A stretch of DNA of 64,000 nt. Origin: Malaciobacter pacificus. Lineage in GTDB: Bacteria > Campylobacterota > Campylobacteria > Campylobacterales > Arcobacteraceae. Numbering within the stretch: the stretch's first letter is position 1; each line of letters starts with the position of its first letter. The translations under genes and the position numbers were made by a program. Shown piece after piece: positions 1-64,000 of the stretch. The stretch spans positions 1,302,001 to 1,366,000 of the forward strand of contig NZ_CP035928.1 of assembly GCF_004214795.1 (NCBI RefSeq). The letters are read 5' to 3'. The notes under the pieces were generated by a model that saw only the letters and a program-made list of their open reading frames with translations, was not told where the DNA came from and ran no database searches.

Positions 1-182
1 AATGACTCATAATTATATGTAGTTATTAATAGATTAATTTTTTTTTCATTTACTAAATTAACTAACTCATCTTCATTATTAAATCTTGATAGATTTTTAG
101 TATTTGAAATTAGATAGTCATTGATTTCATTATCTAATAGATTATCATAATAACCTATATTTAAAAATTTTAGTTCTCTCAT
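1..182 (-). CDS. Hypothetical protein, C-terminus cut by window edge
   Basis: An open frame starts at an ATG at 182 (complement), preceded by a GAGGAAATTT ribosome site, and stays open to the left edge, giving about 60 residues. The start reads MRELKFLNIGYY and later LVNEKKINLLITT. The alternation of a hydrophobic strand (LKFLNIG), a helix and a second strand (INLLITT) is what the first half of a response-regulator receiver domain looks like, but the usual acidic pair is not obvious. The receiver reading is an inference only; no function is assigned. Confidence 0.6.
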   Translation of the reverse strand, partial: MRELKFLNIGYYDNLLDNEINDYLISNTKNLSRFNNEDELVNLVNEKKINLLITTYNYES

Positions 183-317
183 AAATTTCCTCAAACTTCT
201 CATTTATTGTATTTTATCAATAAAATATGATAAAAAAATGAATTGAATAGGTATTTATATCATAGTAAAAATAAAAGATAATTTAAATAGATTTTAAATA
301 ATTTTGTATAACGTTAA
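183..317. other. Intergenic region, no gene seen
   Basis: Very AT-rich spacer between two minus-strand genes. It must hold the promoter of the gene at the left edge. No clear operator, RNA or small gene is visible. Confidence 0.5.
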
Positions 318-352
318 TGTAGAAAAAAACTATGTATAGTTATTTTTCTACA
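318..352 (-). terminator. Hairpin terminator overlapping the end of the lipoprotein gene
   Basis: TGTAGAAAAA and TTTTTCTACA form a long stem with AACTAT/ATAGTT inside. The stem includes the stop codon of the gene at 340-639, so it probably ends that transcript and protects its 3' end. Confidence 0.55.
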
Positions 353-639
353 GAAGAGAACATTTTTTGACAAATTTCTACTTGCATTCCTTCGTGCCAT
401 CCACAATTAAGACCACATTTAAAAATCGCAGATTTTTGTAGGTTTTGATTATTTATCTGTTTGATAGATTCATCTTTACACTCTTGTAAAGTTTTAAAAG
501 TTACAGGACTTTTTACACTTCTTTTTGTATTTTCTTTATCTGGGTAGATAAATGCAGTCCAATTTTCTTCTTCTTTCTCTCCAAAACATCCTGAGAAAAG
601 AACTGAAGCTGTAGCTAATATTAATAAGTTTTTTAACAT
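340..639 (-). CDS. Small lipoprotein of unknown function
   Basis: 99 residues. The N-terminus (MLKNLLILATASVLFSGCFG) is a lipoprotein signal with the lipobox LFSGC, so the mature protein should be lipid-anchored from Cys18. The mature part is short, charged and has several more cysteines (one in CKDE, two in CGLNCGW, one in CQK), which may form disulfides in the periplasm. No family is recognised. The gene stands alone between two minus-strand neighbours, and its stop codon lies in a terminator hairpin. Confidence 0.75.
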   Translation of the reverse strand: MLKNLLILATASVLFSGCFGEKEEENWTAFIYPDKENTKRSVKSPVTFKTLQECKDESIKQINNQNLQKSAIFKCGLNCGWHEGMQVEICQKMFSSVEK

Positions 640-688
640 AAATCTCTCTTTTTAATAAGGATTGTAATTAAAATAAGATTAATAAGTC

Positions 689-1456
689 TTAAACTGAAAT
701 ATTTTGCAAGCTCTCTTTTATTAGATTAAAGTTTTTAAGTTCTTCTTTTAGTCTTAAATTTTCTAAATATAGCTCAATTGCTTTTTTTAATTGCTCACTA
801 ATTTTACCTGTTGAAGCTGCTTTATTTATAGTATCAGGTTTATATCCAAGTTCAAAAGCTAATATCTTGTATGTTGAATTAAGATCTTTACAAACGCTTT
901 TTATTAAATTTGGGTTTAAGTCTTCAAATAGTTGAGCAGTATCTATGTCAAATGATTGTGCAACATCTTCTATTATTTCTCTTTTTTCTAAAAGAGTTTT
1001 TCTATATAAATATTGTTTATTTGACGGGTCAAATAGTTTTAAATTATCTTTTTTAATTGAAATAAAAAGATTTTTCCCATTACATCCTATGATTTTTTCA
1101 AAAGCATTCACTAATGATTCTTCATCTAAGTGCTTAAAAGTCTCAATAAACATAAATGAATTTATATATTTTGTTTTAGTTTTAGACTCTTTATACTCCT
1201 CAAAAGTAAACTCTACTAACTCATTTTTAAAATTTATTTGAAGACTCTCCTTTGGTATATGGGATTTTATTACCAAATGAAAATGCAATAAATTATCTCT
1301 ATTATTAGAAAAAATATTAATTATGTCTTTTTTATTTATACCTTTTTTAGATAGTTCATTTATTACTGTCTCTATGTAGTTTAAATCCTTATAGTTATTA
1401 TCTTTATCTCTAACTAAATAAGGAATTTTATTGTATAACTTCCCAACTTGTATCAT
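689..1456 (-). CDS. Hypothetical protein with possible C-terminal DNA-binding region
   Basis: 255 residues from the ATG at 1456, which has AGGGA eight bases upstream; a TTG at 1471 would add five residues but lacks a ribosome site. The N-terminal two thirds shows no recognised domain. The C-terminal 90 residues (YKILAFELGYKPDTINKAAS followed by a charged helix rich in Leu, Glu and Lys) resemble a helix-turn-helix followed by a coiled coil, as in some Campylobacterota regulators. A DNA-binding role is inferred, not shown. The gene is monocistronic. Confidence 0.65.
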   Translation of the reverse strand: MIQVGKLYNKIPYLVRDKDNNYKDLNYIETVINELSKKGINKKDIINIFSNNRDNLLHFHLVIKSHIPKESLQINFKNELVEFTFEEYKESKTKTKYINSFMFIETFKHLDEESLVNAFEKIIGCNGKNLFISIKKDNLKLFDPSNKQYLYRKTLLEKREIIEDVAQSFDIDTAQLFEDLNPNLIKSVCKDLNSTYKILAFELGYKPDTINKAASTGKISEQLKKAIELYLENLRLKEELKNFNLIKESLQNISV

Positions 1457-1613
1457 TCCGCTTCCCTGCAAATGTTTAAATTAACCTATTATATTATACA
1501 AATGTCTCAGAAATGACTCAATTTACCTTTTATAAAAAGAAATTACAAATTTTTGTTTTACAATTATTATACATTTACTATGTTATAATCAAAAAAAATA
1601 CAAAAGTGACACA

Positions 1614-1832
1614 ATGAGAAAAATAGTAGTTTCTATAATATTTGTTTTTACTTCATTAATGGCTAAAGTTGATTATAGTGAAATGAGTACTCAAGAGCTT
1701 ATTGCTATTATGGGATATGTAAAGAGTGAAAATAAAAAAGCATTTAATAAAGAGTTGAATTCTAGAGTTCCTTTAATGAATACAAAAGAGTATGAAATGT
1801 ATAAAAAAAATAAAGAGAAATTAAATAGATAA
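1614..1832 (+). CDS. Small exported protein, DUF1104-like
   Basis: 72 residues with a signal peptide (MRKIVVSIIFVFTSLMAK), so the product is periplasmic. The mature part contains YSEMSTQELIAIMG and RVPLMNTKEYEMYKK, a pattern like DUF1104 proteins of Campylobacterota. Its stop codon overlaps the start of the response regulator (TAATG), so it is translated together with the two-component system. A small periplasmic protein in this place may be a signal input for the downstream kinase, but that is inference. Confidence 0.7.
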   Translation: MRKIVVSIIFVFTSLMAKVDYSEMSTQELIAIMGYVKSENKKAFNKELNSRVPLMNTKEYEMYKKNKEKLNR

Positions 1833-2503
1833 TGAAAGCAACAATTTTACTATTAGAAGATGATTTAACACTTAGTGAAACAGTAGTTGAATATTTTCAA
1901 GACCAAGGCTTTGATATTGATTTTGTATATGATGGAGAAGAAGCACTCTCATTTATATATGAAAAAAATTATGATTTACTTTTACTTGATGTTAATGTTC
2001 CAAATAAAAATGGTTTTGAAGTTTTAAAAGAGATTAGATCTGAGGGTAATAAAACTCCAGCAATTTTTATAACTTCTTTGAACTCAATGGAGTCTTTAGA
2101 AGAAGGGTTTCAAAGTGGTTGTGATAATTATATTAGAAAGCCTTTTGAGTTAAAAGAGCTTTTACTTAGAGTGCAAACTATATTAAAAAGAGAGTTTGCA
2201 AATAGCAAAGAAGAGATTATTAAACTAGGGGATGGCTTAGTATTTAATTTAATTTCAAGTGAGTTAAAAAAAGATGATATTGAAATAAAACTAAATTTAA
2301 AAGAGTTAAAACTTTTAAAGCTATTTTTACAACATCCAAATGAACTTTTATCCCATGATAGAATTTATGATTTTGTTTGGAACTATGACGAAGAGTACAG
2401 TGATAACTCTTTAAGAACTTATATTAAAAATCTAAGAAAGATTGTAGGAAAAGAGAAAATTGTTAGTCTTAAAAAACTTGGATATAGATTTAACCAAGAG
2501 TGA
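1832..2503 (+). CDS. OmpR-family response regulator
   Basis: 223 residues. The receiver domain spans about 1-120 with the acidic pair EDD at 9-11, the phosphorylation aspartate near 53 in LLLLDVNVP and the lysine in RKPF. The C-terminal winged helix (about 135-223) has the typical ending TYIKNLRKIVGKEKI...LGYRF. It binds DNA after phosphorylation by the kinase encoded immediately downstream. The gene overlaps both neighbours, so the small exported protein, regulator, kinase and cytochrome form one transcription unit. Confidence 0.92.
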   Translation: MKATILLLEDDLTLSETVVEYFQDQGFDIDFVYDGEEALSFIYEKNYDLLLLDVNVPNKNGFEVLKEIRSEGNKTPAIFITSLNSMESLEEGFQSGCDNYIRKPFELKELLLRVQTILKREFANSKEEIIKLGDGLVFNLISSELKKDDIEIKLNLKELKLLKLFLQHPNELLSHDRIYDFVWNYDEEYSDNSLRTYIKNLRKIVGKEKIVSLKKLGYRFNQE

Positions 2504-3647
2504 GGCTAGAACACTTTTAGGTTTCGGTCTTGTTTATTCTTTATTAGTAGCTATTATTATAGGTAGTTTCGCTTTTTTATATTATACCTTTCAAAAAGAT
2601 TTAATGCTTCAAAATAAAAGAGAGATACTTCAAGAACATTCAAATGATTTTGTAACTAGATTAAAAGATTTACATATTAATTTTGATAAATATAAGTTTT
2701 ATCCTAGAGTTGATGAATATCAATCAGCTATTTTAGATTCTGAATATAAACAGATTTTCTCTTTATTAAACTCACAAAATATAAATCTAAGTAAAGGTAT
2801 TTATCTAAGTGGTGATTATATACATTTTATTAAAGAACCTGAATCATACTACTTAGGTGCGAAATATGTAATCATAGAGATTAAAGATGATAAACAGTGG
2901 CTTATAAAGGTTAATAATGAGATTATTTTAATCTCTTTAATTGCATTTTTTATAATGATGCTTATAGGTTATTTTTTAGCTAATATTTTTTTAAAGCCAA
3001 TGAAAGATGCGCTTAATTTATTAGATAGATTTATTAAAGACACAACACATGAATTAAATACTCCAATATCAGCCATTTTAACTAATATTGAGATGATTGA
3101 TAAACAAAGTTTAGATGAAAAATTATATAAAAAAATTAATAGAATCGAAATTGGTGCTAAAACAGTATCTAATATATATGAAGATTTAACTTTTATCACT
3201 TTAAATAATAAAATTATTTCAGAAAATAAAGATTTAGATTTAACAAAAATTCTTAAACAAAGAGTAGAGTATTTTAAAGCACTTGCAGCTATGAAAAAAG
3301 TTGGTTTTAAAATACAAATAGATGAAGATATAAAACTCTTTTGTGATGAAAAGAAGATTTCAAAACTGATTGATAATATTTTATCTAATGCAATAAAATA
3401 TAATAAGATTGCAGGAACTATAAGTATTGTTTTAAAAGAGGGCTATTTATCTATTGAAGACACTGGAAAAGGTATTAGTAAAGAAAACCTTGATAATTTG
3501 TTTGAAAGATATGCAAGATTTGATAAAAGTATTGGTGGTTTTGGTATAGGTTTAAATATTGTTTCACTTATTGCAAAAGAGTATAATTTAAAAATTAATG
3601 TTTCTTCAAAACTTAATGTTGGAACGAAAGTAGAGATAAAATGGTAA
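2478..3647 (+). CDS. Membrane sensor histidine kinase
   Basis: About 389 residues from the TTG at 2478 (LDIDLTKSEARTLLGF); an upstream TTG at 2460 is possible. Two membrane helices flank a periplasmic domain of about 110 residues with no recognised fold. The H-box is DTTHELNTPISAI, followed by the ATP-binding domain with DNILSNAIKYNK (N box), IEDTGKGI (G1) and GGFGIGLNIV (G2). It lies in a different frame from the regulator and overlaps its 3' end by 26 bases. The signal is unknown; the cytochrome gene downstream hints at a redox or respiratory theme. Confidence 0.9.
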   Translation: MDIDLTKSEARTLLGFGLVYSLLVAIIIGSFAFLYYTFQKDLMLQNKREILQEHSNDFVTRLKDLHINFDKYKFYPRVDEYQSAILDSEYKQIFSLLNSQNINLSKGIYLSGDYIHFIKEPESYYLGAKYVIIEIKDDKQWLIKVNNEIILISLIAFFIMMLIGYFLANIFLKPMKDALNLLDRFIKDTTHELNTPISAILTNIEMIDKQSLDEKLYKKINRIEIGAKTVSNIYEDLTFITLNNKIISENKDLDLTKILKQRVEYFKALAAMKKVGFKIQIDEDIKLFCDEKKISKLIDNILSNAIKYNKIAGTISIVLKEGYLSIEDTGKGISKENLDNLFERYARFDKSIGGFGIGLNIVSLIAKEYNLKINVSSKLNVGTKVEIKW

Positions 3648-3973
3648 AAAAACTTTTGTTTATACTTTTAATAGTAAATATTTCATATGCCAAAGATATA
3701 TATGAAATAAACTGTGTTAAATGTCATAAAAAACTACCTGTAAGTATTGATAAATATTTTTATAGATATCTTTTAAAATATAGTGGTGAAAAAGCTGTTA
3801 AAACATCTATGTTTGAATATTTAAAGAATCCATCAAAAGACAAAACTATTATGCCTGAAGCTTTTATAAATAGATTTGGTGTAAAAAAGAGAAGTAAACT
3901 AAAAGATGATAAATTAAAAGATGCTATTGATATTTATTGGGAAAAGTATAAAGTTTTTGGAAAACTAAAATAA
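3641..3973 (+). CDS. Periplasmic single-heme c-type cytochrome
   Basis: 110 residues with a signal peptide (MVKKLLFILLIVNISYA) and one heme c attachment motif, CVKCH, close to the mature N-terminus. A methionine in KTIMPEAF is a good candidate for the second iron ligand. The fold is otherwise lysine-rich. It overlaps the end of the kinase gene by seven bases and closes the operon before a strong palindromic terminator. It could carry electrons or sense redox state for the two-component system. Confidence 0.8.
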   Translation: MVKKLLFILLIVNISYAKDIYEINCVKCHKKLPVSIDKYFYRYLLKYSGEKAVKTSMFEYLKNPSKDKTIMPEAFINRFGVKKRSKLKDDKLKDAIDIYWEKYKVFGKLK

Positions 3974-3997
3974 AACTCAAGTTTAAACTTGAGTTTT
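3972..3997. terminator. Bidirectional terminator
   Basis: A perfect 26-base palindrome: AAAACTCAAG and CTTGAGTTTT around a TTTAAA centre. It lies between the convergent cytochrome and flagellin genes and has A/T runs on both sides, so it can stop transcription from either direction. Confidence 0.85.
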
Positions 3998-3999
3998 AT

Positions 4000-4827
4000 C
4001 TAACTTAGTAATCTAGTTACTACATCTTGATTAGGATTTCCTTGTGCTTGTACAAATGCACCAATTTGACTTAATATATTTTGTTTAGAAAAATTAGCTG
4101 ACTCTGCTGCATAATCTGTATTGAAAACAGAAGCTGCTTGAAGAGTACTTGCTTCTTGTGTTAATAAAGTATTATTAGCACTTTGTAATTGGTTTACTGT
4201 TGAACCAACTTCTCCTCTAAAATCATTTAGACCATCAATTGCATTGTCAATATCTTCAAGGTATGCTCTAGCATCAGCACTTGAAAAGCTAGAGATATCT
4301 TGATTTAATAAATCACTTAATCCTAAACCTTCAGTATTTGATTGAATTCCTGATTGTTCAATTAAGTCTTGACCTTCGATTCCTGATTGATATTGTAAAT
4401 CAGAACTAGCAGATGAGTCTTCACTACTTGCTTGAAGTAGATTTTGACCATTGTAGTTTGTACTTTGTGCAATATTATCAAATGCTTTTAGTTGCCCTTG
4501 AATATCTTTAAGTATTGCTTCTCTACCTTCATCGCTAGTAGTATCAGTTGCTGCTTGAGTTAGTTTTTGTTTTATATCATCTAAAATATTAGATTGTGAA
4601 TTTAAAGCACCATCTGTTATTTGAGATGCAGCAATCGCAGAGTTTGTATTTTCAATAGCTTGTGAGTAACCATTACTTTGAGCTAATAAATTATCTGCAA
4701 TAGCTAAACTAGAAGCATCATCACTAGCTTGATTTATCTCTATCCCAGTCGCAATTCTATTTAATGCTTGATTAGCATTTAAATAGATATCATTGTTTAT
4801 AATAGGGTTATTACCATTAATTTGCAT
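4000..4827 (-). CDS. Flagellin
   Basis: 275 residues from the ATG at 4827, which has AAGGAG upstream; an in-frame ATG at 4848 has none. The N-terminus (ALNRIATGIEINQASDDAS, then SLAIADNLLAQSNGYSQAIEN) and the C-terminus are the two helical D0/D1 regions of flagellin. The central variable part is short and rich in Ser, Gln and Asp, so the filament subunit is small, as in Arcobacter-type flagellins. It is exported by the flagellar system. The gene is alone, with no chaperone or cap gene nearby. A TATAAT box lies about 20 bases upstream of the start. Confidence 0.9.
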   Translation of the reverse strand: MQINGNNPIINNDIYLNANQALNRIATGIEINQASDDASSLAIADNLLAQSNGYSQAIENTNSAIAASQITDGALNSQSNILDDIKQKLTQAATDTTSDEGREAILKDIQGQLKAFDNIAQSTNYNGQNLLQASSEDSSASSDLQYQSGIEGQDLIEQSGIQSNTEGLGLSDLLNQDISSFSSADARAYLEDIDNAIDGLNDFRGEVGSTVNQLQSANNTLLTQEASTLQAASVFNTDYAAESANFSKQNILSQIGAFVQAQGNPNQDVVTRLLS

Positions 4828-4930
4828 GATAGACTCCTTTGAATACATTATATTCCTAGTAAAATTAAAATATTATTAAACAATTAGATATTTTATTTTA
4901 CCTTTGTTATAATGCCAAAAAAGTGAGTTT

Positions 4931-5257
4931 ATGGATATTAAATTACAATTAGAAGATATTATTAAACTATTTAAAGACAAAGAGTTTGTAAAATGCCATG
5001 ATGAATTAGAGCATTTATGGCGAGAGTACAAAAATGATGAATCTACTAGAAAAGAATCATTTATACTAAAGGCTTTTACAAATGCAGTAGTTGTTTTTGA
5101 ATTAGAAAATATGAATAGAATACAACACAGTAAAAATGTATGGAATACATATAAAAAATATGAATATTTAATAGATAAATTAGATAGTGTAAATAAAAGC
5201 CAATACATAGAATTAAAAGAATTGATATATAAATATAAAGAAGAGTTAGATAAGTGA
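4931..5257 (+). CDS. DUF309 family protein
   Basis: 108 residues, all helical, with the DUF309 signature: FKDKEFVKCHDELEHLWREY (conserved His, Glu and Trp). DUF309 proteins are small and soluble, of unknown biochemical role. Its 3' end overlaps the GTG start of the exonuclease gene by four bases, so the two are probably translated together. Confidence 0.8.
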   Translation: MDIKLQLEDIIKLFKDKEFVKCHDELEHLWREYKNDESTRKESFILKAFTNAVVVFELENMNRIQHSKNVWNTYKKYEYLIDKLDSVNKSQYIELKELIYKYKEELDK

Positions 5258-5769
5258 TAATATTAGATTTTGAGACAAATAGTGGAAATATAGGTGATGT
5301 ATTAGAAGTAGCAGCTGTAAAGATTGATAGTGATTTTAATATATTAGATAAATTTCATAGATACTACTTATCAAGATATCCAGTTAATTATTACTCATAT
5401 GCAGTACATAGATTAACACCTGAGTTGATATTAGATTATAGAAAAGATAAAGATTATGTTTCATATTTTACTGAAGATGAAGATTTCGAAGAGTTTTGTT
5501 ATAAAGCTAAAACTTTAGTTGCTCATAATATAAATTTTGAATTAAGACATATAAATAATCGTGTTAAGTTTCAAAATCATATATGTACAATGAAAGAGAA
5601 TAGAGTAAAAGTAAATGTATATGGTAAGAATGGAAGAGTAAAAAATCCAAAACTAGATGAAACTTGTGCATACTATGGAATAGAGTTTGAAGCAGACAAA
5701 TATCATAGTGCTACATATGATGTAACAAAGACATATGAAATACTAAAAAGAATGAATATCAAGTTTTAA
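5254..5769 (+). CDS. DnaQ-like 3'-5' exonuclease
   Basis: 171 residues starting with GTG. Exo I motif DFET at the N-terminus, an Exo II-like HNINFE in the middle and Exo III HSATYDVTKTYEIL near the C-terminus place it in the DEDD exonuclease superfamily. In Exo II the usual Asp of HNxxFD is a Glu. It is a single-domain protein, so it may be a repair or RNA-trimming exonuclease or a proofreading-like subunit; the sequence does not decide which. It is coupled to the DUF309 gene. Confidence 0.8.
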   Translation: MIILDFETNSGNIGDVLEVAAVKIDSDFNILDKFHRYYLSRYPVNYYSYAVHRLTPELILDYRKDKDYVSYFTEDEDFEEFCYKAKTLVAHNINFELRHINNRVKFQNHICTMKENRVKVNVYGKNGRVKNPKLDETCAYYGIEFEADKYHSATYDVTKTYEILKRMNIKF

Positions 5770-5844
5770 ACTTATATCAACTGATAATTTTTTCCTACAA
5801 ATAAAAGCTTTTTTGTCATAAAATAAAAGAAAAAAGGGTTTATT

Positions 5845-6801
5845 ATGAGAATAGGAGTATCTTCGTGTCTAATAGGAAATAAAGTTAGATATGACGGAAT
5901 GAATGCAAATGATAAGTTTATTGCAAATATTCTGTCAAAATATTTTGAACTAATCCCTTATTGTCCTGAAACAACTATTTGGGGAAGTCCAAGAGAGGCT
6001 ATAAGATTAGTTGAAGATGAGCAGGGTGTTGTAAAAGTTGTTACTTCTAATAAAGAAGCAAAGGTAGTAACTGATGAGTTAAAAGATATATCTTCACAAA
6101 CTGCACAAGAAGCAGGTGAAGATGAGTTATGTGGATTTATACTTAAATCAGCATCTCCTACTTGTGGATTAGAAAGAGTTAAGGTATATAAACCTTTAAA
6201 TGCACCAAGTGAGAAAAAAGGTGTAGGATTATTTGCAGCTGAATTAAAAAAGAGATATCCATATTTACCAATGGAAGAAGAGGGTAGATTAAATGACCCT
6301 TGGCTTAGAGAAAACTTTTTAATGCAAACTTTTGCATATGGTGACTTACAAAAATTTTTAAAATCAAATCCAACTTTTAATGATTTAGTAGTGTTTCATA
6401 CATCTTATAAGTATTTAATTTATGCAAAAGCAGAGAGTGCTTATAAGACATTAGGAAATATTGTTGCTAACCATGATAAAAAGAGTTTAGAGTTAGTATT
6501 AAAAAACTATAAAGAAGAGTTTTTAAAAGCTATAAATCTAAAAGGTAGTGTTAAAAAGACATATAATGTACTTTTACATATATATGGATACTTTAAAAGA
6601 GATATTACACCTGATGAAAAAGAGCATGTATTATCAACTCTTGAAGAGTATAAACAGAAAATCATACCTCTTATTGCTGTTATGAAGATAATTAACTTAT
6701 ATGCTAAGAGATTTGATGTACAGTATTTAAAAGCTCAAAAGTTTTTAAATCCTTATCCAAAAGAATTAGCACTTAGAAGTGATGTAAGAGCGTACAAATA
6801 A
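5845..6801 (+). CDS. DUF523-DUF1722 protein
   Basis: 318 residues. The N-terminal DUF523 domain starts IGVSSCLIGNKVRYDG and has conserved cysteines (SSCLIG, IPYCPE, SPTCGLERV). The C-terminal DUF1722 domain (about 190-318) contains FHTSYKYLIYAKAESAYKTLG. The two-domain form is widespread and often sits beside photolyase genes, as here, where the photolyase starts two bases after the stop. A role in DNA repair or light response is suggested by this link but not established. Confidence 0.85.
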   Translation: MRIGVSSCLIGNKVRYDGMNANDKFIANILSKYFELIPYCPETTIWGSPREAIRLVEDEQGVVKVVTSNKEAKVVTDELKDISSQTAQEAGEDELCGFILKSASPTCGLERVKVYKPLNAPSEKKGVGLFAAELKKRYPYLPMEEEGRLNDPWLRENFLMQTFAYGDLQKFLKSNPTFNDLVVFHTSYKYLIYAKAESAYKTLGNIVANHDKKSLELVLKNYKEEFLKAINLKGSVKKTYNVLLHIYGYFKRDITPDEKEHVLSTLEEYKQKIIPLIAVMKIINLYAKRFDVQYLKAQKFLNPYPKELALRSDVRAYK

Positions 6802-6802
6802 A

Positions 6803-8152
6803 ATGAAACAGATACTTTGGTTTAGAAGAGACTTAAGAGTTAATGATAGTGAAATATTGGCAAATGCCAAAGATGAGGTATTGCCTATATTTATTTTTGA
6901 TAAGGATATCTTAGAAAAACTATCAAAAGATGATAAAAGAGTAACTTTTATTTATCAAAGTGTTTTAAAACTAAAAAAAGAATTAAAAGATATTGGTCTT
7001 GATTTAGCGATTTTTTATTCAACTCCAGTTGAAGTATTTAAAAGTTTGCAAAAAGATGGATTTGATGAGGTATTAGCAAGTATTGATTATGAGCAATATA
7101 GTATTAGAAGAGATAATCAAATAGAACAAATTGTATCTATGAGAAGATTTTTAGATTCGTTTATTTTAAAGCCTCATACTCATACAAAAAAAGATAAAAC
7201 ACCATATAAGGTTTTTACTCCATTTTACAAATCACTTAATTATATTTGGGAAAGTGAAGCCTTGCAAGAGTTTGAAACTCCAAAGAATTTAAAGAAGATA
7301 GAGTTTGATTATGAAACTATTCCTACTTTAGAAGAGATGGGATTTGAAAAACAGGGATTACCTGAGTTTTTAAACAAAAGTGCTGATGAGCTTATTTTTG
7401 ATTTTTCACAAAAAATTAGTGATTATCAAGAAGCAAGAGATGTTTTTTATAAAGATGGAACATCAAATTTAGCAGTGCACTTAAGATTTGGACTTATTAG
7501 TCCAAGACAAGTTTTTAATAAAATAAAAAAATTAAGAGCACCTCAAGGTCAAAAAGATTTCTACATTAGAGAGTTATTTTGGAGAGAATTTTATAACTAT
7601 ATTTTATTTCATTTCCCAAAAAGTGAAACTCAAAATTTCAATGGTATAAAAATAAATTGGCGAAATGATGAGAATGAATTTAAAGCTTGGTGTGAAGGAA
7701 ATACGGGTGTTCCTATAATTGATGCTTCTATGAGATACTTTAATCAAACAGGAACTATGCATAATAGATTAAGAATGATTGTATCTTCATATCTAACGAA
7801 AAACTTACTTATAGATTGGAAATGGGGTGAGAGGTATTTTGCTTCTAAATTACTTGATTATGAAGCAAGTTCAAATATAGGTTCTTGGCAGTGGGCAGCT
7901 AGTACTGGTGCAGATAGTGTGCCTTATTTTAGGATTTTTAATCCATATTTACAATCAGCAAAATTTGATAAAGAAGCAATATTTATCAAAAAAGTTATAC
8001 CACAGTTAAAAGATATTGAAAATAAACTTATTCATACTGAAGGAGGAGTTCAATCTAACTTATTTGTAGATTACCCTTTAAGTATAGTTTCTATTTCCTA
8101 CTCAAGAGATAGAGCAATAAAAGAGTTTAAAAGAGCAAATTCAAAAGAGTAG
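6803..8152 (+). CDS. phrB: Deoxyribodipyrimidine photolyase
   Basis: 449 residues. The N-terminal alpha/beta antenna domain begins ILWFRRDLRVND. The C-terminal helical FAD domain has TGVPIIDASMRYFNQTG, MHNRLRM and the ASTGADSVPYFRIFNP segment typical of CPD photolyases. The enzyme uses blue light and FADH- to split cyclobutane pyrimidine dimers. It sits between the DUF523/DUF1722 gene and a CrtI-like oxidoreductase with almost no spacing, so the three are probably one operon. Confidence 0.93.
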   Translation: MKQILWFRRDLRVNDSEILANAKDEVLPIFIFDKDILEKLSKDDKRVTFIYQSVLKLKKELKDIGLDLAIFYSTPVEVFKSLQKDGFDEVLASIDYEQYSIRRDNQIEQIVSMRRFLDSFILKPHTHTKKDKTPYKVFTPFYKSLNYIWESEALQEFETPKNLKKIEFDYETIPTLEEMGFEKQGLPEFLNKSADELIFDFSQKISDYQEARDVFYKDGTSNLAVHLRFGLISPRQVFNKIKKLRAPQGQKDFYIRELFWREFYNYILFHFPKSETQNFNGIKINWRNDENEFKAWCEGNTGVPIIDASMRYFNQTGTMHNRLRMIVSSYLTKNLLIDWKWGERYFASKLLDYEASSNIGSWQWAASTGADSVPYFRIFNPYLQSAKFDKEAIFIKKVIPQLKDIENKLIHTEGGVQSNLFVDYPLSIVSISYSRDRAIKEFKRANSKE

Positions 8153-8154
8153 TT

Positions 8155-9573
8155 ATGAGAAAAGTTGATATAGCAGTAGTTGGAAGTGGAATAGGTGGAA
8201 GCCTAATATCAGCACTAAATAAAGATAAAGATTTAATTCTTTTTGAAAAAGATCATAATCTTGGAGGTTGTGCAAGTACTTTCAAAAGATTTGGACATAG
8301 ATTTAATACAGGAGCTACTACTTTTGTAGGATATGAAGATAATCATTTAATCAAAAAAATGTTTGATAAAATAGGATTAAAACCGGATATTGTTCAAAGT
8401 GATATTGCTATTAGAAATATTCAAGGAAGCAAGAAAGTTGATAGAATCCAAAACTTTGAAATGTTTTTAAAACAGATAAATGAAAACTATTACCACCCAA
8501 ATAATAGAGTATTTTGGAGAAGAATAAAAGAGATTGATGAAAAGTTTTGGTCTTTAAAACACTTATATTTTGCTAAGTATTCTTTTAAATCTTTTGCAAA
8601 ATCAGCAGTTTTCATAGCTGAGCTTTTAAAAGAGTTTAATACTGATTTATTTATAAGTGCTGAGGGTTTTATCAAATCAACTTTACCAAATATTTCTAAA
8701 GAGTATAAGGCTTTTATAGATTCGCAATTACTTATTACTTTACAAACAACTTCTAAAAATGCAACTTTATTATCTATGAGTTTAGGGCTTGCTTACCCTT
8801 TTCATAAAGTATTTTATGCAAATGGTGGCATGGGAAAGCTAATAGAAGATATTCTAAAAGATGTAGAAGTAAGAAAAAATGAAGAGATAATCTCAATAGA
8901 AAAAAACTCAAATAAATATCATCTTATAACTTCAAAAGGCGAATATTTAGCTAATAAAGTCATATTAAATTCAACTATATTTGATAGTAGTAGACTGTTT
9001 TTAAATGATGATATAAAATCATATTTTCAACAGTTTAAATTTGGTGACCAAAGTGCTTTTGTAGTCTATGTAAAACTAAATATCAAAAAAGAGTTTGTTC
9101 ATCACTATCAAATGGTTTTAAAAAAAGATTTACCAAACTGTATTTCAAACTCTTTTTTTATATCTTTTAGTCATGAAGATGATGAAGTTTTATCAAAAGA
9201 TGGTTTAAGTTTAACTATTTCAACGCATACTAAAGCTGTATATTGGGAAGGTTTATCTAAAGATGAATATGAAAATAAAAAGCTTCAAACTCAACAGTAT
9301 ATTATGGATGAGTTTTTAAAATATTTTGATGATATAAAAAGTGAAAATATAATAGAGTGTTTTAGTGCTACTTCAAAGACTTTTTATAGGTATATAAGTC
9401 GTTCAAACTGTGGTGGAAAACCAATAAATATAAAAAGTGCATTTAGTTTACCTAGTTGTAAAACACCTTTTGAAGGTCTATATAACGTAGGTGATACTGT
9501 ATTTGCAGGCCAAGGTTGGCCTGGTGTTGCTTTAGGTGTTGATGTTTTAAACAAAGAACTAAATTCTAAGTAG
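8155..9573 (+). CDS. CrtI-like FAD-dependent oxidoreductase
   Basis: 472 residues. The N-terminal dinucleotide fold is IAVVGSGIGGSLIS with an acidic strand end (LILFEKDHNLGGCASTF), as in phytoene desaturase and retinol saturase relatives. The C-terminus has the matching FAD-binding motif GLYNVGDTVFAGQGWPGVALG. No carotenoid biosynthesis genes are nearby, so the substrate is unknown; an isoprenoid or lipid is possible. It follows the photolyase by two bases. Confidence 0.8.
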   Translation: MRKVDIAVVGSGIGGSLISALNKDKDLILFEKDHNLGGCASTFKRFGHRFNTGATTFVGYEDNHLIKKMFDKIGLKPDIVQSDIAIRNIQGSKKVDRIQNFEMFLKQINENYYHPNNRVFWRRIKEIDEKFWSLKHLYFAKYSFKSFAKSAVFIAELLKEFNTDLFISAEGFIKSTLPNISKEYKAFIDSQLLITLQTTSKNATLLSMSLGLAYPFHKVFYANGGMGKLIEDILKDVEVRKNEEIISIEKNSNKYHLITSKGEYLANKVILNSTIFDSSRLFLNDDIKSYFQQFKFGDQSAFVVYVKLNIKKEFVHHYQMVLKKDLPNCISNSFFISFSHEDDEVLSKDGLSLTISTHTKAVYWEGLSKDEYENKKLQTQQYIMDEFLKYFDDIKSENIIECFSATSKTFYRYISRSNCGGKPINIKSAFSLPSCKTPFEGLYNVGDTVFAGQGWPGVALGVDVLNKELNSK

Positions 9574-9585
9574 TTCTACTACTTA
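9567..9585. terminator. Bidirectional terminator between convergent genes
   Basis: TAAGTAGT and ACTACTTA form an 8-bp stem with a 3-base loop. It spans the stop codons of the convergent oxidoreductase and rhodanese genes. Confidence 0.6.
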
Positions 9586-9974
9586 ATTACTTCTTTGCCT
9601 TCTTTAATCCATGATTTTATACCATCTTGTAGGTGATAAACATTTTTATAGCCTAATTTTTTAGATAAAAAATTTCCAACTGTACCAGTTCGATTTCCTG
9701 ATCTACATACTAGTACAAAAGCTTGGTCTTTATCTTTTACATAAGTTGAAAAATCATTTAGCCATTTTTGAATATCGTAATTACCTTTTATATCAAAAAA
9801 CATGATTTTTTTACTTGTTGGAATCGTACCTATCCCATTCCATTCAGGTGGAGTTCTGATATCTATTACTGTTATGTTTTTATCTATCATCTCTTGTAAT
9901 TGTGTTGGATTTATTCCTTTTAAATCTGCAAATGCGAAAATGGAACTCAATAGTAATAAAAATATTTTTTTCAT
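9579..9974 (-). CDS. Exported rhodanese-like protein
   Basis: 131 residues with a signal peptide (MKKIFLLLLSSIFAFA). A single rhodanese domain has the active-site loop CRSGNRT, the catalytic cysteine being the first residue. It should act in the periplasm in sulfur transfer or persulfide handling, or as a sulfide or thiosulfate-related protein. It stands alone, with convergent and divergent neighbours. Confidence 0.87.
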   Translation of the reverse strand: MKKIFLLLLSSIFAFADLKGINPTQLQEMIDKNITVIDIRTPPEWNGIGTIPTSKKIMFFDIKGNYDIQKWLNDFSTYVKDKDQAFVLVCRSGNRTGTVGNFLSKKLGYKNVYHLQDGIKSWIKEGKEVIK

Positions 9975-10124
9975 TGTAAACCTTTTTTATCAAGTATTTA
10001 ATACTACTAGAAAATAGATTAAATCAATATTTCATACTAGATGAGATAATATATTAGTTAACATATAATTGATACGAAGATATTTTAAAGTTTTATATAA
10101 TAAAATATGAAAACAAGGAACTAT

Positions 10125-11120
10125 ATGCAAAGTGTTGAACTAAAAGTCACAATAAAAGATTGGTTATATATAATTATTATTGGAGCTTTTTTTGGTTTTT
10201 TTATATCACTGTTTTTTTATTTTTTAAATAAAGATTTACAAGAGTCAAGTACAATTATTTTTAGTATTTCTACAGCTGTAACCATCTCTTTGTTTGCATC
10301 TTTACTAATATCACTTTCAAATAATATGATTCTTCCAAAAGTTAATCAAAAATTTTGGTATATAGTTAGCTTTATATTTTCATTTTCATCAGGATTTTTT
10401 GGTTTTTTATTTTCATTTGCAATTTTTTCTTATACAGATTTTGTAATTGTAAAATATATAAATAATTATTGGTTTTATATTGCTGTAACTATAGGATTTT
10501 TAACTTTTTTAGTTGGATTGATTTTACATCAATTTATTTCAATGAAATATAAAAATGAATCAATTAAAACAGAAATTTTAGAAACAAAATTAAAAGCTTT
10601 GGAAAATGAATTAAATCCTCATTTTTTATTTAATGCATTAAACTCTGTTAGTGAATTAATATATGTAGATCAAGAAAAAGCAGAAAAAGCAGTCTTACAT
10701 ATATCTAAATTTTTAAGAAATGCTATAAATAAAGATAGTCTTGTATCTATTGAAACAGAACTCTCTATGGTTAATACATACGTAAATATTGAAAATATAA
10801 GGTTCAATAATAGAATAAAATTGACGACAACTGTTGAAGAGAATATGAAAGCAGTTTTAATCCCAAAATTTTCTATTCAATTACTTGTGGAAAATGCCAT
10901 TAAACATGGTTATAAAACAGTTGATTTAAATATAGATATAAAAGCCTATGATGAAATAATTGAAGTTAGTAATGATGGTAAGATAAGTCACAATATTAAT
11001 TATGGTACAGGTTTATCAAATTTGGACAAAAGATTAGATATTCAAAGTATTGGAAGACTTACTTATGATGTAAAAGATGATAGAATGAAGTTTATAATCA
11101 AATTAAAAAAAGGCAAATAA
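10125..11120 (+). CDS. LytS-type sensor histidine kinase
   Basis: 331 residues from the ATG at 10125, which has AAGGA upstream; the ATG at 10107 has no ribosome site. Four membrane helices fill the first 150 residues, followed by a short coiled coil and a His_kinase domain with LNPHFLFNALNSVSELI, where the histidine is phosphorylated. The ATP-binding domain has LLVENAIKHGYK and the glycine-rich GTGLSNLDKRL. It shares a TAATG junction with the LytTR regulator and is its partner. Confidence 0.9.
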   Translation: MQSVELKVTIKDWLYIIIIGAFFGFFISLFFYFLNKDLQESSTIIFSISTAVTISLFASLLISLSNNMILPKVNQKFWYIVSFIFSFSSGFFGFLFSFAIFSYTDFVIVKYINNYWFYIAVTIGFLTFLVGLILHQFISMKYKNESIKTEILETKLKALENELNPHFLFNALNSVSELIYVDQEKAEKAVLHISKFLRNAINKDSLVSIETELSMVNTYVNIENIRFNNRIKLTTTVEENMKAVLIPKFSIQLLVENAIKHGYKTVDLNIDIKAYDEIIEVSNDGKISHNINYGTGLSNLDKRLDIQSIGRLTYDVKDDRMKFIIKLKKGK

Positions 11121-11830
11121 TGAAAGTATTAATAGTAGATGATGAGAGTTTAGCAATAAGTAGATTGACAAGGCTTTTAAATGATTTAGGTGTTAAAGAT
11201 ATTACTTCATTTGATAATCCTTTAATTGCATTAAAAGAGTTAACAAAATCAAAATACGATGCTGTTTTTTTAGATATTTCTATGCCTGATATGACTGGAC
11301 TTGAACTAGCTGATTCTATAATGCAACTTGAACCTAAAACTTTCATAGTTTTTCAGACAGCTTACGAACAGTATGCATTGGAAGCATTTAAAAAAGGTGG
11401 TATTGGATATTTAGTAAAACCATTTGAAAGTGATGATTTAAAAGCAGTTTTAGAAAAAATCAAAAATTATCAAGCTAGTGATGAAGCTGAAACTAAAAAA
11501 ATATTAGGTAAAAGAGGTGATAAATTATACTTAATTGATTTAGATGATATTTTTTATATAAAAGCAGATTTGGATGAAGTTATTATAAAAATAAAAGATG
11601 CTGATGCTTATGTAAGACGAAAAATAGGGGATTTAGAAACCCTTTTACAAAATAAAAATTTCTTTAGAGTTCATAGATCATATATAGTAAATGTAGATAA
11701 AATCAAATCTATGAAAAGTGTTGAACAATCAAAACTTCAAATCTCTTTTGACGGGATTAGTGAAATTGTAACTAGTTCTAAAGATGGAGCTAAAGAGTTT
11801 AGAGAGTATTTAGAAAGAAGAAGTTTATAA
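11120..11830 (+). CDS. LytTR-family response regulator
   Basis: 236 residues. The receiver domain (about 1-115) has DDE near the start, the phosphoacceptor in AVFLDISMPDMTG and the conserved lysine in LVKPFE. The C-terminal LytTR domain (about 135-236) has DIFYIKAD, VRRKIGDLE and FFRVHRSYIVNVDKI, the usual DNA-binding beta-fold. LytS/LytTR pairs control cell-wall, small-molecule or stress genes; the target here is unknown. Confidence 0.92.
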   Translation: MKVLIVDDESLAISRLTRLLNDLGVKDITSFDNPLIALKELTKSKYDAVFLDISMPDMTGLELADSIMQLEPKTFIVFQTAYEQYALEAFKKGGIGYLVKPFESDDLKAVLEKIKNYQASDEAETKKILGKRGDKLYLIDLDDIFYIKADLDEVIIKIKDADAYVRRKIGDLETLLQNKNFFRVHRSYIVNVDKIKSMKSVEQSKLQISFDGISEIVTSSKDGAKEFREYLERRSL

Positions 11831-11909
11831 ACCTACAAAAAAGCACTATTAAAAAAACAATTATTCTCGTAAGATACATTCAGTATAGAATATTTCGTGC
11901 GAGGATAAG

Positions 11910-12362
11910 ATGCAAACATTTATAAAAAGTTCATATATAAAATGCAATATACAAACCCTTTTTGATTTTCATTTGGATGTGAATAATCTTAAGCATATAA
12001 CTCCTAACGACACAAAAGTAACCCTAATCACCAAAGATTTCAAACCTAAGCAGTCAGAAACTTTAGAGATAAAAAGCACGAAATATTTTATACCAATGTA
12101 TTGGAAAGTAAAAATAGAAAAAATTGATGAACCTAACCTTTTAGTTGACATCGCTTTAAAGTCCCCTTTTAAATATTGGGAACATAAACATATATTTATA
12201 CAACACAAAGATAGATGTGAACTAAAAGATGTAATAACTTATGAATTACCTTTTGGCAATTTTGGTAAATTGTTTAATCCATTTATTGCAAAAGATTTAC
12301 AAAAAATGTTTGATTTTAGGCATAAAATAACAAAAGAGATATTAGAAAAAGGATTAAATTGA
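11910..12362 (+). CDS. SRPBCC-family protein
   Basis: 150 residues with the START/SRPBCC pattern: a helix-grip beginning FIKSSYIKCNIQTLFDFHLDVNNLKHITP and a final long helix. Such proteins bind hydrophobic ligands; relatives are often annotated as cell-division inhibitor-like. The stop codon is fused to the TTG start of ferrochelatase (TTGA), so the two are translationally coupled. A link to heme or lipid binding is plausible but unproven. Confidence 0.8.
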   Translation: MQTFIKSSYIKCNIQTLFDFHLDVNNLKHITPNDTKVTLITKDFKPKQSETLEIKSTKYFIPMYWKVKIEKIDEPNLLVDIALKSPFKYWEHKHIFIQHKDRCELKDVITYELPFGNFGKLFNPFIAKDLQKMFDFRHKITKEILEKGLN

Positions 12363-13297
12363 AAAGAGCAATAATACTTATGAATATGGGTGGACCTAAT
12401 AATTTGGACGAAGTGAAAGTATTTTTACATAATATGTTTAATGATAAATATATTATAGGTGCACCACAACCAATTAGAGCTATGATTGCTAAATTTATTA
12501 TTTTTAAAAGAATTGATGAAGCAAAGGGTAATTATAAAGAGCTAGGAGGAATGTCTCCTATTGTTGGACATACAAAAAGATTGGTTAGAAGATTAAATAA
12601 AATAGTTGATGCAGATGTTTTCCATGAGATGAGATATACACCACCTTTTGCTTCTGAGGTATTACAAAAAGTAAAAGACTATGATGAAATTTACGCTATT
12701 CCTATGTATCCCCACTACTCAAGTACAACTACAAAATCTTCATGGGAAGATTTAATAAAGAATGCTAAGAAAATGGGAATAGATACTAATAAGATAAAAA
12801 CTATTGATAAATATTATGATAATAAACTTTACAATAAAACAATAGTTGAGCGAATAAAAGAGGCTTTACAAGGTGATGATTCAAAAGAGTTTGAGTTAGT
12901 TTTTTCAGCTCATGGATTGACACAAAGAACTATTGATAAAGGTGACTTGTACCAAAAACACATTTTGGCAAATGTTGAGTGTGCAAAAAAAGAGCTTGAA
13001 GAGCAGGGGATAAAATTTAAAAAAATTCATGTAGCTTATCAATCAAGACTTGGACCATTGGAGTGGTTAAGACCATACATGGAAGATAAGTTAAAAGAGA
13101 TTAAAGACAAAGTTATTATCTATCCAATCTCATTTACTGTTGATAATTCAGAAACAGAGTTTGAACTTGATATTGAGTATAAAGAAGTAGCAGATGAGTT
13201 AGGAATAGAAGATTATAGAGTTGCGAAAACTCCAAATCATCATCCATATTTTTTGGCAGCTTTAAAAGATATTTATGAAGAAATGAAAGATTTATAA
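12359..13297 (+). CDS. hemH: Ferrochelatase
   Basis: 312 residues from a TTG start. It inserts ferrous iron into protoporphyrin IX as the last step of heme synthesis. Recognised parts are AIILMNMGGPNNLDEV at the N-terminus, ELGGMSPIVGHT, the catalytic histidine region FSAHGLTQRTIDKGD and the conserved glutamate stretch in TVDNSETEFELD. It is in an operon with the SRPBCC gene and its 3' end overlaps the convergent MocA-like gene by six bases. Confidence 0.93.
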   Translation: MKRAIILMNMGGPNNLDEVKVFLHNMFNDKYIIGAPQPIRAMIAKFIIFKRIDEAKGNYKELGGMSPIVGHTKRLVRRLNKIVDADVFHEMRYTPPFASEVLQKVKDYDEIYAIPMYPHYSSTTTKSSWEDLIKNAKKMGIDTNKIKTIDKYYDNKLYNKTIVERIKEALQGDDSKEFELVFSAHGLTQRTIDKGDLYQKHILANVECAKKELEEQGIKFKKIHVAYQSRLGPLEWLRPYMEDKLKEIKDKVIIYPISFTVDNSETEFELDIEYKEVADELGIEDYRVAKTPNHHPYFLAALKDIYEEMKDL

Positions 13298-13876
13298 ATC
13301 TAAATAAGTTTTAATATCTTCACGTGTATCAATATCAATTGATCTACTTTTTTCAAGTTTGATATTGATACATACTTCATTTTTCATCATAGATTTTGCA
13401 CCTTTATCTTCATTTAGTTTTGATAGTTTTTTATAATATTTTTTAGGAAATATTGCTGGAACTGTTGAACTACTAGCATTTTCATATTTTGTAGCTATTA
13501 TAGTTTGATTATCAATATTGTTTTTTAGATTTATTAAGTGCTTTTTATTGATAAATGGTTGGTCACAAAGCATAATAAGAGTATTTTTATAATCGTTTGT
13601 ATGTTTTATTCCATATGAAATGGAACTACCAATTCCTTTTCCATAATCTTTATTAAAAAGGATATTTAAATCTAAATCTTTTATCTCTTTTTCGCACTTT
13701 TCTTTTTCATGACCAAGAACTACAAAGACATCATTTGTAATTTGTAGAGCTTTTTTACAAGCTCTTTTTAAAAGAGTAACACCGTTGTATTTTAGAAGTT
13801 GTTTTGTGATTAAACCAAGTCTTGAAGACTTACCAGCTGCTAAAATAATGATTGCTAACTCTTTTTTATTTTCCAT
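13292..13876 (-). CDS. MocA-like molybdenum cofactor nucleotidyltransferase
   Basis: 194 residues with the nucleotidyltransferase signature LAAGKSSRLG and the later motif LIMLCDQPFINKKHL. This family transfers CMP or GMP to molybdopterin. The place at the end of a molybdenum hydroxylase operon fits a MocA-type cytidylyltransferase making MCD cofactor for the enzyme upstream. The start codon abuts the xdhC-like stop, so the genes are co-translated. Confidence 0.85.
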   Translation of the reverse strand: MENKKELAIIILAAGKSSRLGLITKQLLKYNGVTLLKRACKKALQITNDVFVVLGHEKEKCEKEIKDLDLNILFNKDYGKGIGSSISYGIKHTNDYKNTLIMLCDQPFINKKHLINLKNNIDNQTIIATKYENASSSTVPAIFPKKYYKKLSKLNEDKGAKSMMKNEVCINIKLEKSRSIDIDTREDIKTYLDL

Positions 13877-14658
13877 TAAATCTTACCATTTTTCCTTGAC
13901 TCAATTTGTGCACAAATTGATAGTGCTATTGATTGTGGAGTGTAACTCCCTATATTTAAGCCAACTGGTGCAAAAAATCTATCACTATTTTCTAAACCAA
14001 ATTGTTCTTTTTTTCTTTGCATATTTTTCTTATTTCCCATAAGTCCTATATAGTGCATTTTTGTTTGAAGTAATGCTTTTAAATATGTATCATCTGTTTT
14101 TGGGTTATGACTTAATATTACTGAACTATCATAAGAACTTAAATCCATTGATAAAATATCATCTAAACTCTCTAACTCAATAGTTTCATCTGCATTAATA
14201 GTATACTCATCTTTTAGCTTCAAATCGATTACAGTAGTTTTCCAACCCATCATATTAGCCATAGAAATTAATGGACTTACATGTGCACCACTTCCAAAAA
14301 TTAAAAGTGAATATGGAGCTATAATATAATCTTCAATTTCTTTATAATTGTCTCTATAAAAAAACGGTTTGCTTTGATATTTACTATTACCATGACCACT
14401 AGTTGGATCTTTTGCTATTGAATTAAACTTTTGAATTGTTCTAGTTTTTAGTGCAAGTTTTGAACTTTCTAATACCTTATTTTGTAAAAAATTACTACCT
14501 AAAACACCAGTAAATTCACCTTTTGAATTTACCAGCATTATATTTCCTGACTTGGTAAATGTAGAGCCAAGTGTTTCAATAACACTTGTCACTACAATAT
14601 CAAGCTTTTCATTTTTAGATTTTTCTAAAAACTTTTGATACTGTTTATTTCTAAACAT
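13876..14658 (-). CDS. XdhC/CoxI-family maturation protein
   Basis: 260 residues. The N-terminal XdhC/CoxI part has ETLGSTFTKSGNIMLV, and the C-terminal Rossmann part has LLIFGSGAHVSPLISMANMMG followed by TTVIDLK. XdhC-type proteins hold the molybdenum cofactor, help its sulfuration and load it into xanthine dehydrogenase-family enzymes. Here the client should be the molybdopterin subunit encoded just upstream, three bases away. Confidence 0.87.
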   Translation of the reverse strand: MFRNKQYQKFLEKSKNEKLDIVVTSVIETLGSTFTKSGNIMLVNSKGEFTGVLGSNFLQNKVLESSKLALKTRTIQKFNSIAKDPTSGHGNSKYQSKPFFYRDNYKEIEDYIIAPYSLLIFGSGAHVSPLISMANMMGWKTTVIDLKLKDEYTINADETIELESLDDILSMDLSSYDSSVILSHNPKTDDTYLKALLQTKMHYIGLMGNKKNMQRKKEQFGLENSDRFFAPVGLNIGSYTPQSIALSICAQIESRKNGKI

Positions 14659-14661
14659 TTA

Positions 14662-16803
14662 TTATCCAAGTTTAATAGGAAATCTTGTGTGCCTTTTTCC
14701 TGTTGCATCATAAAGTGCATTCATGATACCTGCAAACATTGGAGGAACACCAACTTCACCAATACCACCTAGTTTTTCGCCAGAATTTATGATTTCTACA
14801 TTTATACTTTCAGGCGCATCAGAGATTCTATTTACTGTATAGTCATAGAAATTGTTTTGATCAACTGCACCATTTGTAAATGTAATTTCACTGTATTTTG
14901 TATATCCAATTGTAAAGTTAACTGCACTTTCGATTTGGTTTTCTACATTTAATGGGTTAAATGCATATCCACAATCAACAGCAGACCAAACATGTTCAAC
15001 TTTGTAGTCATTATCAGTAACTTTTACTTTTACAACCATTGCTACAATACTTCCAAATGATTCAGCAATTGCTACACCATAACCACTATTTTTTTCTCTT
15101 TTATACCAGTTAGATTGTTTTGCTACATTTTTAAGTAGATTTACAAATCTTGGGTTTTCTAAGTTTTTGATTCTAAAATCAAGTGGGTCCATACCAACTG
15201 CAACTGCAGCTTGGTCAATAATATTTTCTACAATAGGAGCAGAAGTTGTATGACCAACAGATCTTAACCAGTCAACTGTAACTGGACTTTGAGGACAAAA
15301 AGATTTTAAGTCGTGACTTCCAATAGTATAAGGATGATTATCTAATCCTTCTCTTTGAAGTGCATCAATTCCATCTTTGAACATAAATGCTTCAAAAGGA
15401 GTTCCTTGAGTTAAAGATTGGTTTACTAGATTTGTTTTAAGTGCTGTTATATTACCTTCTTTATCAACGGCAATTTTTGCATTACTAATTGTAAGAGGTC
15501 TATAACTTCCACCTTTTACATCATCTTCTCTTGTCCATAACATCATAATTGGATAACCCTCATCTTTTGCAATATATGCTGCATCGATGATAAAATCAGA
15601 GTTTGGAGTTGATCTTCTACCAAAACTTCCACCTAAGTAGTTTGTGTAGTACTCAATATTTTCTGGATCCACTCCTAAAATTTGTGCACAAGTTCCTCTA
15701 TATAAAGTTTGTAGTTGACCACCAACACTCATATAAGCTTTATCACCTTTATGGAAGATTGTACAGTTTTCAGGTTCCATTGGAGAGTGAGCTAAAAATG
15801 GGAAGTAATAGTTTGCTTCTTCGATTTTATATGCACTATCAAATGCTTTTTTAGTATCTCCATCACTTCTCATAACTTTCATATCTTTGTCATATTGGGC
15901 GATGTATTCTTTTTCTAAATCAGCACTACTAACTTTTGCAAACTCACCTAAATCCCAATCAACTTTTACTTTTTCTATAGCTTGTTTTGCTTGGTACCAT
16001 TTATCAGCGATAATTGCGATTTTATTGTTTGGTAGTTGTTTGATTTTTACAATACCTGGCATTTTTTTAGCTTCGCTGTCATCATAGCTTTTGATTGTTG
16101 CACCAAATACTTTTGGGTGAATAAGTGCTGCATATTTCATATCTGGAAGTCTAACATCAATACCAAATATACCTTTACCAGTAAGTTTTTCTTCAACTTC
16201 AATAGGATGTCTTTTCATTGGCTTACCAATTAAAGTATACTCACTTGGTTTTTTTAAAGTTACATCAGTTGGTATTTGTATTTTTTTAATATCATCAACT
16301 AAACTACCATAAGAAAGTTTCTCTTTTGTTCTTTTATTGATTACATAAGAATCTTTTGTTTCTAAATCATAAACTCTTACTTGCCATTTTTTAGCTGCTG
16401 CTTTTTTAAGCATTAGTTTTAATGATGCACCAACAGTTCTAACTCTTTGCTGTTGAGTTTTAATACTCATAGAACCACCCGTTAACATCATAGGCATTCC
16501 AGGGATATTATACACAGCTTTAATTGGTGCTGGTTCAAAAATGATTTCATCCCATTTAGCATCTAATTCATCAGCTATACACATAGCCATAGTTGAATAA
16601 GTTCCTTGTCCCATCTCTACTTGTCCAAGGATAAATGTAACAGTATTATCTTTATCAATTTTGATAAAAGCATTTGGTTCAATTACTTCACTTTTCTTTT
16701 CTACTTTTGCAGCCATACCTTTTGTAGGAAGGTTAAATCCTATGATAAAAGCTGAACTAACTAATGAAGTGTTCTTTATAAATTCTCTTCTATTTAAACT
16801 CAT
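14662..16803 (-). CDS. Molybdopterin-binding subunit of a periplasmic aldehyde/isoquinoline-type oxidoreductase
   Basis: 713 residues. The Tat signal NRREFIKNTSLVSSAFIIGF shows that the folded enzyme is exported. The body is the xanthine dehydrogenase-family large subunit of the IorB type, with GQVEMGQGTYSTMAMCIADE, GGSFGRRSTPNSDF and the C-terminal EKLGGIGEVGVPPMFAG, whose glutamate is the usual catalytic base. Electrons pass to the 2Fe-2S subunit encoded upstream. The substrate is probably an aldehyde or N-heterocycle; sequence alone does not decide. No FAD subunit is present, as in other IorAB-type enzymes. Confidence 0.9.
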   Translation of the reverse strand: MSLNRREFIKNTSLVSSAFIIGFNLPTKGMAAKVEKKSEVIEPNAFIKIDKDNTVTFILGQVEMGQGTYSTMAMCIADELDAKWDEIIFEPAPIKAVYNIPGMPMMLTGGSMSIKTQQQRVRTVGASLKLMLKKAAAKKWQVRVYDLETKDSYVINKRTKEKLSYGSLVDDIKKIQIPTDVTLKKPSEYTLIGKPMKRHPIEVEEKLTGKGIFGIDVRLPDMKYAALIHPKVFGATIKSYDDSEAKKMPGIVKIKQLPNNKIAIIADKWYQAKQAIEKVKVDWDLGEFAKVSSADLEKEYIAQYDKDMKVMRSDGDTKKAFDSAYKIEEANYYFPFLAHSPMEPENCTIFHKGDKAYMSVGGQLQTLYRGTCAQILGVDPENIEYYTNYLGGSFGRRSTPNSDFIIDAAYIAKDEGYPIMMLWTREDDVKGGSYRPLTISNAKIAVDKEGNITALKTNLVNQSLTQGTPFEAFMFKDGIDALQREGLDNHPYTIGSHDLKSFCPQSPVTVDWLRSVGHTTSAPIVENIIDQAAVAVGMDPLDFRIKNLENPRFVNLLKNVAKQSNWYKREKNSGYGVAIAESFGSIVAMVVKVKVTDNDYKVEHVWSAVDCGYAFNPLNVENQIESAVNFTIGYTKYSEITFTNGAVDQNNFYDYTVNRISDAPESINVEIINSGEKLGGIGEVGVPPMFAGIMNALYDATGKRHTRFPIKLG

Positions 16804-16806
16804 TTT

Positions 16807-17259
16807 TTATCCTTTCGCTACTGCTGAGATTGCTGTAAGTATTTTGTTGTAAGTACCACATCTACAAACATTTCCATCCATTGAAGTGATAATTTCTTCT
16901 TTTGATGGTTTTGCATTTGATTTTAATAAGCTTGTAGCATTCATAAGTTGACCTGGTTGACAGTATCCACATTGGGCAACATCGTGAGTTTTCCATGCAA
17001 CTCTAAGTGAGTTTAACTCTTTATCTTCTTTGTTTTCAATTGTAGTGATTTTTTTGCCATAAGCTTGGCTAATTGGAGTAGAACAACTTCTAATTGCACT
17101 ATTATCAAGTAAAACAGTACATGCCCCGCACATACCAACACCACATCCAAATTTTGTTCCAGTTAGGTCTAAGTAGTCTCTTAAAACCCATAAAACAGGT
17201 GTGTCTTCTGGAATTTCTTTTAATTCATATTTCTTATTATCTATAAAAATCGTATTCAT
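16807..17259 (-). CDS. 2Fe-2S subunit of the molybdenum hydroxylase
   Basis: 150 residues from the ATG at 17259, which has AGGAG upstream; an ATG at 17289 would add ten residues without a ribosome site. The N-terminal plant-type ferredoxin domain has GCGVGMCGACTVLL, and the C-terminal helical domain carries the second cluster with CGYCQPGQLM and GNVCRCGTY. It transfers electrons from the molybdenum site. It is the first gene of the four-gene operon and has no Tat signal of its own, so it is presumably carried out with the large subunit. Confidence 0.92.
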   Translation of the reverse strand: MNTIFIDNKKYELKEIPEDTPVLWVLRDYLDLTGTKFGCGVGMCGACTVLLDNSAIRSCSTPISQAYGKKITTIENKEDKELNSLRVAWKTHDVAQCGYCQPGQLMNATSLLKSNAKPSKEEIITSMDGNVCRCGTYNKILTAISAVAKG

Positions 17260-17368
17260 ATTTGCTCCTATAATGAAAATTATATTCATTATAAGTATAC
17301 TAGTTTTAAATAAATATGAATAGCATGTTTATCTATTTGACTTGCCTAATACTCCAAATTTATATTTT

Positions 17369-18427
17369 TTATTCTTTCCACCATCTAGAAGTTGGATAAA
17401 ATCTATCCAAAGGAATTATTTCTCCCATGATAGGATGAATTACATTTAGCCCCTTTTCTTGGGCAAGTGTAGTCACCTTTTCTAAAGGTTCATACCAAGG
17501 GTGCATTGAAAGCTTGAATGTACTATTATGTATAGGAAATAGAAGTTTCCCATTTAAATCAATATGTGCTTGAATAGTTTGAGAGGGCATCATATGAATC
17601 TCTTTCCAACTTTTATTATAAGCACCAGCTTCTAAAAAAGTCATATCAAAAGGTCCATATCTTTTTGAAATTTCTTTAAAGCCAGAAAAATATCCAGTGT
17701 CACCACTAAAATATAGATTTATATTAGAACCTTTTATAACCCAAGATGACCATAAGGTTTTATTTTTATCAAAAAGCCCACGACCTGAGAAGTGTTGAGC
17801 AGGAGTTGCTGTTAGTTTTATAGTTTTATTAGTTATTGATTGATACCAGTCTAATTCATAGATTTTCATAGTATCAATACCTAAAGAGATTAGATGTTCT
17901 TTTATTCCAATTGTTGTATAAAAAGTTCCAACTTTATCTTTTAGCTTTAAAAGTGTTGGCTCATCTAAGTGGTCATAGTGATTGTGAGAGATTATTACTG
18001 CATCAATAAAAGGTAAATCATCTGTATCTATTGGATATTTATGAAAACTTTTTGGTGCAAAAATAGGGAAGGGTGTAATTTGAGCTGATAATACTGGGTC
18101 TGTAAGAATTAGTTTATCATCTATTTTTAAAAGAAGTGTAGAGTGACCAAGTCTTGTTACACTATTATTGGGCATACTTGCTATATCATCTTTTGTTAAT
18201 TTTTTAATAGGAATTTCATTTTCACTAGGTACTTGGTCATCTACTTTTTCACTAACAAATTTCCAAACATTTGAAAGAAAACCACTAAAACTAGAATCCA
18301 TATTTGCTTCAGGATTTTTAAATTTTCCATCTTGAAAGTAGTCACTATTATATTTTTTTTCATTTTTATAAGAACACCCAATCATCACTACTCCAATCAA
18401 TGTTATTAAAACTAAAATCTTTTTCAT
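17369..18427 (-). CDS. Metallo-beta-lactamase-fold lipoprotein
   Basis: 352 residues. The signal ends in the lipobox VMIGC, so it is a lipid-anchored envelope protein. The hydrolase domain has the metal motif SHNHYDHLD and later SGDTGYFSGF and HNSTFKL, matching UlaG/NAPE-PLD-like members. These act on phosphoesters, lipids or lactones; the substrate is unknown. It lies upstream of the redox cluster, just after an SDR gene in the same direction. Confidence 0.85.
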   Translation of the reverse strand: MKKILVLITLIGVVMIGCSYKNEKKYNSDYFQDGKFKNPEANMDSSFSGFLSNVWKFVSEKVDDQVPSENEIPIKKLTKDDIASMPNNSVTRLGHSTLLLKIDDKLILTDPVLSAQITPFPIFAPKSFHKYPIDTDDLPFIDAVIISHNHYDHLDEPTLLKLKDKVGTFYTTIGIKEHLISLGIDTMKIYELDWYQSITNKTIKLTATPAQHFSGRGLFDKNKTLWSSWVIKGSNINLYFSGDTGYFSGFKEISKRYGPFDMTFLEAGAYNKSWKEIHMMPSQTIQAHIDLNGKLLFPIHNSTFKLSMHPWYEPLEKVTTLAQEKGLNVIHPIMGEIIPLDRFYPTSRWWKE

Positions 18428-18450
18428 ATCAAACTCTTTTTTTGTTTAAT

Positions 18451-19170
18451 TTAAATATATATGTTTGTAATTTTTTCAATTTTTTCAATTAAACTTTTTT
18501 GTATCTCTTCATCATATACTATATCACAATATCTTATCTCTTTTAAGTGATGAAAATATTTTCCTGTATCTTTAAAACTCTTATGAGAAGTTAGCCAAAC
18601 TTGTGTATTACTACCATCTTCTAAACTATCTGGTGCTTCATAATTTGCCATTTTAGTTTTTACCCATCCTGGATCTACAGTGTTAACTAACACATTTTTC
18701 CACTTTTTTGATAGGGCTAAACTAAAAATAGATAATAGAAGTTTAGAAGTTGAATAATCAACTCCATTTTCTATTGATAGGTTATCTAAATCAACTACGC
18801 CTTGTGGGTGCATATTTGAACCAATATAGATGATTTTTTTTGGTTTTTTTACACAAGCTGTCAAAATATATGGTGCTAATACATTTACTTTAAATATCTC
18901 TGATTTATCATTTTTAAATACACCTGCATTATGAATTATCGTATCAAAGATACCTAAAGAGTTAATTTCATTTGCTAATTGTTTTGTTTCATAGATACTT
19001 GTTAAATCACCAACTAATATTTTATTTGTATTTTTTAAATATGATTTTAACTCTATTACTTTTTTTTCATTTCTAGCATGAAGTACAACTTCATGCCCTA
19101 ATTTAATTAACTCTTTAGCTGTTTGTAATCCAATACCATCAGATGAACCAGTTATAAATATTTTTGACAT
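18451..19170 (-). CDS. Short-chain dehydrogenase/reductase
   Basis: 239 residues. The cofactor motif is ITGSSDGIGLQTAKEL, followed by IIHNAGVF, and the catalytic pair is in YSTSK. It should reduce or oxidise a carbonyl/alcohol with NAD(P)H. It lies 16 bases after the alcohol dehydrogenase gene and 23 bases before the lipoprotein gene, so the three are probably one transcript. Confidence 0.87.
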   Translation of the reverse strand: MSKIFITGSSDGIGLQTAKELIKLGHEVVLHARNEKKVIELKSYLKNTNKILVGDLTSIYETKQLANEINSLGIFDTIIHNAGVFKNDKSEIFKVNVLAPYILTACVKKPKKIIYIGSNMHPQGVVDLDNLSIENGVDYSTSKLLLSIFSLALSKKWKNVLVNTVDPGWVKTKMANYEAPDSLEDGSNTQVWLTSHKSFKDTGKYFHHLKEIRYCDIVYDEEIQKSLIEKIEKITNIYI

Positions 19171-19186
19171 ATTATTTTATAAACCT

Positions 19187-20230
19187 TTATATTGTTGATG
19201 TATCAATAACATATCTATATCTTGCTTTTTTCTCTTCAACTTTTTTCCAAGCTTCAGTAATCTCGCTTGCCTTAATCATTTGAATTTCTGGTAATACATC
19301 ATTTGCAACACAATAATCAACCATCTCTTGAGTCTCTTTCATACCACCAATCAATGAAGCATTAAAGTTAACTCTACTTGCTGCTAATCCTATATTGCTT
19401 AATGTGATTTCAAATCCTACTGGCATACCAACAAATGTAAAATAACCATCAGGTTTAACAGTAGCAACATAAGGTGCAATTTCAAATTGATAAGGAATTG
19501 TACTAATCATATAATCTAAAGTTTGTGAATGAGCATATAAAGCTTTTGGATCTTCAACTACAATAACTTCTTTTGCACCAAAACCTTTGATATCTTCTTT
19601 CTTTTCAGCACTTGTAGTAAAGGCATAAACTTCAGCACCTTTTGATACAGCAATTTTAACAGCCATATGACCTAAACCACCAATTCCAGCAACACCAACT
19701 TTGTCACCTTTTTTAATATCTGCTTTTATAAGTGGAGAATAAGTTGTAATTCCTGCACAAAGTAGGGGTGCTGCTTTTTCAAAACTTACACCATCAGGTA
19801 AATGAACTGCAAAGTGATCTCTTACAACAATATGTGTTGAGTATCCACCTTGAGTAATCCCCGTTGGTTCTTTTTCTTCTGCATAACCATAAGTAAATTT
19901 TGTATCAGGATGATATTGTTCTTCATTTTCACAAGTTGTACAACCATTTACCATACACCCAACTCCGGCTTTATCACCAACTTTAAATTTTGTAACGTTT
20001 TTTCCAACTTGTGTTACAATTCCTGCTATTTCATGACCTGGAACTTGAGGATATTGTTGTTTACCCCAATGCCCTTTTTCTTGGTGAATATCTGAGTGAC
20101 AAATACTTGCTGCTTTGATTTCAATTAAAACATCATCATCTCCAACAGGTCTTCTTTCAAATTCCCAAGGTTTAATTTCTCCTGATTCGTCAAACGCTGC
20201 ATAAGCTTTTGTTTTTATTGTATTATTCAT
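19187..20230 (-). CDS. Zinc-dependent alcohol dehydrogenase / aldehyde reductase (YahK-like)
   Basis: 347 residues of the medium-chain family. The catalytic zinc ligands begin with ICHSDIHQEKGHW and GHEIAG; the NADPH fold is GVAGIGGLGHMAVKIA. In the structural zinc loop the segment CMVNGCTTCENEEQYH has three cysteines and a histidine where the last cysteine normally stands. Relatives reduce aldehydes to alcohols with NADPH. It is transcribed away from the YqhD-like gene, with shared repeats between them. Confidence 0.88.
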   Translation of the reverse strand: MNNTIKTKAYAAFDESGEIKPWEFERRPVGDDDVLIEIKAASICHSDIHQEKGHWGKQQYPQVPGHEIAGIVTQVGKNVTKFKVGDKAGVGCMVNGCTTCENEEQYHPDTKFTYGYAEEKEPTGITQGGYSTHIVVRDHFAVHLPDGVSFEKAAPLLCAGITTYSPLIKADIKKGDKVGVAGIGGLGHMAVKIAVSKGAEVYAFTTSAEKKEDIKGFGAKEVIVVEDPKALYAHSQTLDYMISTIPYQFEIAPYVATVKPDGYFTFVGMPVGFEITLSNIGLAASRVNFNASLIGGMKETQEMVDYCVANDVLPEIQMIKASEITEAWKKVEEKKARYRYVIDTSTI

Positions 20231-20345
20231 TTTTAATCCTTTATTTTAATTTTTATTATAAATTAGTTTGAAAAAAAGTGTTAGAAAGATACTCTGTATC
20301 TTTTGCATAATTCTCTAAAATATTAATTTTATTCATTTGTAGTAT

Positions 20346-20373
20346 TTGGTATAAAATTTGTAGAAATTGGTAT
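20346..20373 (+). promoter_or_regulatory. Direct repeats, possible AraC-family operator
   Basis: Two copies of TTGGTAT, at 20346-20352 and 20367-20373, are 21 bases apart, i.e. two helical turns on the same face. They lie in the divergent region between the two alcohol dehydrogenase genes, about 60 bases before the YqhD-like start. The spacing and layout fit a dimeric AraC-family activator, most simply the one encoded at 21592-22455. Confidence 0.45.
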
Positions 20374-20433
20374 TCAAAGATTTTTTGATTATCTTTATAA
20401 TACCTTCACAAATTTAATTTAAAAAGGACGCAA

Positions 20434-21573
20434 ATGGAATTTTCTTTTCATAATCCAACAGGTATAGAATTTGGAAAAGGTAAAATCAAAGAGATTTCAA
20501 ACCTAATCCCTAAAGACAAAAAAGTATTAGTAGTTTATGGTGGTGGTTCAGTTAAAAACAATGGAGCTTATGACCAAGTTACAGAAGCTTTAAAAGATCA
20601 CGAATGGTTAGAGTTTGGTGGAGTTGAAGCAAATCCAACAGTTGAAACTATGAACAAAGCAGTTGAACTTGTAAAAGCTCAAGGTGTAAACTATATTCTT
20701 GCAGTTGGTGATGGTTCTGTTATTGATGGTTCAAAATACCTTGCAGCAGCATCTTTATATGATGGTGACGGATGGGATTTCTTAGATGGAACAGCTGAAG
20801 TTCAAGAAGCACTTCCATTAGCAGTTGTATTAACTTTAGCAGCAACTGGTTCAGAATCAAATAACTTAACAGTTGTATCAAGAAAATCAACTGATGAAAA
20901 AAGAATGTATTTCTCAGACCACTCTTACCCTCAATTTGCAGTATTAGACCCGTCATTTATGGGAACTTTATCTGATAGACAACTAGGAAATGGTTTAGTA
21001 GATGCCTTTGTTCATATTTCAGAGCAATACTTAACAAAAACTAATGATTTACTTGTAAATGATGGTTATGCTGAAACTTTATATAAAGGTTTAGTAATCT
21101 TAGCTCAGAAATGGGATGAAAGAAGAACATTATGGTGGCAAGAAAACTTAATGCACATTTGTAATCAAGCACTTAATTTCCAATTAGCAAATGGTGTTTG
21201 TCAAGACTGGTCAACTCATATTATTGGACATGAATTAACTGCATTCTACGGATTAGACCATGCTAGATCTTTAGCAGTAATTTTACCTCACTTAATCAGA
21301 GAAATGATTGATGAGAAACAAGACAAATTAGCACAATTTGGTAAAAATGTATTCGGAATTGAAAATGATAACGAAGCTATTATCAAGAAAATTGAAGAAG
21401 TATTTGAATCTGTTGGTGTACCAACTAAATTAACTGCTTATGAAATTGATGATAAAGTTGTTGAAAATGTACATAATGCATTTAAATCTCACGGTTATTT
21501 AGAAATTGGAGAAAATGGAACTGTTACATTAGATAAGGTTGAAAAAATTATTAACAGATCTATTGCAGCGTAA
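20434..21573 (+). CDS. Iron-containing alcohol dehydrogenase, YqhD-like aldehyde reductase
   Basis: 379 residues. The NADPH site is VVYGGGSVKNNGAYDQV. Metal ligands are in GLVDAFVHISEQYL (Asp and His) and HIIGHELTAFYGLDHARSLAVILPH (two His). YqhD-type enzymes reduce short aldehydes that arise from oxidative damage. As in E. coli, an AraC regulator gene is next to it, here convergent. A ribosome site (AAAAGGA) precedes the ATG. Confidence 0.9.
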   Translation: MEFSFHNPTGIEFGKGKIKEISNLIPKDKKVLVVYGGGSVKNNGAYDQVTEALKDHEWLEFGGVEANPTVETMNKAVELVKAQGVNYILAVGDGSVIDGSKYLAAASLYDGDGWDFLDGTAEVQEALPLAVVLTLAATGSESNNLTVVSRKSTDEKRMYFSDHSYPQFAVLDPSFMGTLSDRQLGNGLVDAFVHISEQYLTKTNDLLVNDGYAETLYKGLVILAQKWDERRTLWWQENLMHICNQALNFQLANGVCQDWSTHIIGHELTAFYGLDHARSLAVILPHLIREMIDEKQDKLAQFGKNVFGIENDNEAIIKKIEEVFESVGVPTKLTAYEIDDKVVENVHNAFKSHGYLEIGENGTVTLDKVEKIINRSIAA

Positions 21574-21591
21574 GTTTTAACTTACACTACA

Positions 21592-22455
21592 CTAACAAGA
21601 GGCTTTTGCCTCTTTTGGTGAAAATCCAAAATAACTTTTAAAATCTCTACTAAAATGTGAAGGGTTATCATAACCTAATTCTTCAACAACATCCACAACT
21701 CTATAATCATGTTTTGTTAATAGTTCTTTTGCTTTAGTTAATCTAATTTTTTTAATATATTGTAAAGGAGTAAAGGTAGTGATTTTTTTAAAATGTGTAT
21801 GAAAAGATGATACACTCATACCACATGTTCTTGATAATGTTTCCATATCATGATTTTCTTTATAATTGTCATGAATCATTTTAAGTGCATTGGCAATTTT
21901 TGATTCATTATTTTCTTCTAAAAACATTTTATGAAGAATCTTTGCATTTTCTCCAATTGCAATTTTATAAAAAAGTTCAGTTAAAATTCCATTTGATAAA
22001 ATCATAGATTTTTCTTTTGATTCAAGTATATCAAGTAGTTTTGCAGTTGTATCTTCAATATCTTGAGTTACTTTATCTGAGAATATACCAAATGAACTGT
22101 GTTTATGTTTAAAATTTCTACTATCAAGCTTTTCTATAATATCGTACATAATTTTTCTATCTAAAGATATAAGTAAACTAATAAATGGTTCATCTTTTGA
22201 AGCATAGGTTTCACATTCTAAAGGTAAAGTAGTAGGAACTACTAAATAATTATCACAATCATATGTAAAGCTATTAGTTGAAAGATTTGCTATTTTTTTC
22301 CCTTGTAAAACAAGAATTAGACATACATCATAAATAAGTGGGGTTTTAGGTTCATATTTTGTAGTTTTAAATACTTTTATATTTTTTAGATTTGTGTCAT
22401 GAACTCCATCTTCTAAGTTTAAAATTTCTCTATTTTCTATAATACTTTTTTTCAT
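21592..22455 (-). CDS. AraC-family transcriptional regulator
   Basis: 287 residues. The N-terminal half is the AraC_N-type effector region (about 20-170). The C-terminal DNA-binding domain has two helix-turn-helices, CGMSVSSFHTHFKKITTFTP and ELGYDNPSHFSRDFKSYFGFSP. Proteins of this kind next to yqhD (YqhC in E. coli) activate it in response to aldehydes. The same role here is an inference from position and family. Confidence 0.9.
   Translation of the reverse strand: MKKSIIENREILNLEDGVHDTNLKNIKVFKTTKYEPKTPLIYDVCLILVLQGKKIANLSTNSFTYDCDNYLVVPTTLPLECETYASKDEPFISLLISLDRKIMYDIIEKLDSRNFKHKHSSFGIFSDKVTQDIEDTTAKLLDILESKEKSMILSNGILTELFYKIAIGENAKILHKMFLEENNESKIANALKMIHDNYKENHDMETLSRTCGMSVSSFHTHFKKITTFTPLQYIKKIRLTKAKELLTKHDYRVVDVVEELGYDNPSHFSRDFKSYFGFSPKEAKASC
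21597..21616. terminator. Terminator shared by convergent genes
   Basis: AAGAGGC and GCCTCTT make a 7-bp stem with a short T-rich loop, followed by TT. It terminates the YqhD-like gene and lies in the last codons of the AraC gene. Confidence 0.75.
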
Positions 22456-22576
22456 GAATAATTATAGAGTAATTTTTTTTAATTTAATGTAGAAATTAAA
22501 GATTAATTTATTGATTTATACAAATATTTAAATAGAATTTATCAAAAAGTTATCTTGATAAATTCTATTTTAGGAA

Positions 22577-23323
22577 TTAAGCTAAATATGCTCCTCCACA
22601 TACTGGTAAGTAAGTTCCTGTAAGTTGAGAACTTTCATTTTGTGTTAACATATATACTGCATTTGCTACATCTTGAGGCATTGAGATATTTCCAGTTGGA
22701 GTAACTGATTTTATAAACTCTTTGAACTCATCAGGAGCCTGTGCAGTTGCATCTGTTAAAACAAGTCCAGGAGCTACAACATTTGATGTGATTCCATATG
22801 CTCCTAATTCTTGTGCTAAGTATTTATTAAATGAATCAACTGCACCTTTTGCACTACCATGAGCTATAAAACTAGGAAGTGGACTTTCAGATAATGTACT
22901 TGAAATAAATACTAATCTACCAAATTTTTTCTCAATCATTGAAGTGTTTACAGCATATTGAGCACATAAATAAGCTGCTCTCATCTCATCATTTAATTTT
23001 TGAGAAAACTCATCCCAAGTTTGCTGTACAAATGGTTTTGGAGTGAAGTTCATATTTGCATTTGATACTAAAATATCAACTCCTCCAAACTCTGATTTAA
23101 TTTTATCAAACATAGCTTCAATTTGTGACTCATCTCTAACATCTGCTTGAATAGTATGAGCTTCACCACCTTCAAAGTTTATCTCTTTTGCTAAATTTTC
23201 AGCAACTTCTGTACTATTTACATAATTTATAAAAACTCTATAGTTTTTAGATTGAAACTTCTTTGCAACTGCTGCACCAATACCTCTTGCTCCACCTGTG
23301 ATTAGAACATTTTTCTTTGACAT
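22577..23323 (-). CDS. SDR-family oxidoreductase with altered catalytic tyrosine
   Basis: 248 residues from the ATG at 23323, which follows AAGGA; an upstream in-frame ATG at 23377 falls in the operator region and has no ribosome site. The cofactor motif is ITGGARGIGAAVAKKF and the NAG-like motif is LVSNANM. At the place of the usual YxxxK catalytic pair the sequence is HGSAK, so the tyrosine is replaced by histidine. Part of the FabG-like family. It is divergent from the luciferase-like gene and shares twin palindromes with it. Confidence 0.85.
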   Translation of the reverse strand: MSKKNVLITGGARGIGAAVAKKFQSKNYRVFINYVNSTEVAENLAKEINFEGGEAHTIQADVRDESQIEAMFDKIKSEFGGVDILVSNANMNFTPKPFVQQTWDEFSQKLNDEMRAAYLCAQYAVNTSMIEKKFGRLVFISSTLSESPLPSFIAHGSAKGAVDSFNKYLAQELGAYGITSNVVAPGLVLTDATAQAPDEFKEFIKSVTPTGNISMPQDVANAVYMLTQNESSQLTGTYLPVCGGAYLA

Positions 23324-23360
23324 ATTAATTCCTTTTTTTATTTTTATATTAATTGTTAAA

Positions 23361-23417
23361 ATACTTGTTAAATGCAAGTATAATTACTCTAAACTTAAAT
23401 ACTTGTTAAAGACAAGT
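23361..23417. promoter_or_regulatory. Twin palindromes, likely MarR operators
   Basis: ATACTTG-TTAAATG-CAAGTAT at 23361-23381 and ATACTTG-TTAAAGA-CAAGT at 23399-23417 are two near-identical palindromes 38 bases apart in the divergent promoter region of the SDR and luciferase-like genes. A TATAAT box follows at 23447. The MarR regulator at 24475 is the obvious candidate to bind them. Confidence 0.6.
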
Positions 23418-23481
23418 AGTTTAACTTTTATAAAAATATTTTTGTGTATAATTTCAAATAGAAAGAAAAAAGGTTAATAAT

Positions 23482-24471
23482 ATGAAAGAAAGAATACCTT
23501 TATCAGTACTTGATTTAGTCCCAATAGGTGAGGGCTTTTCAATTAGTGATGCTATGAATAATAGTACAAAATTGGCTCAAGCAGTTGAAGATTTCGGATA
23601 TGAAAGATATTGGATAGCTGAACATCACAACTTCAAAAGTATTGCAAGTGCAGCTACTTCAGTTGTTTTAAGTCATATTGGAGCAAATACAAAAAAGATT
23701 AGAATAGGTTCAGGTGGAATCATGCTTCCAAATCACGCACCCCTAATCATAGCTGAGCAATTTGGTACTTTAGAAGCTTTATATCCAAATAGAATAGATT
23801 TAGGACTTGGACGTGCTCCAGGAACTGACCAGAGAACTATGATGGCCTTGCGAAGAGATAAAAATGATGGTTCTGATTTTCCAGTTATGTTAAATCATTT
23901 ACAATATTATTTATCAAATGAAGGTGGACCAAATGCCATAAAAGCAGTTCCTGGATATGGAATGGAAATACCAATTTGGTTACTTGGTTCTAGTACTTTT
24001 AGTGCAAGTTTAGCAGCACAAAAAGGATTACCATTTGCTTTTGCTTCACATTTTGCACCTGATGCTATGAGTGCAGCAATTGAAGAATATAGAAGTAATT
24101 TTGTTCCTTCAAAACAGTTTGAAAAGCCTTATGTGATAGTTTGTATAAATGCTATATGTGCCCAAACTTTAGAAGAAGCAGAGTTTTTAAGAACATCAGA
24201 GCTATTAAAATTTTTATACATGCAAAGGGGTGATGAAAGATTGATTTCAAAACCAGTTGAAGATATAGATAGTATTTGGGAGCCTTGGGAAGAAAGAGCT
24301 ATTAGAAATAAAACAAGAGAGTCTATATATGGAACTCCTGAAATGGTAAAAGAAAAATTAGAATTATTGATTGAGAGAACTGGAGCAAATGAAATTATGA
24401 TGAATTGTTGGATTCACGACCCTAAAAAAAGAATACATTCCTATGAACTTATATCAAAAGTGTGGGTGTAA
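23482..24471 (+). CDS. Luciferase-like flavin-dependent oxidoreductase
   Basis: 329 residues of the bacterial luciferase-like family with the N-terminus PLSVLDLVPIGEG, YWIAEHHN and the conserved GSGGIMLPNHAPL and DLGLGRAPGTD. These use reduced flavin to oxidise a small organic compound; the substrate is not known. It precedes the MarR gene by three bases, so the two are one operon. Confidence 0.88.
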   Translation: MKERIPLSVLDLVPIGEGFSISDAMNNSTKLAQAVEDFGYERYWIAEHHNFKSIASAATSVVLSHIGANTKKIRIGSGGIMLPNHAPLIIAEQFGTLEALYPNRIDLGLGRAPGTDQRTMMALRRDKNDGSDFPVMLNHLQYYLSNEGGPNAIKAVPGYGMEIPIWLLGSSTFSASLAAQKGLPFAFASHFAPDAMSAAIEEYRSNFVPSKQFEKPYVIVCINAICAQTLEEAEFLRTSELLKFLYMQRGDERLISKPVEDIDSIWEPWEERAIRNKTRESIYGTPEMVKEKLELLIERTGANEIMMNCWIHDPKKRIHSYELISKVWV

Positions 24472-24474
24472 GAT

Positions 24475-24915
24475 ATGGAAAATAGTAAATTTAATATATA
24501 CCAATCTTTAGGATTTTATTTTAATACTATTTTTGTAGATATGAAAAGAAGTATGGAAGAGAAGTTAAAACAGTATGATTTAACTCATTTACAATTTAGT
24601 ATTTTAATCAATTTATATAAAAATGATGTAACAACTCAAAAAGAGATTTTAAGATACACAAATGGTGATGAAGCAAGTATTACTAGACTTATAGATAGAC
24701 TTGAAGGAAAGGGATTATTAAATAGAGTTCCAAGTCCCACTGATAAAAGAAAAAAGCATTTGGTTTTGACAAGTGAGGGAATAAAGCTAATTGATGAAGC
24801 AATATCTTGTGCAAAAGAGATGAATAAAGAACTTACAAAAGATTTAGAAAAAGATGAAGCTAGAGTTTTATTAAAACTGCTTAAAAAAGTCTATTCATCT
24901 TTTCATGAGAGTTGA
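24475..24915 (+). CDS. MarR-family transcriptional regulator
   Basis: 146 residues with the winged helix: LTHLQFSILINLYKN, EILRYTNGDEASITRLIDRLEGKGLLNRVPSPTDKRKKHLVLT. MarR dimers usually repress divergent genes and release DNA on ligand binding. The twin ATACTTG palindromes at 23361-23417 fit this. A weak hairpin (TGTTCA/TGAACA) follows the stop codon near 24922. Confidence 0.9.
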   Translation: MENSKFNIYQSLGFYFNTIFVDMKRSMEEKLKQYDLTHLQFSILINLYKNDVTTQKEILRYTNGDEASITRLIDRLEGKGLLNRVPSPTDKRKKHLVLTSEGIKLIDEAISCAKEMNKELTKDLEKDEARVLLKLLKKVYSSFHES

Positions 24916-25000
24916 GAGACTGTTCATAATTTTTGAACACTTTGTGGAACTAAGAAAATTTGTTTTAATATTTTGTGTTCTAAAAGTGGGAGGTTTAGCA

Positions 25001-25069
25001 ACTTAACGTTTAAAATGAGCCGATGAATTGCCCGCAGGGTAATTTATGGGCTCCACTAATTTGTTATGT
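25001..25069 (-). repeat. attC-like site 1 (end of toxin-antitoxin cassette)
   Basis: A 69-base site with 7-base ends ACTTAAC (25001-25007) and GTTATGT (25063-25069), both matching the integron R-box pattern RYYYAAC...GTTRRRY with one deviation. Between them lies an imperfect stem (GAGCCGATGAATT against AATTTATGGGCTC) capped by CCCGCAGGG. It lies right at the 3' end of the toxin gene, as attC sites lie behind cassette genes. Two sister sites follow at 25641 and 26353. Confidence 0.85.
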
Positions 25070-25070
25070 G

Positions 25071-25352
25071 TTAATCATAAGCTTTTTGTCTGTGTTTAAA
25101 ATCAACAACAGCAATAATAAGCTTATTCTCTTCGATAAGGTAAAAAAGTCTATAATTTCCAATTCTATATCTATAATAGCCTTCAAGATTATCTTTTAGC
25201 TTTTTAATGTTTGTTCCATAAAAAGGGTTTTCTCTAAGTTGGGGATAAACAAAGTTTTTAATTTTTGAATAGAGCTTTTTATCTATCTTTTTTTTAATTT
25301 TTTCAAAAGTTTTAGTTTCTGCAATTTGATACTTAGACAATTGTATAGTCAC
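25071..25352 (-). CDS. RelE/ParE-family toxin
   Basis: 93 residues with the RelE-superfamily fold: a first helix pair (TFEKIKKKIDKKLYSKIK), then NPFYGTNIKKLKDNLEGYYRYRIGNYRLFYLIEENKLII and the C-terminal FKHRQKAYD. RelE-type members cut mRNA on the ribosome and ParE-type ones inhibit gyrase; the sequence does not settle which. Its start overlaps the antitoxin gene by 20 bases. It ends two bases from an attC-like site, in an integron-type cassette. Confidence 0.87.
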   Translation of the reverse strand: MTIQLSKYQIAETKTFEKIKKKIDKKLYSKIKNFVYPQLRENPFYGTNIKKLKDNLEGYYRYRIGNYRLFYLIEENKLIIAVVDFKHRQKAYD

Positions 25353-25569
25353 CTTTTTTGAAATCTTCTAGTCCATCCATAAGGTTTTTTACTAGCTCTT
25401 TATCATTCATTATTTCAGCCATTTCATCATTTTCTACAAATTGTGAAGATGTCAAGTATTGCATTGTTGCAAACTCTATAAAATTTGAAAGATTTCTTTT
25501 TTGACCATCAGCTGCAAGTTTTATCATATCGTAAATTGAATCATCTATTCTCATAGTTACTGTTTTCAT
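25333..25569 (-). CDS. Ribbon-helix-helix antitoxin
   Basis: 78 residues. The N-terminal part (TVTMRIDDSIYDMIKLAADG, then RNLSNFIEFATMQYL) is a ribbon-helix-helix DNA-binding domain; the C-terminal tail should wrap the toxin. It should neutralise the toxin encoded next and repress the shared promoter. Antitoxin first, toxin second with overlap is the normal order. Such pairs in cassettes are known to stabilise the array. Confidence 0.85.
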   Translation of the reverse strand: MKTVTMRIDDSIYDMIKLAADGQKRNLSNFIEFATMQYLTSSQFVENDEMAEIMNDKELVKNLMDGLEDFKKGDYTIV

Positions 25570-25640
25570 AATATATCCTTTGAATATTTATAAATACTAT
25601 TGTATTCAAATTTATTCATTTTGTCAATTGTGTATGTTTC

Positions 25641-25710
25641 ACATAACGGTTGAGTTGAGAAATAAGTTTGCCCGCAGGGTAACTTATTTCTCTCCTAGTA
25701 CTTGTTATCT
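25641..25710 (-). repeat. attC-like site 2 (end of PIN-like cassette)
   Basis: 70 bases with ends ACATAAC (25641-25647) and GTTATCT (25704-25710). The stem GAGAAATAAG/CTTATTTCTC is perfect and is capped by the same CCCGCAGGG as in the other two copies. The stem sequence differs from its sisters while the structure is kept, as expected of attC sites. The last codons and stop of the PIN-like gene lie inside it. Confidence 0.85.
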
Positions 25711-26358
25711 TTTAGTGTATATGTTATCTTAGCACCATCAATGACAATAAGCTTTTCTTTAACCATTGCCTTAATGATAGCATCAAGTTGATTACTATTT
25801 AAACTTCTTGCACATATTGAGTTTATAGTATTTGATAGGGTTTCAACTTTTCTAGGCTTTGCATTTCCTCTTTTAATTAAATAGTCAACAATTAATTTTA
25901 TTTTTTCATCAATAGATAATGTTTCACAGTTTGATTGTTTCAAAGCTGGAATTTCACTAATCTCATCATAGCGATTTATTAAAGTCTTTTTTTCTCTAAG
26001 ATGTTTAATTAGTACATCAAAACCAGTATCTTTAGTGATTATATGAAAATACCCTTTAGGGTCTTTTTCATATAGTTTACCAAGGTAAAACGTAATGTGA
26101 AAGTCTAAAGCATTTTTGCCATTACCACTTATTACTACATATTCAGCTTTATCTCCTAAACTTTGCATTGATGTAGCAAGTTCAATAGGAATCTTTGTTT
26201 GATTTGCTCCAATAAAAACAATAACTTTAAAAGGATAATCTTCTGGAAACTCAAAAGATGTAGGTTGAACATTTTCAAAATCTATAAAAATATAATTATT
26301 TCTCATTTTTTTTGTATTACTCAATTCTTTTCCTTCTAAATATTTTTATGTAAGATAA
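25647..26358 (-). mobile_element. Integron-type gene cassette 2 (PIN-like nuclease)
   Basis: 712 bases between the crossover points in GTTATCT (26359-26353 on the minus strand) and GTTATGT (25647). Its start TTATCT and its closing R box AGATAAC are exact reverse complements. It holds one minus-strand gene with a short leader. Confidence 0.8.
25695..26324 (-). CDS. PIN-like (NYN-type) nuclease protein
   Basis: 209 residues. The N-terminal PIN-like domain begins YIFIDFENVQP and has acidic residues at the expected active-site places (Asp in IDFEN, Asp in ALDFHITFYLG, Asp in ITKDTGFDVL). This pattern suits metal-dependent RNA cleavage. The C-terminal 70 residues (LIVDYLIKRGNAKPRKVETL...) look like a small winged-helix nucleic-acid-binding domain. 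The gene is the only gene of cassette 2. PIN-type RNases are common in toxins and phage defence; the specific role here is unknown. Confidence 0.75.
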   Translation of the reverse strand: MSNTKKMRNNYIFIDFENVQPTSFEFPEDYPFKVIVFIGANQTKIPIELATSMQSLGDKAEYVVISGNGKNALDFHITFYLGKLYEKDPKGYFHIITKDTGFDVLIKHLREKKTLINRYDEISEIPALKQSNCETLSIDEKIKLIVDYLIKRGNAKPRKVETLSNTINSICARSLNSNQLDAIIKAMVKEKLIVIDGAKITYTLKDNKY

Positions 26359-26421
26359 CGTTTAAAATGAGCCAATAAATTTCCCGCAGGGTAATTTATT
26401 GGCTCCTCTGATTTGTTAAGT
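26353..26421 (-). repeat. attC-like site 3 (end of kinase cassette)
   Basis: 69 bases with ends AGATAAC (26353-26359) and GTTAAGT (26415-26421). The stem GAGCCAATAAATT/AATTTATTGGCTC is a perfect 13-bp match capped by CCCGCAGGG. It follows the kinase gene by seven bases. The end GTTAAGT pairs with the cassette start near 29152. Confidence 0.87.
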
Positions 26422-26428
26422 GTTGCTA

Positions 26429-27311
26429 TTAAAATGGAATATCATCAGCATCAAATCCATCATAACGTTCTACAACTTCTAACTTAGTTTCCAAGTTATT
26501 TATAATAATATTTTTTTTACTTTTTGATAAACTTTTGAAAAGATTAATAAAATCTTTTATTAAATTTACTTTTATGCTGTAATGTTTATTATAAGTGTAC
26601 TCTCCATCTAAAAAACATCTACTTAATAATACAGGCGATGGTAAAAACTCCTCAAGCATTGTATTCTTATATAATTGTTCTAACTTTCTTAAAATTTTGT
26701 CATTATCATTAATAAATTTTGTTGAAGATTCTATTGTTGATAAAATACTATACAAGGTATTTGAAAACTCTCTGTAAAGTTGAATCTCAAATTCGTTAAA
26801 ATTTATATCTAAAGCTTTTTCATTCAATATTTTTTTATAACAGTTATTAAATGACTCTATTCTATTAACTGGATTTTTATATGTCATAGCAGATAGTAAT
26901 TCTTTAAATTTAAATTCTTGTATATTTTGTTCTAATATAATTTTTTCAATTAATTTGCCAATGAAATACACTTCAGTTTTAAAATTGTATATTTTGTTCA
27001 AAAAATCATTTGGTGTTTCACACCACCAATTTAAAGTTATACTTTTGTCAAAATCTTTTTCAAAATGAACTTTTTTACCAAATCCAAAATCTATAATTTT
27101 AACCAACCCACTATTGTCAACCATTATATTGTATGGTCTCATATCTCTATGTAAAATATTATGTTCTTCCAAATATTTAAAACCATTAATAAGTTGAAGA
27201 AAAATATCATTAATTTGTTCAGGTGATTTCTCTATATATTTTTCAATATCTTCACCTTGAATATATTCCATCAAAATATATCCTGTAAAATATTCAGGAT
27301 AAAGATAATAA
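26429..27311 (-). pseudogene. Protein kinase, C-terminal part (split by IS)
   Basis: C-terminal part of a Ser/Thr-type protein kinase. Clear motifs are the hinge YILMEYIQGEDIE, the catalytic loop ILHRDMRPYNIM (HRDxxxxN) and IIDFGFGKK, i.e. DFG. The frame could be read from an ATG at 27325, but that ATG and the first residues come from the IS end. Beyond the 7-base target duplication it continues in frame into the N-lobe fragment at 28876-29121; together 373 residues. Without the N-lobe the protein cannot bind ATP. Confidence 0.87.
27305..27311. repeat. Target-site duplication, left copy
   Basis: ATAATAA directly before the left inverted repeat of the IS; the same seven bases follow the right inverted repeat at 28876-28882. 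Confidence 0.85.
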
Positions 27312-28875
27312 CTTAACTTTCGCACGTTAAATTGATTAAAATTGTAGCTAAATCTCCCTAAAACATTACTCCTTTAGTTAATAATCTTATCCTTGTTGAC
27401 ATAAAAATAATTTAGTTGTTTTTCTATGATATTTTTCTATTTTGAACTCTCAATAAAGCCCTTAAATAGGCACTTTTAGCTATAATATCTATTATATTAA
27501 AGGGTAAGAATGCAGATAGAATCCAAGATCATCGGTATTATAAACGATAAGTTAAAAAATCCAATCTATGAAACATTACGTTTGTTAAATATGAAAACTA
27601 TTTTAACCAAGAGCAATTTTTCTAAAAAAGAGGGAGTTGCTGTTCATATGGTTGTATTACATTTTGTATATATGCTGGTTATGAATAAAAAAATATCAAC
27701 CTTTATGGATCAAAGTAATGATAGTTTCAAAAAAGATGTATATTATCGATTACTTTCCAATACTTCTTATAATTGGAGAAAACTATTATCTCTTAGTTCT
27801 TTAAAGATCTTATCACTACTTCATAAAGTGCAAGATTCAAAGCTAGTAAGAGTTCTTATACTTGATGATACTGTTGAAGATAAAGTTGGTAAAAATATAG
27901 AGGGAAGTTGTGACAACCTTTGGAGCAATAAAGCAAAGAGAAAAATCAGAGGTGTAAATGTTGTATCACTAAACTATAGTGATGGTTATTCAAATTTTAT
28001 GTTGGACTTTGCAATTGCTATGAACAGTTATGCAAGGGTAAAGATAGAAGAGTTTACAAATATTATTGATCATCGAACCAATGCACATAAGCGAAGATTG
28101 GAAAGCTTAAAAGGGAAATCACAAATTGCTATAGAGATGATTAAAAGAGCAGTAGCTAGTGGTATATATGCAGATTATCTGCTTGTAGATAGCTGGTATT
28201 CTAAACCTGTATTTATAGAAACTATGAATGAACTTGGATTGCAAGTCATTTCAAGAATGGTAAACAATGACAGGATATGGAATTTTACAGGAGAGAAAAA
28301 GACCCTTGATGGCATCTATAACAAATTTAAAAAGCTTAAATCTATCAAGATGGGTCAATATGGCAAAAAGATAAAGTTTGAGTATTTTTCAACCATAGTT
28401 GAACATAAAAAAGCTGGTAAATTAAAAATTGTTTTTATAAAAACAAAAGAGAATTTAATACCAATCGTATCAACCAATCTTATACTTAGTGATGAAGAGA
28501 TTATAGATATTTATAAAAGACGATGGGATATAGAACAAGGGTATAAAGAACTTCGTGAACACTTTGGATTCGGAAAAGAAGAGAATCGAATCTATGAAGC
28601 TTTGATAGCCAGAATTACACTATCTTTTTTTACATACAATGTTGTTAGCTATATAAATCGTATCAGCAATGAACCTAAAACAATTGGTGGATTGTTTAAA
28701 GATTTAGAATGTGAACTTCATACTCTAGCAATAGCTATGCAAGCATTTTTAGCTATTTTAGATGAGATTGCAAAAATTGAAGAAGTTGTCAATAGAAATG
28801 AGGATTTTACAGCTATCATTGATCTATTAAGAGATGTGACTGGAAAATTGCTTGGTTTTAGGTGCGAAAGTTAAG
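27312..28875. mobile_element. IS4-type insertion sequence
   Basis: 1564 bases with perfect 14-bp terminal inverted repeats CTTAACTTTCGCAC (27312-27325) and GTGCGAAAGTTAAG (28862-28875). It is flanked by the 7-bp duplication ATAATAA. It carries one transposase gene whose stop codon lies inside the right inverted repeat. The target is the kinase gene of cassette 3, which it splits. Target and ends look undamaged, so the insertion is probably recent. Confidence 0.93.
27510..28874 (+). CDS. IS4-family DDE transposase
   Basis: 454 residues. The DDE triad is visible as VLILDDTVEDK, LLVDSWYSK and the C-terminal IYKRRWDIEQGYKELREHFG, a version of the Y-R-E-K motif of IS4 elements. A 7-bp target duplication would fit the ISPepr1-like branch, but that placement is tentative. 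Full length, with AAGGGTAAG before the ATG, so it may be active. Confidence 0.9.
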   Translation: MQIESKIIGIINDKLKNPIYETLRLLNMKTILTKSNFSKKEGVAVHMVVLHFVYMLVMNKKISTFMDQSNDSFKKDVYYRLLSNTSYNWRKLLSLSSLKILSLLHKVQDSKLVRVLILDDTVEDKVGKNIEGSCDNLWSNKAKRKIRGVNVVSLNYSDGYSNFMLDFAIAMNSYARVKIEEFTNIIDHRTNAHKRRLESLKGKSQIAIEMIKRAVASGIYADYLLVDSWYSKPVFIETMNELGLQVISRMVNNDRIWNFTGEKKTLDGIYNKFKKLKSIKMGQYGKKIKFEYFSTIVEHKKAGKLKIVFIKTKENLIPIVSTNLILSDEEIIDIYKRRWDIEQGYKELREHFGFGKEENRIYEALIARITLSFFTYNVVSYINRISNEPKTIGGLFKDLECELHTLAIAMQAFLAILDEIAKIEEVVNRNEDFTAIIDLLRDVTGKLLGFRCES

Positions 28876-28882
28876 ATAATAA
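28876..28882. repeat. Target-site duplication, right copy
   Basis: ATAATAA directly after the right inverted repeat, matching 27305-27311. Confidence 0.85.
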
Positions 28883-29121
28883 TTGAATATTCTAACTACA
28901 TTTTTATGATAAAGCATATGAAGGAGTTTTATTTCATCCTTAAAGTTTTTATAATATTCTTCTTTTAGTTTAGCGGAAAAAGGGGAGTATTTTTTACATA
29001 CAAAATCTTCATCAATAGTTTCATCTCTGAGTAAAATTGTTTTACCAAATGCACTTTCACCTATATTTTTAATTTTTTTAAATGGTTTTTTTCTAGTAAA
29101 CTCTATAACATCTTCTGACAT
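28876..29121 (-). pseudogene. Protein kinase, N-terminal part (split by IS)
   Basis: About 82 residues starting MSEDVIEF after an AGGATGG ribosome site. This is the kinase N-lobe: a glycine-rich-loop-like IGESAFGKTILL, a lysine in FVCKKYSP and helix C in DEIKLLHMLYHKNVVRIFNYY. It joins in frame to the fragment at 26429-27311 when the IS and one ATAATAA copy are removed (reading FNYYLYPEYFTGYI). Kinases of this sort on mobile DNA are sometimes anti-phage, but that is inference. Confidence 0.87.
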
Positions 29122-29145
29122 AAATCCATCCTATAATATGATTGC

Positions 29146-29212
29146 ACTTAACTATTTATTAGTAATACATTATATATTAATTACCCATAAAATTACTTAA
29201 TAGTAATACATT
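29146..29212 (-). repeat. Cassette boundary with direct repeats, attI-like
   Basis: On the plus strand ACTTAAC (29146-29152) is the first boundary of cassette 3. It is followed by TAGTAATACATT at 29160-29171; a second copy of ACTTAA plus TAGTAATACATT lies at 29195-29212. There is no attC stem here. A crossover box with nearby direct repeats resembles an integron attI site, but no integrase gene is next to it. Confidence 0.45.
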
Positions 29213-29406
29213 TTTAATGTTATGATATCAAGTTAGACAAAGTCCTATAAATAGGCTTATTTTAATAAAATATAAAATAATAGATTACAATATATAATAT
29301 TTTTTATCTTATTCTTTGATATTTGATATAATTATTTTTGTTAGACTATTAACTAATATCCTTAATATCTTATAAAAATTATTCAATATCCACAAAAACT
29401 GAGTTT
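29213..29406. other. AT-rich intergenic region
   Basis: Nearly 200 bases of AT-rich DNA between the cassette boundary and the cyclophilin-like gene. No gene, RNA or integrase remnant is visible. Confidence 0.5.
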
Positions 29407-29829
29407 TTAGTCTACCTTTGTTATTTCAATAGTTCCACTTAAAGTTTTAATATCATCAATACCTGAAGTTACAAAACCTAATTCATATAAACCACCAGCA
29501 CTTCCAAAATCTTTATAAAACATAACTACATCACCCCAAGGTGCATAATAAGCTAGTATTCCTTTTTTTGCATTTGCAAGTGGTGTGTTTGAAGTTGATA
29601 GTTTATTTGGTGGATAAAATATCTTTTCCATTGAAGCATAATCTTCAACTTTGATTTTTAATGGTAATTGATTTAGAAGCTCTTTTGAAGCATCTGAATT
29701 ATTTAGTTCAAAAACTATTATTTTACCATTTGATTCTACACTTATTTTCATTTTGTTTCCTTTTTCATTTGCTAATAATATAATTGGAGTTATTAAGCAA
29801 AGTAATATATTTAAAATTTTTTTACTCAT
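29407..29829 (-). CDS. Exported cyclophilin-like protein
   Basis: 140 residues with a signal peptide (MSKKILNILLCLITPIILLA). The mature domain (MKISVESNGKIIVFELNNSD...ILAYYAPWGDVVMFY...GLYELGFVTSG) matches the cyclophilin-like fold family found beside flavin or quinone reductases; these are not known to be active isomerases. It overlaps the upstream transporter gene by eight bases, so it belongs to the cupin operon. Confidence 0.78.
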   Translation of the reverse strand: MSKKILNILLCLITPIILLANEKGNKMKISVESNGKIIVFELNNSDASKELLNQLPLKIKVEDYASMEKIFYPPNKLSTSNTPLANAKKGILAYYAPWGDVVMFYKDFGSAGGLYELGFVTSGIDDIKTLSGTIEITKVD

Positions 29830-31336
29830 GATTAACCTCTACTAATTTTGGTTTTCTAGCAAATATAAGAGTTAGTATACATGCACTTATTGCTAAAACA
29901 CCATAAAATATCGATACATGAAATAAATCCATATAATGTGACATTTGACCTGCTATAAAACTAGGAATCGCAGCACCTGCGTATGATGTTGCATAAATAA
30001 GTGATAATATTCCTGCTCTCTCTTGAATTGTTACATCTTTCATAACTGATCTTATACTTCCTGTTAGTACTGCTCCTTGAGATGCTCCTGCAACTGCACT
30101 TGAAAGTATAAACAACCATAAACTAGATATCTTTAGTGAAAAGATAATCCCCATAACGCCAATACTAAAACAAAACATAGCAACTCTTTGAGCATCAGCA
30201 GGCTCTAATTTTGCACTAATAGGTCCTCCAATGGCACTAGGTAAAAGGTATGAACCAAATAAAATTGCTATTATAAGTGTATTGTGAGTTCCAAGTTGGT
30301 CAACTGCTATTGATGGACCAAATGCTTGATAAAATGCTCCCATAGCCCAAGTTGATACAAAAGTAACTGCTGCTATTGGAAAAAACTTTTTGCCTTTTAT
30401 AGGTAGTGAAAATTTTGGTTTTAGTGATTTTAATAATCCTGGAGTTTTTTGTACTGTTTCATCACTGTAAGCTATTAAAATAGTACAAATTGCTAAAACT
30501 ACTAATATGAAAACATAACATAAAACTCTTTGATAAGGTGCAAACTGTACTAATGACCCAGAAATTAAAGCACCAATTGTTAGACCAATCATTGGAGAGT
30601 TACTCACTATTGCTGCAGGAACCCACTGGGGTAAAGAAGTTCCATTATCAACGATATATGATGTAATTGAACTAGATGCTAAACCACAAGCAAGTCCAAG
30701 TAAAAGTCTTGCAAAAATCAGTATTTCAGCACTGTTTACATCAAGAAGCATAATTGTAGCAATTGTAGTTAAGGCAAAGATGATAAAAGCTACTGGTTTT
30801 CTTCCTAAGTGGTTTGAGATTCTTCCAAAGAAAAGTAGGGCTGTAATAGCACCTATAAAGTAAACAACTGCAGTTAATGCTAAGTCATTATATGTTAAGT
30901 GCTCTTCAATTCTATAAATGTCATATAAAGGTATTGGTGTAGCAGAAGCAGCAAATACCATAAGAAATGAGATACTTGCTGCTATAAAGCTGATATTTAA
31001 ACTTGCAACTTTTCCTTCAATATCATCTATTCCAGTTTTTTTTCTTTCATTTATTAAGTTCATAAATATATTTTGTGCATTTAAACTTCTTGGAAATCCA
31101 ACATAAGCATATAAATGTGCAAAAATTTCTTTGATTTCATTTTGAGTAAGTCCTGCTTTTAAACCTTTTATTAGTGATTTTCTTAAACTCTCTAAATCTC
31201 CACTAGCACTAAAAGCAGAGATTTCTATAGTTGCTATCTCTTTTTTATCTAGTTCTTCAAATTTTGTTCCACCAGTTTCATTTGCAAATACAAATAGTGG
31301 TAAAAATAAAAATAGTTTTAATATTTGTTTCATCAT
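29822..31336 (-). CDS. Fusion of a CMD-domain half and an MFS transporter
   Basis: 504 residues. Residues 1-20 are a signal peptide. Residues about 25-110 (KEIATIEISAFSASGDLESL, then LYAYVGFPRSLNAQN and DDIEGK) are the first half of an exported carboxymuconolactone decarboxylase-type protein. After DIEGK the protein turns directly into a 12-helix MFS transporter with GRISNHLGRKPV and many membrane helices. The CMD half lacks its second repeat. The likely cause is a deletion joining two genes. The cupin upstream is the normal partner of such CMD proteins. Confidence 0.85.
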   Translation of the reverse strand: MMKQILKLFLFLPLFVFANETGGTKFEELDKKEIATIEISAFSASGDLESLRKSLIKGLKAGLTQNEIKEIFAHLYAYVGFPRSLNAQNIFMNLINERKKTGIDDIEGKVASLNISFIAASISFLMVFAASATPIPLYDIYRIEEHLTYNDLALTAVVYFIGAITALLFFGRISNHLGRKPVAFIIFALTTIATIMLLDVNSAEILIFARLLLGLACGLASSSITSYIVDNGTSLPQWVPAAIVSNSPMIGLTIGALISGSLVQFAPYQRVLCYVFILVVLAICTILIAYSDETVQKTPGLLKSLKPKFSLPIKGKKFFPIAAVTFVSTWAMGAFYQAFGPSIAVDQLGTHNTLIIAILFGSYLLPSAIGGPISAKLEPADAQRVAMFCFSIGVMGIIFSLKISSLWLFILSSAVAGASQGAVLTGSIRSVMKDVTIQERAGILSLIYATSYAGAAIPSFIAGQMSHYMDLFHVSIFYGVLAISACILTLIFARKPKLVEVNHE

Positions 31337-31344
31337 AAATCCTT

Positions 31345-31842
31345 TTATTTTGAATTATATTGTTCATCAGTTACTGGTTCCATCCAGTTTACATTTTTAC
31401 CTGTTTTTTCAACTGCACCAGTAATTACTAAGTGAGTCATTGCAATATCTTTTGATGCTCCATGCCAGTGTTTTACACCAATTGGACACCAAACAACATC
31501 ACCTTCTTTTACTGTCTCTTTTTTACCATCCCAAGTTTGTGTATATCCAACACCTTTTGTAACTATGATATGCTGACCTGCTGGATGAGTGTGCCAGTTT
31601 GATCTTGCTCCTGGTTCAAAAGTTACATATGCTCCTGAGTGAGTTTTTGTATTTCCTTTTGGATAGACAGGGTCGATTCTAACTTCTCCACCACTAAAAT
31701 ACTTTTTAAAATCTGTTTTGTTTACAACAATAGATTTTCTATCTTCAAGTCTTGTAATAGTTTGTTCATTTTTAATTTCACTTGCTTGAGTTTGACTAAT
31801 CGATAATAAGGCTAAAACTGCCGTAGTTGTAATTAATTTCAT
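31345..31842 (-). CDS. Exported cupin protein
   Basis: 165 residues with a signal peptide (MKLITTTAVLALLSISQTQA). The cupin barrel carries the metal-binding pattern WHTHPAGQHIIVTKG (histidines) and VWCPIGVKHWHGAS. It is the first gene of the cupin, CMD-MFS, cyclophilin-like operon, which lies opposite an AraC regulator. A periplasmic small-molecule binding or oxidase role is likely, substrate unknown. Confidence 0.87.
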   Translation of the reverse strand: MKLITTTAVLALLSISQTQASEIKNEQTITRLEDRKSIVVNKTDFKKYFSGGEVRIDPVYPKGNTKTHSGAYVTFEPGARSNWHTHPAGQHIIVTKGVGYTQTWDGKKETVKEGDVVWCPIGVKHWHGASKDIAMTHLVITGAVEKTGKNVNWMEPVTDEQYNSK

Positions 31843-31914
31843 ATTTAAGTCCTTTAAATTGATATATTTAAAGTATATATTAACAATAAAATAATCACTA
31901 GAATGATTTTGTAA

Positions 31915-31967
31915 ATTTCTTGCACAATACTACAAATATTTAAAAAATGGAGAATTGGGCAAGAAAT
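31915..31967. promoter_or_regulatory. Inverted repeat in divergent promoter region
   Basis: ATTTCTTGC at 31915-31923 and GCAAGAAAT at 31959-31967 form a 9-base inverted repeat 35 bases apart, between the cupin operon and the AraC gene. It may be the regulator's operator. Confidence 0.4.
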
Positions 31968-32042
31968 ATACAGAATTTTTCTTGTTTAATCTATAAATAT
32001 TTAATATAATTAAAATGGATTATATTGCTTAAAAGGATTATT

Positions 32043-32957
32043 ATGGAAGATTATTTAGTACAAGCAAGAGAAGATTTAATAGAATTTATAAATAAAAAAT
32101 ATAGTTTAGAAAATGGATTATTACAAAGTGAAATTGAGTGTTTAGATTTTTTCTATTCTACATCAACTACAGAGTTCGATGCAATAATGTATGAGCCATC
32201 ACTTTGCGTTATATTACAAGGGTCAAAAGCCGTTGGTTTTGGAGAAAAACTTTACCAATATAGTCCAAGTGAGTATTTACTTTCATCAACACATGTACCT
32301 GCAAATATTAGGATATTAGAAGCAAGTGAAGATACTCCTTATTTATCTTTTAGAATTAGATTTGGATTAGAAGATATTTACGAAGTATTAAAAAATACTA
32401 ATCCATCAAAATTAGAGTTTCAAAAAAAATCAGAAAAAGGACTTTTCTTTGATGATTTAAACTACTCTTTATATGAACCAATGACTAGATTAGTTAAGTT
32501 ACTTGAAAAGCCCAAAGAAGATATTGAGTATTTAGCTCCTTTTATTATAAAAGAGATTTTATATAAGCTAATAAATGATAAAAGTGGATACTTCTTAAAT
32601 AAATTTGTAATGGAAGGTACAACATCAAATAAGGTTGTTAAGGCTATTACTGAGATTAAAAATAAATTTAATGAAAAATTAAATATTAAAGAATTAGCAA
32701 ACCTTGTTGAAATGAGTGAATCATCTTTATATCAAAATTTTAAAACAATTACTTCAATGACACCAATACAGTTTCAAAAAAATCTTAGACTCCAAGAAGC
32801 TAAGCAAATATTATCTGTTAGAAATATTGAAGTTAGTGAGGTGGCTTTTGCAGTAGGGTATGAATCACCATCTCAATTTAGTAGAGAGTATTCTAGAATG
32901 TTTGGAATCTCTCCCAAAGCCCATAGTGATATTTTAAAAGGACAAGTTAGTGCCTAA
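32043..32957 (+). CDS. AraC-family transcriptional regulator
   Basis: 304 residues from the ATG at 32043 with AAGGA upstream; an in-frame TTG at 32025 has no ribosome site. The N-terminal AraC_N domain (MYEPSLCVILQGSKAVGFG) is followed by the two helix-turn-helices, LVEMSESSLYQNFKTITSMTP and AVGYESPSQFSREYSRMFGISP. Divergent from the cupin operon, which it probably controls. Confidence 0.9.
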   Translation: MEDYLVQAREDLIEFINKKYSLENGLLQSEIECLDFFYSTSTTEFDAIMYEPSLCVILQGSKAVGFGEKLYQYSPSEYLLSSTHVPANIRILEASEDTPYLSFRIRFGLEDIYEVLKNTNPSKLEFQKKSEKGLFFDDLNYSLYEPMTRLVKLLEKPKEDIEYLAPFIIKEILYKLINDKSGYFLNKFVMEGTTSNKVVKAITEIKNKFNEKLNIKELANLVEMSESSLYQNFKTITSMTPIQFQKNLRLQEAKQILSVRNIEVSEVAFAVGYESPSQFSREYSRMFGISPKAHSDILKGQVSA

Positions 32958-32979
32958 TCTACTTTTGTAGGATTAGGCA
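32951..32979. terminator. Hairpin terminator at convergent gene ends
   Basis: TGCCTAATC and GATTAGGCA form a strong stem continued by TAC/GTA with a TTTT loop, just after the AraC stop and before the helicase gene end. Confidence 0.65.
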
Positions 32980-32987
32980 TAGGAAAA

Positions 32988-34262
32988 TTATCTTCTAAAA
33001 CTTCTACCTTCATCTCTTTTTGTTGTTTTTTTTGATTTTTTTGGACCTCTTTTAGCTACTTTTTCTCTATTCCCAGCTTTTTTTTCACTAAGTTTTTTAG
33101 GTTTTGGTTTTACAAGTCTTGGTTTTTTTTCTGTTGGTTCAAAATCTTCAACAGTTTGTCTACCTAAATCTAAAATCAACTCTTTTTCAATATCCATCAT
33201 CATTCTATAATCTTTTACACTTAATAGTGTAATTGCAGTTCCAGGATTTCCAGCTCTTCCTGTTCTTCCAATTCTATGTGTATAATCAGCAATTGTTTCT
33301 GGTAATTCAAAGTTTACTACAACAGGAAGCATTTCTATATCAATTCCACGTGCTGCAATATCAGTAGCAACTAATACTCTGATTTCTCCTTCTTTGAACT
33401 TTCTTAAAGCTTTAGCACGAGCTGATTGTCTTACATCTCCATGAATACAAGCACTTGGAAGACCATCAAGCTCAAAGTGTCGCACTAAGGCATCTGCTAT
33501 TTTTTTAGTATTTACAAATACTAAAACTTGTGGATAGTTTTGAGAACCAATTAGATATGAAAGCAGGGGAGCTTTTTGATTTGGATCTACTTCAATAACC
33601 CTTTGCTCAATAATATCAACACTACTTCTTTGATTTACTACTTCAACAACAGCAGGGTCATTTAAAAACTCTTTTGCTAGTTTTTTAACATTTTGATTTA
33701 GAGTTGCTGAAAACATCATGATTTGTCTATTTGGCCCAACATTTGGCAAAATTGCTTCTAAATCTTCTAAAAATCCCATAGCTAAAATTGTATCAACTTC
33801 ATCAATTACAACATGAGTAATACTTGATAAATCAATAGTATTATTTCTAAGATGTTCCATTAGTCTGCCTGTTGTTGCTACAACTATATCAAGACCGTTT
33901 GCAATTTTCTTTTCTTGATCTTTTAATGATACACCACCAAAAATAGTAGTATTTTTAATATCTAAATATTTTCCTAAATCATCAACTGCTTGAGATATTT
34001 GTTTTGCTAATTCTCTTGTTGGAGCTATAATTAAAGCTCTTAAAACTGGAACTTCAATTCTTGTTTGTGCTAAATTATTTAATATTGGTAATAAAAAAGC
34101 TGCTGTTTTACCAGAACCACTTTGTGCAGTTCCTAGCAGGTCTTTACCTTTCATTGCAATTGGAATTGCTTTTTGTTGTATTTGTGTAGGCTTATCAAAT
34201 CCTAATTCATCTATTGCTTTAATAATATTTGAATCTAGTTTGTTTTCGTTGAAAGTTTTGAT
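32988..34262 (-). CDS. DEAD-box RNA helicase, apparent ATC start
   Basis: 424 residues if started at the ATC codon at 34262. Motifs: Q motif FDKPTQIQQKA, AQSGSGKT, PTRELA, IDEVDTIL (DEVD rather than DEAD), SAT and HRIGRTGR; the tail is very basic, ending KKTTKRDEGRSFRR. The first ATG (34154) would drop the whole Q motif. Upstream, the frame stays open with conserved helicase sequence back to ATC, which sits six bases after AAGGA; a TAG stop lies two codons further up. No ATG, GTG or TTG exists in that stretch. It unwinds RNA, probably in cold adaptation or ribosome assembly. Confidence 0.85.
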   Translation of the reverse strand: MKTFNENKLDSNIIKAIDELGFDKPTQIQQKAIPIAMKGKDLLGTAQSGSGKTAAFLLPILNNLAQTRIEVPVLRALIIAPTRELAKQISQAVDDLGKYLDIKNTTIFGGVSLKDQEKKIANGLDIVVATTGRLMEHLRNNTIDLSSITHVVIDEVDTILAMGFLEDLEAILPNVGPNRQIMMFSATLNQNVKKLAKEFLNDPAVVEVVNQRSSVDIIEQRVIEVDPNQKAPLLSYLIGSQNYPQVLVFVNTKKIADALVRHFELDGLPSACIHGDVRQSARAKALRKFKEGEIRVLVATDIAARGIDIEMLPVVVNFELPETIADYTHRIGRTGRAGNPGTAITLLSVKDYRMMMDIEKELILDLGRQTVEDFEPTEKKPRLVKPKPKKLSEKKAGNREKVAKRGPKKSKKTTKRDEGRSFRR

Positions 34263-34325
34263 GAGCTATTCCTTTTATACTTTTATTTTTTTCGTATAAT
34301 ATCTAAATATTAATGAAAAGAAAAA

Positions 34326-37214
34326 CTAACTATCTTGTTTTTTAAATAGAACTTTAAAACATGCACCTTTATATTTCTTACTATTATATGTAAATTCTTC
34401 ATTATAAGCAGCAATTTCAAAATGATGTTTTTCTCTTAATATTTTATCAACCATAGAAAGACCAAGTCCCGTTCCAATTGATTGATGTTTTGTAGTGAAA
34501 TATGGTTCAAAGATTCTATCTATGATTTTTTTATTAATTCCACCTGCTGAATCTAAGATAGTTAACTCTAAAGAATTTGTGTCTATTTTTTTTGTTTTTA
34601 TAAAAATATATCGGTTGTTTTGATCTTCTATTTTTTCTTTTAAAAAGTCAATTGCATTATTTAATATATTTATTATTGCTTGTTGTAGTTCGTTTTTATT
34701 ACCATTAACTTCTATATTGTCAAAAATCTCTTTTTCTATTTTAATGTAGTTATTTTTAATAGATGAATCTAATAATTTTAAAGATTCCATAATAATATCA
34801 TTTATAAATATTAATTTAAACTCTTTGTCTTCTTTTATAAAATTCCTAAAATCATCAATTGTTTTTGATAAATACAGTGTTTGTTCAATGATTTTATTAC
34901 TTGATTTTACTAATTCTTCATCATCTTTTTTATCTATTTCAACGCTTAATTTGATACCACTTGCAACTGTGCTGATAATACTTAAAGGTTGTCTCCATTG
35001 GTGAGCAATATTTCCAATCATTTCACCCATTGAAGCTAATCTAGCTTGTTCTTCTAAAATTTTGATTGTTGTTACATCTTTTATAATGATTAAAAGCTTT
35101 TCTTGATTTGGAAGAAGTGTAATACTCATATTTAATGCAATTCTTCTATTATTTGCTACGATTGATTCTTTTTGGAAATTTTTAATGTGTCCATAAGTAA
35201 TAGCTTTTTTTATCAAACTTTTCATATGTTTTCTAAGTTCAGGAACAGTTAATTCTAAACTTGATTTTTGAAGCAGCTCATCCCTTGTAAATCCAGTTAT
35301 ATTTAAATAAGCTTCATTAAATTCTAAAAAATTTGTCTCTAAATCAGTTATTGCAATACCATCACTACTAAATTTAAATATTGATTCAAATTCCATTTTT
35401 TGTGCTAGAATTAATTCTTGCGTTTTTTCTTTTTGTGTAATATCAATACCAATAGTTGCTAAATAATCCATAGTGCCATCGGGTTTTTTTATCAAAGTAT
35501 TTGACCACTCAAATATTTTTTCTTCACCTGTTTTTGATAACCAACTATTTTTAAATGATTTTACAATTTCTCCTTTTTGTGCTTTTTTTATAATTTCAAT
35601 TACGTTATTTCTTTTATTTTCTGGTAAAAATTTGTCCCAAAAATATGGAGCACTTGCAATTTCTTCTTGAGAGTAACCAACATATTCTTGACCATATTTA
35701 TTTATTTTAAACATAGTACCAGTTGCATCTATAACAGCAATAATTGCATTTGCATTGTCAATTAATGTTGATGTGAAATTTATTTGTTTAACAATCTCTT
35801 TCTCTAACTCTTTTTCATTTGTAACATCTTTAATAATTGAAAAAAGAATTATTCCTTTTTGTGTTTCAATAGGTGAAGAGTAGACTTCAACATTTTTTAT
35901 TTGACCATTTTTTAATTTATGTGGAAATACAAATTTATTATTTTTAAAACTTTTTGCACTATTAATACTATTTTGTATTTCATCTTTAGATGATACGTTT
36001 ATTTGAGAAATATTCATAGTGGTAAACTCAGTATAGCTATAGCCATAAAAATTTGTAGCACTTAGATTAGCATCTAATATTGCACCAGTATCTGGAGATA
36101 TTAAAAGCATTACTGAATCATGTGTTTTAAACATATTTTCAAACTGATTTTTTACTAATTGAATCTCTTCTAAAAGCTCTTTTCTTTTAGTAATATCTTT
36201 GTGTGTCCCAATTATTCTAGTTGGATTATTACTTGAGTCTCTCTTTACAATAACCCCTCTATCTAATATCCATTTAAATGTATTGTTTTTGCATAAAATT
36301 TGATATTCACACTCATACTCTTTTGTTATACCATGAATATGTTCTTCCATTTTTTTTAAGACATATTCTAATTGATTAGGGTTTATTCTGTTGTGCCATT
36401 CTTTTAAATCAGAAGTGATTTCATCTTCTCTAAAACCAAATAATTTTTTCCATTGTTTAGAGTAAAAAACATTATTTGTTTCTAAATTCCAATCCCAAAG
36501 TCCATCTCCACTACCTTCAATAGCAAACTTCCATCTAAATTCACTATCTTCTAATTTGTTTTGATATTTTTCCAATAAAAACTGTCTGTAAATTAAAAAA
36601 CTTATTATGATAATCGATATAAAAATAATAAGAATTATTGTTGAGTAATCTATTTTTGTAACTTGTTTAGTATAAATCCATTTATTTGTTATATTTTGCT
36701 TTGTTTTAGGATTAATATCTTCAATAAGTTTATTTAAAATTGGTATTATTTCTCTATTTTCTTTATTTACCATAATTTGTAAATCAACATTGAATTTACT
36801 ATTTGCAGTTATTTTTATTTCATTGTAATTATTTTGAGTTATGTAATATACTAAAACAGGGTTAATATCAGCTGCTGCATCAACTTTATCTTTAGATAAT
36901 AAATATAAAGCTTCAATCGTATTTTTTACAGGAATAAGCTGAATATTTGGGTAGTTTCTTTCTAATAGTTTGTAGGCAGTAAAATTTTTTCCTACTGCTA
37001 TTTTTTTACCATTTAGTTCATTTAAATCTAAAATATTTTCTGTATTTAATTTTGTTGCAATTGATATTGGAAAAGATATATAAGGTTTAGAAAATAGAGC
37101 ATATTTTTCTCTGTCTTTTGTTGCTGATGTTGATATAATTGCTCCAAATTTATCTTCATTTACTTTATACAATGCATTTGAAAAACTATCAACTTTTATA
37201 AAATTTAATTTTAA
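34326..37214 (-). pseudogene. PAS sensor kinase, main part (split by IS)
   Basis: Main 3' part of a hybrid sensor. It begins inside a solute-binding SBP_bac_3 domain (LNFIKVDSFSNALYKV), continues through a membrane helix (IILIIFISIIIISFLI), four PAS domains, an H-box (GNIAHQWRQPLSIIS) and an ATP-binding domain (NILNNAIDF, GTGLGLSMVDK). The ATG at 37301 and the codons to 37215 belong to the IS end. The signal peptide and first part of the binding domain are on the other side of the IS at 38708-38925; removal gives 1033 residues. In its present form it lacks a signal peptide, so it is probably not functional. Confidence 0.85.
37210..37214. repeat. Target-site duplication, left copy
   Basis: TTTAA directly outside the left inverted repeat; the same five bases follow the right repeat at 38708-38712. 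Confidence 0.75.
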
Positions 37215-38707
37215 GAGCCGCTTGCAAATTCCACCATCATAAACTAGTGAATTTGTAAACCTACTAAGCTTATCAAGCAGATCTTTTAAACTTTTAATCA
37301 TTTTACCGCTTTATGGGTCAATTTTAGATAAAAAACTATTATTGGGTGCGTGCTTGATGGTTGAGTTTTAAAAATGGCTAATTTTTAGTGTTTTTAGCTA
37401 AAAGTTATGTTACCAGTTTCAAACTCTGATGAATACAAACTGATAAAATACCAAATGCTAAAACAGAAGCTACTTTTGTAGCTCCTTTATAATAAATATT
37501 ACTGCATCCAAAGTCTTCTTTGAGGTATTTATTGACTCTCTCAACCATACTTCTTTGGTTATAGTGATGGGTATCTAAACTTTGAGTAAGGTTTAGAATT
37601 TTAAATTTCTTTTTTTCATCTTTTATAAGTTGAATTTTTCCTTTTAACTCTTTGGAGTTCTTCGGATTGATATCAATAAGCGGTCTATGATTTAGTTTTT
37701 TGGAAAAATCTCTGATAATATTGCTGTCGTATCCTGCATCTTGTAAGTCATAAAGATATGATACTTTTTTGCTTGTCTCGTTTATAAGAGGAAGTGCTAC
37801 TGAGCTATCATGAACATTTGCCCCTGAATAAATAGCAGTAATAGGGATATCTCCATCTACTACACTGATATGGAGTTTCCCTCCTATCCATGTTTCAAAG
37901 TTGCCTTTGGAATTCTGTTTTCTTCCAACTCCACACTGCGTTGATACCAAAGATAGCATCTGCTTTGTGGTTTTCATATCTTCTTGTTGCTGCAAGATAC
38001 TGGGTGTTTTAGGCTCTCTTGTTTCACCTTTTTTAGGTCGTCCTCTTCTTTTTGGTTTAAACTTTTCTTTTTCAACTTTTACAGGTTTTTCTCTCAGTGG
38101 TATTTTTGTTGCATCACTTGCATTATAAAAAAAGAGTGTATCCCTTAGATACTCCTTCACAAACTGCTCATGCGTCTTTTGTGCAATTTTAAGCTCACTG
38201 AGCTCCTTAAAGACTCTACTAAATTTAGACTCACTTGGAATATCGTTTTTATATCTCCACCCACACAAGATCCTCAGCGTTCTATCACTATGAAGTCTAT
38301 CGATAAGGTCTCTGGTTGTTTGGATATTGTAAACACTCTTTGCAATAAATGCTCGTGCAATCTCTTCTCTATGCTTTGGAGTGTTTGTAATAGATACGAC
38401 AGTGATATTTTTTTCAATCGCAGCAAAGTCTAATATCTTAATAAGCTTTTGCTCTTTATTTGACAACTCTTCTAATTGAAGCTCTCTTTTCAAAGAAGGA
38501 AAAAGTGAATTTTCAAGATTTAAAACCTTAGTCCACATTTTAGATAGACTTGAAGATATTTTTGGTAGAATAATTTCCATAAGTTGAATCGCTCTTCTGT
38601 TAAATTTTTGTAGTAAAAAATTATAACTTATCTGAAGTTTGATTCAACTTTTTAAAATTTAAATCAGCTTAAATTACGGGTTGTTTTTTATAATCTGCAA
38701 GTGGCTC
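37215..38707. mobile_element. IS5-like insertion sequence
   Basis: 1493 bases. The ends are 16-bp inverted repeats with two mismatches: GAGCCGCTTGCAAATT (37215-37230) against the complement of 38692-38707 (GAGCCACTTGCAGATT). A 5-bp TTTAA duplication flanks it. It carries one transposase gene. When it and one TTTAA copy are removed, the interrupted sensor kinase reads through in frame (ASNSNLKLNFIKVDSF). Confidence 0.9.
37405..38580 (-). CDS. DDE transposase, IS4/IS5 type
   Basis: 391 residues. The N-terminal part has LRILCGWRYKNDIPSESKFSRVFKEL, the helical region of many IS5-like transposases. The catalytic part has FYNASDATKI, a basic linker (KPKRRGRPKKGETREPK), SGANVHDSSVALPLI, LQDAGYDSN and QRSMVERVNKYLKEDFG, which supply the DDE residues. 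Full length. The exact IS family needs a database comparison. Confidence 0.87.
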   Translation of the reverse strand: MEIILPKISSSLSKMWTKVLNLENSLFPSLKRELQLEELSNKEQKLIKILDFAAIEKNITVVSITNTPKHREEIARAFIAKSVYNIQTTRDLIDRLHSDRTLRILCGWRYKNDIPSESKFSRVFKELSELKIAQKTHEQFVKEYLRDTLFFYNASDATKIPLREKPVKVEKEKFKPKRRGRPKKGETREPKTPSILQQQEDMKTTKQMLSLVSTQCGVGRKQNSKGNFETWIGGKLHISVVDGDIPITAIYSGANVHDSSVALPLINETSKKVSYLYDLQDAGYDSNIIRDFSKKLNHRPLIDINPKNSKELKGKIQLIKDEKKKFKILNLTQSLDTHHYNQRSMVERVNKYLKEDFGCSNIYYKGATKVASVLAFGILSVCIHQSLKLVT

Positions 38708-38712
38708 TTTAA
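38708..38712. repeat. Target-site duplication, right copy
   Basis: TTTAA directly outside the right inverted repeat, matching 37210-37214. Confidence 0.75.
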
Positions 38713-38925
38713 ATTTGAATTTGAAGCTAAATTCTTTATAATATCAGCAGATAAACCTTCTATAATACCATTTTCATAACTAGTAAAAGGTTTCCAGTCA
38801 TTATAATAAATATTTAAAGGTGAATATTGTAGATAAGTTATTTCATCTTTTGATAGTTTATGTGGATTTAAATTATTTGCATATGAAAAAATAATTGAAA
38901 ATAATAATAAGTAAATAAGTTTCAT
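38708..38925 (-). pseudogene. PAS sensor kinase, N-terminal part (split by IS)
   Basis: About 72 native residues: a signal peptide (MKLIYLLLFSIIFSYA) and the first part of a periplasmic solute-binding domain (LNIYYNDWKPFTSYENGIIEGL). The frame then enters the IS end and stops. It belongs to the kinase at 34326-37214 and, on its own, would give only a short exported fragment. Confidence 0.85.
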
Positions 38926-39019
38926 AAACAGCAGCCTAAAATTAGTAATAATTTATTATAACAACATTATATTAAAATACAATTATAATAAAATAATTTT
39001 ATTTTAGGCAAATTTTATT

Positions 39020-39406
39020 TTACTCTTTTGTTTCTGTAATTAATGAGATATTAAATAATTGGTTTTTTTGAATTACATCTAAGACTTTTACAACTTTTTC
39101 GTATTTAACTTCTTTGTCAATTCTAAATATAATATTTCTTGTTTTATCTTCTATTTCAATTAGTTTTTCATGAAGTTCATCTAGTGTTAATTCTTTACCA
39201 TAAATTGCAAGTTTATCAACACTTAATTCGATTATTACCTCTTTTTGTTTTAATTCAATCTCTTTTGCACTTGAAGTTGGAAGATTTAATACAAGAGCTA
39301 ATTCATCTTTTTTAAATACTGAAGATACTATAAAGAAAATTAATAAAATAAAAACAACATCAACAAGTGGCGTGATATCTGGTGTTAATATTTCTCTTTT
39401 TCTCAT
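39020..39406 (-). CDS. exbD: ExbD-family protein
   Basis: 128 residues. A single membrane helix near the N-terminus contains the essential aspartate in TPLVDVVFILLIFFIV; the rest is periplasmic. With ExbB it uses the proton gradient to energise TonB. It overlaps the exbB gene by four bases. Confidence 0.9.
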   Translation of the reverse strand: MRKREILTPDITPLVDVVFILLIFFIVSSVFKKDELALVLNLPTSSAKEIELKQKEVIIELSVDKLAIYGKELTLDELHEKLIEIEDKTRNIIFRIDKEVKYEKVVKVLDVIQKNQLFNISLITETKE

Positions 39407-39912
39407 AGGTTTTTTAATACCTCTTTTTGAAGTTTTAACTCTAAACTATCTAAAACACCTGTAATATAGTTATATCCAATATAGTGAGGAATAGCAACGA
39501 TTAGACCTGCAACTGTTGTGATAAGTGCAATTGAAATACCATTTGAGAAAATACTTGGATCACCTAAACCACTTTTTGTTATAGAATCAAATGAGTTTAA
39601 AACCCCAACAACTGTACCTAATAAACCAATTAGTGGTGCAATTGAAGCAATGATTTTGATAGTATTTAGTCCAAATTCTAATTTTTTAACTTTTCTGCTA
39701 ATAATATTTTCTAATGATTCTTTTTTTAAATCAATATTATTGTTTTTTACAAATTCTACAATTTCATCAATATTTTTTTGACTTTTAACTTTTGAAAAAG
39801 ATAGAACAATTATCTTCCAAAACATAATTGTAAAACCAATAATATTTAAAAATATTAGTACATAAACTATTATTCCACCTCTATTGATATAACTTAATAA
39901 ATCAATTTCCAT
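39403..39912 (-). CDS. exbB: ExbB-family proton channel protein
   Basis: 169 residues with three membrane helices and the MotA/TolQ/ExbB signature (LIGLLGTVVGVLNSF and LITTVAGLIVAIPHYIGYN). It forms the inner membrane proton channel with ExbD. It overlaps exbD and lies four bases after tonB. Confidence 0.9.
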   Translation of the reverse strand: MEIDLLSYINRGGIIVYVLIFLNIIGFTIMFWKIIVLSFSKVKSQKNIDEIVEFVKNNNIDLKKESLENIISRKVKKLEFGLNTIKIIASIAPLIGLLGTVVGVLNSFDSITKSGLGDPSIFSNGISIALITTVAGLIVAIPHYIGYNYITGVLDSLELKLQKEVLKNL

Positions 39913-39916
39913 CTAT

Positions 39917-40663
39917 TTAACTCCTAACTATTTGATATGCTACTGGAACTGTAATATCCCAACTATTTTTATTTAATTCTTTTGGAATAGGCTCAAACTT
40001 TTTAATTTTTGTCAAAATTTCTATAGCCGCTTTATTTAATCTTGAGTATATGCTATTTTTTGAAATTCTTACATTTTTAATTTCTCCATTTTTGCCTATT
40101 GTAAAACTTAAATAAACTTTTCCCGTTTGATTAAGTCTTTTTGCTGCTTTTGGATACTTTTTATTTTTATCAATTAATCTTTTTAATTTTAATAGATACT
40201 CATTTTCAACAGCTTTTAAAACCTTAGGATTGATTTTTTCACTTTTTTGGGCTTTTTGAGAAACCTCTTGGGGAACTTGCTCTTTTTCAAAAACTTTTTT
40301 AGGTTCAGGTTTTTTTACAGGTTTCTCAACAGGTTTTTCAACTTTTTTCTCTATTTTTTTCTTAACAATTTTCTTTTTCTTAACTTTTTTCTTAACTTCT
40401 TTAACAATATTTTTACTTTTTGTTTTTGGAAGTTTCTTTTTTATAATAGGTTTTTTCTTAACTACTACTTTCTCAACTTTTTTAGGTTTTGGCTTAACTT
40501 CTTGTTTTTTGATTACTACATTATTTAGTTTTATAGCAGCGCTACTACTCGGTTTTGGTGCAACAATTGTTTTAGGCTCTTCAACTTTAAGTTGAGCAAA
40601 TAGATATACATGAGCTGATACTATTAAAATTAATATGATTAAAAAACTTTTTTTTCTTTCCAT
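39917..40663 (-). CDS. tonB: TonB energy-transducing protein
   Basis: 248 residues. An N-terminal membrane anchor (FLIILILIVSAHVYLFAQL) precedes a long Lys/Pro/Val/Glu-rich spacer and a C-terminal TonB domain (KYPKAAKRLNQTGKVYLSFTIGKNGEIKN). It links the inner membrane motor to outer membrane receptors such as the one at 47904. First gene of tonB-exbB-exbD, behind a perfect Fur-type palindrome. Confidence 0.9.
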   Translation of the reverse strand: MERKKSFLIILILIVSAHVYLFAQLKVEEPKTIVAPKPSSSAAIKLNNVVIKKQEVKPKPKKVEKVVVKKKPIIKKKLPKTKSKNIVKEVKKKVKKKKIVKKKIEKKVEKPVEKPVKKPEPKKVFEKEQVPQEVSQKAQKSEKINPKVLKAVENEYLLKLKRLIDKNKKYPKAAKRLNQTGKVYLSFTIGKNGEIKNVRISKNSIYSRLNKAAIEILTKIKKFEPIPKELNKNSWDITVPVAYQIVRS

Positions 40664-40685
40664 TTTGGAATCTTAATATAATATT

Positions 40686-40698
40686 GATAATAATTATC
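40686..40698. promoter_or_regulatory. Fur box
   Basis: GATAATAATTATC is a perfect 6-1-6 palindrome of the Fur type. It lies between the tonB operon and the TolC-like gene, 23 bases upstream of tonB, and probably represses tonB when iron is plentiful. Confidence 0.65.
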
Positions 40699-40777
40699 TT
40701 AATTAATAAAATATTAATAGTTTTGTTAAAATTTTGTTAAAAAAGTTTAACTACTATTTCAAAAAAAAGGAGTTTTC

Positions 40778-41971
40778 TTGAAGAGAATAATAATTCTTCC
40801 TTTTTTGTGTAGTTCACTATTTTCTAATGAACTAGAACTACTACAAAAAGATAAACAGGAAATAAGAACTTTAGAAAAACAAATAATAGAAGAAAAATAT
40901 AAATCTTCAAAAGATGAATGGATTGGGAGAATTGATTTAAGCTCTACTATAAATAGAACTCACTCTTTTTCTAGTGAAAATGATAATTTATCAAAAAGTA
41001 TTTCAATTGGTTTTTCTCAAAACATATATCAATCGGGTGGTATAGAGTTTTCAATTCAAAATGCGAAAGATACATATAATCAAGATTTAATTTCATGGGA
41101 AAATGAAAATATAGCAATACTTCAAACAATATATGAAACTTTGTTAAATATGAAAAAAGTAAAAATACAGATAGCTCAAAGTGATTATAATTTAAAAAAT
41201 AAACACATAGAGTTGATTTTAAAGAAAATACAATATGAAGCTGGGAAGGTAGATATTGTAGAACTAAATAATGCAATTATGTCTAAAAACACTCAATTTA
41301 AAAATACAATTTCTTTAAAAAACTCTTTAAAAGATTTAGAACACGAATTATCTAAATATACATCATTAAGATATGATGAAATAGAGATTTTAGATTTTAA
41401 ACATATAAACAAAGAGAAGTTTATTAAAAATAGTTTAGATTTAAAGTATGAGAAATCAAAAATTGATGTTTTAAATACTACATATAAAGAATTAAAAAGC
41501 TCTTATGGTCCTCAAGTTAGTATTTCAACTAATGCATCATATTCAAATAATGATGATTTGACAAATAATACAAATGATGATAGCTCATCAGGTAGTATAT
41601 CTTTAAAGCTATCAATGCCTATTTTTGATATTACAAAAGATACAAAAATAGAAAAATCAAAACTTGAAGTACTTAAACAAAAAGTATCTTTAAATGACAC
41701 AAAAAATGAGCTTGATTACACTTATGAACAAATCATAAATCAAATTGATACTTATGAACAATATAGAAAAACTATCAGTGAAAATTTAGAGTTATATAAT
41801 GACTTGATTTCTGTAAATGCAACATCAAATAGTGCAGGAATGACTTCTGATTATGATTTAGAAATACTAAAAAATACTAAGCAAATCAATGAATTTGATT
41901 TAAAAATCAATGATATAAATATCAAACTACAATACTCAAAACTATATTTTATGACAAAGGCTAAAAGTTAA
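40778..41971 (+). CDS. TolC-family outer membrane efflux protein
   Basis: 397 residues from a TTG start with AAAGGAG upstream. A signal peptide (LKRIIILPFLCSSLFS) is followed by the helical hairpin and beta-barrel repeats of TolC-type proteins (GFSQNIYQSGGIEFSIQNA; ELNNAIMSKN). It forms the outer membrane exit duct. Its stop codon is fused with the start of the adaptor gene, so outer membrane channel, adaptor, ATPase and permease are one operon. Confidence 0.87.
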   Translation: MKRIIILPFLCSSLFSNELELLQKDKQEIRTLEKQIIEEKYKSSKDEWIGRIDLSSTINRTHSFSSENDNLSKSISIGFSQNIYQSGGIEFSIQNAKDTYNQDLISWENENIAILQTIYETLLNMKKVKIQIAQSDYNLKNKHIELILKKIQYEAGKVDIVELNNAIMSKNTQFKNTISLKNSLKDLEHELSKYTSLRYDEIEILDFKHINKEKFIKNSLDLKYEKSKIDVLNTTYKELKSSYGPQVSISTNASYSNNDDLTNNTNDDSSSGSISLKLSMPIFDITKDTKIEKSKLEVLKQKVSLNDTKNELDYTYEQIINQIDTYEQYRKTISENLELYNDLISVNATSNSAGMTSDYDLEILKNTKQINEFDLKINDINIKLQYSKLYFMTKAKS

Positions 41972-43239
41972 TGGAAACAAATTTACAAAGTGAATTAGAA
42001 AATTATTCAAGTAATAAATCTTCAAAAAAATATATATGGATTTTTGCAATTTTATTAATTGTATTTGGAGCTATTTATTATTACTATTCTTTTATTTATA
42101 ATCAAAATCAATCAAACAAAATCACATATAATACAAAAAAAGTTACAAATGGAAATGTAATAGTTAGTGTAACAGCAACAGGAAATTTAGAACCAACTAA
42201 TAGTGTTGATATTGGTATTGAAGTATCAGGAACATTAAAAGAGATTTATGTTGATTATAATGATGAAGTAAAAGTAGGGCAGGTTTTAGCAAAACTTGAT
42301 ACAACAAAGTTACAATCTCAAGTAAATAGTTCTAAAGCTTCACTAACTATTGCAAAAGCAAATCAAAAAGAGAGTTTAGTAAATGTAAATAACAAAAAAC
42401 TAAACTATGACAGAACTATGAAGATGTACAAACAATCAAACGGTAAATATCCTTCAAAAAATGAAGTTGATGATGCAAAATTTTATTACGAAAGTGTCCT
42501 TGCTTCCTATGAGAGTGCACAAGCAAAAGTTATGCAAGCTCAATATAATCTAAAAACAGATGAAGAAAATCTACAAAAAGCAGTTGTAAAATCTTCAATA
42601 AATGGAATAGTTTTACATAGAGCTGTAGAAGTTGGACAAACGGTTGCTGCAACTAACTCTACACCACTTCTTTTTACAATTGCAAAAGATTTATCAAAAA
42701 TGGAATTAATAGTAAATATTGATGAAGCAGATGTTGCAAATATTAAAAAAGATTTGGATGTTGAATTTACAGTTGATGCATATCCAAATGAAAAATTTAA
42801 AGGAAAAATCAAACAAGTAAGATATAACCCAATAGAATCAAGTGGAGTAATTACATATGAAACAGTTGTTTTATTAAATAATGATAAATTACTTTTAAGA
42901 CCTGGTATGACAGCAACTGCCCAAATTTTTACTAAGCAATTAAGAAATCAAATGTTAGTTCCTAATGCTGCTTTTAGATTTAAACCAAAAAATAATGAAG
43001 TAAAAAATAAAAGTATGAAAGATGTAATGTCTGGACCCAAATTCCCAAGAAGAACTAGTAATTCAAAAGAGATTAATAAATCAAGTGATATGAAAACTAT
43101 TTATGTTTTAGAAAATAATACTCCTAAAAAAATTAGAGTAAAAGTAATTGATACTGATGGTAAATTCACAGCAATAAAAACTGATAAACTTAATTTAGAT
43201 GATGAAGTTATTGTTTCACAAAGTAGTATAAATGAGTAG
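41971..43239 (+). CDS. MacA-like periplasmic adaptor protein
   Basis: 422 residues. An N-terminal membrane anchor (YIWIFAILLIVFGAIYYYYSF) is followed by the lipoyl/barrel-sandwich domain (VDIGIEVSGTLKEIYVDYND and INGIVLHRAVEVGQTV) split by a coiled-coil hairpin. It bridges the MacB-like permease and the TolC-like channel. The segment after residue 330 is rich in Lys, Ser and Asn. Confidence 0.88.
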   Translation: METNLQSELENYSSNKSSKKYIWIFAILLIVFGAIYYYYSFIYNQNQSNKITYNTKKVTNGNVIVSVTATGNLEPTNSVDIGIEVSGTLKEIYVDYNDEVKVGQVLAKLDTTKLQSQVNSSKASLTIAKANQKESLVNVNNKKLNYDRTMKMYKQSNGKYPSKNEVDDAKFYYESVLASYESAQAKVMQAQYNLKTDEENLQKAVVKSSINGIVLHRAVEVGQTVAATNSTPLLFTIAKDLSKMELIVNIDEADVANIKKDLDVEFTVDAYPNEKFKGKIKQVRYNPIESSGVITYETVVLLNNDKLLLRPGMTATAQIFTKQLRNQMLVPNAAFRFKPKNNEVKNKSMKDVMSGPKFPRRTSNSKEINKSSDMKTIYVLENNTPKKIRVKVIDTDGKFTAIKTDKLNLDDEVIVSQSSINE

Positions 43240-43936
43240 TGATAAAACAATAATTGAATTTAAAAATATTGTTAAAACTTATGGTAAAGGTGAAGCAAAA
43301 ACTTATGCTTTAAATGGTGTGAATCTATCCATAAAACAAGGTGAGTTTGTAGCTATTATGGGTGCAAGTGGTAGTGGTAAATCTACTTCTATGAATATGA
43401 TAGGTTGTTTAGATAGTCCTACTAGTGGAGAGTATTTATTTAATGATATTCATGTGGAAAACTTAAATAGAAATCAAATGGCATTGATTAGAAGAAATTA
43501 TATTGGTTTTGTATTTCAAAGTTTTAACCTGTTAGGACGTACAAGTGCTTTAGAAAATGTAGAGTTACCACTGGTTTATAGAAAAATCCCAGCTAAACAA
43601 AGAAGAGTTTTAGCTTATGAAGCATTAAAAAAAGTGGGATTAGAAAGTGTTGTAAATAATGCACCTTCTCAATTATCAGGAGGGCAGCAACAACGTGTTG
43701 CAATTGCAAGAGCAATTGTGACAAACCCTTTGATTTTACTTGCAGATGAACCAACTGGAAATCTTGATAGTATAAAAAGTGTTGAAATTATGAATTTATT
43801 AAAAAAATTAAATGAAGAATCTGGTATTACAATTATCATGGTAACGCACGAAGAAGAGATGGCTTCTTATGCAAGTAGAACAATCTATTTTAGAGATGGT
43901 CATATAGATGATAGTTTAAAAAAAGGATATAAGTAA
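43232..43936 (+). CDS. MacB-like ABC transporter ATP-binding protein
   Basis: 234 residues. Walker A IMGASGSGKST, signature LSGGQQQRVAIARA and Walker B LILLADEPTG are intact. It energises the permease encoded next and overlaps both neighbours by a few bases. The family includes lipoprotein release (LolD) and drug or peptide export (MacB) ATPases; the adaptor and TolC genes here point to export. Confidence 0.93.
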   Translation: MSSDKTIIEFKNIVKTYGKGEAKTYALNGVNLSIKQGEFVAIMGASGSGKSTSMNMIGCLDSPTSGEYLFNDIHVENLNRNQMALIRRNYIGFVFQSFNLLGRTSALENVELPLVYRKIPAKQRRVLAYEALKKVGLESVVNNAPSQLSGGQQQRVAIARAIVTNPLILLADEPTGNLDSIKSVEIMNLLKKLNEESGITIIMVTHEEEMASYASRTIYFRDGHIDDSLKKGYK

Positions 43937-45147
43937 TGCTTAGTAATGCTTTTTTAATAGCTATAAAAGAGATAAGAAGAAACATTTTAAGGTCAATCCT
44001 AACAATTCTTGGAATTGTAATTGGAGTTGCTTCTGTTATTGGAATGGTAATGATTGGAGATGGAACAACTGCAAATGTAACAGAGGGTATTAAAAAGCTT
44101 GGAACAAATATGTTAACTCTTCGTGTTGGGCAAGAAAGAAGAGGACCACCTAGAAGTGATAACACTGCTAGATATTTTGATGAAGCTGATATGGAGGCTT
44201 TAAAATATGAGATACAAAATGTATCAGGAGTTTCTGCTGAAGATGATACAAATATTAATGTAATTTATGGAAATAAAAGTTATGCAAGTGAAGTTGTTGG
44301 AGCAAATAATGATTTTTTTCAAGTTAAAAATTGGGAGTTAGATAAGGGACGATTATTTGAAGAATCTGAGTTAAATGCAGGAAAATCAGTTTGTATTTTA
44401 GGAACTACTGTAATAAAACAGATTTTTGAAGGAGCTAATCCTATTGGTGAAAAAATAAGACTAAAAAGTTTCTCTTGTACTGTTATTGGTACTTTAAAAT
44501 CAAAAGGAGCAGCAGCTTTTGGTAGAGACCAAGATGATATTATTGTTGCACCACTTGGAATGTATCAAAGAAAAGTAAAAGGAAATAAAAATATTAGAAC
44601 AATTATTTTATCTATAAATAATAGTAAAAATATTGAAAAAGCAAAAAAAGATATAACAGCATTAATGAGAGAAAGAAGAAATATAGGAATAGATGAAGAT
44701 GATAACTTCCATATTAGAGATATGCAAGATTTACTTTCAACTATGACTTCAACTACTGAGACTTTAACATACCTTTTAGGTTCTATTGCAGCTATTTCAC
44801 TTTTAGTTGGTGGAATTGGAATTATGAATATTATGCTAGTTTCAGTGACAGAAAGGACAAGAGAGATTGGTACAAGACTTGCAATTGGAGCAATGGAGAA
44901 TGAAGTGTTATTGCAATTTTTAGTTGAAGCAGTTGTTTTATCAACTCTAGGAGGATTAATTGGAATTGCTTTAGGTTTAGGTATTGGTTTTGGGGCAGTT
45001 TCTATGATGCAATTACCCTTTATTATAAATCATGAGATTATAATAATTGCCTTTGTATTTTCAACTTTAATTGGGGTTGTTTTTGGATATTTTCCTGCAA
45101 GAAAAGCTGCAAGACTAAATCCAATAGATGCTTTAAGATATGAATAA
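43936..45147 (+). CDS. MacB-like ABC transporter permease
   Basis: 403 residues. An N-terminal membrane helix, a large periplasmic MacB_PCD domain (about 45-240) and three C-terminal helices of the FtsX type (LLGSIAAISLLVGGIGIMNIMLVSVTERTREIG...RKAARLNPIDALRYE). Together with the ATPase, adaptor and TolC protein it forms a tripartite exporter. Substrates of such systems include macrolides, peptides and siderophores; none is indicated here. Confidence 0.92.
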   Translation: MLSNAFLIAIKEIRRNILRSILTILGIVIGVASVIGMVMIGDGTTANVTEGIKKLGTNMLTLRVGQERRGPPRSDNTARYFDEADMEALKYEIQNVSGVSAEDDTNINVIYGNKSYASEVVGANNDFFQVKNWELDKGRLFEESELNAGKSVCILGTTVIKQIFEGANPIGEKIRLKSFSCTVIGTLKSKGAAAFGRDQDDIIVAPLGMYQRKVKGNKNIRTIILSINNSKNIEKAKKDITALMRERRNIGIDEDDNFHIRDMQDLLSTMTSTTETLTYLLGSIAAISLLVGGIGIMNIMLVSVTERTREIGTRLAIGAMENEVLLQFLVEAVVLSTLGGLIGIALGLGIGFGAVSMMQLPFIINHEIIIIAFVFSTLIGVVFGYFPARKAARLNPIDALRYE

Positions 45148-45168
45148 TAGAACTAATATAGTTCTATT
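45146..45168. terminator. Bidirectional terminator
   Basis: AATAGAAC and GTTCTATT form an 8-bp stem with a 7-base loop between the convergent permease and ankyrin genes. Confidence 0.7.
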
Positions 45169-45637
45169 ATTTAGATAAATTTGAGAATTTATCCATTAAA
45201 TATTTGATTTTTAAATCAAAGGCAAGCGAAAAAGCACTATTACCTAAAAAATCTTCATGATATATATTCGCACCATTATCAACTAAATAATTTATACTAT
45301 TAAGTTTATTATATAAAACAGCATAAATTAATGCTGTTGAGTGAATATCATCTGTTTGATTAATATCTAAGCCACAATTTCTCAAACATTTAATTATCTT
45401 CACATTGTCTTTATAAACAGCATAATTAATAGCAGTTAAGTTTGTAGTTACATTTTGATTTATCCCTAATTTAATAAGCTTTTCTATTGCTTGTATATTA
45501 GAAGAATGAATTGCCCAAAAAAGAGCATTTCTTCCTTTGTTATCTCTATAATTAATATTTAATTGTTGTTCTTCAATTAGTTCTATTACAGTATTCCATT
45601 TTTGGTTATTTATTAATGAAAAAAATAGTTTTTTCAT
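45167..45637 (-). CDS. Ankyrin-repeat protein
   Basis: 156 residues from the ATG at 45637; an in-frame ATG at 45703 would add 22 residues, and neither has a clear ribosome site. Ankyrin repeats are visible as NYRDNKGRNALFWAIHSSN, NQNVTTNLTAINYAVYKDN and NQTDDIHSTALIYAVLYNK. Ankyrin proteins act by protein-protein contact; the partner is unknown. Confidence 0.75.
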   Translation of the reverse strand: MKKLFFSLINNQKWNTVIELIEEQQLNINYRDNKGRNALFWAIHSSNIQAIEKLIKLGINQNVTTNLTAINYAVYKDNVKIIKCLRNCGLDINQTDDIHSTALIYAVLYNKLNSINYLVDNGANIYHEDFLGNSAFSLAFDLKIKYLMDKFSNLSK

Positions 45638-45740
45638 AATATCATTTTGAATGAAGTGATTATTTGATATTTTCCACCTTTTAATATTAATAATTATTAT
45701 CATAAATAAAATAAGCTTATAAATAGTTTAAAATAGATAT

Positions 45741-45755
45741 TAATAACCATTATTA
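45741..45755. promoter_or_regulatory. Fur-box-like palindrome
   Basis: TAATAACCATTATTA upstream of the PepSY gene is a 6-3-6 AT-rich palindrome like the other Fur-type sites in this cluster. Confidence 0.4.
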
Positions 45756-45822
45756 TAATTGTTAATAAATGGTTAAAATTAATAAGATAAAATTCTCAAA
45801 AAATAAAAGGAGCATATATTTA

Positions 45823-46953
45823 ATGCATAAGAAAATATGGTTTAAGATTCACTGGTTCTTAGGAATAACAGCTGGTATAATACTACTTATTGTAGGAACA
45901 ACTGGAGCTATTTTATCATTTGAGAAAGAGATATTAAAAACTATAAATAGTGATAGTTATGTTGTTCAAGTAACGGGTGAAAACAGACTTTCAAATGAAG
46001 AATTATTAGAAAAATTTCAAACAAAAATGCCAGGAAATAAAATACAAGGTATTACTTTTTTTAATGATGAAAGTGCAAGTGTTATTATAAATGTACAAGG
46101 TGCTGGAAATGGAAGAGCAGCTAGAAAGGGAATTGATTATTTTGTTAATCCTTATAATGGAGAGATTTTACCAGGAATTGTAGGAAAAGATTTTTTTGGT
46201 TTTGTTCTTAGATTACATAGATGGCTTGCTTTACCTGGTGATGCTAGAGAAATTGGTAAGCAAACAGTTGCGATTTCTACTATTTCACTTATTATTTTAA
46301 TTATAAGTGCAATAATAATCTATTGGGGAAGAATAAAACATGCATTCTTTAAAAGTTTTACTTTTAAATTTAAGCATAAAGGAAGAGCTTTTTTATCAAC
46401 TATGCACAGTGCTATTGGTATGTGGGTTATTCCATTATACTTATTAGCTTCATTGACAGGTTTATATTGGTCATATGATTGGTATAGAGATGGTTTATAT
46501 GCAATATCTGGAGTTGAAAAAAAAGAAAGAAAAAAAGTACCTATGCAAAAAGTTAGTGGCCAAGCTCAATTAGGTTTTGATTCACATGCTAAAGCTATAA
46601 CTATTTTTAAAGACTATGTTAAAGATGATTATTCAAGTGCATCATTTAGATTTCCTAACGGAGGCTCTTTTTACTCTTTTAGATATTTTGATAAAGAACC
46701 AGCTCACTACAGAGCATCAAACTTATTAGAGTTAGATATAAATACACAAAAAATTATAAAAGTAGAAAAATATGAGGATAAGCCATTAAATGAGAAATTA
46801 ATGGGAAGTATATTGCCTTTACATACAGGTGAATACTTTGGTGTTATTGGTCAAACAGCTATGTTTATAGCAGCAGCTTTAATGTCACTATTTACAATAA
46901 CAGGTTTTATGTTATATTTTAATAGAAAAAATAAGAAAAAGAAAAGAGTTTAG
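45823..46953 (+). CDS. PepSY-domain membrane protein
   Basis: 376 residues from the ATG at 45823 (AAAAGGAG upstream); an ATG at 45769 would add 18 residues. It has the PepSY_TM layout: an N-terminal helix (IHWFLGITAGIILLIVGTTGAILSF), PepSY segments, histidines in the membrane helices (RLHRWLALPG; STMHSAIGMW; LPLHTGEYFG) and a C-terminal helix. Such proteins are often inner membrane siderophore- or heme-iron reductases. It lies opposite fur and near the TonB receptor, which supports a role in iron uptake. Confidence 0.87.
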   Translation: MHKKIWFKIHWFLGITAGIILLIVGTTGAILSFEKEILKTINSDSYVVQVTGENRLSNEELLEKFQTKMPGNKIQGITFFNDESASVIINVQGAGNGRAARKGIDYFVNPYNGEILPGIVGKDFFGFVLRLHRWLALPGDAREIGKQTVAISTISLIILIISAIIIYWGRIKHAFFKSFTFKFKHKGRAFLSTMHSAIGMWVIPLYLLASLTGLYWSYDWYRDGLYAISGVEKKERKKVPMQKVSGQAQLGFDSHAKAITIFKDYVKDDYSSASFRFPNGGSFYSFRYFDKEPAHYRASNLLELDINTQKIIKVEKYEDKPLNEKLMGSILPLHTGEYFGVIGQTAMFIAAALMSLFTITGFMLYFNRKNKKKKRV

Positions 46954-46964
46954 GCTCTTTTCTT
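46939..46964. terminator. Bidirectional terminator
   Basis: AAGAAAAGAG and CTCTTTTCTT make a 10-bp stem between the convergent PepSY and fur genes. Confidence 0.75.
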
Positions 46965-46965
46965 A

Positions 46966-47418
46966 TTATTGACACTCTTCACAAATACCATATATAATCA
47001 TAGTATGGTCTTTTAATAAAAAACCATTTTCCTTAGCAATTCTAACTTGTGAATCTTCAATAAAATCATCATTGAATTCTATGATTTTATGACAGTTTGT
47101 ACAAATCATGTGGTCATGATGAGTTGATAAATTTAGTTCATATTTTTTTGCACCATCTCCAATATCAAGTGATGTAATAATATTTATGTCCTCAAAGAAC
47201 TTTAATGCTCTATAAACAGTTGCAATACCTATATCAATATTGTAATCATTTTTCACCTTTGCTGTAATTTCTTCAGCATTTAAGTGTTCATCTTCAAAAT
47301 ATAACGCTTTTAAAATATAATCTTTTTGCAAAGAGTTTTTAAGTTTTAGATTTGAAATATGTTTTTTGAAGTTTTTTAAAAATCTATCAAAATCCATTTT
47401 ATTATCAACTGCACTCAT
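46966..47418 (-). CDS. fur: Fur-family transcriptional regulator
   Basis: 150 residues. The winged helix (LNAEEITAKVKNDYNIDIGIATVYRALKFFED) and the dimer/metal domain (STHHDHMICTNCHKIIEFND, GICEECQ) with both CxxC motifs show a Fur-type metalloregulator. It overlaps the upstream 38-aa gene by one base. The surrounding palindromes suggest autoregulation and control of iron genes. Confidence 0.9.
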   Translation of the reverse strand: MSAVDNKMDFDRFLKNFKKHISNLKLKNSLQKDYILKALYFEDEHLNAEEITAKVKNDYNIDIGIATVYRALKFFEDINIITSLDIGDGAKKYELNLSTHHDHMICTNCHKIIEFNDDFIEDSQVRIAKENGFLLKDHTMIIYGICEECQ

Positions 47419-47534
47419 TAATTATAACCTTGAAAAAATACTAGCAGTACTCCTACAAAAAGTGTTGATGAGTAGATTTTCCATAAGTTGTTATGTATTT
47501 TCATATTTTTTTCGATTAGACTAAGCTTTTTCAT
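47418..47534 (-). CDS. 38-residue membrane peptide upstream of fur
   Basis: A small gene with ATG at 47534 after TAGGAT and a stop that shares a base with the fur start (TAATG). The product MKKLSLIEKNMKIHNN is followed by one membrane helix (SSTLFVGVLLVFFQG). It is translated together with fur. No family is recognised; it may be a membrane partner of the iron system. Confidence 0.65.
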   Translation of the reverse strand: MKKLSLIEKNMKIHNNLWKIYSSTLFVGVLLVFFQGYN

Positions 47535-47547
47535 TTTTTATCCTAAA

Positions 47548-47564
47548 TTAATAATCATTATTAA
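47548..47564. promoter_or_regulatory. Fur box, perfect palindrome
   Basis: TTAATAATCATTATTAA is a perfect 17-base palindrome just upstream of the small membrane gene and fur. Probable Fur autoregulation site. Confidence 0.6.
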
Positions 47565-47590
47565 TATATTATCAGTTTAGCACTTAAAAT

Positions 47591-47618
47591 AATATTAATG
47601 ATAGTCGTTATCAATATT
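47591..47618. promoter_or_regulatory. Fur-box-like site before hemP
   Basis: AATGATAGTCGTTATCAATATT contains TGATA/TATCA arms and lies about 75 bases before the hemP gene, on its promoter side. Confidence 0.5.
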
Positions 47619-47690
47619 AATGTTTATTTAAGTATTAACTTATTAATATTCCATTTACATTTTGTTAACAATTCATAAAGTAGGAAAACT

Positions 47691-47822
47691 ATGAAAGAAA
47701 AAAAAGAAAAAATTGACACAAAAGAGATATTTAGTGAATCAAATATAATAACTATTATTCACCAAGGACAAGAGTATCAATTAAGAATAACAAAATCAGA
47801 TAAGTTAATTTTAACTAAATAA
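47691..47822 (+). CDS. hemP: HemP-family protein
   Basis: 43 residues starting MKEKKEKIDTKEIF after TAGGA. The second half (IITIIHQGQEYQLRITKSDKLILTK) is the HemP signature. HemP proteins are tiny activators of heme/iron uptake genes and usually precede a TonB receptor, exactly as here. Preceded by Fur-type sites, so induced by iron shortage. Confidence 0.85.
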   Translation: MKEKKEKIDTKEIFSESNIITIIHQGQEYQLRITKSDKLILTK

Positions 47823-47834
47823 AAGAATATTAAT

Positions 47835-47872
47835 TAGCCAGCAAATATTATCTCCTAAAAGTAGCCAGCAAA
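47835..47872 (+). repeat. Short direct repeat in leader of the receptor gene
   Basis: TAGCCAGCAAA occurs at 47835-47845 and 47862-47872, 27 bases apart, between hemP and the receptor gene. Meaning unknown. Confidence 0.4.
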
Positions 47873-47903
47873 AAATATAAAAACAATTTACTAAGGATAA
47901 AAA

Positions 47904-50099
47904 TTGAAATTAAAAATTGCAAGTAGTGTGGCTATATTATTAACTAGTCAAAGTTTATTAGCAAATGAAACATTACTAGATGATGTAACAGTAACAACAG
48001 CTTCAGGTTATGAACAAAAATTAGCAGATGCACCTGCTAGTATTTCAGTGATTTCTAAAGAAGAGTTATCGAAAAAACCTTTTACTAATTTATTAGATGC
48101 CCTAAAAGATATTGAAGGTATTGATATTGGTGAAACAAGAGATAAATCAGGTCAGGGAAGTATTAGTATTAGAGGTATGGGTGGTGACTATACTTTAATT
48201 ATGATTGATGGTAAAAAACAAAATAATAATGGTGATATATATCCAAATAACTTTGGAGGATTTCAAAACGCTAATTTACCACCACTTGAAATGATAGAAA
48301 GAATAGAAGTTGTTAGAGGACCTATGTCTACACTTTATGGTGCTGATGCTATGGGTGGTGTTGTAAATATCATAACTAAAAAAATCACTAGTGAATGGAC
48401 TGGATCTATAACACATGGTAAAACTTTTCAAAGTGATAGCCAATTTGGAAATGATACAACTACAGATTTTGCTTTAATGGGGCCATTAGTAAAAGATAAA
48501 CTAGGATTAAGTTTAAGAGGTAGTTATTATGATAAAGAGGCTTCAACTCCTATTACATCAAATGGTTCAACATTTGGAGGTGCAGGAAAAACTGTAGATA
48601 ATCAAAATTGGAATTTTGGTACAAGTTTAACATTTACACCAAATGAAAACCATACAATAAAAGCAGATTATGATATTTCAAAACAAAAATATGATAACAC
48701 TGGAAGTTTTGTAGGAACAGTTGATAGTTATGAAAACTTATGGTATGAAAGAAGAGGAGCATATTCTCCAAGAGTTGGTTATGCACCTGTACAAAGAATG
48801 GAAAGGGAACAATACTCAATTTCGCATGAAGCACAATGGGAAGTTGGAAAAAGTACTATTTCAGCACATTACATTAAAACAGGTAATTTAGGAAGAAGTC
48901 TACCTTTAAATGCTACACAAAGAGTATTTATGAATAGTTTATATTCTAACTATACAGATTTAGAAGATTTTAGAGCAAATGGAACAGCAGCAGAAATTGC
49001 TGAGTTTGAAGCACTTTTACCAAGACCAACAAGAACTTTAGAATCAAGTACTATGACTTATGATGCAAAATATGAACTGCCATTAGAAGAACATTTTTTA
49101 ATCATTGGAGCACAATATGTTGATGCTGAGTTAGAAGATGGAGTATTTGGTATGACAGATGCTGCTCAAACAAAATCAGGTGTAGTAGAAGATTATAAAC
49201 AGTGGGCTTTATTTGCAGAAGATACGTGGGCTATTACTGATAATTTATCATTTACAACAGGTCTTAGATATGATAATCATGAGTCTTTTGGAAGTAATTT
49301 AAGCCCAAGAGGATATGCAATTTATAATTTAAATGACAATTGGACATTTAAAGGTGGTGTTGCAACAGGATATAAAACTCCAAAAACTACAGATTTATTT
49401 GATGGTATTACTGGTTTTGGAGGACAAGGAACTTCTCCTTGGGTTGGTAATCCTAACTTAAACCCTGAAAAAAGTGTAAGTAGTGAAATTGCAGCTTATT
49501 ATACTCATGAAGCTGGACATAATTTTAATATTACAATATTTAATAATGATTTTGAAGATAAAATTGAAAATGTTACTTTAACTCAAAATCAATTACCTTC
49601 TGAGTGGGATGGAATAGCAACAAGTGCTAGACAAAAACAAAATGTTGGTGAAGCCCAAATTAAAGGTATTGAATTAGCAGGTAAATATAAAATCACTAAA
49701 GATGTAACTTTTAAAGCAAACTACACATACACAGATTCACAAAGGGAAGATACAGGTAATCCATTATCTTCAACTGCAAAACATTTATATAATCTTACTT
49801 TAGATTGGCAAATAAATAAAAAATGGAATACATATATTAATATGAATGCAGAAAAAGATAGATGGAGAGGAGTTGAAGGTTTAGATTATTATGAAGATTA
49901 TCAAGTGTTTAATTTAGGGTCTTCATATAAAGTATCAAATGATGTTACTTTAAATGGAAGAGTAAATAACTTGTTTGATAAAGATTTTAGTGGAACAACT
50001 GATTATACTGATGAAAACGGTGATGCAGCAACAGCTTATAGTTATAATTTAGCTCAAAAAAGAAGAGAGTTTTGGGTAAGCATGAATGTTAAATTCTAA
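47904..50099 (+). CDS. TonB-dependent outer membrane receptor
   Basis: 731 residues from a TTG start with AAGGAT upstream. Signal peptide (LKLKIASSVAILLTSQSLLA), a TonB-box-like stretch (LLDDVTVTTASG), a plug domain (RGMGGDYTLIMIDGKKQNNNG; VRGPMSTLYGADAMGGVVNIITKK) and a 22-strand barrel that ends in F. It imports ferric siderophore or heme. It follows hemP under Fur-type sites and is powered by the TonB system at 39020-40663. It ends before a strong terminator. Confidence 0.92.
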   Translation: MKLKIASSVAILLTSQSLLANETLLDDVTVTTASGYEQKLADAPASISVISKEELSKKPFTNLLDALKDIEGIDIGETRDKSGQGSISIRGMGGDYTLIMIDGKKQNNNGDIYPNNFGGFQNANLPPLEMIERIEVVRGPMSTLYGADAMGGVVNIITKKITSEWTGSITHGKTFQSDSQFGNDTTTDFALMGPLVKDKLGLSLRGSYYDKEASTPITSNGSTFGGAGKTVDNQNWNFGTSLTFTPNENHTIKADYDISKQKYDNTGSFVGTVDSYENLWYERRGAYSPRVGYAPVQRMEREQYSISHEAQWEVGKSTISAHYIKTGNLGRSLPLNATQRVFMNSLYSNYTDLEDFRANGTAAEIAEFEALLPRPTRTLESSTMTYDAKYELPLEEHFLIIGAQYVDAELEDGVFGMTDAAQTKSGVVEDYKQWALFAEDTWAITDNLSFTTGLRYDNHESFGSNLSPRGYAIYNLNDNWTFKGGVATGYKTPKTTDLFDGITGFGGQGTSPWVGNPNLNPEKSVSSEIAAYYTHEAGHNFNITIFNNDFEDKIENVTLTQNQLPSEWDGIATSARQKQNVGEAQIKGIELAGKYKITKDVTFKANYTYTDSQREDTGNPLSSTAKHLYNLTLDWQINKKWNTYINMNAEKDRWRGVEGLDYYEDYQVFNLGSSYKVSNDVTLNGRVNNLFDKDFSGTTDYTDENGDAATAYSYNLAQKRREFWVSMNVKF

Positions 50100-50110
50100 T
50101 TAAATTTAAA

Positions 50111-50153
50111 ATAGTGATTGAATAAAGCTTTTTTATAGCTTTATCGTCACTAT
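50111..50153. terminator. Two-part hairpin terminator
   Basis: ATAGTGA/TCACTAT and, inside, ATAAAGCT/AGCTTTAT with a T-rich loop form a long stem directly after the receptor gene. Confidence 0.8.
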
Positions 50154-50164
50154 AAAACTCAACA

Positions 50165-50361
50165 TAATTTATAAAAAACCATTAAATAAAATTGCACCTA
50201 ATGATATTAGAAAATTACTAGGTGAAAATATTGTTGATACTGTTTTAGGTCATATTCCAAGTGGTATTGCTTCAAGATATGCAACAATTAAAAATACAAC
50301 TGTGGGTCCAATTGTTGATTCAGCTTTAAATGGATTGTTGGATGAAAATAAAGTTGAATAA
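50165..50361 (+). pseudogene. Integrase C-terminal remnant
   Basis: A frame without start reads KPLNKIAPNDIRKLLGENIV and then LGHIPSGIASRYATIKNTTV to a stop. This matches the end of the tyrosine recombinase at 53849-55141 (AILGHKQNKTITSRYGKI...VIDDMLDEIF), including the LGH box and the region near the catalytic tyrosine. The rest of the gene is missing. It marks DNA that once belonged to a mobile element. Confidence 0.65.
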
Positions 50362-50533
50362 TTAATGATGTTCTTGAAAAATTGATTGTTGATAAAATAC
50401 GAATATCGTATATGATGAATCAAAATTTTCATTTGAAGATGTAAAAAAAGCCTTTTCTAAAAATGATTACCATGATGCAACTATAAAAGAACAAACAATA
50501 TATGCAAAATTTTTTAAATGCAAAGAAAAGTCC
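50362..50533 (+). pseudogene. Degraded coding remnant
   Basis: Short, shifted frames read IVYDESKFSFEDVKKAFSKN and DYHDATIKEQTIYAKFF, then lose frame. The sequence has coding character but no intact gene. It continues the mobile-element debris after the integrase remnant. Confidence 0.4.
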
Positions 50534-52915
50534 TTATTCTCTTATGTATTTATTATTTGATATTTTTATTAAATTTCCAATGAGTTGTTTTTCAACATCT
50601 CTAAGCCAAAAATTTTCATTAGATACAATTATTAACCTTTTTTTAGCTCTACTTACAACCGTATTTATTAAGTTTAATGAATTGAATTTATGATTTAAAG
50701 AGTTTGTAAAAAATGCACCTCTTTTACCTGAACCAGCAGGAGAATCATCTACTACACTAAAAATAACAGTATCCCATTCACTACCTTGACTTTTATGAAT
50801 AGTCATAATGTTTTCATAATATTTTCTATCAAGATTTTTTTTGAGTAATTGAACTTGTTTATTGTAGGGAGTTAAAACAGCAAAATCCTTAATATCTTCA
50901 TTTAGTATAAAATTTTTTATTAAATCAACTTCCCATTGATTACTTCTCTCATAGACTTCAATAGGGTTGCTTGATGTATGTATTGAAATAATTTCAGTAG
51001 AATTTTGTGAAGCAGACTTAAATCCAAATTTATAAACAAATTTATCTAATACTTGTGCTAAATTATTTCCAAACCTATGCGTAAAATTTAAGTTAGTTTG
51101 TTGTGCTATTTTATATGTTGGAGTAATTTTATTTAAATATTCATCTAATAAATCTTTTTCATATTCTTGTATAAAAATTGATTCAAAAAAAATAGAAGAT
51201 TGACTCCATAAAAATGTTTTTTGTATACTATTTAAGTCATCATTCCTTACTTCCGAAACAGGAGGTAGTTGCATATGGTCACCTAAAAAAGTTATAGGAC
51301 ATTTATTTCTAAATAATGTGATGGCTTTAATATTTGACATATATCCAGCTTCATCACAAAATATGTGGTCTGCTGTTATTGAATCTTTCAGTGTGTATTG
51401 AATATATGCATCAATTGTCATAGCAATAATTTGAGAACCTTGAATTCTCAGTTTAGTAGTCTGTTCTAGAAGTGCATTTCTTTTAAACTCAATTTCTTTG
51501 ATTCTCTTTATAAGTCTATTCATTTCAAAATTTTTATGATGTTCATCTAACGCTTCATTGATTAGGTCATCATTATATAATTTAGCAATATTTTCTATAT
51601 TATTTTTCCATTTGATAGACCAATTGTTTAAATCATTTATTTTCTTAATAATAAGGTTTCTTTTGTCTTGGATATTATCATCATCTAAATCTTTAAAAAT
51701 CTCATTATAGATTTTTTGACTTTTTGTAAAACTTTTTGCTTTATTTAGTATGTCTAATATTTGTTTTGAAATTTCATTGATCTTATTATCTATCCTTTTA
51801 ATTTCATTTCTTAGGCAATTGATATTGACAACTTCATGAAGTTTATTTTCTTCTATAAGTTTTTCATTGTAATTTACACAACTATTATCTTTCCTTTTAA
51901 ATATAGCATCTTTAATTATCTTTGAATTATTAGAAAAATGATATTTTTTAAGTGGTTGAGTAATTAAATTTAAAAGAGGTTGAAGATCTTCTTTCTTCGC
52001 TTCATAGTTTTTTATGTTCTCTTTGAAATCGATAATATCTGCTAATAAATAATTTATGTTTTCCAAATCAGATGTTATTTCTTTCCCTTCTCTAAATTTA
52101 ATTACTTTATTTAAAATTTTCAATTCATTTTCTATTAAAGATATTTCATGTTCTAAACCTCTAACTTCACAAATTTCAGAATGTTTTTCTACAAATTTTT
52201 TAGAAGGAACACCTACTCTTAAAAATTTATTTTTTGATATTCCCAATTTTTCTGTATTTTCAATAATTCCATATAAAATCTGTTCTAAAGCAACATTTGT
52301 TGGAGCAACAATTAAAACTTTTTTATCACTTTTTATATAGTTTATTATAGAACAAGATAATACAGCTCTCGTCTTCCCAGTTCCAGGAGGACCCCATATA
52401 TAAGAATAAGTATTATTAAAAATTGTATTGATTGCTTCTCTTTGATTATCGTTTAGTGTGGTATCATAAAGATTATCTAATGTATAATTTTCAATTAGAG
52501 GTATAGTATTTGTAAAACCTAATGTTTTTCCATGCTTATCATACCATTCAATTAAATTTGTGATTAAAAAAAGTAAATCATTTATAACAAAAAATTGATG
52601 TGCTTGCAATTCACTAAAATTTAAATCTTCTTTAATAATTTTGAGATATAAAAGTTTATTTTTATGGTCATATTCTTTTACTAGTAAATCTTTATTATTA
52701 AAATAATATTCACCACTAATATTATTTTTAAAATATGTAGTATCAAAATTGAAAATGGGTTTTTCAAGTTTAATTTCATATAAAGTGTCATCTAATTGAT
52801 TTATTGAATGAACAGATGTTACAGTTTTACCATGATGCTCAGTAAATTGTTTTATGTATTCATAATATATATTGCATTGGCTGAGACAAAGTTCTCTAAT
52901 TTTCAGATTATTCAT
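50534..52915 (-). CDS. Superfamily 1 helicase (DNA2/Upf1-like AAA domains)
   Basis: 793 residues. Walker A WGPPGTGKTRAV, an AAA/UvrD-like region with FCDEAGYMSN (motif II, DEAG) and PITFLGDHMQLPPV, and the C-terminal motifs IMTIHKSQGSEWDTVIFSVVDD and NTVVSRAKKRLII. Residues about 240-520 are a long coiled-coil insert. It is a stand-alone nucleic-acid helicase between an integrase remnant and a tRNA fragment. Lone helicases of this type occur in phage defence sites; that role is an inference. Confidence 0.87.
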   Translation of the reverse strand: MNNLKIRELCLSQCNIYYEYIKQFTEHHGKTVTSVHSINQLDDTLYEIKLEKPIFNFDTTYFKNNISGEYYFNNKDLLVKEYDHKNKLLYLKIIKEDLNFSELQAHQFFVINDLLFLITNLIEWYDKHGKTLGFTNTIPLIENYTLDNLYDTTLNDNQREAINTIFNNTYSYIWGPPGTGKTRAVLSCSIINYIKSDKKVLIVAPTNVALEQILYGIIENTEKLGISKNKFLRVGVPSKKFVEKHSEICEVRGLEHEISLIENELKILNKVIKFREGKEITSDLENINYLLADIIDFKENIKNYEAKKEDLQPLLNLITQPLKKYHFSNNSKIIKDAIFKRKDNSCVNYNEKLIEENKLHEVVNINCLRNEIKRIDNKINEISKQILDILNKAKSFTKSQKIYNEIFKDLDDDNIQDKRNLIIKKINDLNNWSIKWKNNIENIAKLYNDDLINEALDEHHKNFEMNRLIKRIKEIEFKRNALLEQTTKLRIQGSQIIAMTIDAYIQYTLKDSITADHIFCDEAGYMSNIKAITLFRNKCPITFLGDHMQLPPVSEVRNDDLNSIQKTFLWSQSSIFFESIFIQEYEKDLLDEYLNKITPTYKIAQQTNLNFTHRFGNNLAQVLDKFVYKFGFKSASQNSTEIISIHTSSNPIEVYERSNQWEVDLIKNFILNEDIKDFAVLTPYNKQVQLLKKNLDRKYYENIMTIHKSQGSEWDTVIFSVVDDSPAGSGKRGAFFTNSLNHKFNSLNLINTVVSRAKKRLIIVSNENFWLRDVEKQLIGNLIKISNNKYIRE

Positions 52916-53071
52916 TAAATAATATATTCTCTTCCCATAACTTTATAATTAGATAGATTATACAGAAGTGTTCTTAATTATTTGATTTTATCTTCAGCGC
53001 TTCCAAAAAGTTTTAATATTTAAAGATAGATTCGTTTTTATTATTTTTTAGTTTTTGAATAAAATATTAGA

Positions 53072-53127
53072 TGGTACCTCCAGCCGGAATCGAACCGGCA
53101 CTCCAGTGGAATGCGATTTTGAATCGC
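53072..53127 (-). tRNA. tRNA-Leu(CAA) 3' fragment, probable island attachment site
   Basis: On the minus strand: anticodon stem-loop GCGATTCAAAATCGC with anticodon CAA, a long variable arm (ATTCC-ACT-GGAGT), the T arm GCCGGTTCGATTCCGGC and a 3' end in ACCA. The acceptor 5' strand and the D arm are absent; upstream sequence does not fit them. So it is a truncated copy and not functional. Such 3' fragments are left at one end of an island integrated in a tRNA gene. The integrase lies 720 bases away. Confidence 0.85.
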
Positions 53128-53292
53128 CTTTAAATAAAGACACACCTACATACAAACGACACAGTATAAGCCTTTATTTAAGGGCTTTTAAAATTCTTTT
53201 AAACTATAAATAAATATAATTAGATTCAAATATATATAGTAAATTGTGTACTTTTTTGTGCCCGATTCGGTACATATTTAAAGGATTTAGTT
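53128..53292. other. Intergenic region next to the tRNA fragment
   Basis: Short AT-rich stretch between the tRNA fragment and the HNH gene with GTGCCCGATTCGGTAC near 53260. It probably carries the promoter of the HNH-integrase pair. AAAGGA precedes the HNH start. Confidence 0.5.
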
Positions 53293-53865
53293 ATGAATCA
53301 AGAATTAAAAAGATCACTATGGGAAGCTCATGATGGTTTGTGTTTTTACACAGGAATACCAATCACTATGTTTGATATGCACATTGATTATATTCAGCCT
53401 TTATCAAAGGGTGGGAATGATGAACTTAATAATTTAGTTCCCTGTTGCAGTAGAGCTAAAAAACAAAAAGCAAATATATTCAATGAAAATACAACGAAAC
53501 AAATAATTATGTTTAATTCTTTGGTTTATACTCCCAAAGTAGAAAAGTTATTTAATAAATACAAAATAGATGAAAATGTTTGTACAAAAAAACAATTAAA
53601 CAAATACTTTGTTGTTGGATATAACAATATCTCTGTGACAACACCTGTGACTATCGATGATGAGTTTTTAAATTATGATGGAAAGATTTGCAAATTTGAT
53701 GGATTAAAATTACCAGATGAAGCAAGAGTGAAAGCAAGAAAAGCTATTACAATTTATGGTGAAAGAAAGGAATATAAAAAAACTTTTTTTATTTCTAATC
53801 TTGAAGATACAATTAAAAAAGCCAATGATTATATTAATGGAAAAATAAATGATTCTAACATTTGA
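53293..53865 (+). CDS. HNH-type endonuclease-like protein
   Basis: 190 residues. The N-terminal part has the HNH pattern: LWEAHDGLCFYTG, then HIDYIQPLSKGGNDELNNLVPCCSRAKKQK, with the histidine, the asparagine pair and a final basic run. One of the usual zinc-binding cysteine pairs is incomplete (CFYT). The C-terminal 90 residues are unknown. It overlaps the integrase start by 17 bases, so the two are expressed together; it may help in element excision, transfer or defence. Confidence 0.72.
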   Translation: MNQELKRSLWEAHDGLCFYTGIPITMFDMHIDYIQPLSKGGNDELNNLVPCCSRAKKQKANIFNENTTKQIIMFNSLVYTPKVEKLFNKYKIDENVCTKKQLNKYFVVGYNNISVTTPVTIDDEFLNYDGKICKFDGLKLPDEARVKARKAITIYGERKEYKKTFFISNLEDTIKKANDYINGKINDSNI

Positions 53866-55141
53866 TCTAAAAAAAATAAATACTAGCGGTTTGAGCTACA
53901 AAGATGATGGGCAAATCCCATCTAGCAAAATCAAAGATAATAAAATTATAAATTCAAATATAATATTTACAAAGCCTTATAAATTATTAGTAAGAGCTTC
54001 TAAAATGATAAATGGAAAAAGGATACAAACTAAAAAAACAATACCTTTTGATCCAAATACCACACTCCTTGATGCAATCAAAAAAGCTTCAAAAGTTTAT
54101 GAAAACCTGATGGATGAAATAAGTGTTGAAGCATATACAAAACAAGAGTTTACAACAGATATGCCTTATAGTAAGGTTTATGAGTTATATTTAGAATATA
54201 AAGTTGCTCAGTATGAAGCAAGGGATGATAAAAAAGAGTTTCCACGAAAAAAGTTTGAACAATTTCATAATAAATGGTTAAAATCAATTATGAACAAACC
54301 AATCGGTATGATTGATGAAGAGGATATTCATAAAGTTGTATCAACTATGAAAAAAGCAGGAATGGCAGAGAGAACATCAAGAGGTGTTTATCAGTCTGTA
54401 AATCCAATTTTTAAATATTTTAATATGAAAGCGGCAAAATTTGGTATAAATATCCCATCTCCAGCCCTTCAAAGAGATTTACCACCATTAAATAATGAAA
54501 GAGGTTTGGAACTATCTTTAGAAGAGATAAAAGAGCTTTTTAATGAGCTAAAAAACTATCCTTTAACTCCTGTGAGAGAGATTTTTATGTTTTTGATGCA
54601 TGGAAGAAGATTTGGTGAAGTGGTAACTTTAGAGTGGAGTGATATAAATTTTGAAGAGAGTATTTATACCGTAAGAGCTTTAAATAACAAAGCAAGGGTT
54701 GATATGATTTATCATTTATCCCATAGATTAAAAGAGACTTTAGAGTCTATTGGTATTAAACAAAGTGGATATATTTTTACAAAGATTAATAATAAAAATG
54801 AACCTTATAGTAAAGGAGCTATTAGAAGTCATTGGAAAGATAAACCAATAGTAATCCACCAAATAAGAAATTGTATCGCTACATATTTGAAAAATGGAAT
54901 GGGTATTGGAGATGATGTTGCAGGTGCGATTTTAGGGCATAAACAAAATAAAACTATTACAAGTAGATATGGAAAAATCAATTATTATTCATTTGGTAAA
55001 GTTATTGATGATATGTTGGATGAGATTTTTGGCGAGAAAACAGTAACTCCTGTTGATAGTGAAAAATTAAGCCAATTAAAACTTTTATTTCCAGATAAAA
55101 CAGAAAAGCAACTTATCGAAGTTTTGAATATTTTAAAATGA
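53849..55141 (+). CDS. Tyrosine recombinase (island integrase)
   Basis: 430 residues. The catalytic domain shows the first arginine in FLMHGRRFGEVVTLEWSDI, a H-x-x-R in VIHQIRNC, the LGH box AILGHKQNKTITSRYG and the nearby catalytic tyrosine candidates in KINYYSFG. An N-terminal SAM-like domain precedes it. Next to a tRNA-Leu fragment it is the likely integrase of the island that contains the Fic and restriction genes. It is not similar in layout to integron integrases (no IntI-specific insert is apparent). Confidence 0.87.
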   Translation: MILTFDLKKINTSGLSYKDDGQIPSSKIKDNKIINSNIIFTKPYKLLVRASKMINGKRIQTKKTIPFDPNTTLLDAIKKASKVYENLMDEISVEAYTKQEFTTDMPYSKVYELYLEYKVAQYEARDDKKEFPRKKFEQFHNKWLKSIMNKPIGMIDEEDIHKVVSTMKKAGMAERTSRGVYQSVNPIFKYFNMKAAKFGINIPSPALQRDLPPLNNERGLELSLEEIKELFNELKNYPLTPVREIFMFLMHGRRFGEVVTLEWSDINFEESIYTVRALNNKARVDMIYHLSHRLKETLESIGIKQSGYIFTKINNKNEPYSKGAIRSHWKDKPIVIHQIRNCIATYLKNGMGIGDDVAGAILGHKQNKTITSRYGKINYYSFGKVIDDMLDEIFGEKTVTPVDSEKLSQLKLLFPDKTEKQLIEVLNILK

Positions 55142-55144
55142 TTA

Positions 55145-55222
55145 GCAAAGTAATCTATAAGTAAAAACAAAAGTAAATTTATTTTAAAAAACAAAGTAAT
55201 TTTATATCAAAAACAAAAGTAA
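55145..55222 (+). promoter_or_regulatory. Four spaced direct repeats before the Fic gene
   Basis: GCAAAGTAA (55145), ACAAAAGTAA (55167), ACAAAGTAA (55191) and ACAAAAGTAA (55213) recur every 22-24 bases, so they lie on one face of the helix. A TATAAT box follows at about 55228 and AAGGGA before the Fic start. This looks like an operator array for the regulator-like N-terminus of the Fic protein. Confidence 0.6.
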
Positions 55223-55259
55223 TATGATATAATGATTTTAAGACAAAAAAAGGGAAAAT

Positions 55260-56798
55260 ATGAAAAATCAAGCACTAAGTTCTGGACTTAAAAGAATAAA
55301 AAAACTACAAAACAAATCACAAGTGTTTGAAACAAAAGAGTTTGAACCACTTGAAGTTACAGAGCTTAAAAAAGCTGGATTTTTAAAAGAGATTATAAAC
55401 GGTTGGGTTTATTTATCAAGCCCTGCTGAGATGGAGTTTGAAACAACATCTTGGTATATAAATTATTGGGAATTTATAAATAAATACCTCAAAAAAAGAT
55501 TCAAATCCGCTTATTGCTTAAACCCTGAAGCTTCACTTTTACTTCATAACAATGATAGATATATTCCAAAACAAATCTCAATCATCACAAAAACAGGAGC
55601 AGTATCAAATATCAAACTTCCTTTTGGTACATCGCTTTTAACTTATCCAGATGCTAATAACTTCCCTAAAAAAGAGTATATTACAAGCTTGCGAGGTATA
55701 AATGTGATGAGTGTAGAATATGCTCTTTGCAAAGCAGGACCTACATACTACAGAGATAAACAAAAAGAAGTAGAGATACTTATGACTTCAAAATGGGATT
55801 TTCAAAAAACTATTGAAATTTTAACCGACTCAAAATCTAAAATGACAACAGCAGCAAGTAGAATCCATGGGGCACTTTTGTTTTTTGATAGAAATGAAGA
55901 AGCTGGAATTTTAAAATCACTCTATGATGCTACATTTGGAGGCTCACTTAGTTCAACAAATCCATTTAACAAAGATGCCGTAAGGTTTTTATCATCAAAT
56001 AAACCAAGATCAGTAACATCACTAAAACTTGAAGCAATGTGGAATAATTATAGAGATGTGGTAGAAAAGATTGGACAAAGTATACCAAAAACCACTTTTA
56101 CAGCCCAAAAAATCGAATCTATGCTTGAAATTGTAAAAGAGCAAGATATGTATCACTCACTATCTATAGAAGGGTATAAAATCACAGATGATTTAATAGA
56201 AAAAGTAATGAAAGGCAACTGGAACCCAGAGCTTGATGACAGTGATAAAAAAACAAAAGATGCACTTGCAGCTAAAGGCTATTTTGAAGCTTTTAATGAA
56301 ATAAAAAATGATTTAAAAGAAGAAGTGACAACAGAAAAATATGGTAATAAATTTGTCGAAAAGCTTCACTCAAAATGGTTTATTAAATTATTTACTCCAA
56401 GTGTTCAATCTGGACTTTTAAAAGCTAGTGACCTGGTGGGATATAGAAGACATCAAGTATTTATAAGAAACTCCCAACATGTGCCACTTGAAGAGTGTGA
56501 ATTATTAGATGCTATGGAAACATATTTTGAATTATTAGCAAATGAAAAAGACCCATTTGTAAAAGCAGTTTTAGGACATCATCTTTTTGGATATATACAT
56601 CCATATATGGATGGAAATGGAAGAATGGCAAGATTTATTATGAATGCTTTTTTAATCCTTGGTGGCATAAACTGGACTGTTATTAGAGTTGAACGAAGAG
56701 ATGAGTATATGAATGCACTTGAAAGTGCAAGTGTAAATGAAAATATAGAGCCATTTGCTAAGTTTGTTTTAGATTCGATAAAAAAAACTGATGCGTAA
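55260..56798 (+). CDS. Fic-domain protein with AbiEi-like N-terminus
   Basis: 512 residues. The C-terminal Fic core has the catalytic HPYMDGNGRMAR motif, which transfers AMP or another nucleotide to proteins. Before it lies SLSIEG, an (S/T)xxxE(G/N) inhibitory motif that would keep the enzyme off. The N-terminal 200 residues (LEVTELKKAGFLKEIINGWVYLS, and later LRGINVMSVEYALC) resemble AbiEi-type antitoxin/regulator proteins with a winged helix. So a DNA-binding regulator seems fused to a Fic enzyme. Four repeats upstream suggest it controls itself. Confidence 0.87.
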   Translation: MKNQALSSGLKRIKKLQNKSQVFETKEFEPLEVTELKKAGFLKEIINGWVYLSSPAEMEFETTSWYINYWEFINKYLKKRFKSAYCLNPEASLLLHNNDRYIPKQISIITKTGAVSNIKLPFGTSLLTYPDANNFPKKEYITSLRGINVMSVEYALCKAGPTYYRDKQKEVEILMTSKWDFQKTIEILTDSKSKMTTAASRIHGALLFFDRNEEAGILKSLYDATFGGSLSSTNPFNKDAVRFLSSNKPRSVTSLKLEAMWNNYRDVVEKIGQSIPKTTFTAQKIESMLEIVKEQDMYHSLSIEGYKITDDLIEKVMKGNWNPELDDSDKKTKDALAAKGYFEAFNEIKNDLKEEVTTEKYGNKFVEKLHSKWFIKLFTPSVQSGLLKASDLVGYRRHQVFIRNSQHVPLEECELLDAMETYFELLANEKDPFVKAVLGHHLFGYIHPYMDGNGRMARFIMNAFLILGGINWTVIRVERRDEYMNALESASVNENIEPFAKFVLDSIKKTDA

Positions 56799-56818
56799 AA
56801 GAATAGGAGAACTTGACT

Positions 56819-57034
56819 ATGAATGATTTTAATCCAACTACAGGCTTACCGATGTCAGGTGGTGGAATTGATATAGGAGGCACACCTTATGGTAGTAGCC
56901 CAGATAGTTTTGATGGTGAAACTAGCAATTCAAGCTATGATGGTTTCAATAATATTGCTAACTACTGGAGCTGGAAAATTGATGTTGTAATTATGCTGAT
57001 TGTAATTGGGGTAAATGTTTATTTTTGGCAATAG
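56819..57034 (+). CDS. Small membrane-tail protein
   Basis: 71 residues from the ATG at 56819 (AGGAG nine bases upstream; a TTG at 56813 is in frame). The first 45 residues are Gly/Ser/Asn/Asp-rich and polar, then a C-terminal membrane helix (WKIDVVIMLIVIGVNVYFW). It lies 20 bases after the Fic gene, probably on the same transcript. No family is known. Confidence 0.65.
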   Translation: MNDFNPTTGLPMSGGGIDIGGTPYGSSPDSFDGETSNSSYDGFNNIANYWSWKIDVVIMLIVIGVNVYFWQ

Positions 57035-57210
57035 GTGAGTAGTAAAATCTCCTGATAGCTTGTTTTAATCTTCTAAAATTACTGTTTCATCATTCGTTTA
57101 AAATAATTATTTTTCATACAATTAAAGCTAAAATTAAAAATATCTTAACCAGTATTTATAGTATTTTTGGATAAAATCAAGACAATTTACTATTTAGGAT
57201 ATAAGATACA

Positions 57211-58797
57211 ATGAGCGACGAACAAAAGAGAATATTACAAGAAAAACTTTGGGCTATAGCAAATATCCTTAGAGGGAAAATGACAGCTGATGATTACAAA
57301 GATTATATACTTGGCTTTATATTTTACAAATACCTTTCTGAAAAAATAGAACTTTTTATCAACACAGAACTTTTAAGTGAAGATGATTTTGAATTTGCCG
57401 ACATTAATGAATCGATGGAAGATTATGAAGAGTTACTCAAAGATTTGCAAAAAGATACAGTTGAAGAGCTTGGATATTTTTTAAAACCAAATGAGCTTTT
57501 TTCATACATAGCAAAAAAAGGAAACAATGAATCAGAGGGTGAATCAAACTTCATCTTAGATGATTTAGAAACAATCTTAAAAAATATAGAATCATCTACA
57601 ATGGGTACAGAGTCGCAAGAGGACTATGAAAACCTTTTTGAAGATTTAGACCTTACCTCTTCAAAACTTGGTAAAAGCGAAAAAGCAAAAAATGAACTCA
57701 TCGCCAAAGTACTGGCAAAACTTGATGAGATAGACTTCAAGCTTCACGATACAAATGCAGATATTTTGGGTGATGCTTATGAGTTCCTTATAGGTGAATT
57801 TGCAAGTGGTGCAGGTAAAAAAGCTGGAGAGTTTTATACTCCACAAGAAGTATCAACTCTTTTAGCCCAAATAGTTACAAGCAAAAGAAAACCAGCAACT
57901 ATCTATGATCCAACTTGTGGTTCGGGATCACTTCTTCTTAGAGTTGCAAAAGCATTGCCAAAAGATGAACATCCAAAGTTTTACGGTCAAGAGCTTACAA
58001 GAACTACATATAACCTTGCTCGTATGAATATGATACTTCACGGTGTACATTATCGTGATTTTGATATAAAAAATGAAGATACTTTAGAGCATCCACAACA
58101 CCGTGGGATGGAGTTTGATGCAATTGTTGCTAATCCTCCATTTTCAGCTCATTGGTCGGCTAGAGAGTTATTTTTAAGTGATGATAGATTTTCTCACTAT
58201 GGGAAACTAGCACCTAAGACAAAAGCGGATTTTGCATTTGTACAACATATGATCTCTCACTTAGCAGAAAATGGAACTATGGCTGTTGTACTACCTCATG
58301 GGGTGCTATTTCGTGGAGCTGCAGAGGGGCATATACGAAAATATATGATAGAAGATAGAAACTACATCGATGCCGTGATAGGACTACCTGCAAATATCTT
58401 CTTTGGTACAGGTATTCCTACATGTATTTTGGTGCTTAAAAAATGTAGAGAAAACCCAAATGATATATTATTTATCGATGCAAGTGGCGAAGATAATTTT
58501 GATAAAGTTAAAAATCAAAATAAACTAAGACCAGAAGATATAGAAAAAATAGTAAAAACATACAAAGATAGAGAACAAAAAATAGACAAATATTCTTATA
58601 GGGCTACAATTGAAGAAATAAGAGAAAATGACTATAACCTAAATATTCCACGATATGTAGATACTTTTGAAGAGGAAGAAGAAGTTGATCTAGATGTAGT
58701 AAGCAGTGAATTAAAGGCTCTTGAAGTTGGGATGAATACGACAGATGAAACAATAGCGAAGTTTTGTGATGAACTTGGTATTGCTACACCGTTTTGA
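57211..58797 (+). CDS. hsdM: Type I restriction-modification methyltransferase
   Basis: 528 residues. N-terminal HsdM_N helical domain, then the adenine methylase core with DPTCGSGSLLLRVAK (SAM site) and ANPPFSAHW (catalytic NPPF). With HsdS it methylates the recognition sequence in DNA; with HsdR added it cuts unmethylated DNA. First gene of the hsd operon, 176 bases after the small membrane gene. Confidence 0.95.
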   Translation: MSDEQKRILQEKLWAIANILRGKMTADDYKDYILGFIFYKYLSEKIELFINTELLSEDDFEFADINESMEDYEELLKDLQKDTVEELGYFLKPNELFSYIAKKGNNESEGESNFILDDLETILKNIESSTMGTESQEDYENLFEDLDLTSSKLGKSEKAKNELIAKVLAKLDEIDFKLHDTNADILGDAYEFLIGEFASGAGKKAGEFYTPQEVSTLLAQIVTSKRKPATIYDPTCGSGSLLLRVAKALPKDEHPKFYGQELTRTTYNLARMNMILHGVHYRDFDIKNEDTLEHPQHRGMEFDAIVANPPFSAHWSARELFLSDDRFSHYGKLAPKTKADFAFVQHMISHLAENGTMAVVLPHGVLFRGAAEGHIRKYMIEDRNYIDAVIGLPANIFFGTGIPTCILVLKKCRENPNDILFIDASGEDNFDKVKNQNKLRPEDIEKIVKTYKDREQKIDKYSYRATIEEIRENDYNLNIPRYVDTFEEEEEVDLDVVSSELKALEVGMNTTDETIAKFCDELGIATPF

Positions 58798-58809
58798 GAA
58801 GGTATAGAT

Positions 58810-60006
58810 ATGATTAATGTACCACAATTACGATTTCCAGAATTTCAAGATGCATATAAGGAACATAAGTTATCAGAATTACTTAGTAGATATTCTGAAA
58901 ATAATAAAGATGAAGAGTATGGTATTGATGATATATTATCTTTATCATATGAACATGGAATAGTTGATAGAAAAGAGCTACTTGAAGATACATATAGCAA
59001 AGTTAACCACAAGAACTATATTAAAACCAGATTTAATGATTTTATCTTTGGGAAAAGTATAAGTACAAATTACCCATATGGTCTATTTAAAGTAAATAAT
59101 TTTCGAGATGGTTTACTATCATCGCTTTACTTTACTTTTAAAACCTCAGAAAATGTTTCTCCAACATATCTTGATAAATATTTCAGTCATCAAAATAGAG
59201 CTAATAATTTTTTGAAAAAACTTGTCTTGGTTGGAGATAGATATATTACAGCTGATTCAAAGTATATCTTAAGTGCTAAAATATTTGTACCATTGAAAAA
59301 TGAACAGGAAAAAGTTGCTTCATTTTTAACAATAATCGAGACAAAGATAAAACAGTTCACAAAAAAAGAGGAACTTCTACAGCAGTACAAAAAAGGTGTA
59401 ATGCAAAAAATATTTAATCAAAAAATTAGATTTAAAAAGGATGATGGAAGTGAATTTCCAGAGTGGCAAAAAAAATCTATAGGTGAAGTTTTCAAGCAAA
59501 GAATAGAAAAAAATGCAGAAAATTTAGAACTTTTATCTGTAACTATGCGTGATGGAGTAAAAAAAAGAGAGGATATTTCCACAAAAAATAATTCTAGTGA
59601 AAATAAAAATAATTACTTGAGAGTTTATAAAAACGATATTGTCTATAATTCTATGAGAATGTGGCAGGGTGCCAGTGGTGTTTCACACTATAATGGGATT
59701 GTAAGTCCAGCTTATACAGTTTTAAAAGGAAATGACGAAAATTCATCTTTATTTTTTGCATACTATTTTAAAATACAAAAAAATATACATATTTTTCAAA
59801 GAAATTCCCAAGGCTTAACTTCTGACACTTGGAATTTGAAGTATCCACAATTAGCTAAAATAAAATTGACATGCCCACACAAAGACGAGCAAATAAAAAT
59901 AGCAGACTTTTTATCCTCTATTGACTCTAAAATAGAGAAAGTCCAAAATCAATTACAACTAACTAAAGAGTTTAAAAAAGGGTTATTACAAAGGATGTTT
60001 GTATGA
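58810..60006 (+). CDS. hsdS: Type I restriction-modification specificity subunit
   Basis: 398 residues with two target recognition domains (about 1-170 and 210-365), each followed by a conserved helix (LTIIETKIKQFTKKEELLQQYKKGVMQKIF and LSSIDSKIEKVQNQLQLTKEFKKGLLQRMF). Each domain reads half of a split DNA sequence. It starts 12 bases after hsdM and overlaps the FRG gene by four bases (ATGA). Confidence 0.93.
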   Translation: MINVPQLRFPEFQDAYKEHKLSELLSRYSENNKDEEYGIDDILSLSYEHGIVDRKELLEDTYSKVNHKNYIKTRFNDFIFGKSISTNYPYGLFKVNNFRDGLLSSLYFTFKTSENVSPTYLDKYFSHQNRANNFLKKLVLVGDRYITADSKYILSAKIFVPLKNEQEKVASFLTIIETKIKQFTKKEELLQQYKKGVMQKIFNQKIRFKKDDGSEFPEWQKKSIGEVFKQRIEKNAENLELLSVTMRDGVKKREDISTKNNSSENKNNYLRVYKNDIVYNSMRMWQGASGVSHYNGIVSPAYTVLKGNDENSSLFFAYYFKIQKNIHIFQRNSQGLTSDTWNLKYPQLAKIKLTCPHKDEQIKIADFLSSIDSKIEKVQNQLQLTKEFKKGLLQRMFV

Positions 60007-61388
60007 CTATAGAAGAAACAGAAGTTGTAAATAATGCTCAAGAAGACTTTGAAGAGTTTATAAATGCAATTATCAAGGATAAAAAATATTTTTATTGGAC
60101 TTTAGAGTACTTTGAGAGAATGGAGTATATCTCATTTGGACATTATACTCTAACACCATCACAAAAAGAGCAAATCAATGAAGTGGCAAAAGATCTGTTT
60201 CTAGATAAGGGTGTGGTTTTTTCGGTTAAAAATAGCTCTATACGAAATGAACTAAGCATAAAAAATATTACAAAAATTACTAAAGCACAAAAACCTGTAG
60301 AGTTTATCCTTGAATATACTTTGTACAAGATTTTATCTTCGATAGTTGAAGAGCTTGAACTTGATATAAGTGGCGAGTCAGATGAAGAGTTGAAAAAAAC
60401 ATATAGTGTTGAGCTTGAGAAATGGCAAGAGATTTTAAAACTTCAAAAAAACAACTTTATTTTTACATGTTTAAAATACTATATAGAAGAAGATGAACCT
60501 ATCTATTTTGAAGGGTTTAATAAGTTTGGTACATTTGGAACACACAAAGATTTTCTAATAGATTTTGAAAATAAAATAGATGATAAATTAAAAGAGAGAA
60601 TTGATAATCTATGGCTTAATAAAAAGTTTGAGAGAGTGATGAACTTTGTATTTAGTTTTTCAGATAATGACGATAAAGAAGAGCTAAGATTTGCACTGCA
60701 ACATTTGACAAAAGATAAAATCAAAAAGAAAGAGTTGTATTTTAGAGGTCAAGCATATTCTAACTGGTTATTGCGACCAAGTATAGCAAGGACAGAACAG
60801 CTTTTGAAAAATGAAAATGACCTTTTTCACAAGATTTTAGCTCTTAAACCAAATGACTTTAAAAATGATCAAACTGATTATGAACGACTTATAACCATGC
60901 AACATTATGGACTACCAACAAGACTTTTGGATGTGACAAGAAATCCTTTGGTTGGTCTTTATTTTGCATGTAGTAATTTGCTTAGAAAAGATGAAGACGG
61001 TTTAGTTTTTATCTTTGAAGAGAATGATCAAAATGTATTTTTAAATCCTGATGATGAAAAAGTAAAGCATTTGACAAACATAGTAAAATCTGAACACAAT
61101 AAAATCGATACTACAAATAAAGAGTATCTAAAAAATAATCATTTTATCAGAGGTATCGCAAAAAACAAAAGAATAGATAACCAAAGTGGTGATTTTATTT
61201 TTGTGGGTATAAGTGAAAAATCAAAAGAAAATAGAGATGTAGAAAAATTGGTTTCAAGTTATTTGGTGATAGATTATGGAGTAAAAAAATCTTTACTTGA
61301 TAATCTTGAAGTGATGAATATACATGGTGGTTCAGTATATCCAGAGCTTGGTAATATGAGTAACTATCTCCATCATAAGTACAAATAA
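60003..61388 (+). CDS. FRG-domain protein inside the hsd operon
   Basis: 461 residues. The FRG domain is at about 240-400: LYFRGQAYSNWLLRPSIAR and TMQHYGLPTRLLDVTRNPLVGLYFACS. FRG domains occur in phage defence loci, but their reaction is not settled. The N-terminal half is an unassigned charged helical region. The gene overlaps hsdS by four bases and ends 13 bases before hsdR, so it is fully embedded in the restriction operon. It may regulate or extend the system. Confidence 0.87.
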   Translation: MTIEETEVVNNAQEDFEEFINAIIKDKKYFYWTLEYFERMEYISFGHYTLTPSQKEQINEVAKDLFLDKGVVFSVKNSSIRNELSIKNITKITKAQKPVEFILEYTLYKILSSIVEELELDISGESDEELKKTYSVELEKWQEILKLQKNNFIFTCLKYYIEEDEPIYFEGFNKFGTFGTHKDFLIDFENKIDDKLKERIDNLWLNKKFERVMNFVFSFSDNDDKEELRFALQHLTKDKIKKKELYFRGQAYSNWLLRPSIARTEQLLKNENDLFHKILALKPNDFKNDQTDYERLITMQHYGLPTRLLDVTRNPLVGLYFACSNLLRKDEDGLVFIFEENDQNVFLNPDDEKVKHLTNIVKSEHNKIDTTNKEYLKNNHFIRGIAKNKRIDNQSGDFIFVGISEKSKENRDVEKLVSSYLVIDYGVKKSLLDNLEVMNIHGGSVYPELGNMSNYLHHKYK

Positions 61389-61401
61389 TTAGGGGTTTTA
61401 A

Positions 61402-64000
61402 GTGGCTAAACAATCAGAATATTTTATGGAAAAAGAGCTGATAAGACAGCTTGAAAATTTAGGCTATAGAAGAGTTTCAATAAAAGATGAAAACGATCTA
61501 CTATCAAACCTAAAGAAACAACTTGAACGACATAATAATATTGAATTATCTATGGATGAATTTAAAAAGATACTAAATTATCTGAATGATGGTGGGATAG
61601 TTCAAAGGGCATTTATACTTAGAGATAGATTTCCGTTGCAAAGGGATGATGGTACAACTAAAAGGATACGATTTTTCAATATGGAAAAATGGTGTGAAAA
61701 TGAGTACCAAGTAACAAATCAAATAACAATAGAGGGTGCATATACAAATAGATATGATGTAACGATTCTCATAAATGGTTTACCTCTTGTACAAATAGAG
61801 CTTAAAAGAAGTGGAGTAGCCCTTAAAGAAGCATTTAATCAAATAAATAGATACCAAAAAGATAGCTTTTGGGCAAGTCATGGACTTTTTCAATATGTGC
61901 AGATGTTTGTTATAAGTAATCGTGTAAATACAAAATATTTTGCGAATGATCCAGAACAAACTTTTAAACAAACATTTTCTTGGACAGATGAAAAAAACAA
62001 TCCTATATCAGAATTAAAAGATTTTACAAAAGTATTTTTAGAGCCTTGTCACTTGTCTATTATGATAGGCAAATATACGGTTATCAATGAGACTCAAAAA
62101 AGACTTATGGTATTAAGACCTTATCAGTACTATGCAGTTGAAAAAATAGTAAAACAAGTCAAAGACTCTATAGATGGTGGGTATATTTGGCATACTACAG
62201 GAAGTGGAAAAACACTAACTTCATTTAAAACTTCTCAAATCATCAAAGATAACTCAAATGTAAAAAAAGTGCTTTTTGTGGTTGATAGAAAAGATTTGGA
62301 TTATCAAACAGCACAAGAGTTTAACAGTTTTAAAAAAGGTAGTGTAGATAGTACCGATAATACATCAAAACTTATAGAGCAACTTATATCAAATACGGAA
62401 GATACAAAGCTTATAGTTACCACTATCCAAAAGCTTAATAATGCTATCTCAAAAGAGAGCTTTAAAAAGCAAATTGAGCATTTGCAAAATGAGAAGATCG
62501 TATTTATTTTTGATGAGTGCCATCGAAGCCAATTTGGTGAAACACATGGAAAAATAAAAGAGTTTTTTCAAAACAATCAAATGTTTGGATTTACTGGGAC
62601 ACCTATCTTTAACGATAATGCTGTGGCAAATAGCAAAGGTAAAAGAACTACAAAAGATTTATTTGGAGAAAGATTACACACTTATGTGATCAAAGATGCT
62701 ATTAAAGATGAAAATGTATTGAAGTTTTCAGTTGAATATATAGGTAAATATAAACAAAAAGAGGACTCAAAAACAAAGATAGATATATCTGTAGCGGATA
62801 TTGATAAAAAAGAGGTAATGGAGTCTGAAGATAGAATCGAAAAGATTGTAAATTATATTATCGCTGTACATGGTAAAAAAACACATCAAAGAAATTTTAC
62901 TGCAATGCTTTGTGTAGGTAGCGTCGAGGGTGCTATAAAGTACTATGAACTATTTAGAAAGAAAAAAGAGAATCAACAACACAACCTAAATATAGCAACT
63001 ATATTTTCTTATGGACAAAATGAGGAAGCAAAAGAATCTTATGGAATTATAGAAGAGGAAAAACTTGAGGTAAATGCTTCTCAGGTAAATGAAACATACA
63101 AGTCTAAGTTGGAATCGTATATTGAAGATTTTAATAACAAATTTGAGACAAATCATTCTCTAAAAGATACCCAAAGCTACTATACATACTACAACGATAT
63201 AGCAAAAAAAGTAAAAGAGAAAAAAATAGATATTTTAGTAGTGGTAAATATGTTTTTAACAGGGTTTGATAGTAAAAAACTAAATACACTTTATGTGGAT
63301 AAAAACTTAAAATATCATGGACTTATTCAAGCATATTCAAGAACAAATAGAATTGATAGTGAATTAAAAAGTCAGGGTAATATAGTGTGCTTTAGAAATT
63401 TAAAAGATCAAACAGATGAAGCAATCGCACTTTTTAATGATGAAGAAGCAAACGAGTTTGTAAAACATAATGATGTGTTTATCGAAACTTATGAGGAATA
63501 CCTTGAAAAATTTAAAGATGCTCTAAATAGTTTAAAAGATGTTGCACCAACTGTTTCAAGTGTTGATGACTTAAAAGACGAAAAAGAGGAATTGAAATTT
63601 ATAAAAGCATTTAGACAAATCATGAGATTAAAAAATGCTATGACTTCATTCTCTGATTTTACTTGGGATGATTTGGGCTTAAGTGAACAAGAGTTTGAAG
63701 ATTATGTAGGTAAATATCTTGATTTAAACGATAAAGTAAAAAGAAATCAAAATAGTGAAAAAGAATCTATTTTAGATGAAATAGATTTTGAGCTTGAGCT
63801 ACTGCACAAAGATGATATAAATGTAGCGTATATTTTAGAGCTTTTAGCAAGAGTAAGACGAGAAAAAGGCGATGACTATCAAAAACAAAAAGATGCTGTA
63901 ATAAAAATGATTGTCGGTGAATCAAAACTAAGAAGTAAAAAAGAGCTTATTGAAAAGTTTATTGATGACCATTTGATGAAGCTTGGGGAAGAAGATAATA
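61402..64000 (+). CDS. hsdR: Type I restriction enzyme motor/nuclease subunit, cut by right edge
   Basis: Open from a GTG at 61402 (AGGGG seven bases upstream) to the edge, about 866 residues so far. The N-terminal nuclease domain has DVTILINGLPLVQIELKRSG with the E-x-K of the PD-(D/E)xK family. The helicase part has HTTGSGKTLTSF (Walker A) and FDECHRSQFGE. It translocates DNA and cuts when the site is unmethylated. The C-terminus is beyond the window. Confidence 0.93.
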   Translation, partial: MAKQSEYFMEKELIRQLENLGYRRVSIKDENDLLSNLKKQLERHNNIELSMDEFKKILNYLNDGGIVQRAFILRDRFPLQRDDGTTKRIRFFNMEKWCENEYQVTNQITIEGAYTNRYDVTILINGLPLVQIELKRSGVALKEAFNQINRYQKDSFWASHGLFQYVQMFVISNRVNTKYFANDPEQTFKQTFSWTDEKNNPISELKDFTKVFLEPCHLSIMIGKYTVINETQKRLMVLRPYQYYAVEKIVKQVKDSIDGGYIWHTTGSGKTLTSFKTSQIIKDNSNVKKVLFVVDRKDLDYQTAQEFNSFKKGSVDSTDNTSKLIEQLISNTEDTKLIVTTIQKLNNAISKESFKKQIEHLQNEKIVFIFDECHRSQFGETHGKIKEFFQNNQMFGFTGTPIFNDNAVANSKGKRTTKDLFGERLHTYVIKDAIKDENVLKFSVEYIGKYKQKEDSKTKIDISVADIDKKEVMESEDRIEKIVNYIIAVHGKKTHQRNFTAMLCVGSVEGAIKYYELFRKKKENQQHNLNIATIFSYGQNEEAKESYGIIEEEKLEVNASQVNETYKSKLESYIEDFNNKFETNHSLKDTQSYYTYYNDIAKKVKEKKIDILVVVNMFLTGFDSKKLNTLYVDKNLKYHGLIQAYSRTNRIDSELKSQGNIVCFRNLKDQTDEAIALFNDEEANEFVKHNDVFIETYEEYLEKFKDALNSLKDVAPTVSSVDDLKDEKEELKFIKAFRQIMRLKNAMTSFSDFTWDDLGLSEQEFEDYVGKYLDLNDKVKRNQNSEKESILDEIDFELELLHKDDINVAYILELLARVRREKGDDYQKQKDAVIKMIVGESKLRSKKELIEKFIDDHLMKLGEEDN

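Follow-up and report, generated by a model that had tools for sequence, protein, structure and literature searches.

Results

Organization of the locus

The window, a 64,000-nucleotide stretch of the Malaciobacter pacificus genome (G000), holds three cassettes on the minus strand, which carry a protein kinase gene, a PIN-domain gene and a RelE/ParE-type toxin-antitoxin pair (Table 1). The array lies inside a cluster (17369-24915 and 29407-32957) of dehydrogenase, luciferase-like monooxygenase, MarR/AraC regulator, cyclophilin-like, MFS and cupin genes; relatives retain this cluster, but with its genes reshuffled.

Table 1. Coordinates of the cassette array and its outer boundary in the window
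Feature	Position	Strand	Basis or remark
Cassette 3, antitoxin-like ORF and RelE/ParE-type toxin	25007..25646	-	box pair GTTATGT/ACATAAC
attC of cassette 3, array end	25001..25069	-	covariance model 74.3 bits (site in training set); fold z -2.4
Cassette 2, PIN7-domain protein	25647..26358	-	box pair GTTATCT/AGATAAC
attC of cassette 2	25641..25710	-	covariance model 78.8 bits (site in training set); fold z -4.3
Cassette 1, protein kinase gene split by IS	26359..29151	-	Pfam Pkinase; box pair GTTAAGT/ACTTAAC
attC of cassette 1	26353..26421	-	covariance model 78.9 bits (site in training set); DNA fold z -5.5
IS4-family insertion in kinase gene	27312..28875	+	14-bp ends CTTAACTTTCGCAC / GTGCGAAAGTTAAG; 7-bp target duplication ATAATAA
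R box GTTAAGT	29146..29152	-	sequence; crossover G^TT between 29152 and 29151
Imperfect inverted repeat TTACTA-ATAAA-TAGTTA	29149..29165	-	putative L and R IntI binding arms
Proximal direct repeat	29150..29171	-	overlaps crossover site
TATAAT, putative -10 of cassette promoter Pc	29169..29174	-	sequence; 17 bases before crossover G
Distal direct repeat (DR-like)	29191..29212	-	19/22 against proximal copy
attI module (attI and remnant of attI-intI spacer)	29149..29380	-	blastn to relatives
Junction replacing intI-side spacer and intI by host DNA	29381..29406	.	end of homology
Cyclophilin-like gene	29829-29407	-	adjoins junction where intI expected

In every cassette, the initial seven bases are exactly reverse-complementary to the box of its own attC, as is characteristic of circular cassettes that inserted at G^TT. 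In cassette 1, the attC box ACTTAAC at 26415-26421 pairs exactly with the GTTAAGT at the array edge; this complementarity fixes the start of the cassette at 29151. The kinase gene runs from a start codon at 29121 to 26429 and is interrupted by an IS, to which DNA on Aliarcobacter/Arcobacter plasmids is about 92% identical. Because the IS sits inside cassette 1 with a 7-bp duplication of its own, the CTTAAC that its ends share with the boundary is coincidental, and its position and duplication likewise rule out that the boundary is the attachment site of the IS. The kinase fragment at 26429-27310 resembles, in the kinase domain only, the phage-defence kinases MAD6 and PD-T4-6 (PADLOC); relatives encode the kinase as an uninterrupted frame of about 375 codons with 47-48% identity.

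The PIN cassette and its attC are 97% identical in DNA to a cassette in another genus (genome G097), where the array has a weakly scoring attI that adjoins a frameshifted intI; the shared stretch is 25695-26324 of the window and 3994-4623 of the G097 locus L208. Elsewhere in the family, PIN homologs were found in only two genomes, at 56-63% protein identity. Cassette 3 carries TTGACA...TACAAT upstream of an antitoxin-like ORF (25569-25333), for which we found no family match, and a toxin gene (25334-25071) that matched Pfam ParE_toxin and NCBIfam RelE_StbE. The toxin occurs at 90-95% protein identity in several genomes, and among the copies with inspected flanks several lacked an attC of the array type.

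The outer edge of the array has the layout of an attI site

The original prediction described the first edge of the array as a crossover box with tandem direct repeats and with no attC stem on its outer side. We confirmed its positions in the sequence: ACTTAAC occupies 29146-29152, ACTTAACTATTTATTAGTAATACATT spans 29146-29171, and ACTTAATAGTAATACATT spans 29195-29212. Delimited in this way, one copy differs from the other by an 8-base indel; aligned without a gap, the two copies listed in Table 1 share 19 of 22 bases at a spacing of 41 bases. When the 250-bp region was dinucleotide-shuffled, a repeat pair of equal quality arose in 7 of 1000 shuffles, and an equally good match to the crossover-side copy in 0 of 3000. 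ACTTAAC was rejected as a signal by itself, as the window contains 10 copies against 12.8 expected.

Neither the covariance model nor folding revealed an attC stem outside 29152, as predicted, and all three convincing attC that the model found genome-wide lie on the opposite side. On the plus strand, each of the three attC folds into a hairpin, whereas the folding of 29120-29240 was no better than that of shuffled sequences (z -0.2 and -0.1), ruling out an attI that acts as a folded single-strand site in the manner of attC. Three attributes by which an attI is recognized are present: a GTTRRRY-type simple crossover box with the cassette junction at G^TT, direct repeats upstream of the core, and a first cassette whose 5' end is matched by the outer box of the attC that closes it.

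In an alignment of 23 attI copies, the best-conserved columns overlap the inverted repeat, and the TATAAT is also strongly conserved. The conserved parts are TATAWAAT, then GTATKWYYAATAAATAG^TTA, with the arms TTACTA/TAGTTA around five bases; a second, less conserved repeat copy lies ~40 bp upstream. By analogy with attI1, the inverted arms are putative IntI binding arms. The TATAAT is a plausible Pc -10; a consensus scan, which requires a -35 element, reported no sigma-70 site with a -35 at this position. Across 85 sites, with kinship among sites ignored, the distal repeat copy scored 9.89/15 matches against the proximal repeat at the same site, compared to 9.32 for permuted partners and a permuted maximum of 9.55 (300 permutations).

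The outer 230 bp are homologous to DNA upstream of intI in relatives

Matches to other Arcobacteraceae genomes begin at 29146-29149, and the homology among attI copies stops at the R box, beyond which the sequence is specific to each cassette. By blastn, 29149-29380 is 90% identical over 231 bp to a segment beside an intI pseudogene in G002, and 86-88% identical to segments in G087 and G102. It had been proposed that relatives be searched for an intI at the same boundary, and we observed that homologs adjoin an intact or decayed intI in G002, G087, G011, G014, G015, G018, and G022. The attI core motif lies upstream of intI at 9 of the 12 best IntI loci, and two of the remaining three run into contig ends. 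Since homologs of the segment adjoin intI and the motif recurs at these nine loci, we identify the segment as the attI region of Arcobacteraceae integrons; the site is almost certainly a genuine attI. Dozens of other arrays also bear this module on their cassette side.

We confirmed the absence of intI from the window, where tblastn with Arcobacteraceae IntI returned nothing below E = 3. The suggestion that an intI elsewhere in the genome might act in trans failed: we found no IntI in G000, and the best match to the IntI model was a 366-aa Xer-type tyrosine recombinase that scored 82 bits against the IntI cut-off of 265. An IntI that serves the site in trans in this genome now is ruled out, and the inventory of the genome comes to one attI, three attC, and no IntI. 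This attI is not adjacent to an intI, and the locus lacks the integrase gene of a complete integron. Since the genome encodes no IntI, shuffling of the array should have ceased, leaving it fixed.

Homology to intI-linked attI ends at ~29380, which is 231-234 bp from the crossover and within the attI-intI spacer; in G002, intI starts ~300 bp out from the site. No fragment of intI was found at 29381-29406 or elsewhere in the window, so we infer a former intI at this locus from the relatives. There, the cyclophilin-like, MFS transporter, dehydrogenase, MarR, and luciferase-like genes are clustered in another order and without an integron, which places the array at a synteny break. The break, together with an end of homology before the start of intI, fits a history in which the intI side was removed by deletion or rearrangement.

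attI copies are widespread across Arcobacteraceae

A model of the attI core matched 63 of 104 Arcobacteraceae genomes at E ≤ 0.01, a threshold at which the weakest matches are uncertain, with up to ten matches per genome; 16 of the 104 encode an IntI above the curated cut-off. At E ≤ 1e-6, the model also matched other families of the order. We inspected 80 sites with enough flank, chosen by attI score and counted as sites rather than as independent events: 11 had most of an intI, 12 had a fragment, and 57 had none within 1.5 kb. A self-closing cassette was present at 25 of these 57, where 1-6 were expected (20 permutations). Across sites, the first cassette was closed at 42/85, compared to 2-7/85 in the permuted null.

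In several genomes, attI occurs as two or three tandem copies. At L107, L109, L124, L126, L137, L139, L145, L149, and L151, at least two attI in the same orientation lie 0.9-10 kb apart, mostly without intI; L145 (contig G051:C2, 140289 bases) has two copies. G093 (L124) has two copies of a 260-bp attI segment with 99% identity (reverse-strand 2826-3085 and 12915-13174); the second, ~10 kb away, has no intI and is bordered by the palindromic AAAGGGGACAGTCCCCTTT, which is like REP-type sequences.

No exact match to the attI motif was found in viral contigs, and the attI region searched alone gave no blastn match to plasmids. When the whole array was the query, short pieces matched Aliarcobacter/Arcobacter plasmids at 76-93%, and the Aliarcobacter faecis plasmid NZ_CP053838.1 was among the matches; attI sites probably occur on plasmids too. 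The attI motif is also present in public records (L167 and L177) labelled Sulfurimonas sp. and Helicobacter pylori PMSS1, of which at least the latter looks mislabelled.

Discussion

Our analyses support an option raised by the original prediction, an attI that lost its integrase, in that the outer 230 bp are homologous to DNA directly upstream of intI in relatives. The boundary is probably a true attI, with a -10 resembling that of a cassette promoter, from a chromosomal integron of the Campylobacterales type whose integrase gene has been lost; that a local intI disappeared here, rather than never having been present, is the likeliest history, and we hold it with fair confidence. IntI would once have been encoded just beyond 29380, facing away from the cassettes. 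This enzyme may have bound at 29149-29212, to the inverted arms and the repeat, and would have joined the attC of circular cassettes to the G^TT at 29152/29151, building up the kinase, PIN, and toxin-antitoxin array. Later, the intI side might have been deleted or split off by a rearrangement, leaving the attI beside the cyclophilin-like gene.

This copy could also have been solitary from the start, given the many attI of the family without intI and the 260-bp duplication in G093. The module would then have been copied or moved without intI, its cassettes would have been inserted by the IntI of an ancestor encoded elsewhere, and several such sites in a genome would form one dispersed integron. 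The 57 of 80 sampled attI without a nearby intI, 25 of them loaded, are consistent with this idea, as are genomes with several attI, also in tandem, the duplication itself, and the upstream ends of attI copies, which often fall within the spacer before intI. However, the support comes from the family-wide pattern and from nothing specific to this genome. G000 has only one attI and no IntI; about a dozen copies retain a partial intI, showing that decay in place happens; and attI copies that share a genome often diverge from one another, as integrons acquired separately would. We regard a solitary attI loaded in trans as unlikely at this locus.

Integrase loss aside, the original prediction had allowed for a secondary insertion site, attG-like, with cassettes inserted at a chance G^TT in ordinary DNA. 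Insertion at attG is an established route (PMC12901181), and no intI lies nearby, but the outer 230 bp form a conserved module found beside intI and many other cassette arrays. Conservation over 230 bp and a tie to intI are not expected of a secondary site, nor would a site unrelated to attI be 90% identical to one linked to an intI pseudogene, and we consider this origin highly improbable. We give equally little credence to the absence of any attachment site, that is, an AT-rich kinase promoter region with chance repeats and a chance GTTAAGT. The composition is indeed very AT-rich and ACTTAAC is no commoner than chance; however, 0/3000 shuffles reach the repeat, homology ends at the crossover in relatives, and three cassettes close. 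The shuffles and the homology rule out a chance repeat or a promoter only. The original prediction had named two outcomes that would count against it, cassette-free relatives whose uninterrupted DNA shows the repeats to be unrelated and another attC just outside; we found neither.

The attI1 site of class 1 integrons combines a GTTRRRY-type R box, a G^TT crossover, an inverted L arm, upstream direct repeats, and a nearby cassette promoter (PMC12901181). The site described here has an R box, crossover, L arm, and repeats of the attI1 type and a promoter-like -10; it differs in being unrelated in sequence, extremely AT-rich, and without an adjacent integrase gene, and in that its core shares bases with both the TATAAT and the proximal repeat. 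Sites of the attG kind, too, receive cassettes at a G^TT away from intI, but they diverge from classical att sites (PMC12901181), whereas our site is a clear attI homolog. In the Delta-attI-type cassettes and attI-ORF-attI arrays of mobile integrons, attI likewise occurs away from intI, even in tandem (PMC12901181); these are mostly short attI1/attI2 pieces (e.g., 14-18 nt) compared to the 230-bp module at the start of the array here.

With three attC cassettes in a genome without intI, the locus also falls within the CALIN class of IntegronFinder (PMC9024848), which comprises at least two attC with no intI nearby. Off-target insertion, loss of intI, and rearrangement have been discussed as CALIN origins (PMC8618304). 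Here, unlike in a CALIN as such, the attI is kept, so that loss or separation of the integrase can be told apart from off-target insertion, and an attI at the array edge excludes off-target insertion for this locus. The integron remnant of Treponema phagedenis (PMC3607928) similarly retains attC sites although intI has apparently been lost; attI was not considered in that study because of its poor conservation, whereas here it was recognized via intI-linked homologs. Little has been described of attI sites beyond class 1 integrons (PMC9024848), so the origin of most intI-less arrays cannot be assigned. We found no description of these Arcobacteraceae attI sites in the open-access literature that we searched, which is only weak evidence that they are new.

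For an entire bacterial family, attI now has a sequence definition by which it can be detected in the absence of intI. The origin of a CALIN thereby becomes testable: where an attI borders the array, integrase loss or a solitary attI is indicated, and where none does, off-target insertion. Loaded attI without an adjacent integrase are common in Arcobacteraceae, which raises the testable question of action in trans. In a broader and less likely reading, genomes of Arcobacteraceae, and perhaps of other Campylobacterales, would each carry several attI platforms, dispersed and without an integrase; every platform would have its own promoter and cassettes, would have spread without intI, and would be served in trans by one occasionally present IntI. 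If so, the window would hold one such platform, stranded after the integrase vanished.

Follow-up and report, generated by a model that had tools for sequence, protein, structure and literature searches.

The exported CMDs of cupin-CMD operons (in G445, G420, G374 and other genomes, with 4g9q as a solved relative) share a leader, repeat 1 and a cupin-adjacent position with the gene described here; they keep repeat 2, whereas this gene has an MFS transporter in its place. The separate MFS of the same gene module has the same 12-helix body and the same loop 2-3 motif, a mark of the MFS family, at 66-76% identity within the bacterial family and 45% in the Escherichia coli plasmid NC_019094.1; unlike the fused copy, it has its own start and promoter and no CMD ahead of it. 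On that plasmid, the MFS, ADH, cyclophilin-like, cupin and CMD genes stand in a row, and therefore the genes of the module keep company in distant bacteria too. MFS transporters of the NorA, MdfA and VMAT2 type have the N-terminus inside; they are alike in fold and show weak sequence similarity (NorA, E 5e-7), but lack the exported front domain that the fusion has. Another fusion within the module is found at 748-1881 of L020 (G077), where a CMD matched in two stretches is in frame with a cupin domain. It likewise joins two module members but, unlike the fusion reported here, retains two CMD stretches and has a soluble partner, with no topology conflict.

In the window (the whole 64,000-nucleotide stretch of the Malaciobacter pacificus chromosome that was analysed), the gene order is ADH, BDH, other genes, the cyclophilin-like gene, the MFS::CMD-half fusion, the cupin gene and AraC2 (Table 1). 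The ORF listing gives the fusion as a single unbroken frame of 504 codons, which is equally open in the one-contig 2.66-Mb genome that contains the window. Its N-terminal part matches the CMD profile PF02627 at residues 26-90 (E 1.9e-7; 31.4 bits versus a cut-off of 23), and the best stretch of the MFS_1 profile PF07690 covers residues 121-396 (E 1.3e-25; 90.5 bits versus 33.4). With the ORF intact and both profiles above their cut-offs, the central claim of the earlier note, that half of an exported CMD is fused in frame to an MFS transporter, is confirmed. Neither part reaches a narrower class: the half-CMD falls below the PcaC equivalog cut-off (TIGR02425; 21.1 versus 155.7 bits, with 65.2 bits for the CMD of G445) and the MFS part below the Bcr/CflA efflux subfamily cut-off (TIGR00710; 39.7 versus 200.9 bits). 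A hydropathy scan detected the first 18 residues, which look by eye like a signal peptide, and then 12 hydrophobic segments from residue 110 onward. A hydrophobic leader, judged by eye, also opens the CMD in 13 of the 14 aligned relatives. The ATG start, ribosome-binding site and signal peptide of the CMD now head the sole recognised source of the transporter, and the Shine-Dalgarno duplex at the ORF start has an energy of -5.4 kcal/mol.

Table 1. Features of the fusion locus and of the donor region (window coordinates)
Feature	Position	Strand	Remarks
Fusion ORF (signal peptide, CMD repeat 1, MFS)	29822..31336	-	504 aa, ATG start
Signal peptide MMKQILKLFLFLPLFVFA	31283..31336	-	First 18 residues; cleavage site by eye
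CMD repeat 1, mature part	31001..31282	-	PF02627 profile, model, fold neighbours
MFS transporter, 12 helices, loop 2-3 motif GRISNHLGRKP	29822..31000	-	Profile, hydropathy, model
Fusion junction, codon 112 / codon 113	31000..31001	-	Alignment to six relatives, blastn
Cyclophilin-like protein (PF18050), leader by eye	29407..29829	-	Profile and gene-order comparison, alignment
Cupin gene upstream in the operon, leader by eye	31345..31842	-	8 nt before fusion start
AraC-type regulator AraC2, divergent from cupin-CMD operon	32025..32957	+	Profile and gene order
Donor site, intergenic	20231..20433	.	Fronts ADH here; between MFS and BDH in 4 of 6 relatives
Alcohol dehydrogenase ADH	19187..20230	-	Starts at former MFS start position; without Tat-type leader
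Iron-type alcohol dehydrogenase BDH	20434..21573	+	Divergent from ADH here, from MFS in 4 of 6 relatives

Structure models were made with two alignments that set CMD rows against MFS columns excluded. Modelled alone, the half-CMD forms a four-helix domain plus the leader (mean pLDDT 85, above 90 over residues 31-110), and the solved folds nearest to it are CMD proteins (best 2af7, E 4.2e-3). The alignment used for the whole fusion held no CMD rows, and the CMD part of that model is not confident. Its MFS part is confident, with ten-residue blocks mostly at 80-96, and the nearest solved structures are VMAT2, NorA, MdfA and other MFS proteins.

Alignment to the relatives places the join precisely. 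CMD homology extends through codon 112 (...DIEGKVAS versus ...GK[EK]AS-P in the relatives, one of which has GKESS), and MFS homology begins at codon 113 (LNISFIAAS; the closest counterpart is KLNISFIAS in G448), such that the fused MFS lacks only about six N-terminal residues. Consistently, blastn matches on the CMD side stop at 31001 (L039) and those on the MFS side at 31000 (L040). The direct run of the CMD into the MFS proposed earlier is correct, but the join lies three codons beyond the DDIEGK at which it had been set. An A8 run ahead of the junction was considered as a site of slippage and rejected, since both shifted frames hit stops within a few codons; the run is also present in G445 and does not look selected.

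The combination was found in a single genome. In a phylum sample, 16 of 397 genomes gave matches at E <= 1e-8; the genome containing the window, the sole representative of its genus among the genomes compared, is alone in having a match that covers both parts. In the family sample, 8 of 104 genomes matched: that of the window, six with separate genes, and one with a weak MFS match. Each of the six relatives, which belong to two other genera, gave one MFS-only and one CMD-only match. No fusion occurs among the matches listed in another class (116 matching of 394 genomes); the earliest start among these, at residue 44 in G838, belongs to a sequence with no CMD by eye. L035, with an apparent start at residue 57, was likewise rejected as a second fusion, because blastp of its ORF begins at 114. 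Among plasmids, the best 40 of 268 matching records are all MFS and none begins before residue 76, while viral contigs gave no match. A literature search returned nothing that appeared to concern a CMD-MFS fusion or the gene module. The same fusion in many independent genomes, named earlier as the observation that would make it an established architecture, was thus not found in the 397 phylum genomes, the 104 family genomes, or the matches listed from plasmids and from the other class.

The six family genomes with separate genes (CMDs of 234-238 aa, with two repeats in each of the three scanned) reveal the arrangement from which the fusion departs. In these relatives, the CMD gene lies behind the cupin gene, an AraC-type regulator is divergent from the CMD-cupin pair, and the MFS gene is followed by the cyclophilin-like and ADH genes, with a small cupin gene or another ORF between them in some. 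In five of the six, MFS and CMD occupy opposite strands at distances of 4.2, 6.4, 8.7, 9.4 and 9.7 kb; G447 has them on separate contigs. The expectation of separate CMD and MFS genes was therefore borne out, but not their expected position between the cupin and cyclophilin-like genes, since the cyclophilin-like gene follows MFS and not CMD. The proposal that the fusion arose by a deletion between two adjacent genes does not agree with these distances and orientations: in each of the five relatives whose CMD and MFS share a contig, the two are non-adjacent, and a simple deletion is therefore insufficient. In G448, the MFS frame (5698-6885 of L040) lacks any ATG, GTG or TTG from the upstream stop to helix 1; a non-standard start, AGGAG followed by AAATAATC, is possible there.

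The second CMD repeat, which had been described as missing, is absent from the ORF, and the fusion departs in this from the two-repeat organization of the module's exported CMDs. A full CMD query revealed no trace of repeat 2 elsewhere in the genome, and the fused copy is the sole genome-wide match to the CMD family profile. At the other end of the rearrangement, the conserved region upstream of the relatives' MFS now sits upstream of ADH, which begins at the old MFS start position, according to an alignment that took in four of the six relatives. Gene-order comparison thus calls for a relocation of the MFS-cyclophilin pair, through an inversion or a transposition in which the cyclophilin-like gene moved together with MFS, and for the loss of the CMD 3' half. 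As this comparison shows, the pair left its own operon, divergent from BDH, and entered the cupin-CMD operon. The breakpoints lie shortly behind the MFS start and where CMD repeat 1 ends; repeat 2 was lost and the frame stayed open. Since the relatives have MFS and CMD in divergent orientation, a single inversion that breaks at the MFS start and in mid-CMD would suffice for the head-to-tail join, and the present gene order would then require at least one further rearrangement, along a path that we can only infer. With donor and acceptor scars both visible in the window, the origin is unusually readable.

Whether the product can work as a transporter depends on its topology. According to PMC13261788, the chain behind a signal peptide is translocated up to the next helix, which halts the process, and loop charges follow the positive-inside rule. 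In the N-in layout of the fused MFS, counted after helix 1, 18 K/R residues lie in the cytoplasmic loops and the tail versus 2 in the periplasmic loops. If the signal peptide exports the CMD half, helix 1 would begin on the outer side of the membrane and this orientation would be inverted. The conflict raised in the earlier note is therefore real on paper, as judged from the predicted loops: their charges favour N-in, with both termini in the cytoplasm, opposite to the orientation dictated by the signal peptide. The stretch ahead of helix 1 (NERKKTGIDDIEGK) is also K/R-rich, like the N-termini of the relatives' own MFS, and therefore the orientation signals compete. The compensating extra helix that had been suggested was not found by the hydropathy scan between residues 20 and 109. 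In multispanning proteins with conflicting charges, a helix can stay uninserted. For the 12 helices to adopt the N-in layout, some of the molecules would need to have their signal peptide cleaved, bypassed or overridden; otherwise, the transporter would be expected to insert poorly and be topologically frustrated. Because the loop charges contradict the signal-peptide orientation, a working transporter is not guaranteed. We consider it improbable that the fusion is one with the CMD half in the periplasm and the MFS normally oriented, for example with helix 1 held out or re-inserted. If it were, a 12-helix transporter would be tolerating topological frustration in nature, and a periplasmic half-enzyme would be physically tethered to a pump from its own pathway. 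A working fusion would provide a natural test of how strongly loop charges override the signal peptide when the protein is polytopic, and of whether the module members (MFS, ADH, cyclophilin-like, cupin and CMD) act together; a non-working one would be a clear case of a rearrangement caught with both scars visible.

The best explanation, which we regard as reasonably probable, is that the fusion was made by rearrangement and is used for its MFS part now, or was until recently, with the CMD activity lost or reduced. The fused MFS differs at 14 of 208 sites invariant in the other six sequences, against 12 of 206 for that of G445; the six relatives range from 1/195 to 23/217 (pooled 54/1218), and the excess in the window is not significant (Fisher p 0.16). 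Divergence from the G445 MFS at the codon positions is 0.23/0.12/0.46. These tests assume independent sites and give no date for the fusion, which the conservation could predate. The absence of decay at conserved MFS positions does not favour the idea that the transporter is dead; the transporter half is probably still under selection, or was until recently. The use of the polypeptide for its MFS part is further suggested by the start of the cyclophilin-like gene, which overlaps the fusion stop (ATGAGTAA). The CMD activity, in turn, has probably been lost or reduced. The half-CMD shows changes at 5 of 34 invariant sites in the seven-taxon set against a pooled 5 of 179 (nominal p 0.011), but this signal is weak, because in a 15-sequence set only 1 of 24 sites is changed (V to L; 0-2 of 23-25 in the others) and the half-CMD retains the remaining 23 positions invariant in 14 phylum relatives.

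The alternative that the fusion is a recent dead end, with both activities destroyed and the gene intact merely through its youth, appears unlikely, although it is not to be dismissed lightly. Its occurrence in a single genome, the orientation conflict between the signal peptide and the loop charges, the lack of an internal start signal for the MFS, and the seven-taxon excess of changes in the half-CMD and in AraC2 (28/175 versus a pooled 23/905) all agree with it. However, the frame contains no stop or frameshift, the excess of MFS changes is not significant, and the 8-nt overlap between the MFS and cyclophilin-like genes (45-130 nt lie between the listed ORFs in the relatives), together with the fully tidied donor site, suggests some age.

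Separate production of the MFS by internal initiation would give a normal topology, with the CMD half as a by-product. An in-frame ATG (M92) does lie about 20 codons ahead of the first helix and is followed by the K/R-rich NERKK, reminiscent of the K/R-rich MFS N-termini of the relatives, but no Shine-Dalgarno match precedes it and the duplex energy there is +1.4 kcal/mol versus -5.4 at the ORF start, which makes this reading rather doubtful. That two genes were joined artificially, by an assembly or sequencing error, is highly improbable, because the donor site carries the matching rearrangement; moreover, the genome is one contig with neither a second MFS copy nor the second half of the CMD elsewhere, and the gene order is changed consistently across the cluster. 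On the genomes searched, the fusion is most likely genuine and lineage-specific, with its transporter half in use now or until recently.

An IS at 27312-28875, within the interval 27305-28882, encodes a DDE transposase; its 14-bp inverted repeats are intact, it is accompanied by a 7-bp duplication (ATAATAA), and it interrupts a Ser/Thr-kinase-like gene, whose parts now lie at 26429-27325 and 28858-29121. We considered it as the cause of the rearrangement and rejected it, since with intact ends and the duplication it looks like a clean insertion into the kinase-like gene about 0.5 kb away and not like a breakpoint; the inverted-repeat ends of the IS were not among the repeats found in a repeat scan. 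The zinc ADH (19187-20230) lacks the Tat-type leader of about 40 residues (RR[DE]F...) that is present in all six relatives, and has probably switched from an exported to a cytoplasmic protein on acquiring the MFS promoter. The excess of changes at invariant sites in AraC2 (p 7e-11) may possibly reflect retuning or relaxation of this regulator, and MarR is also high in this respect, with 10 of 63 invariant sites changed.
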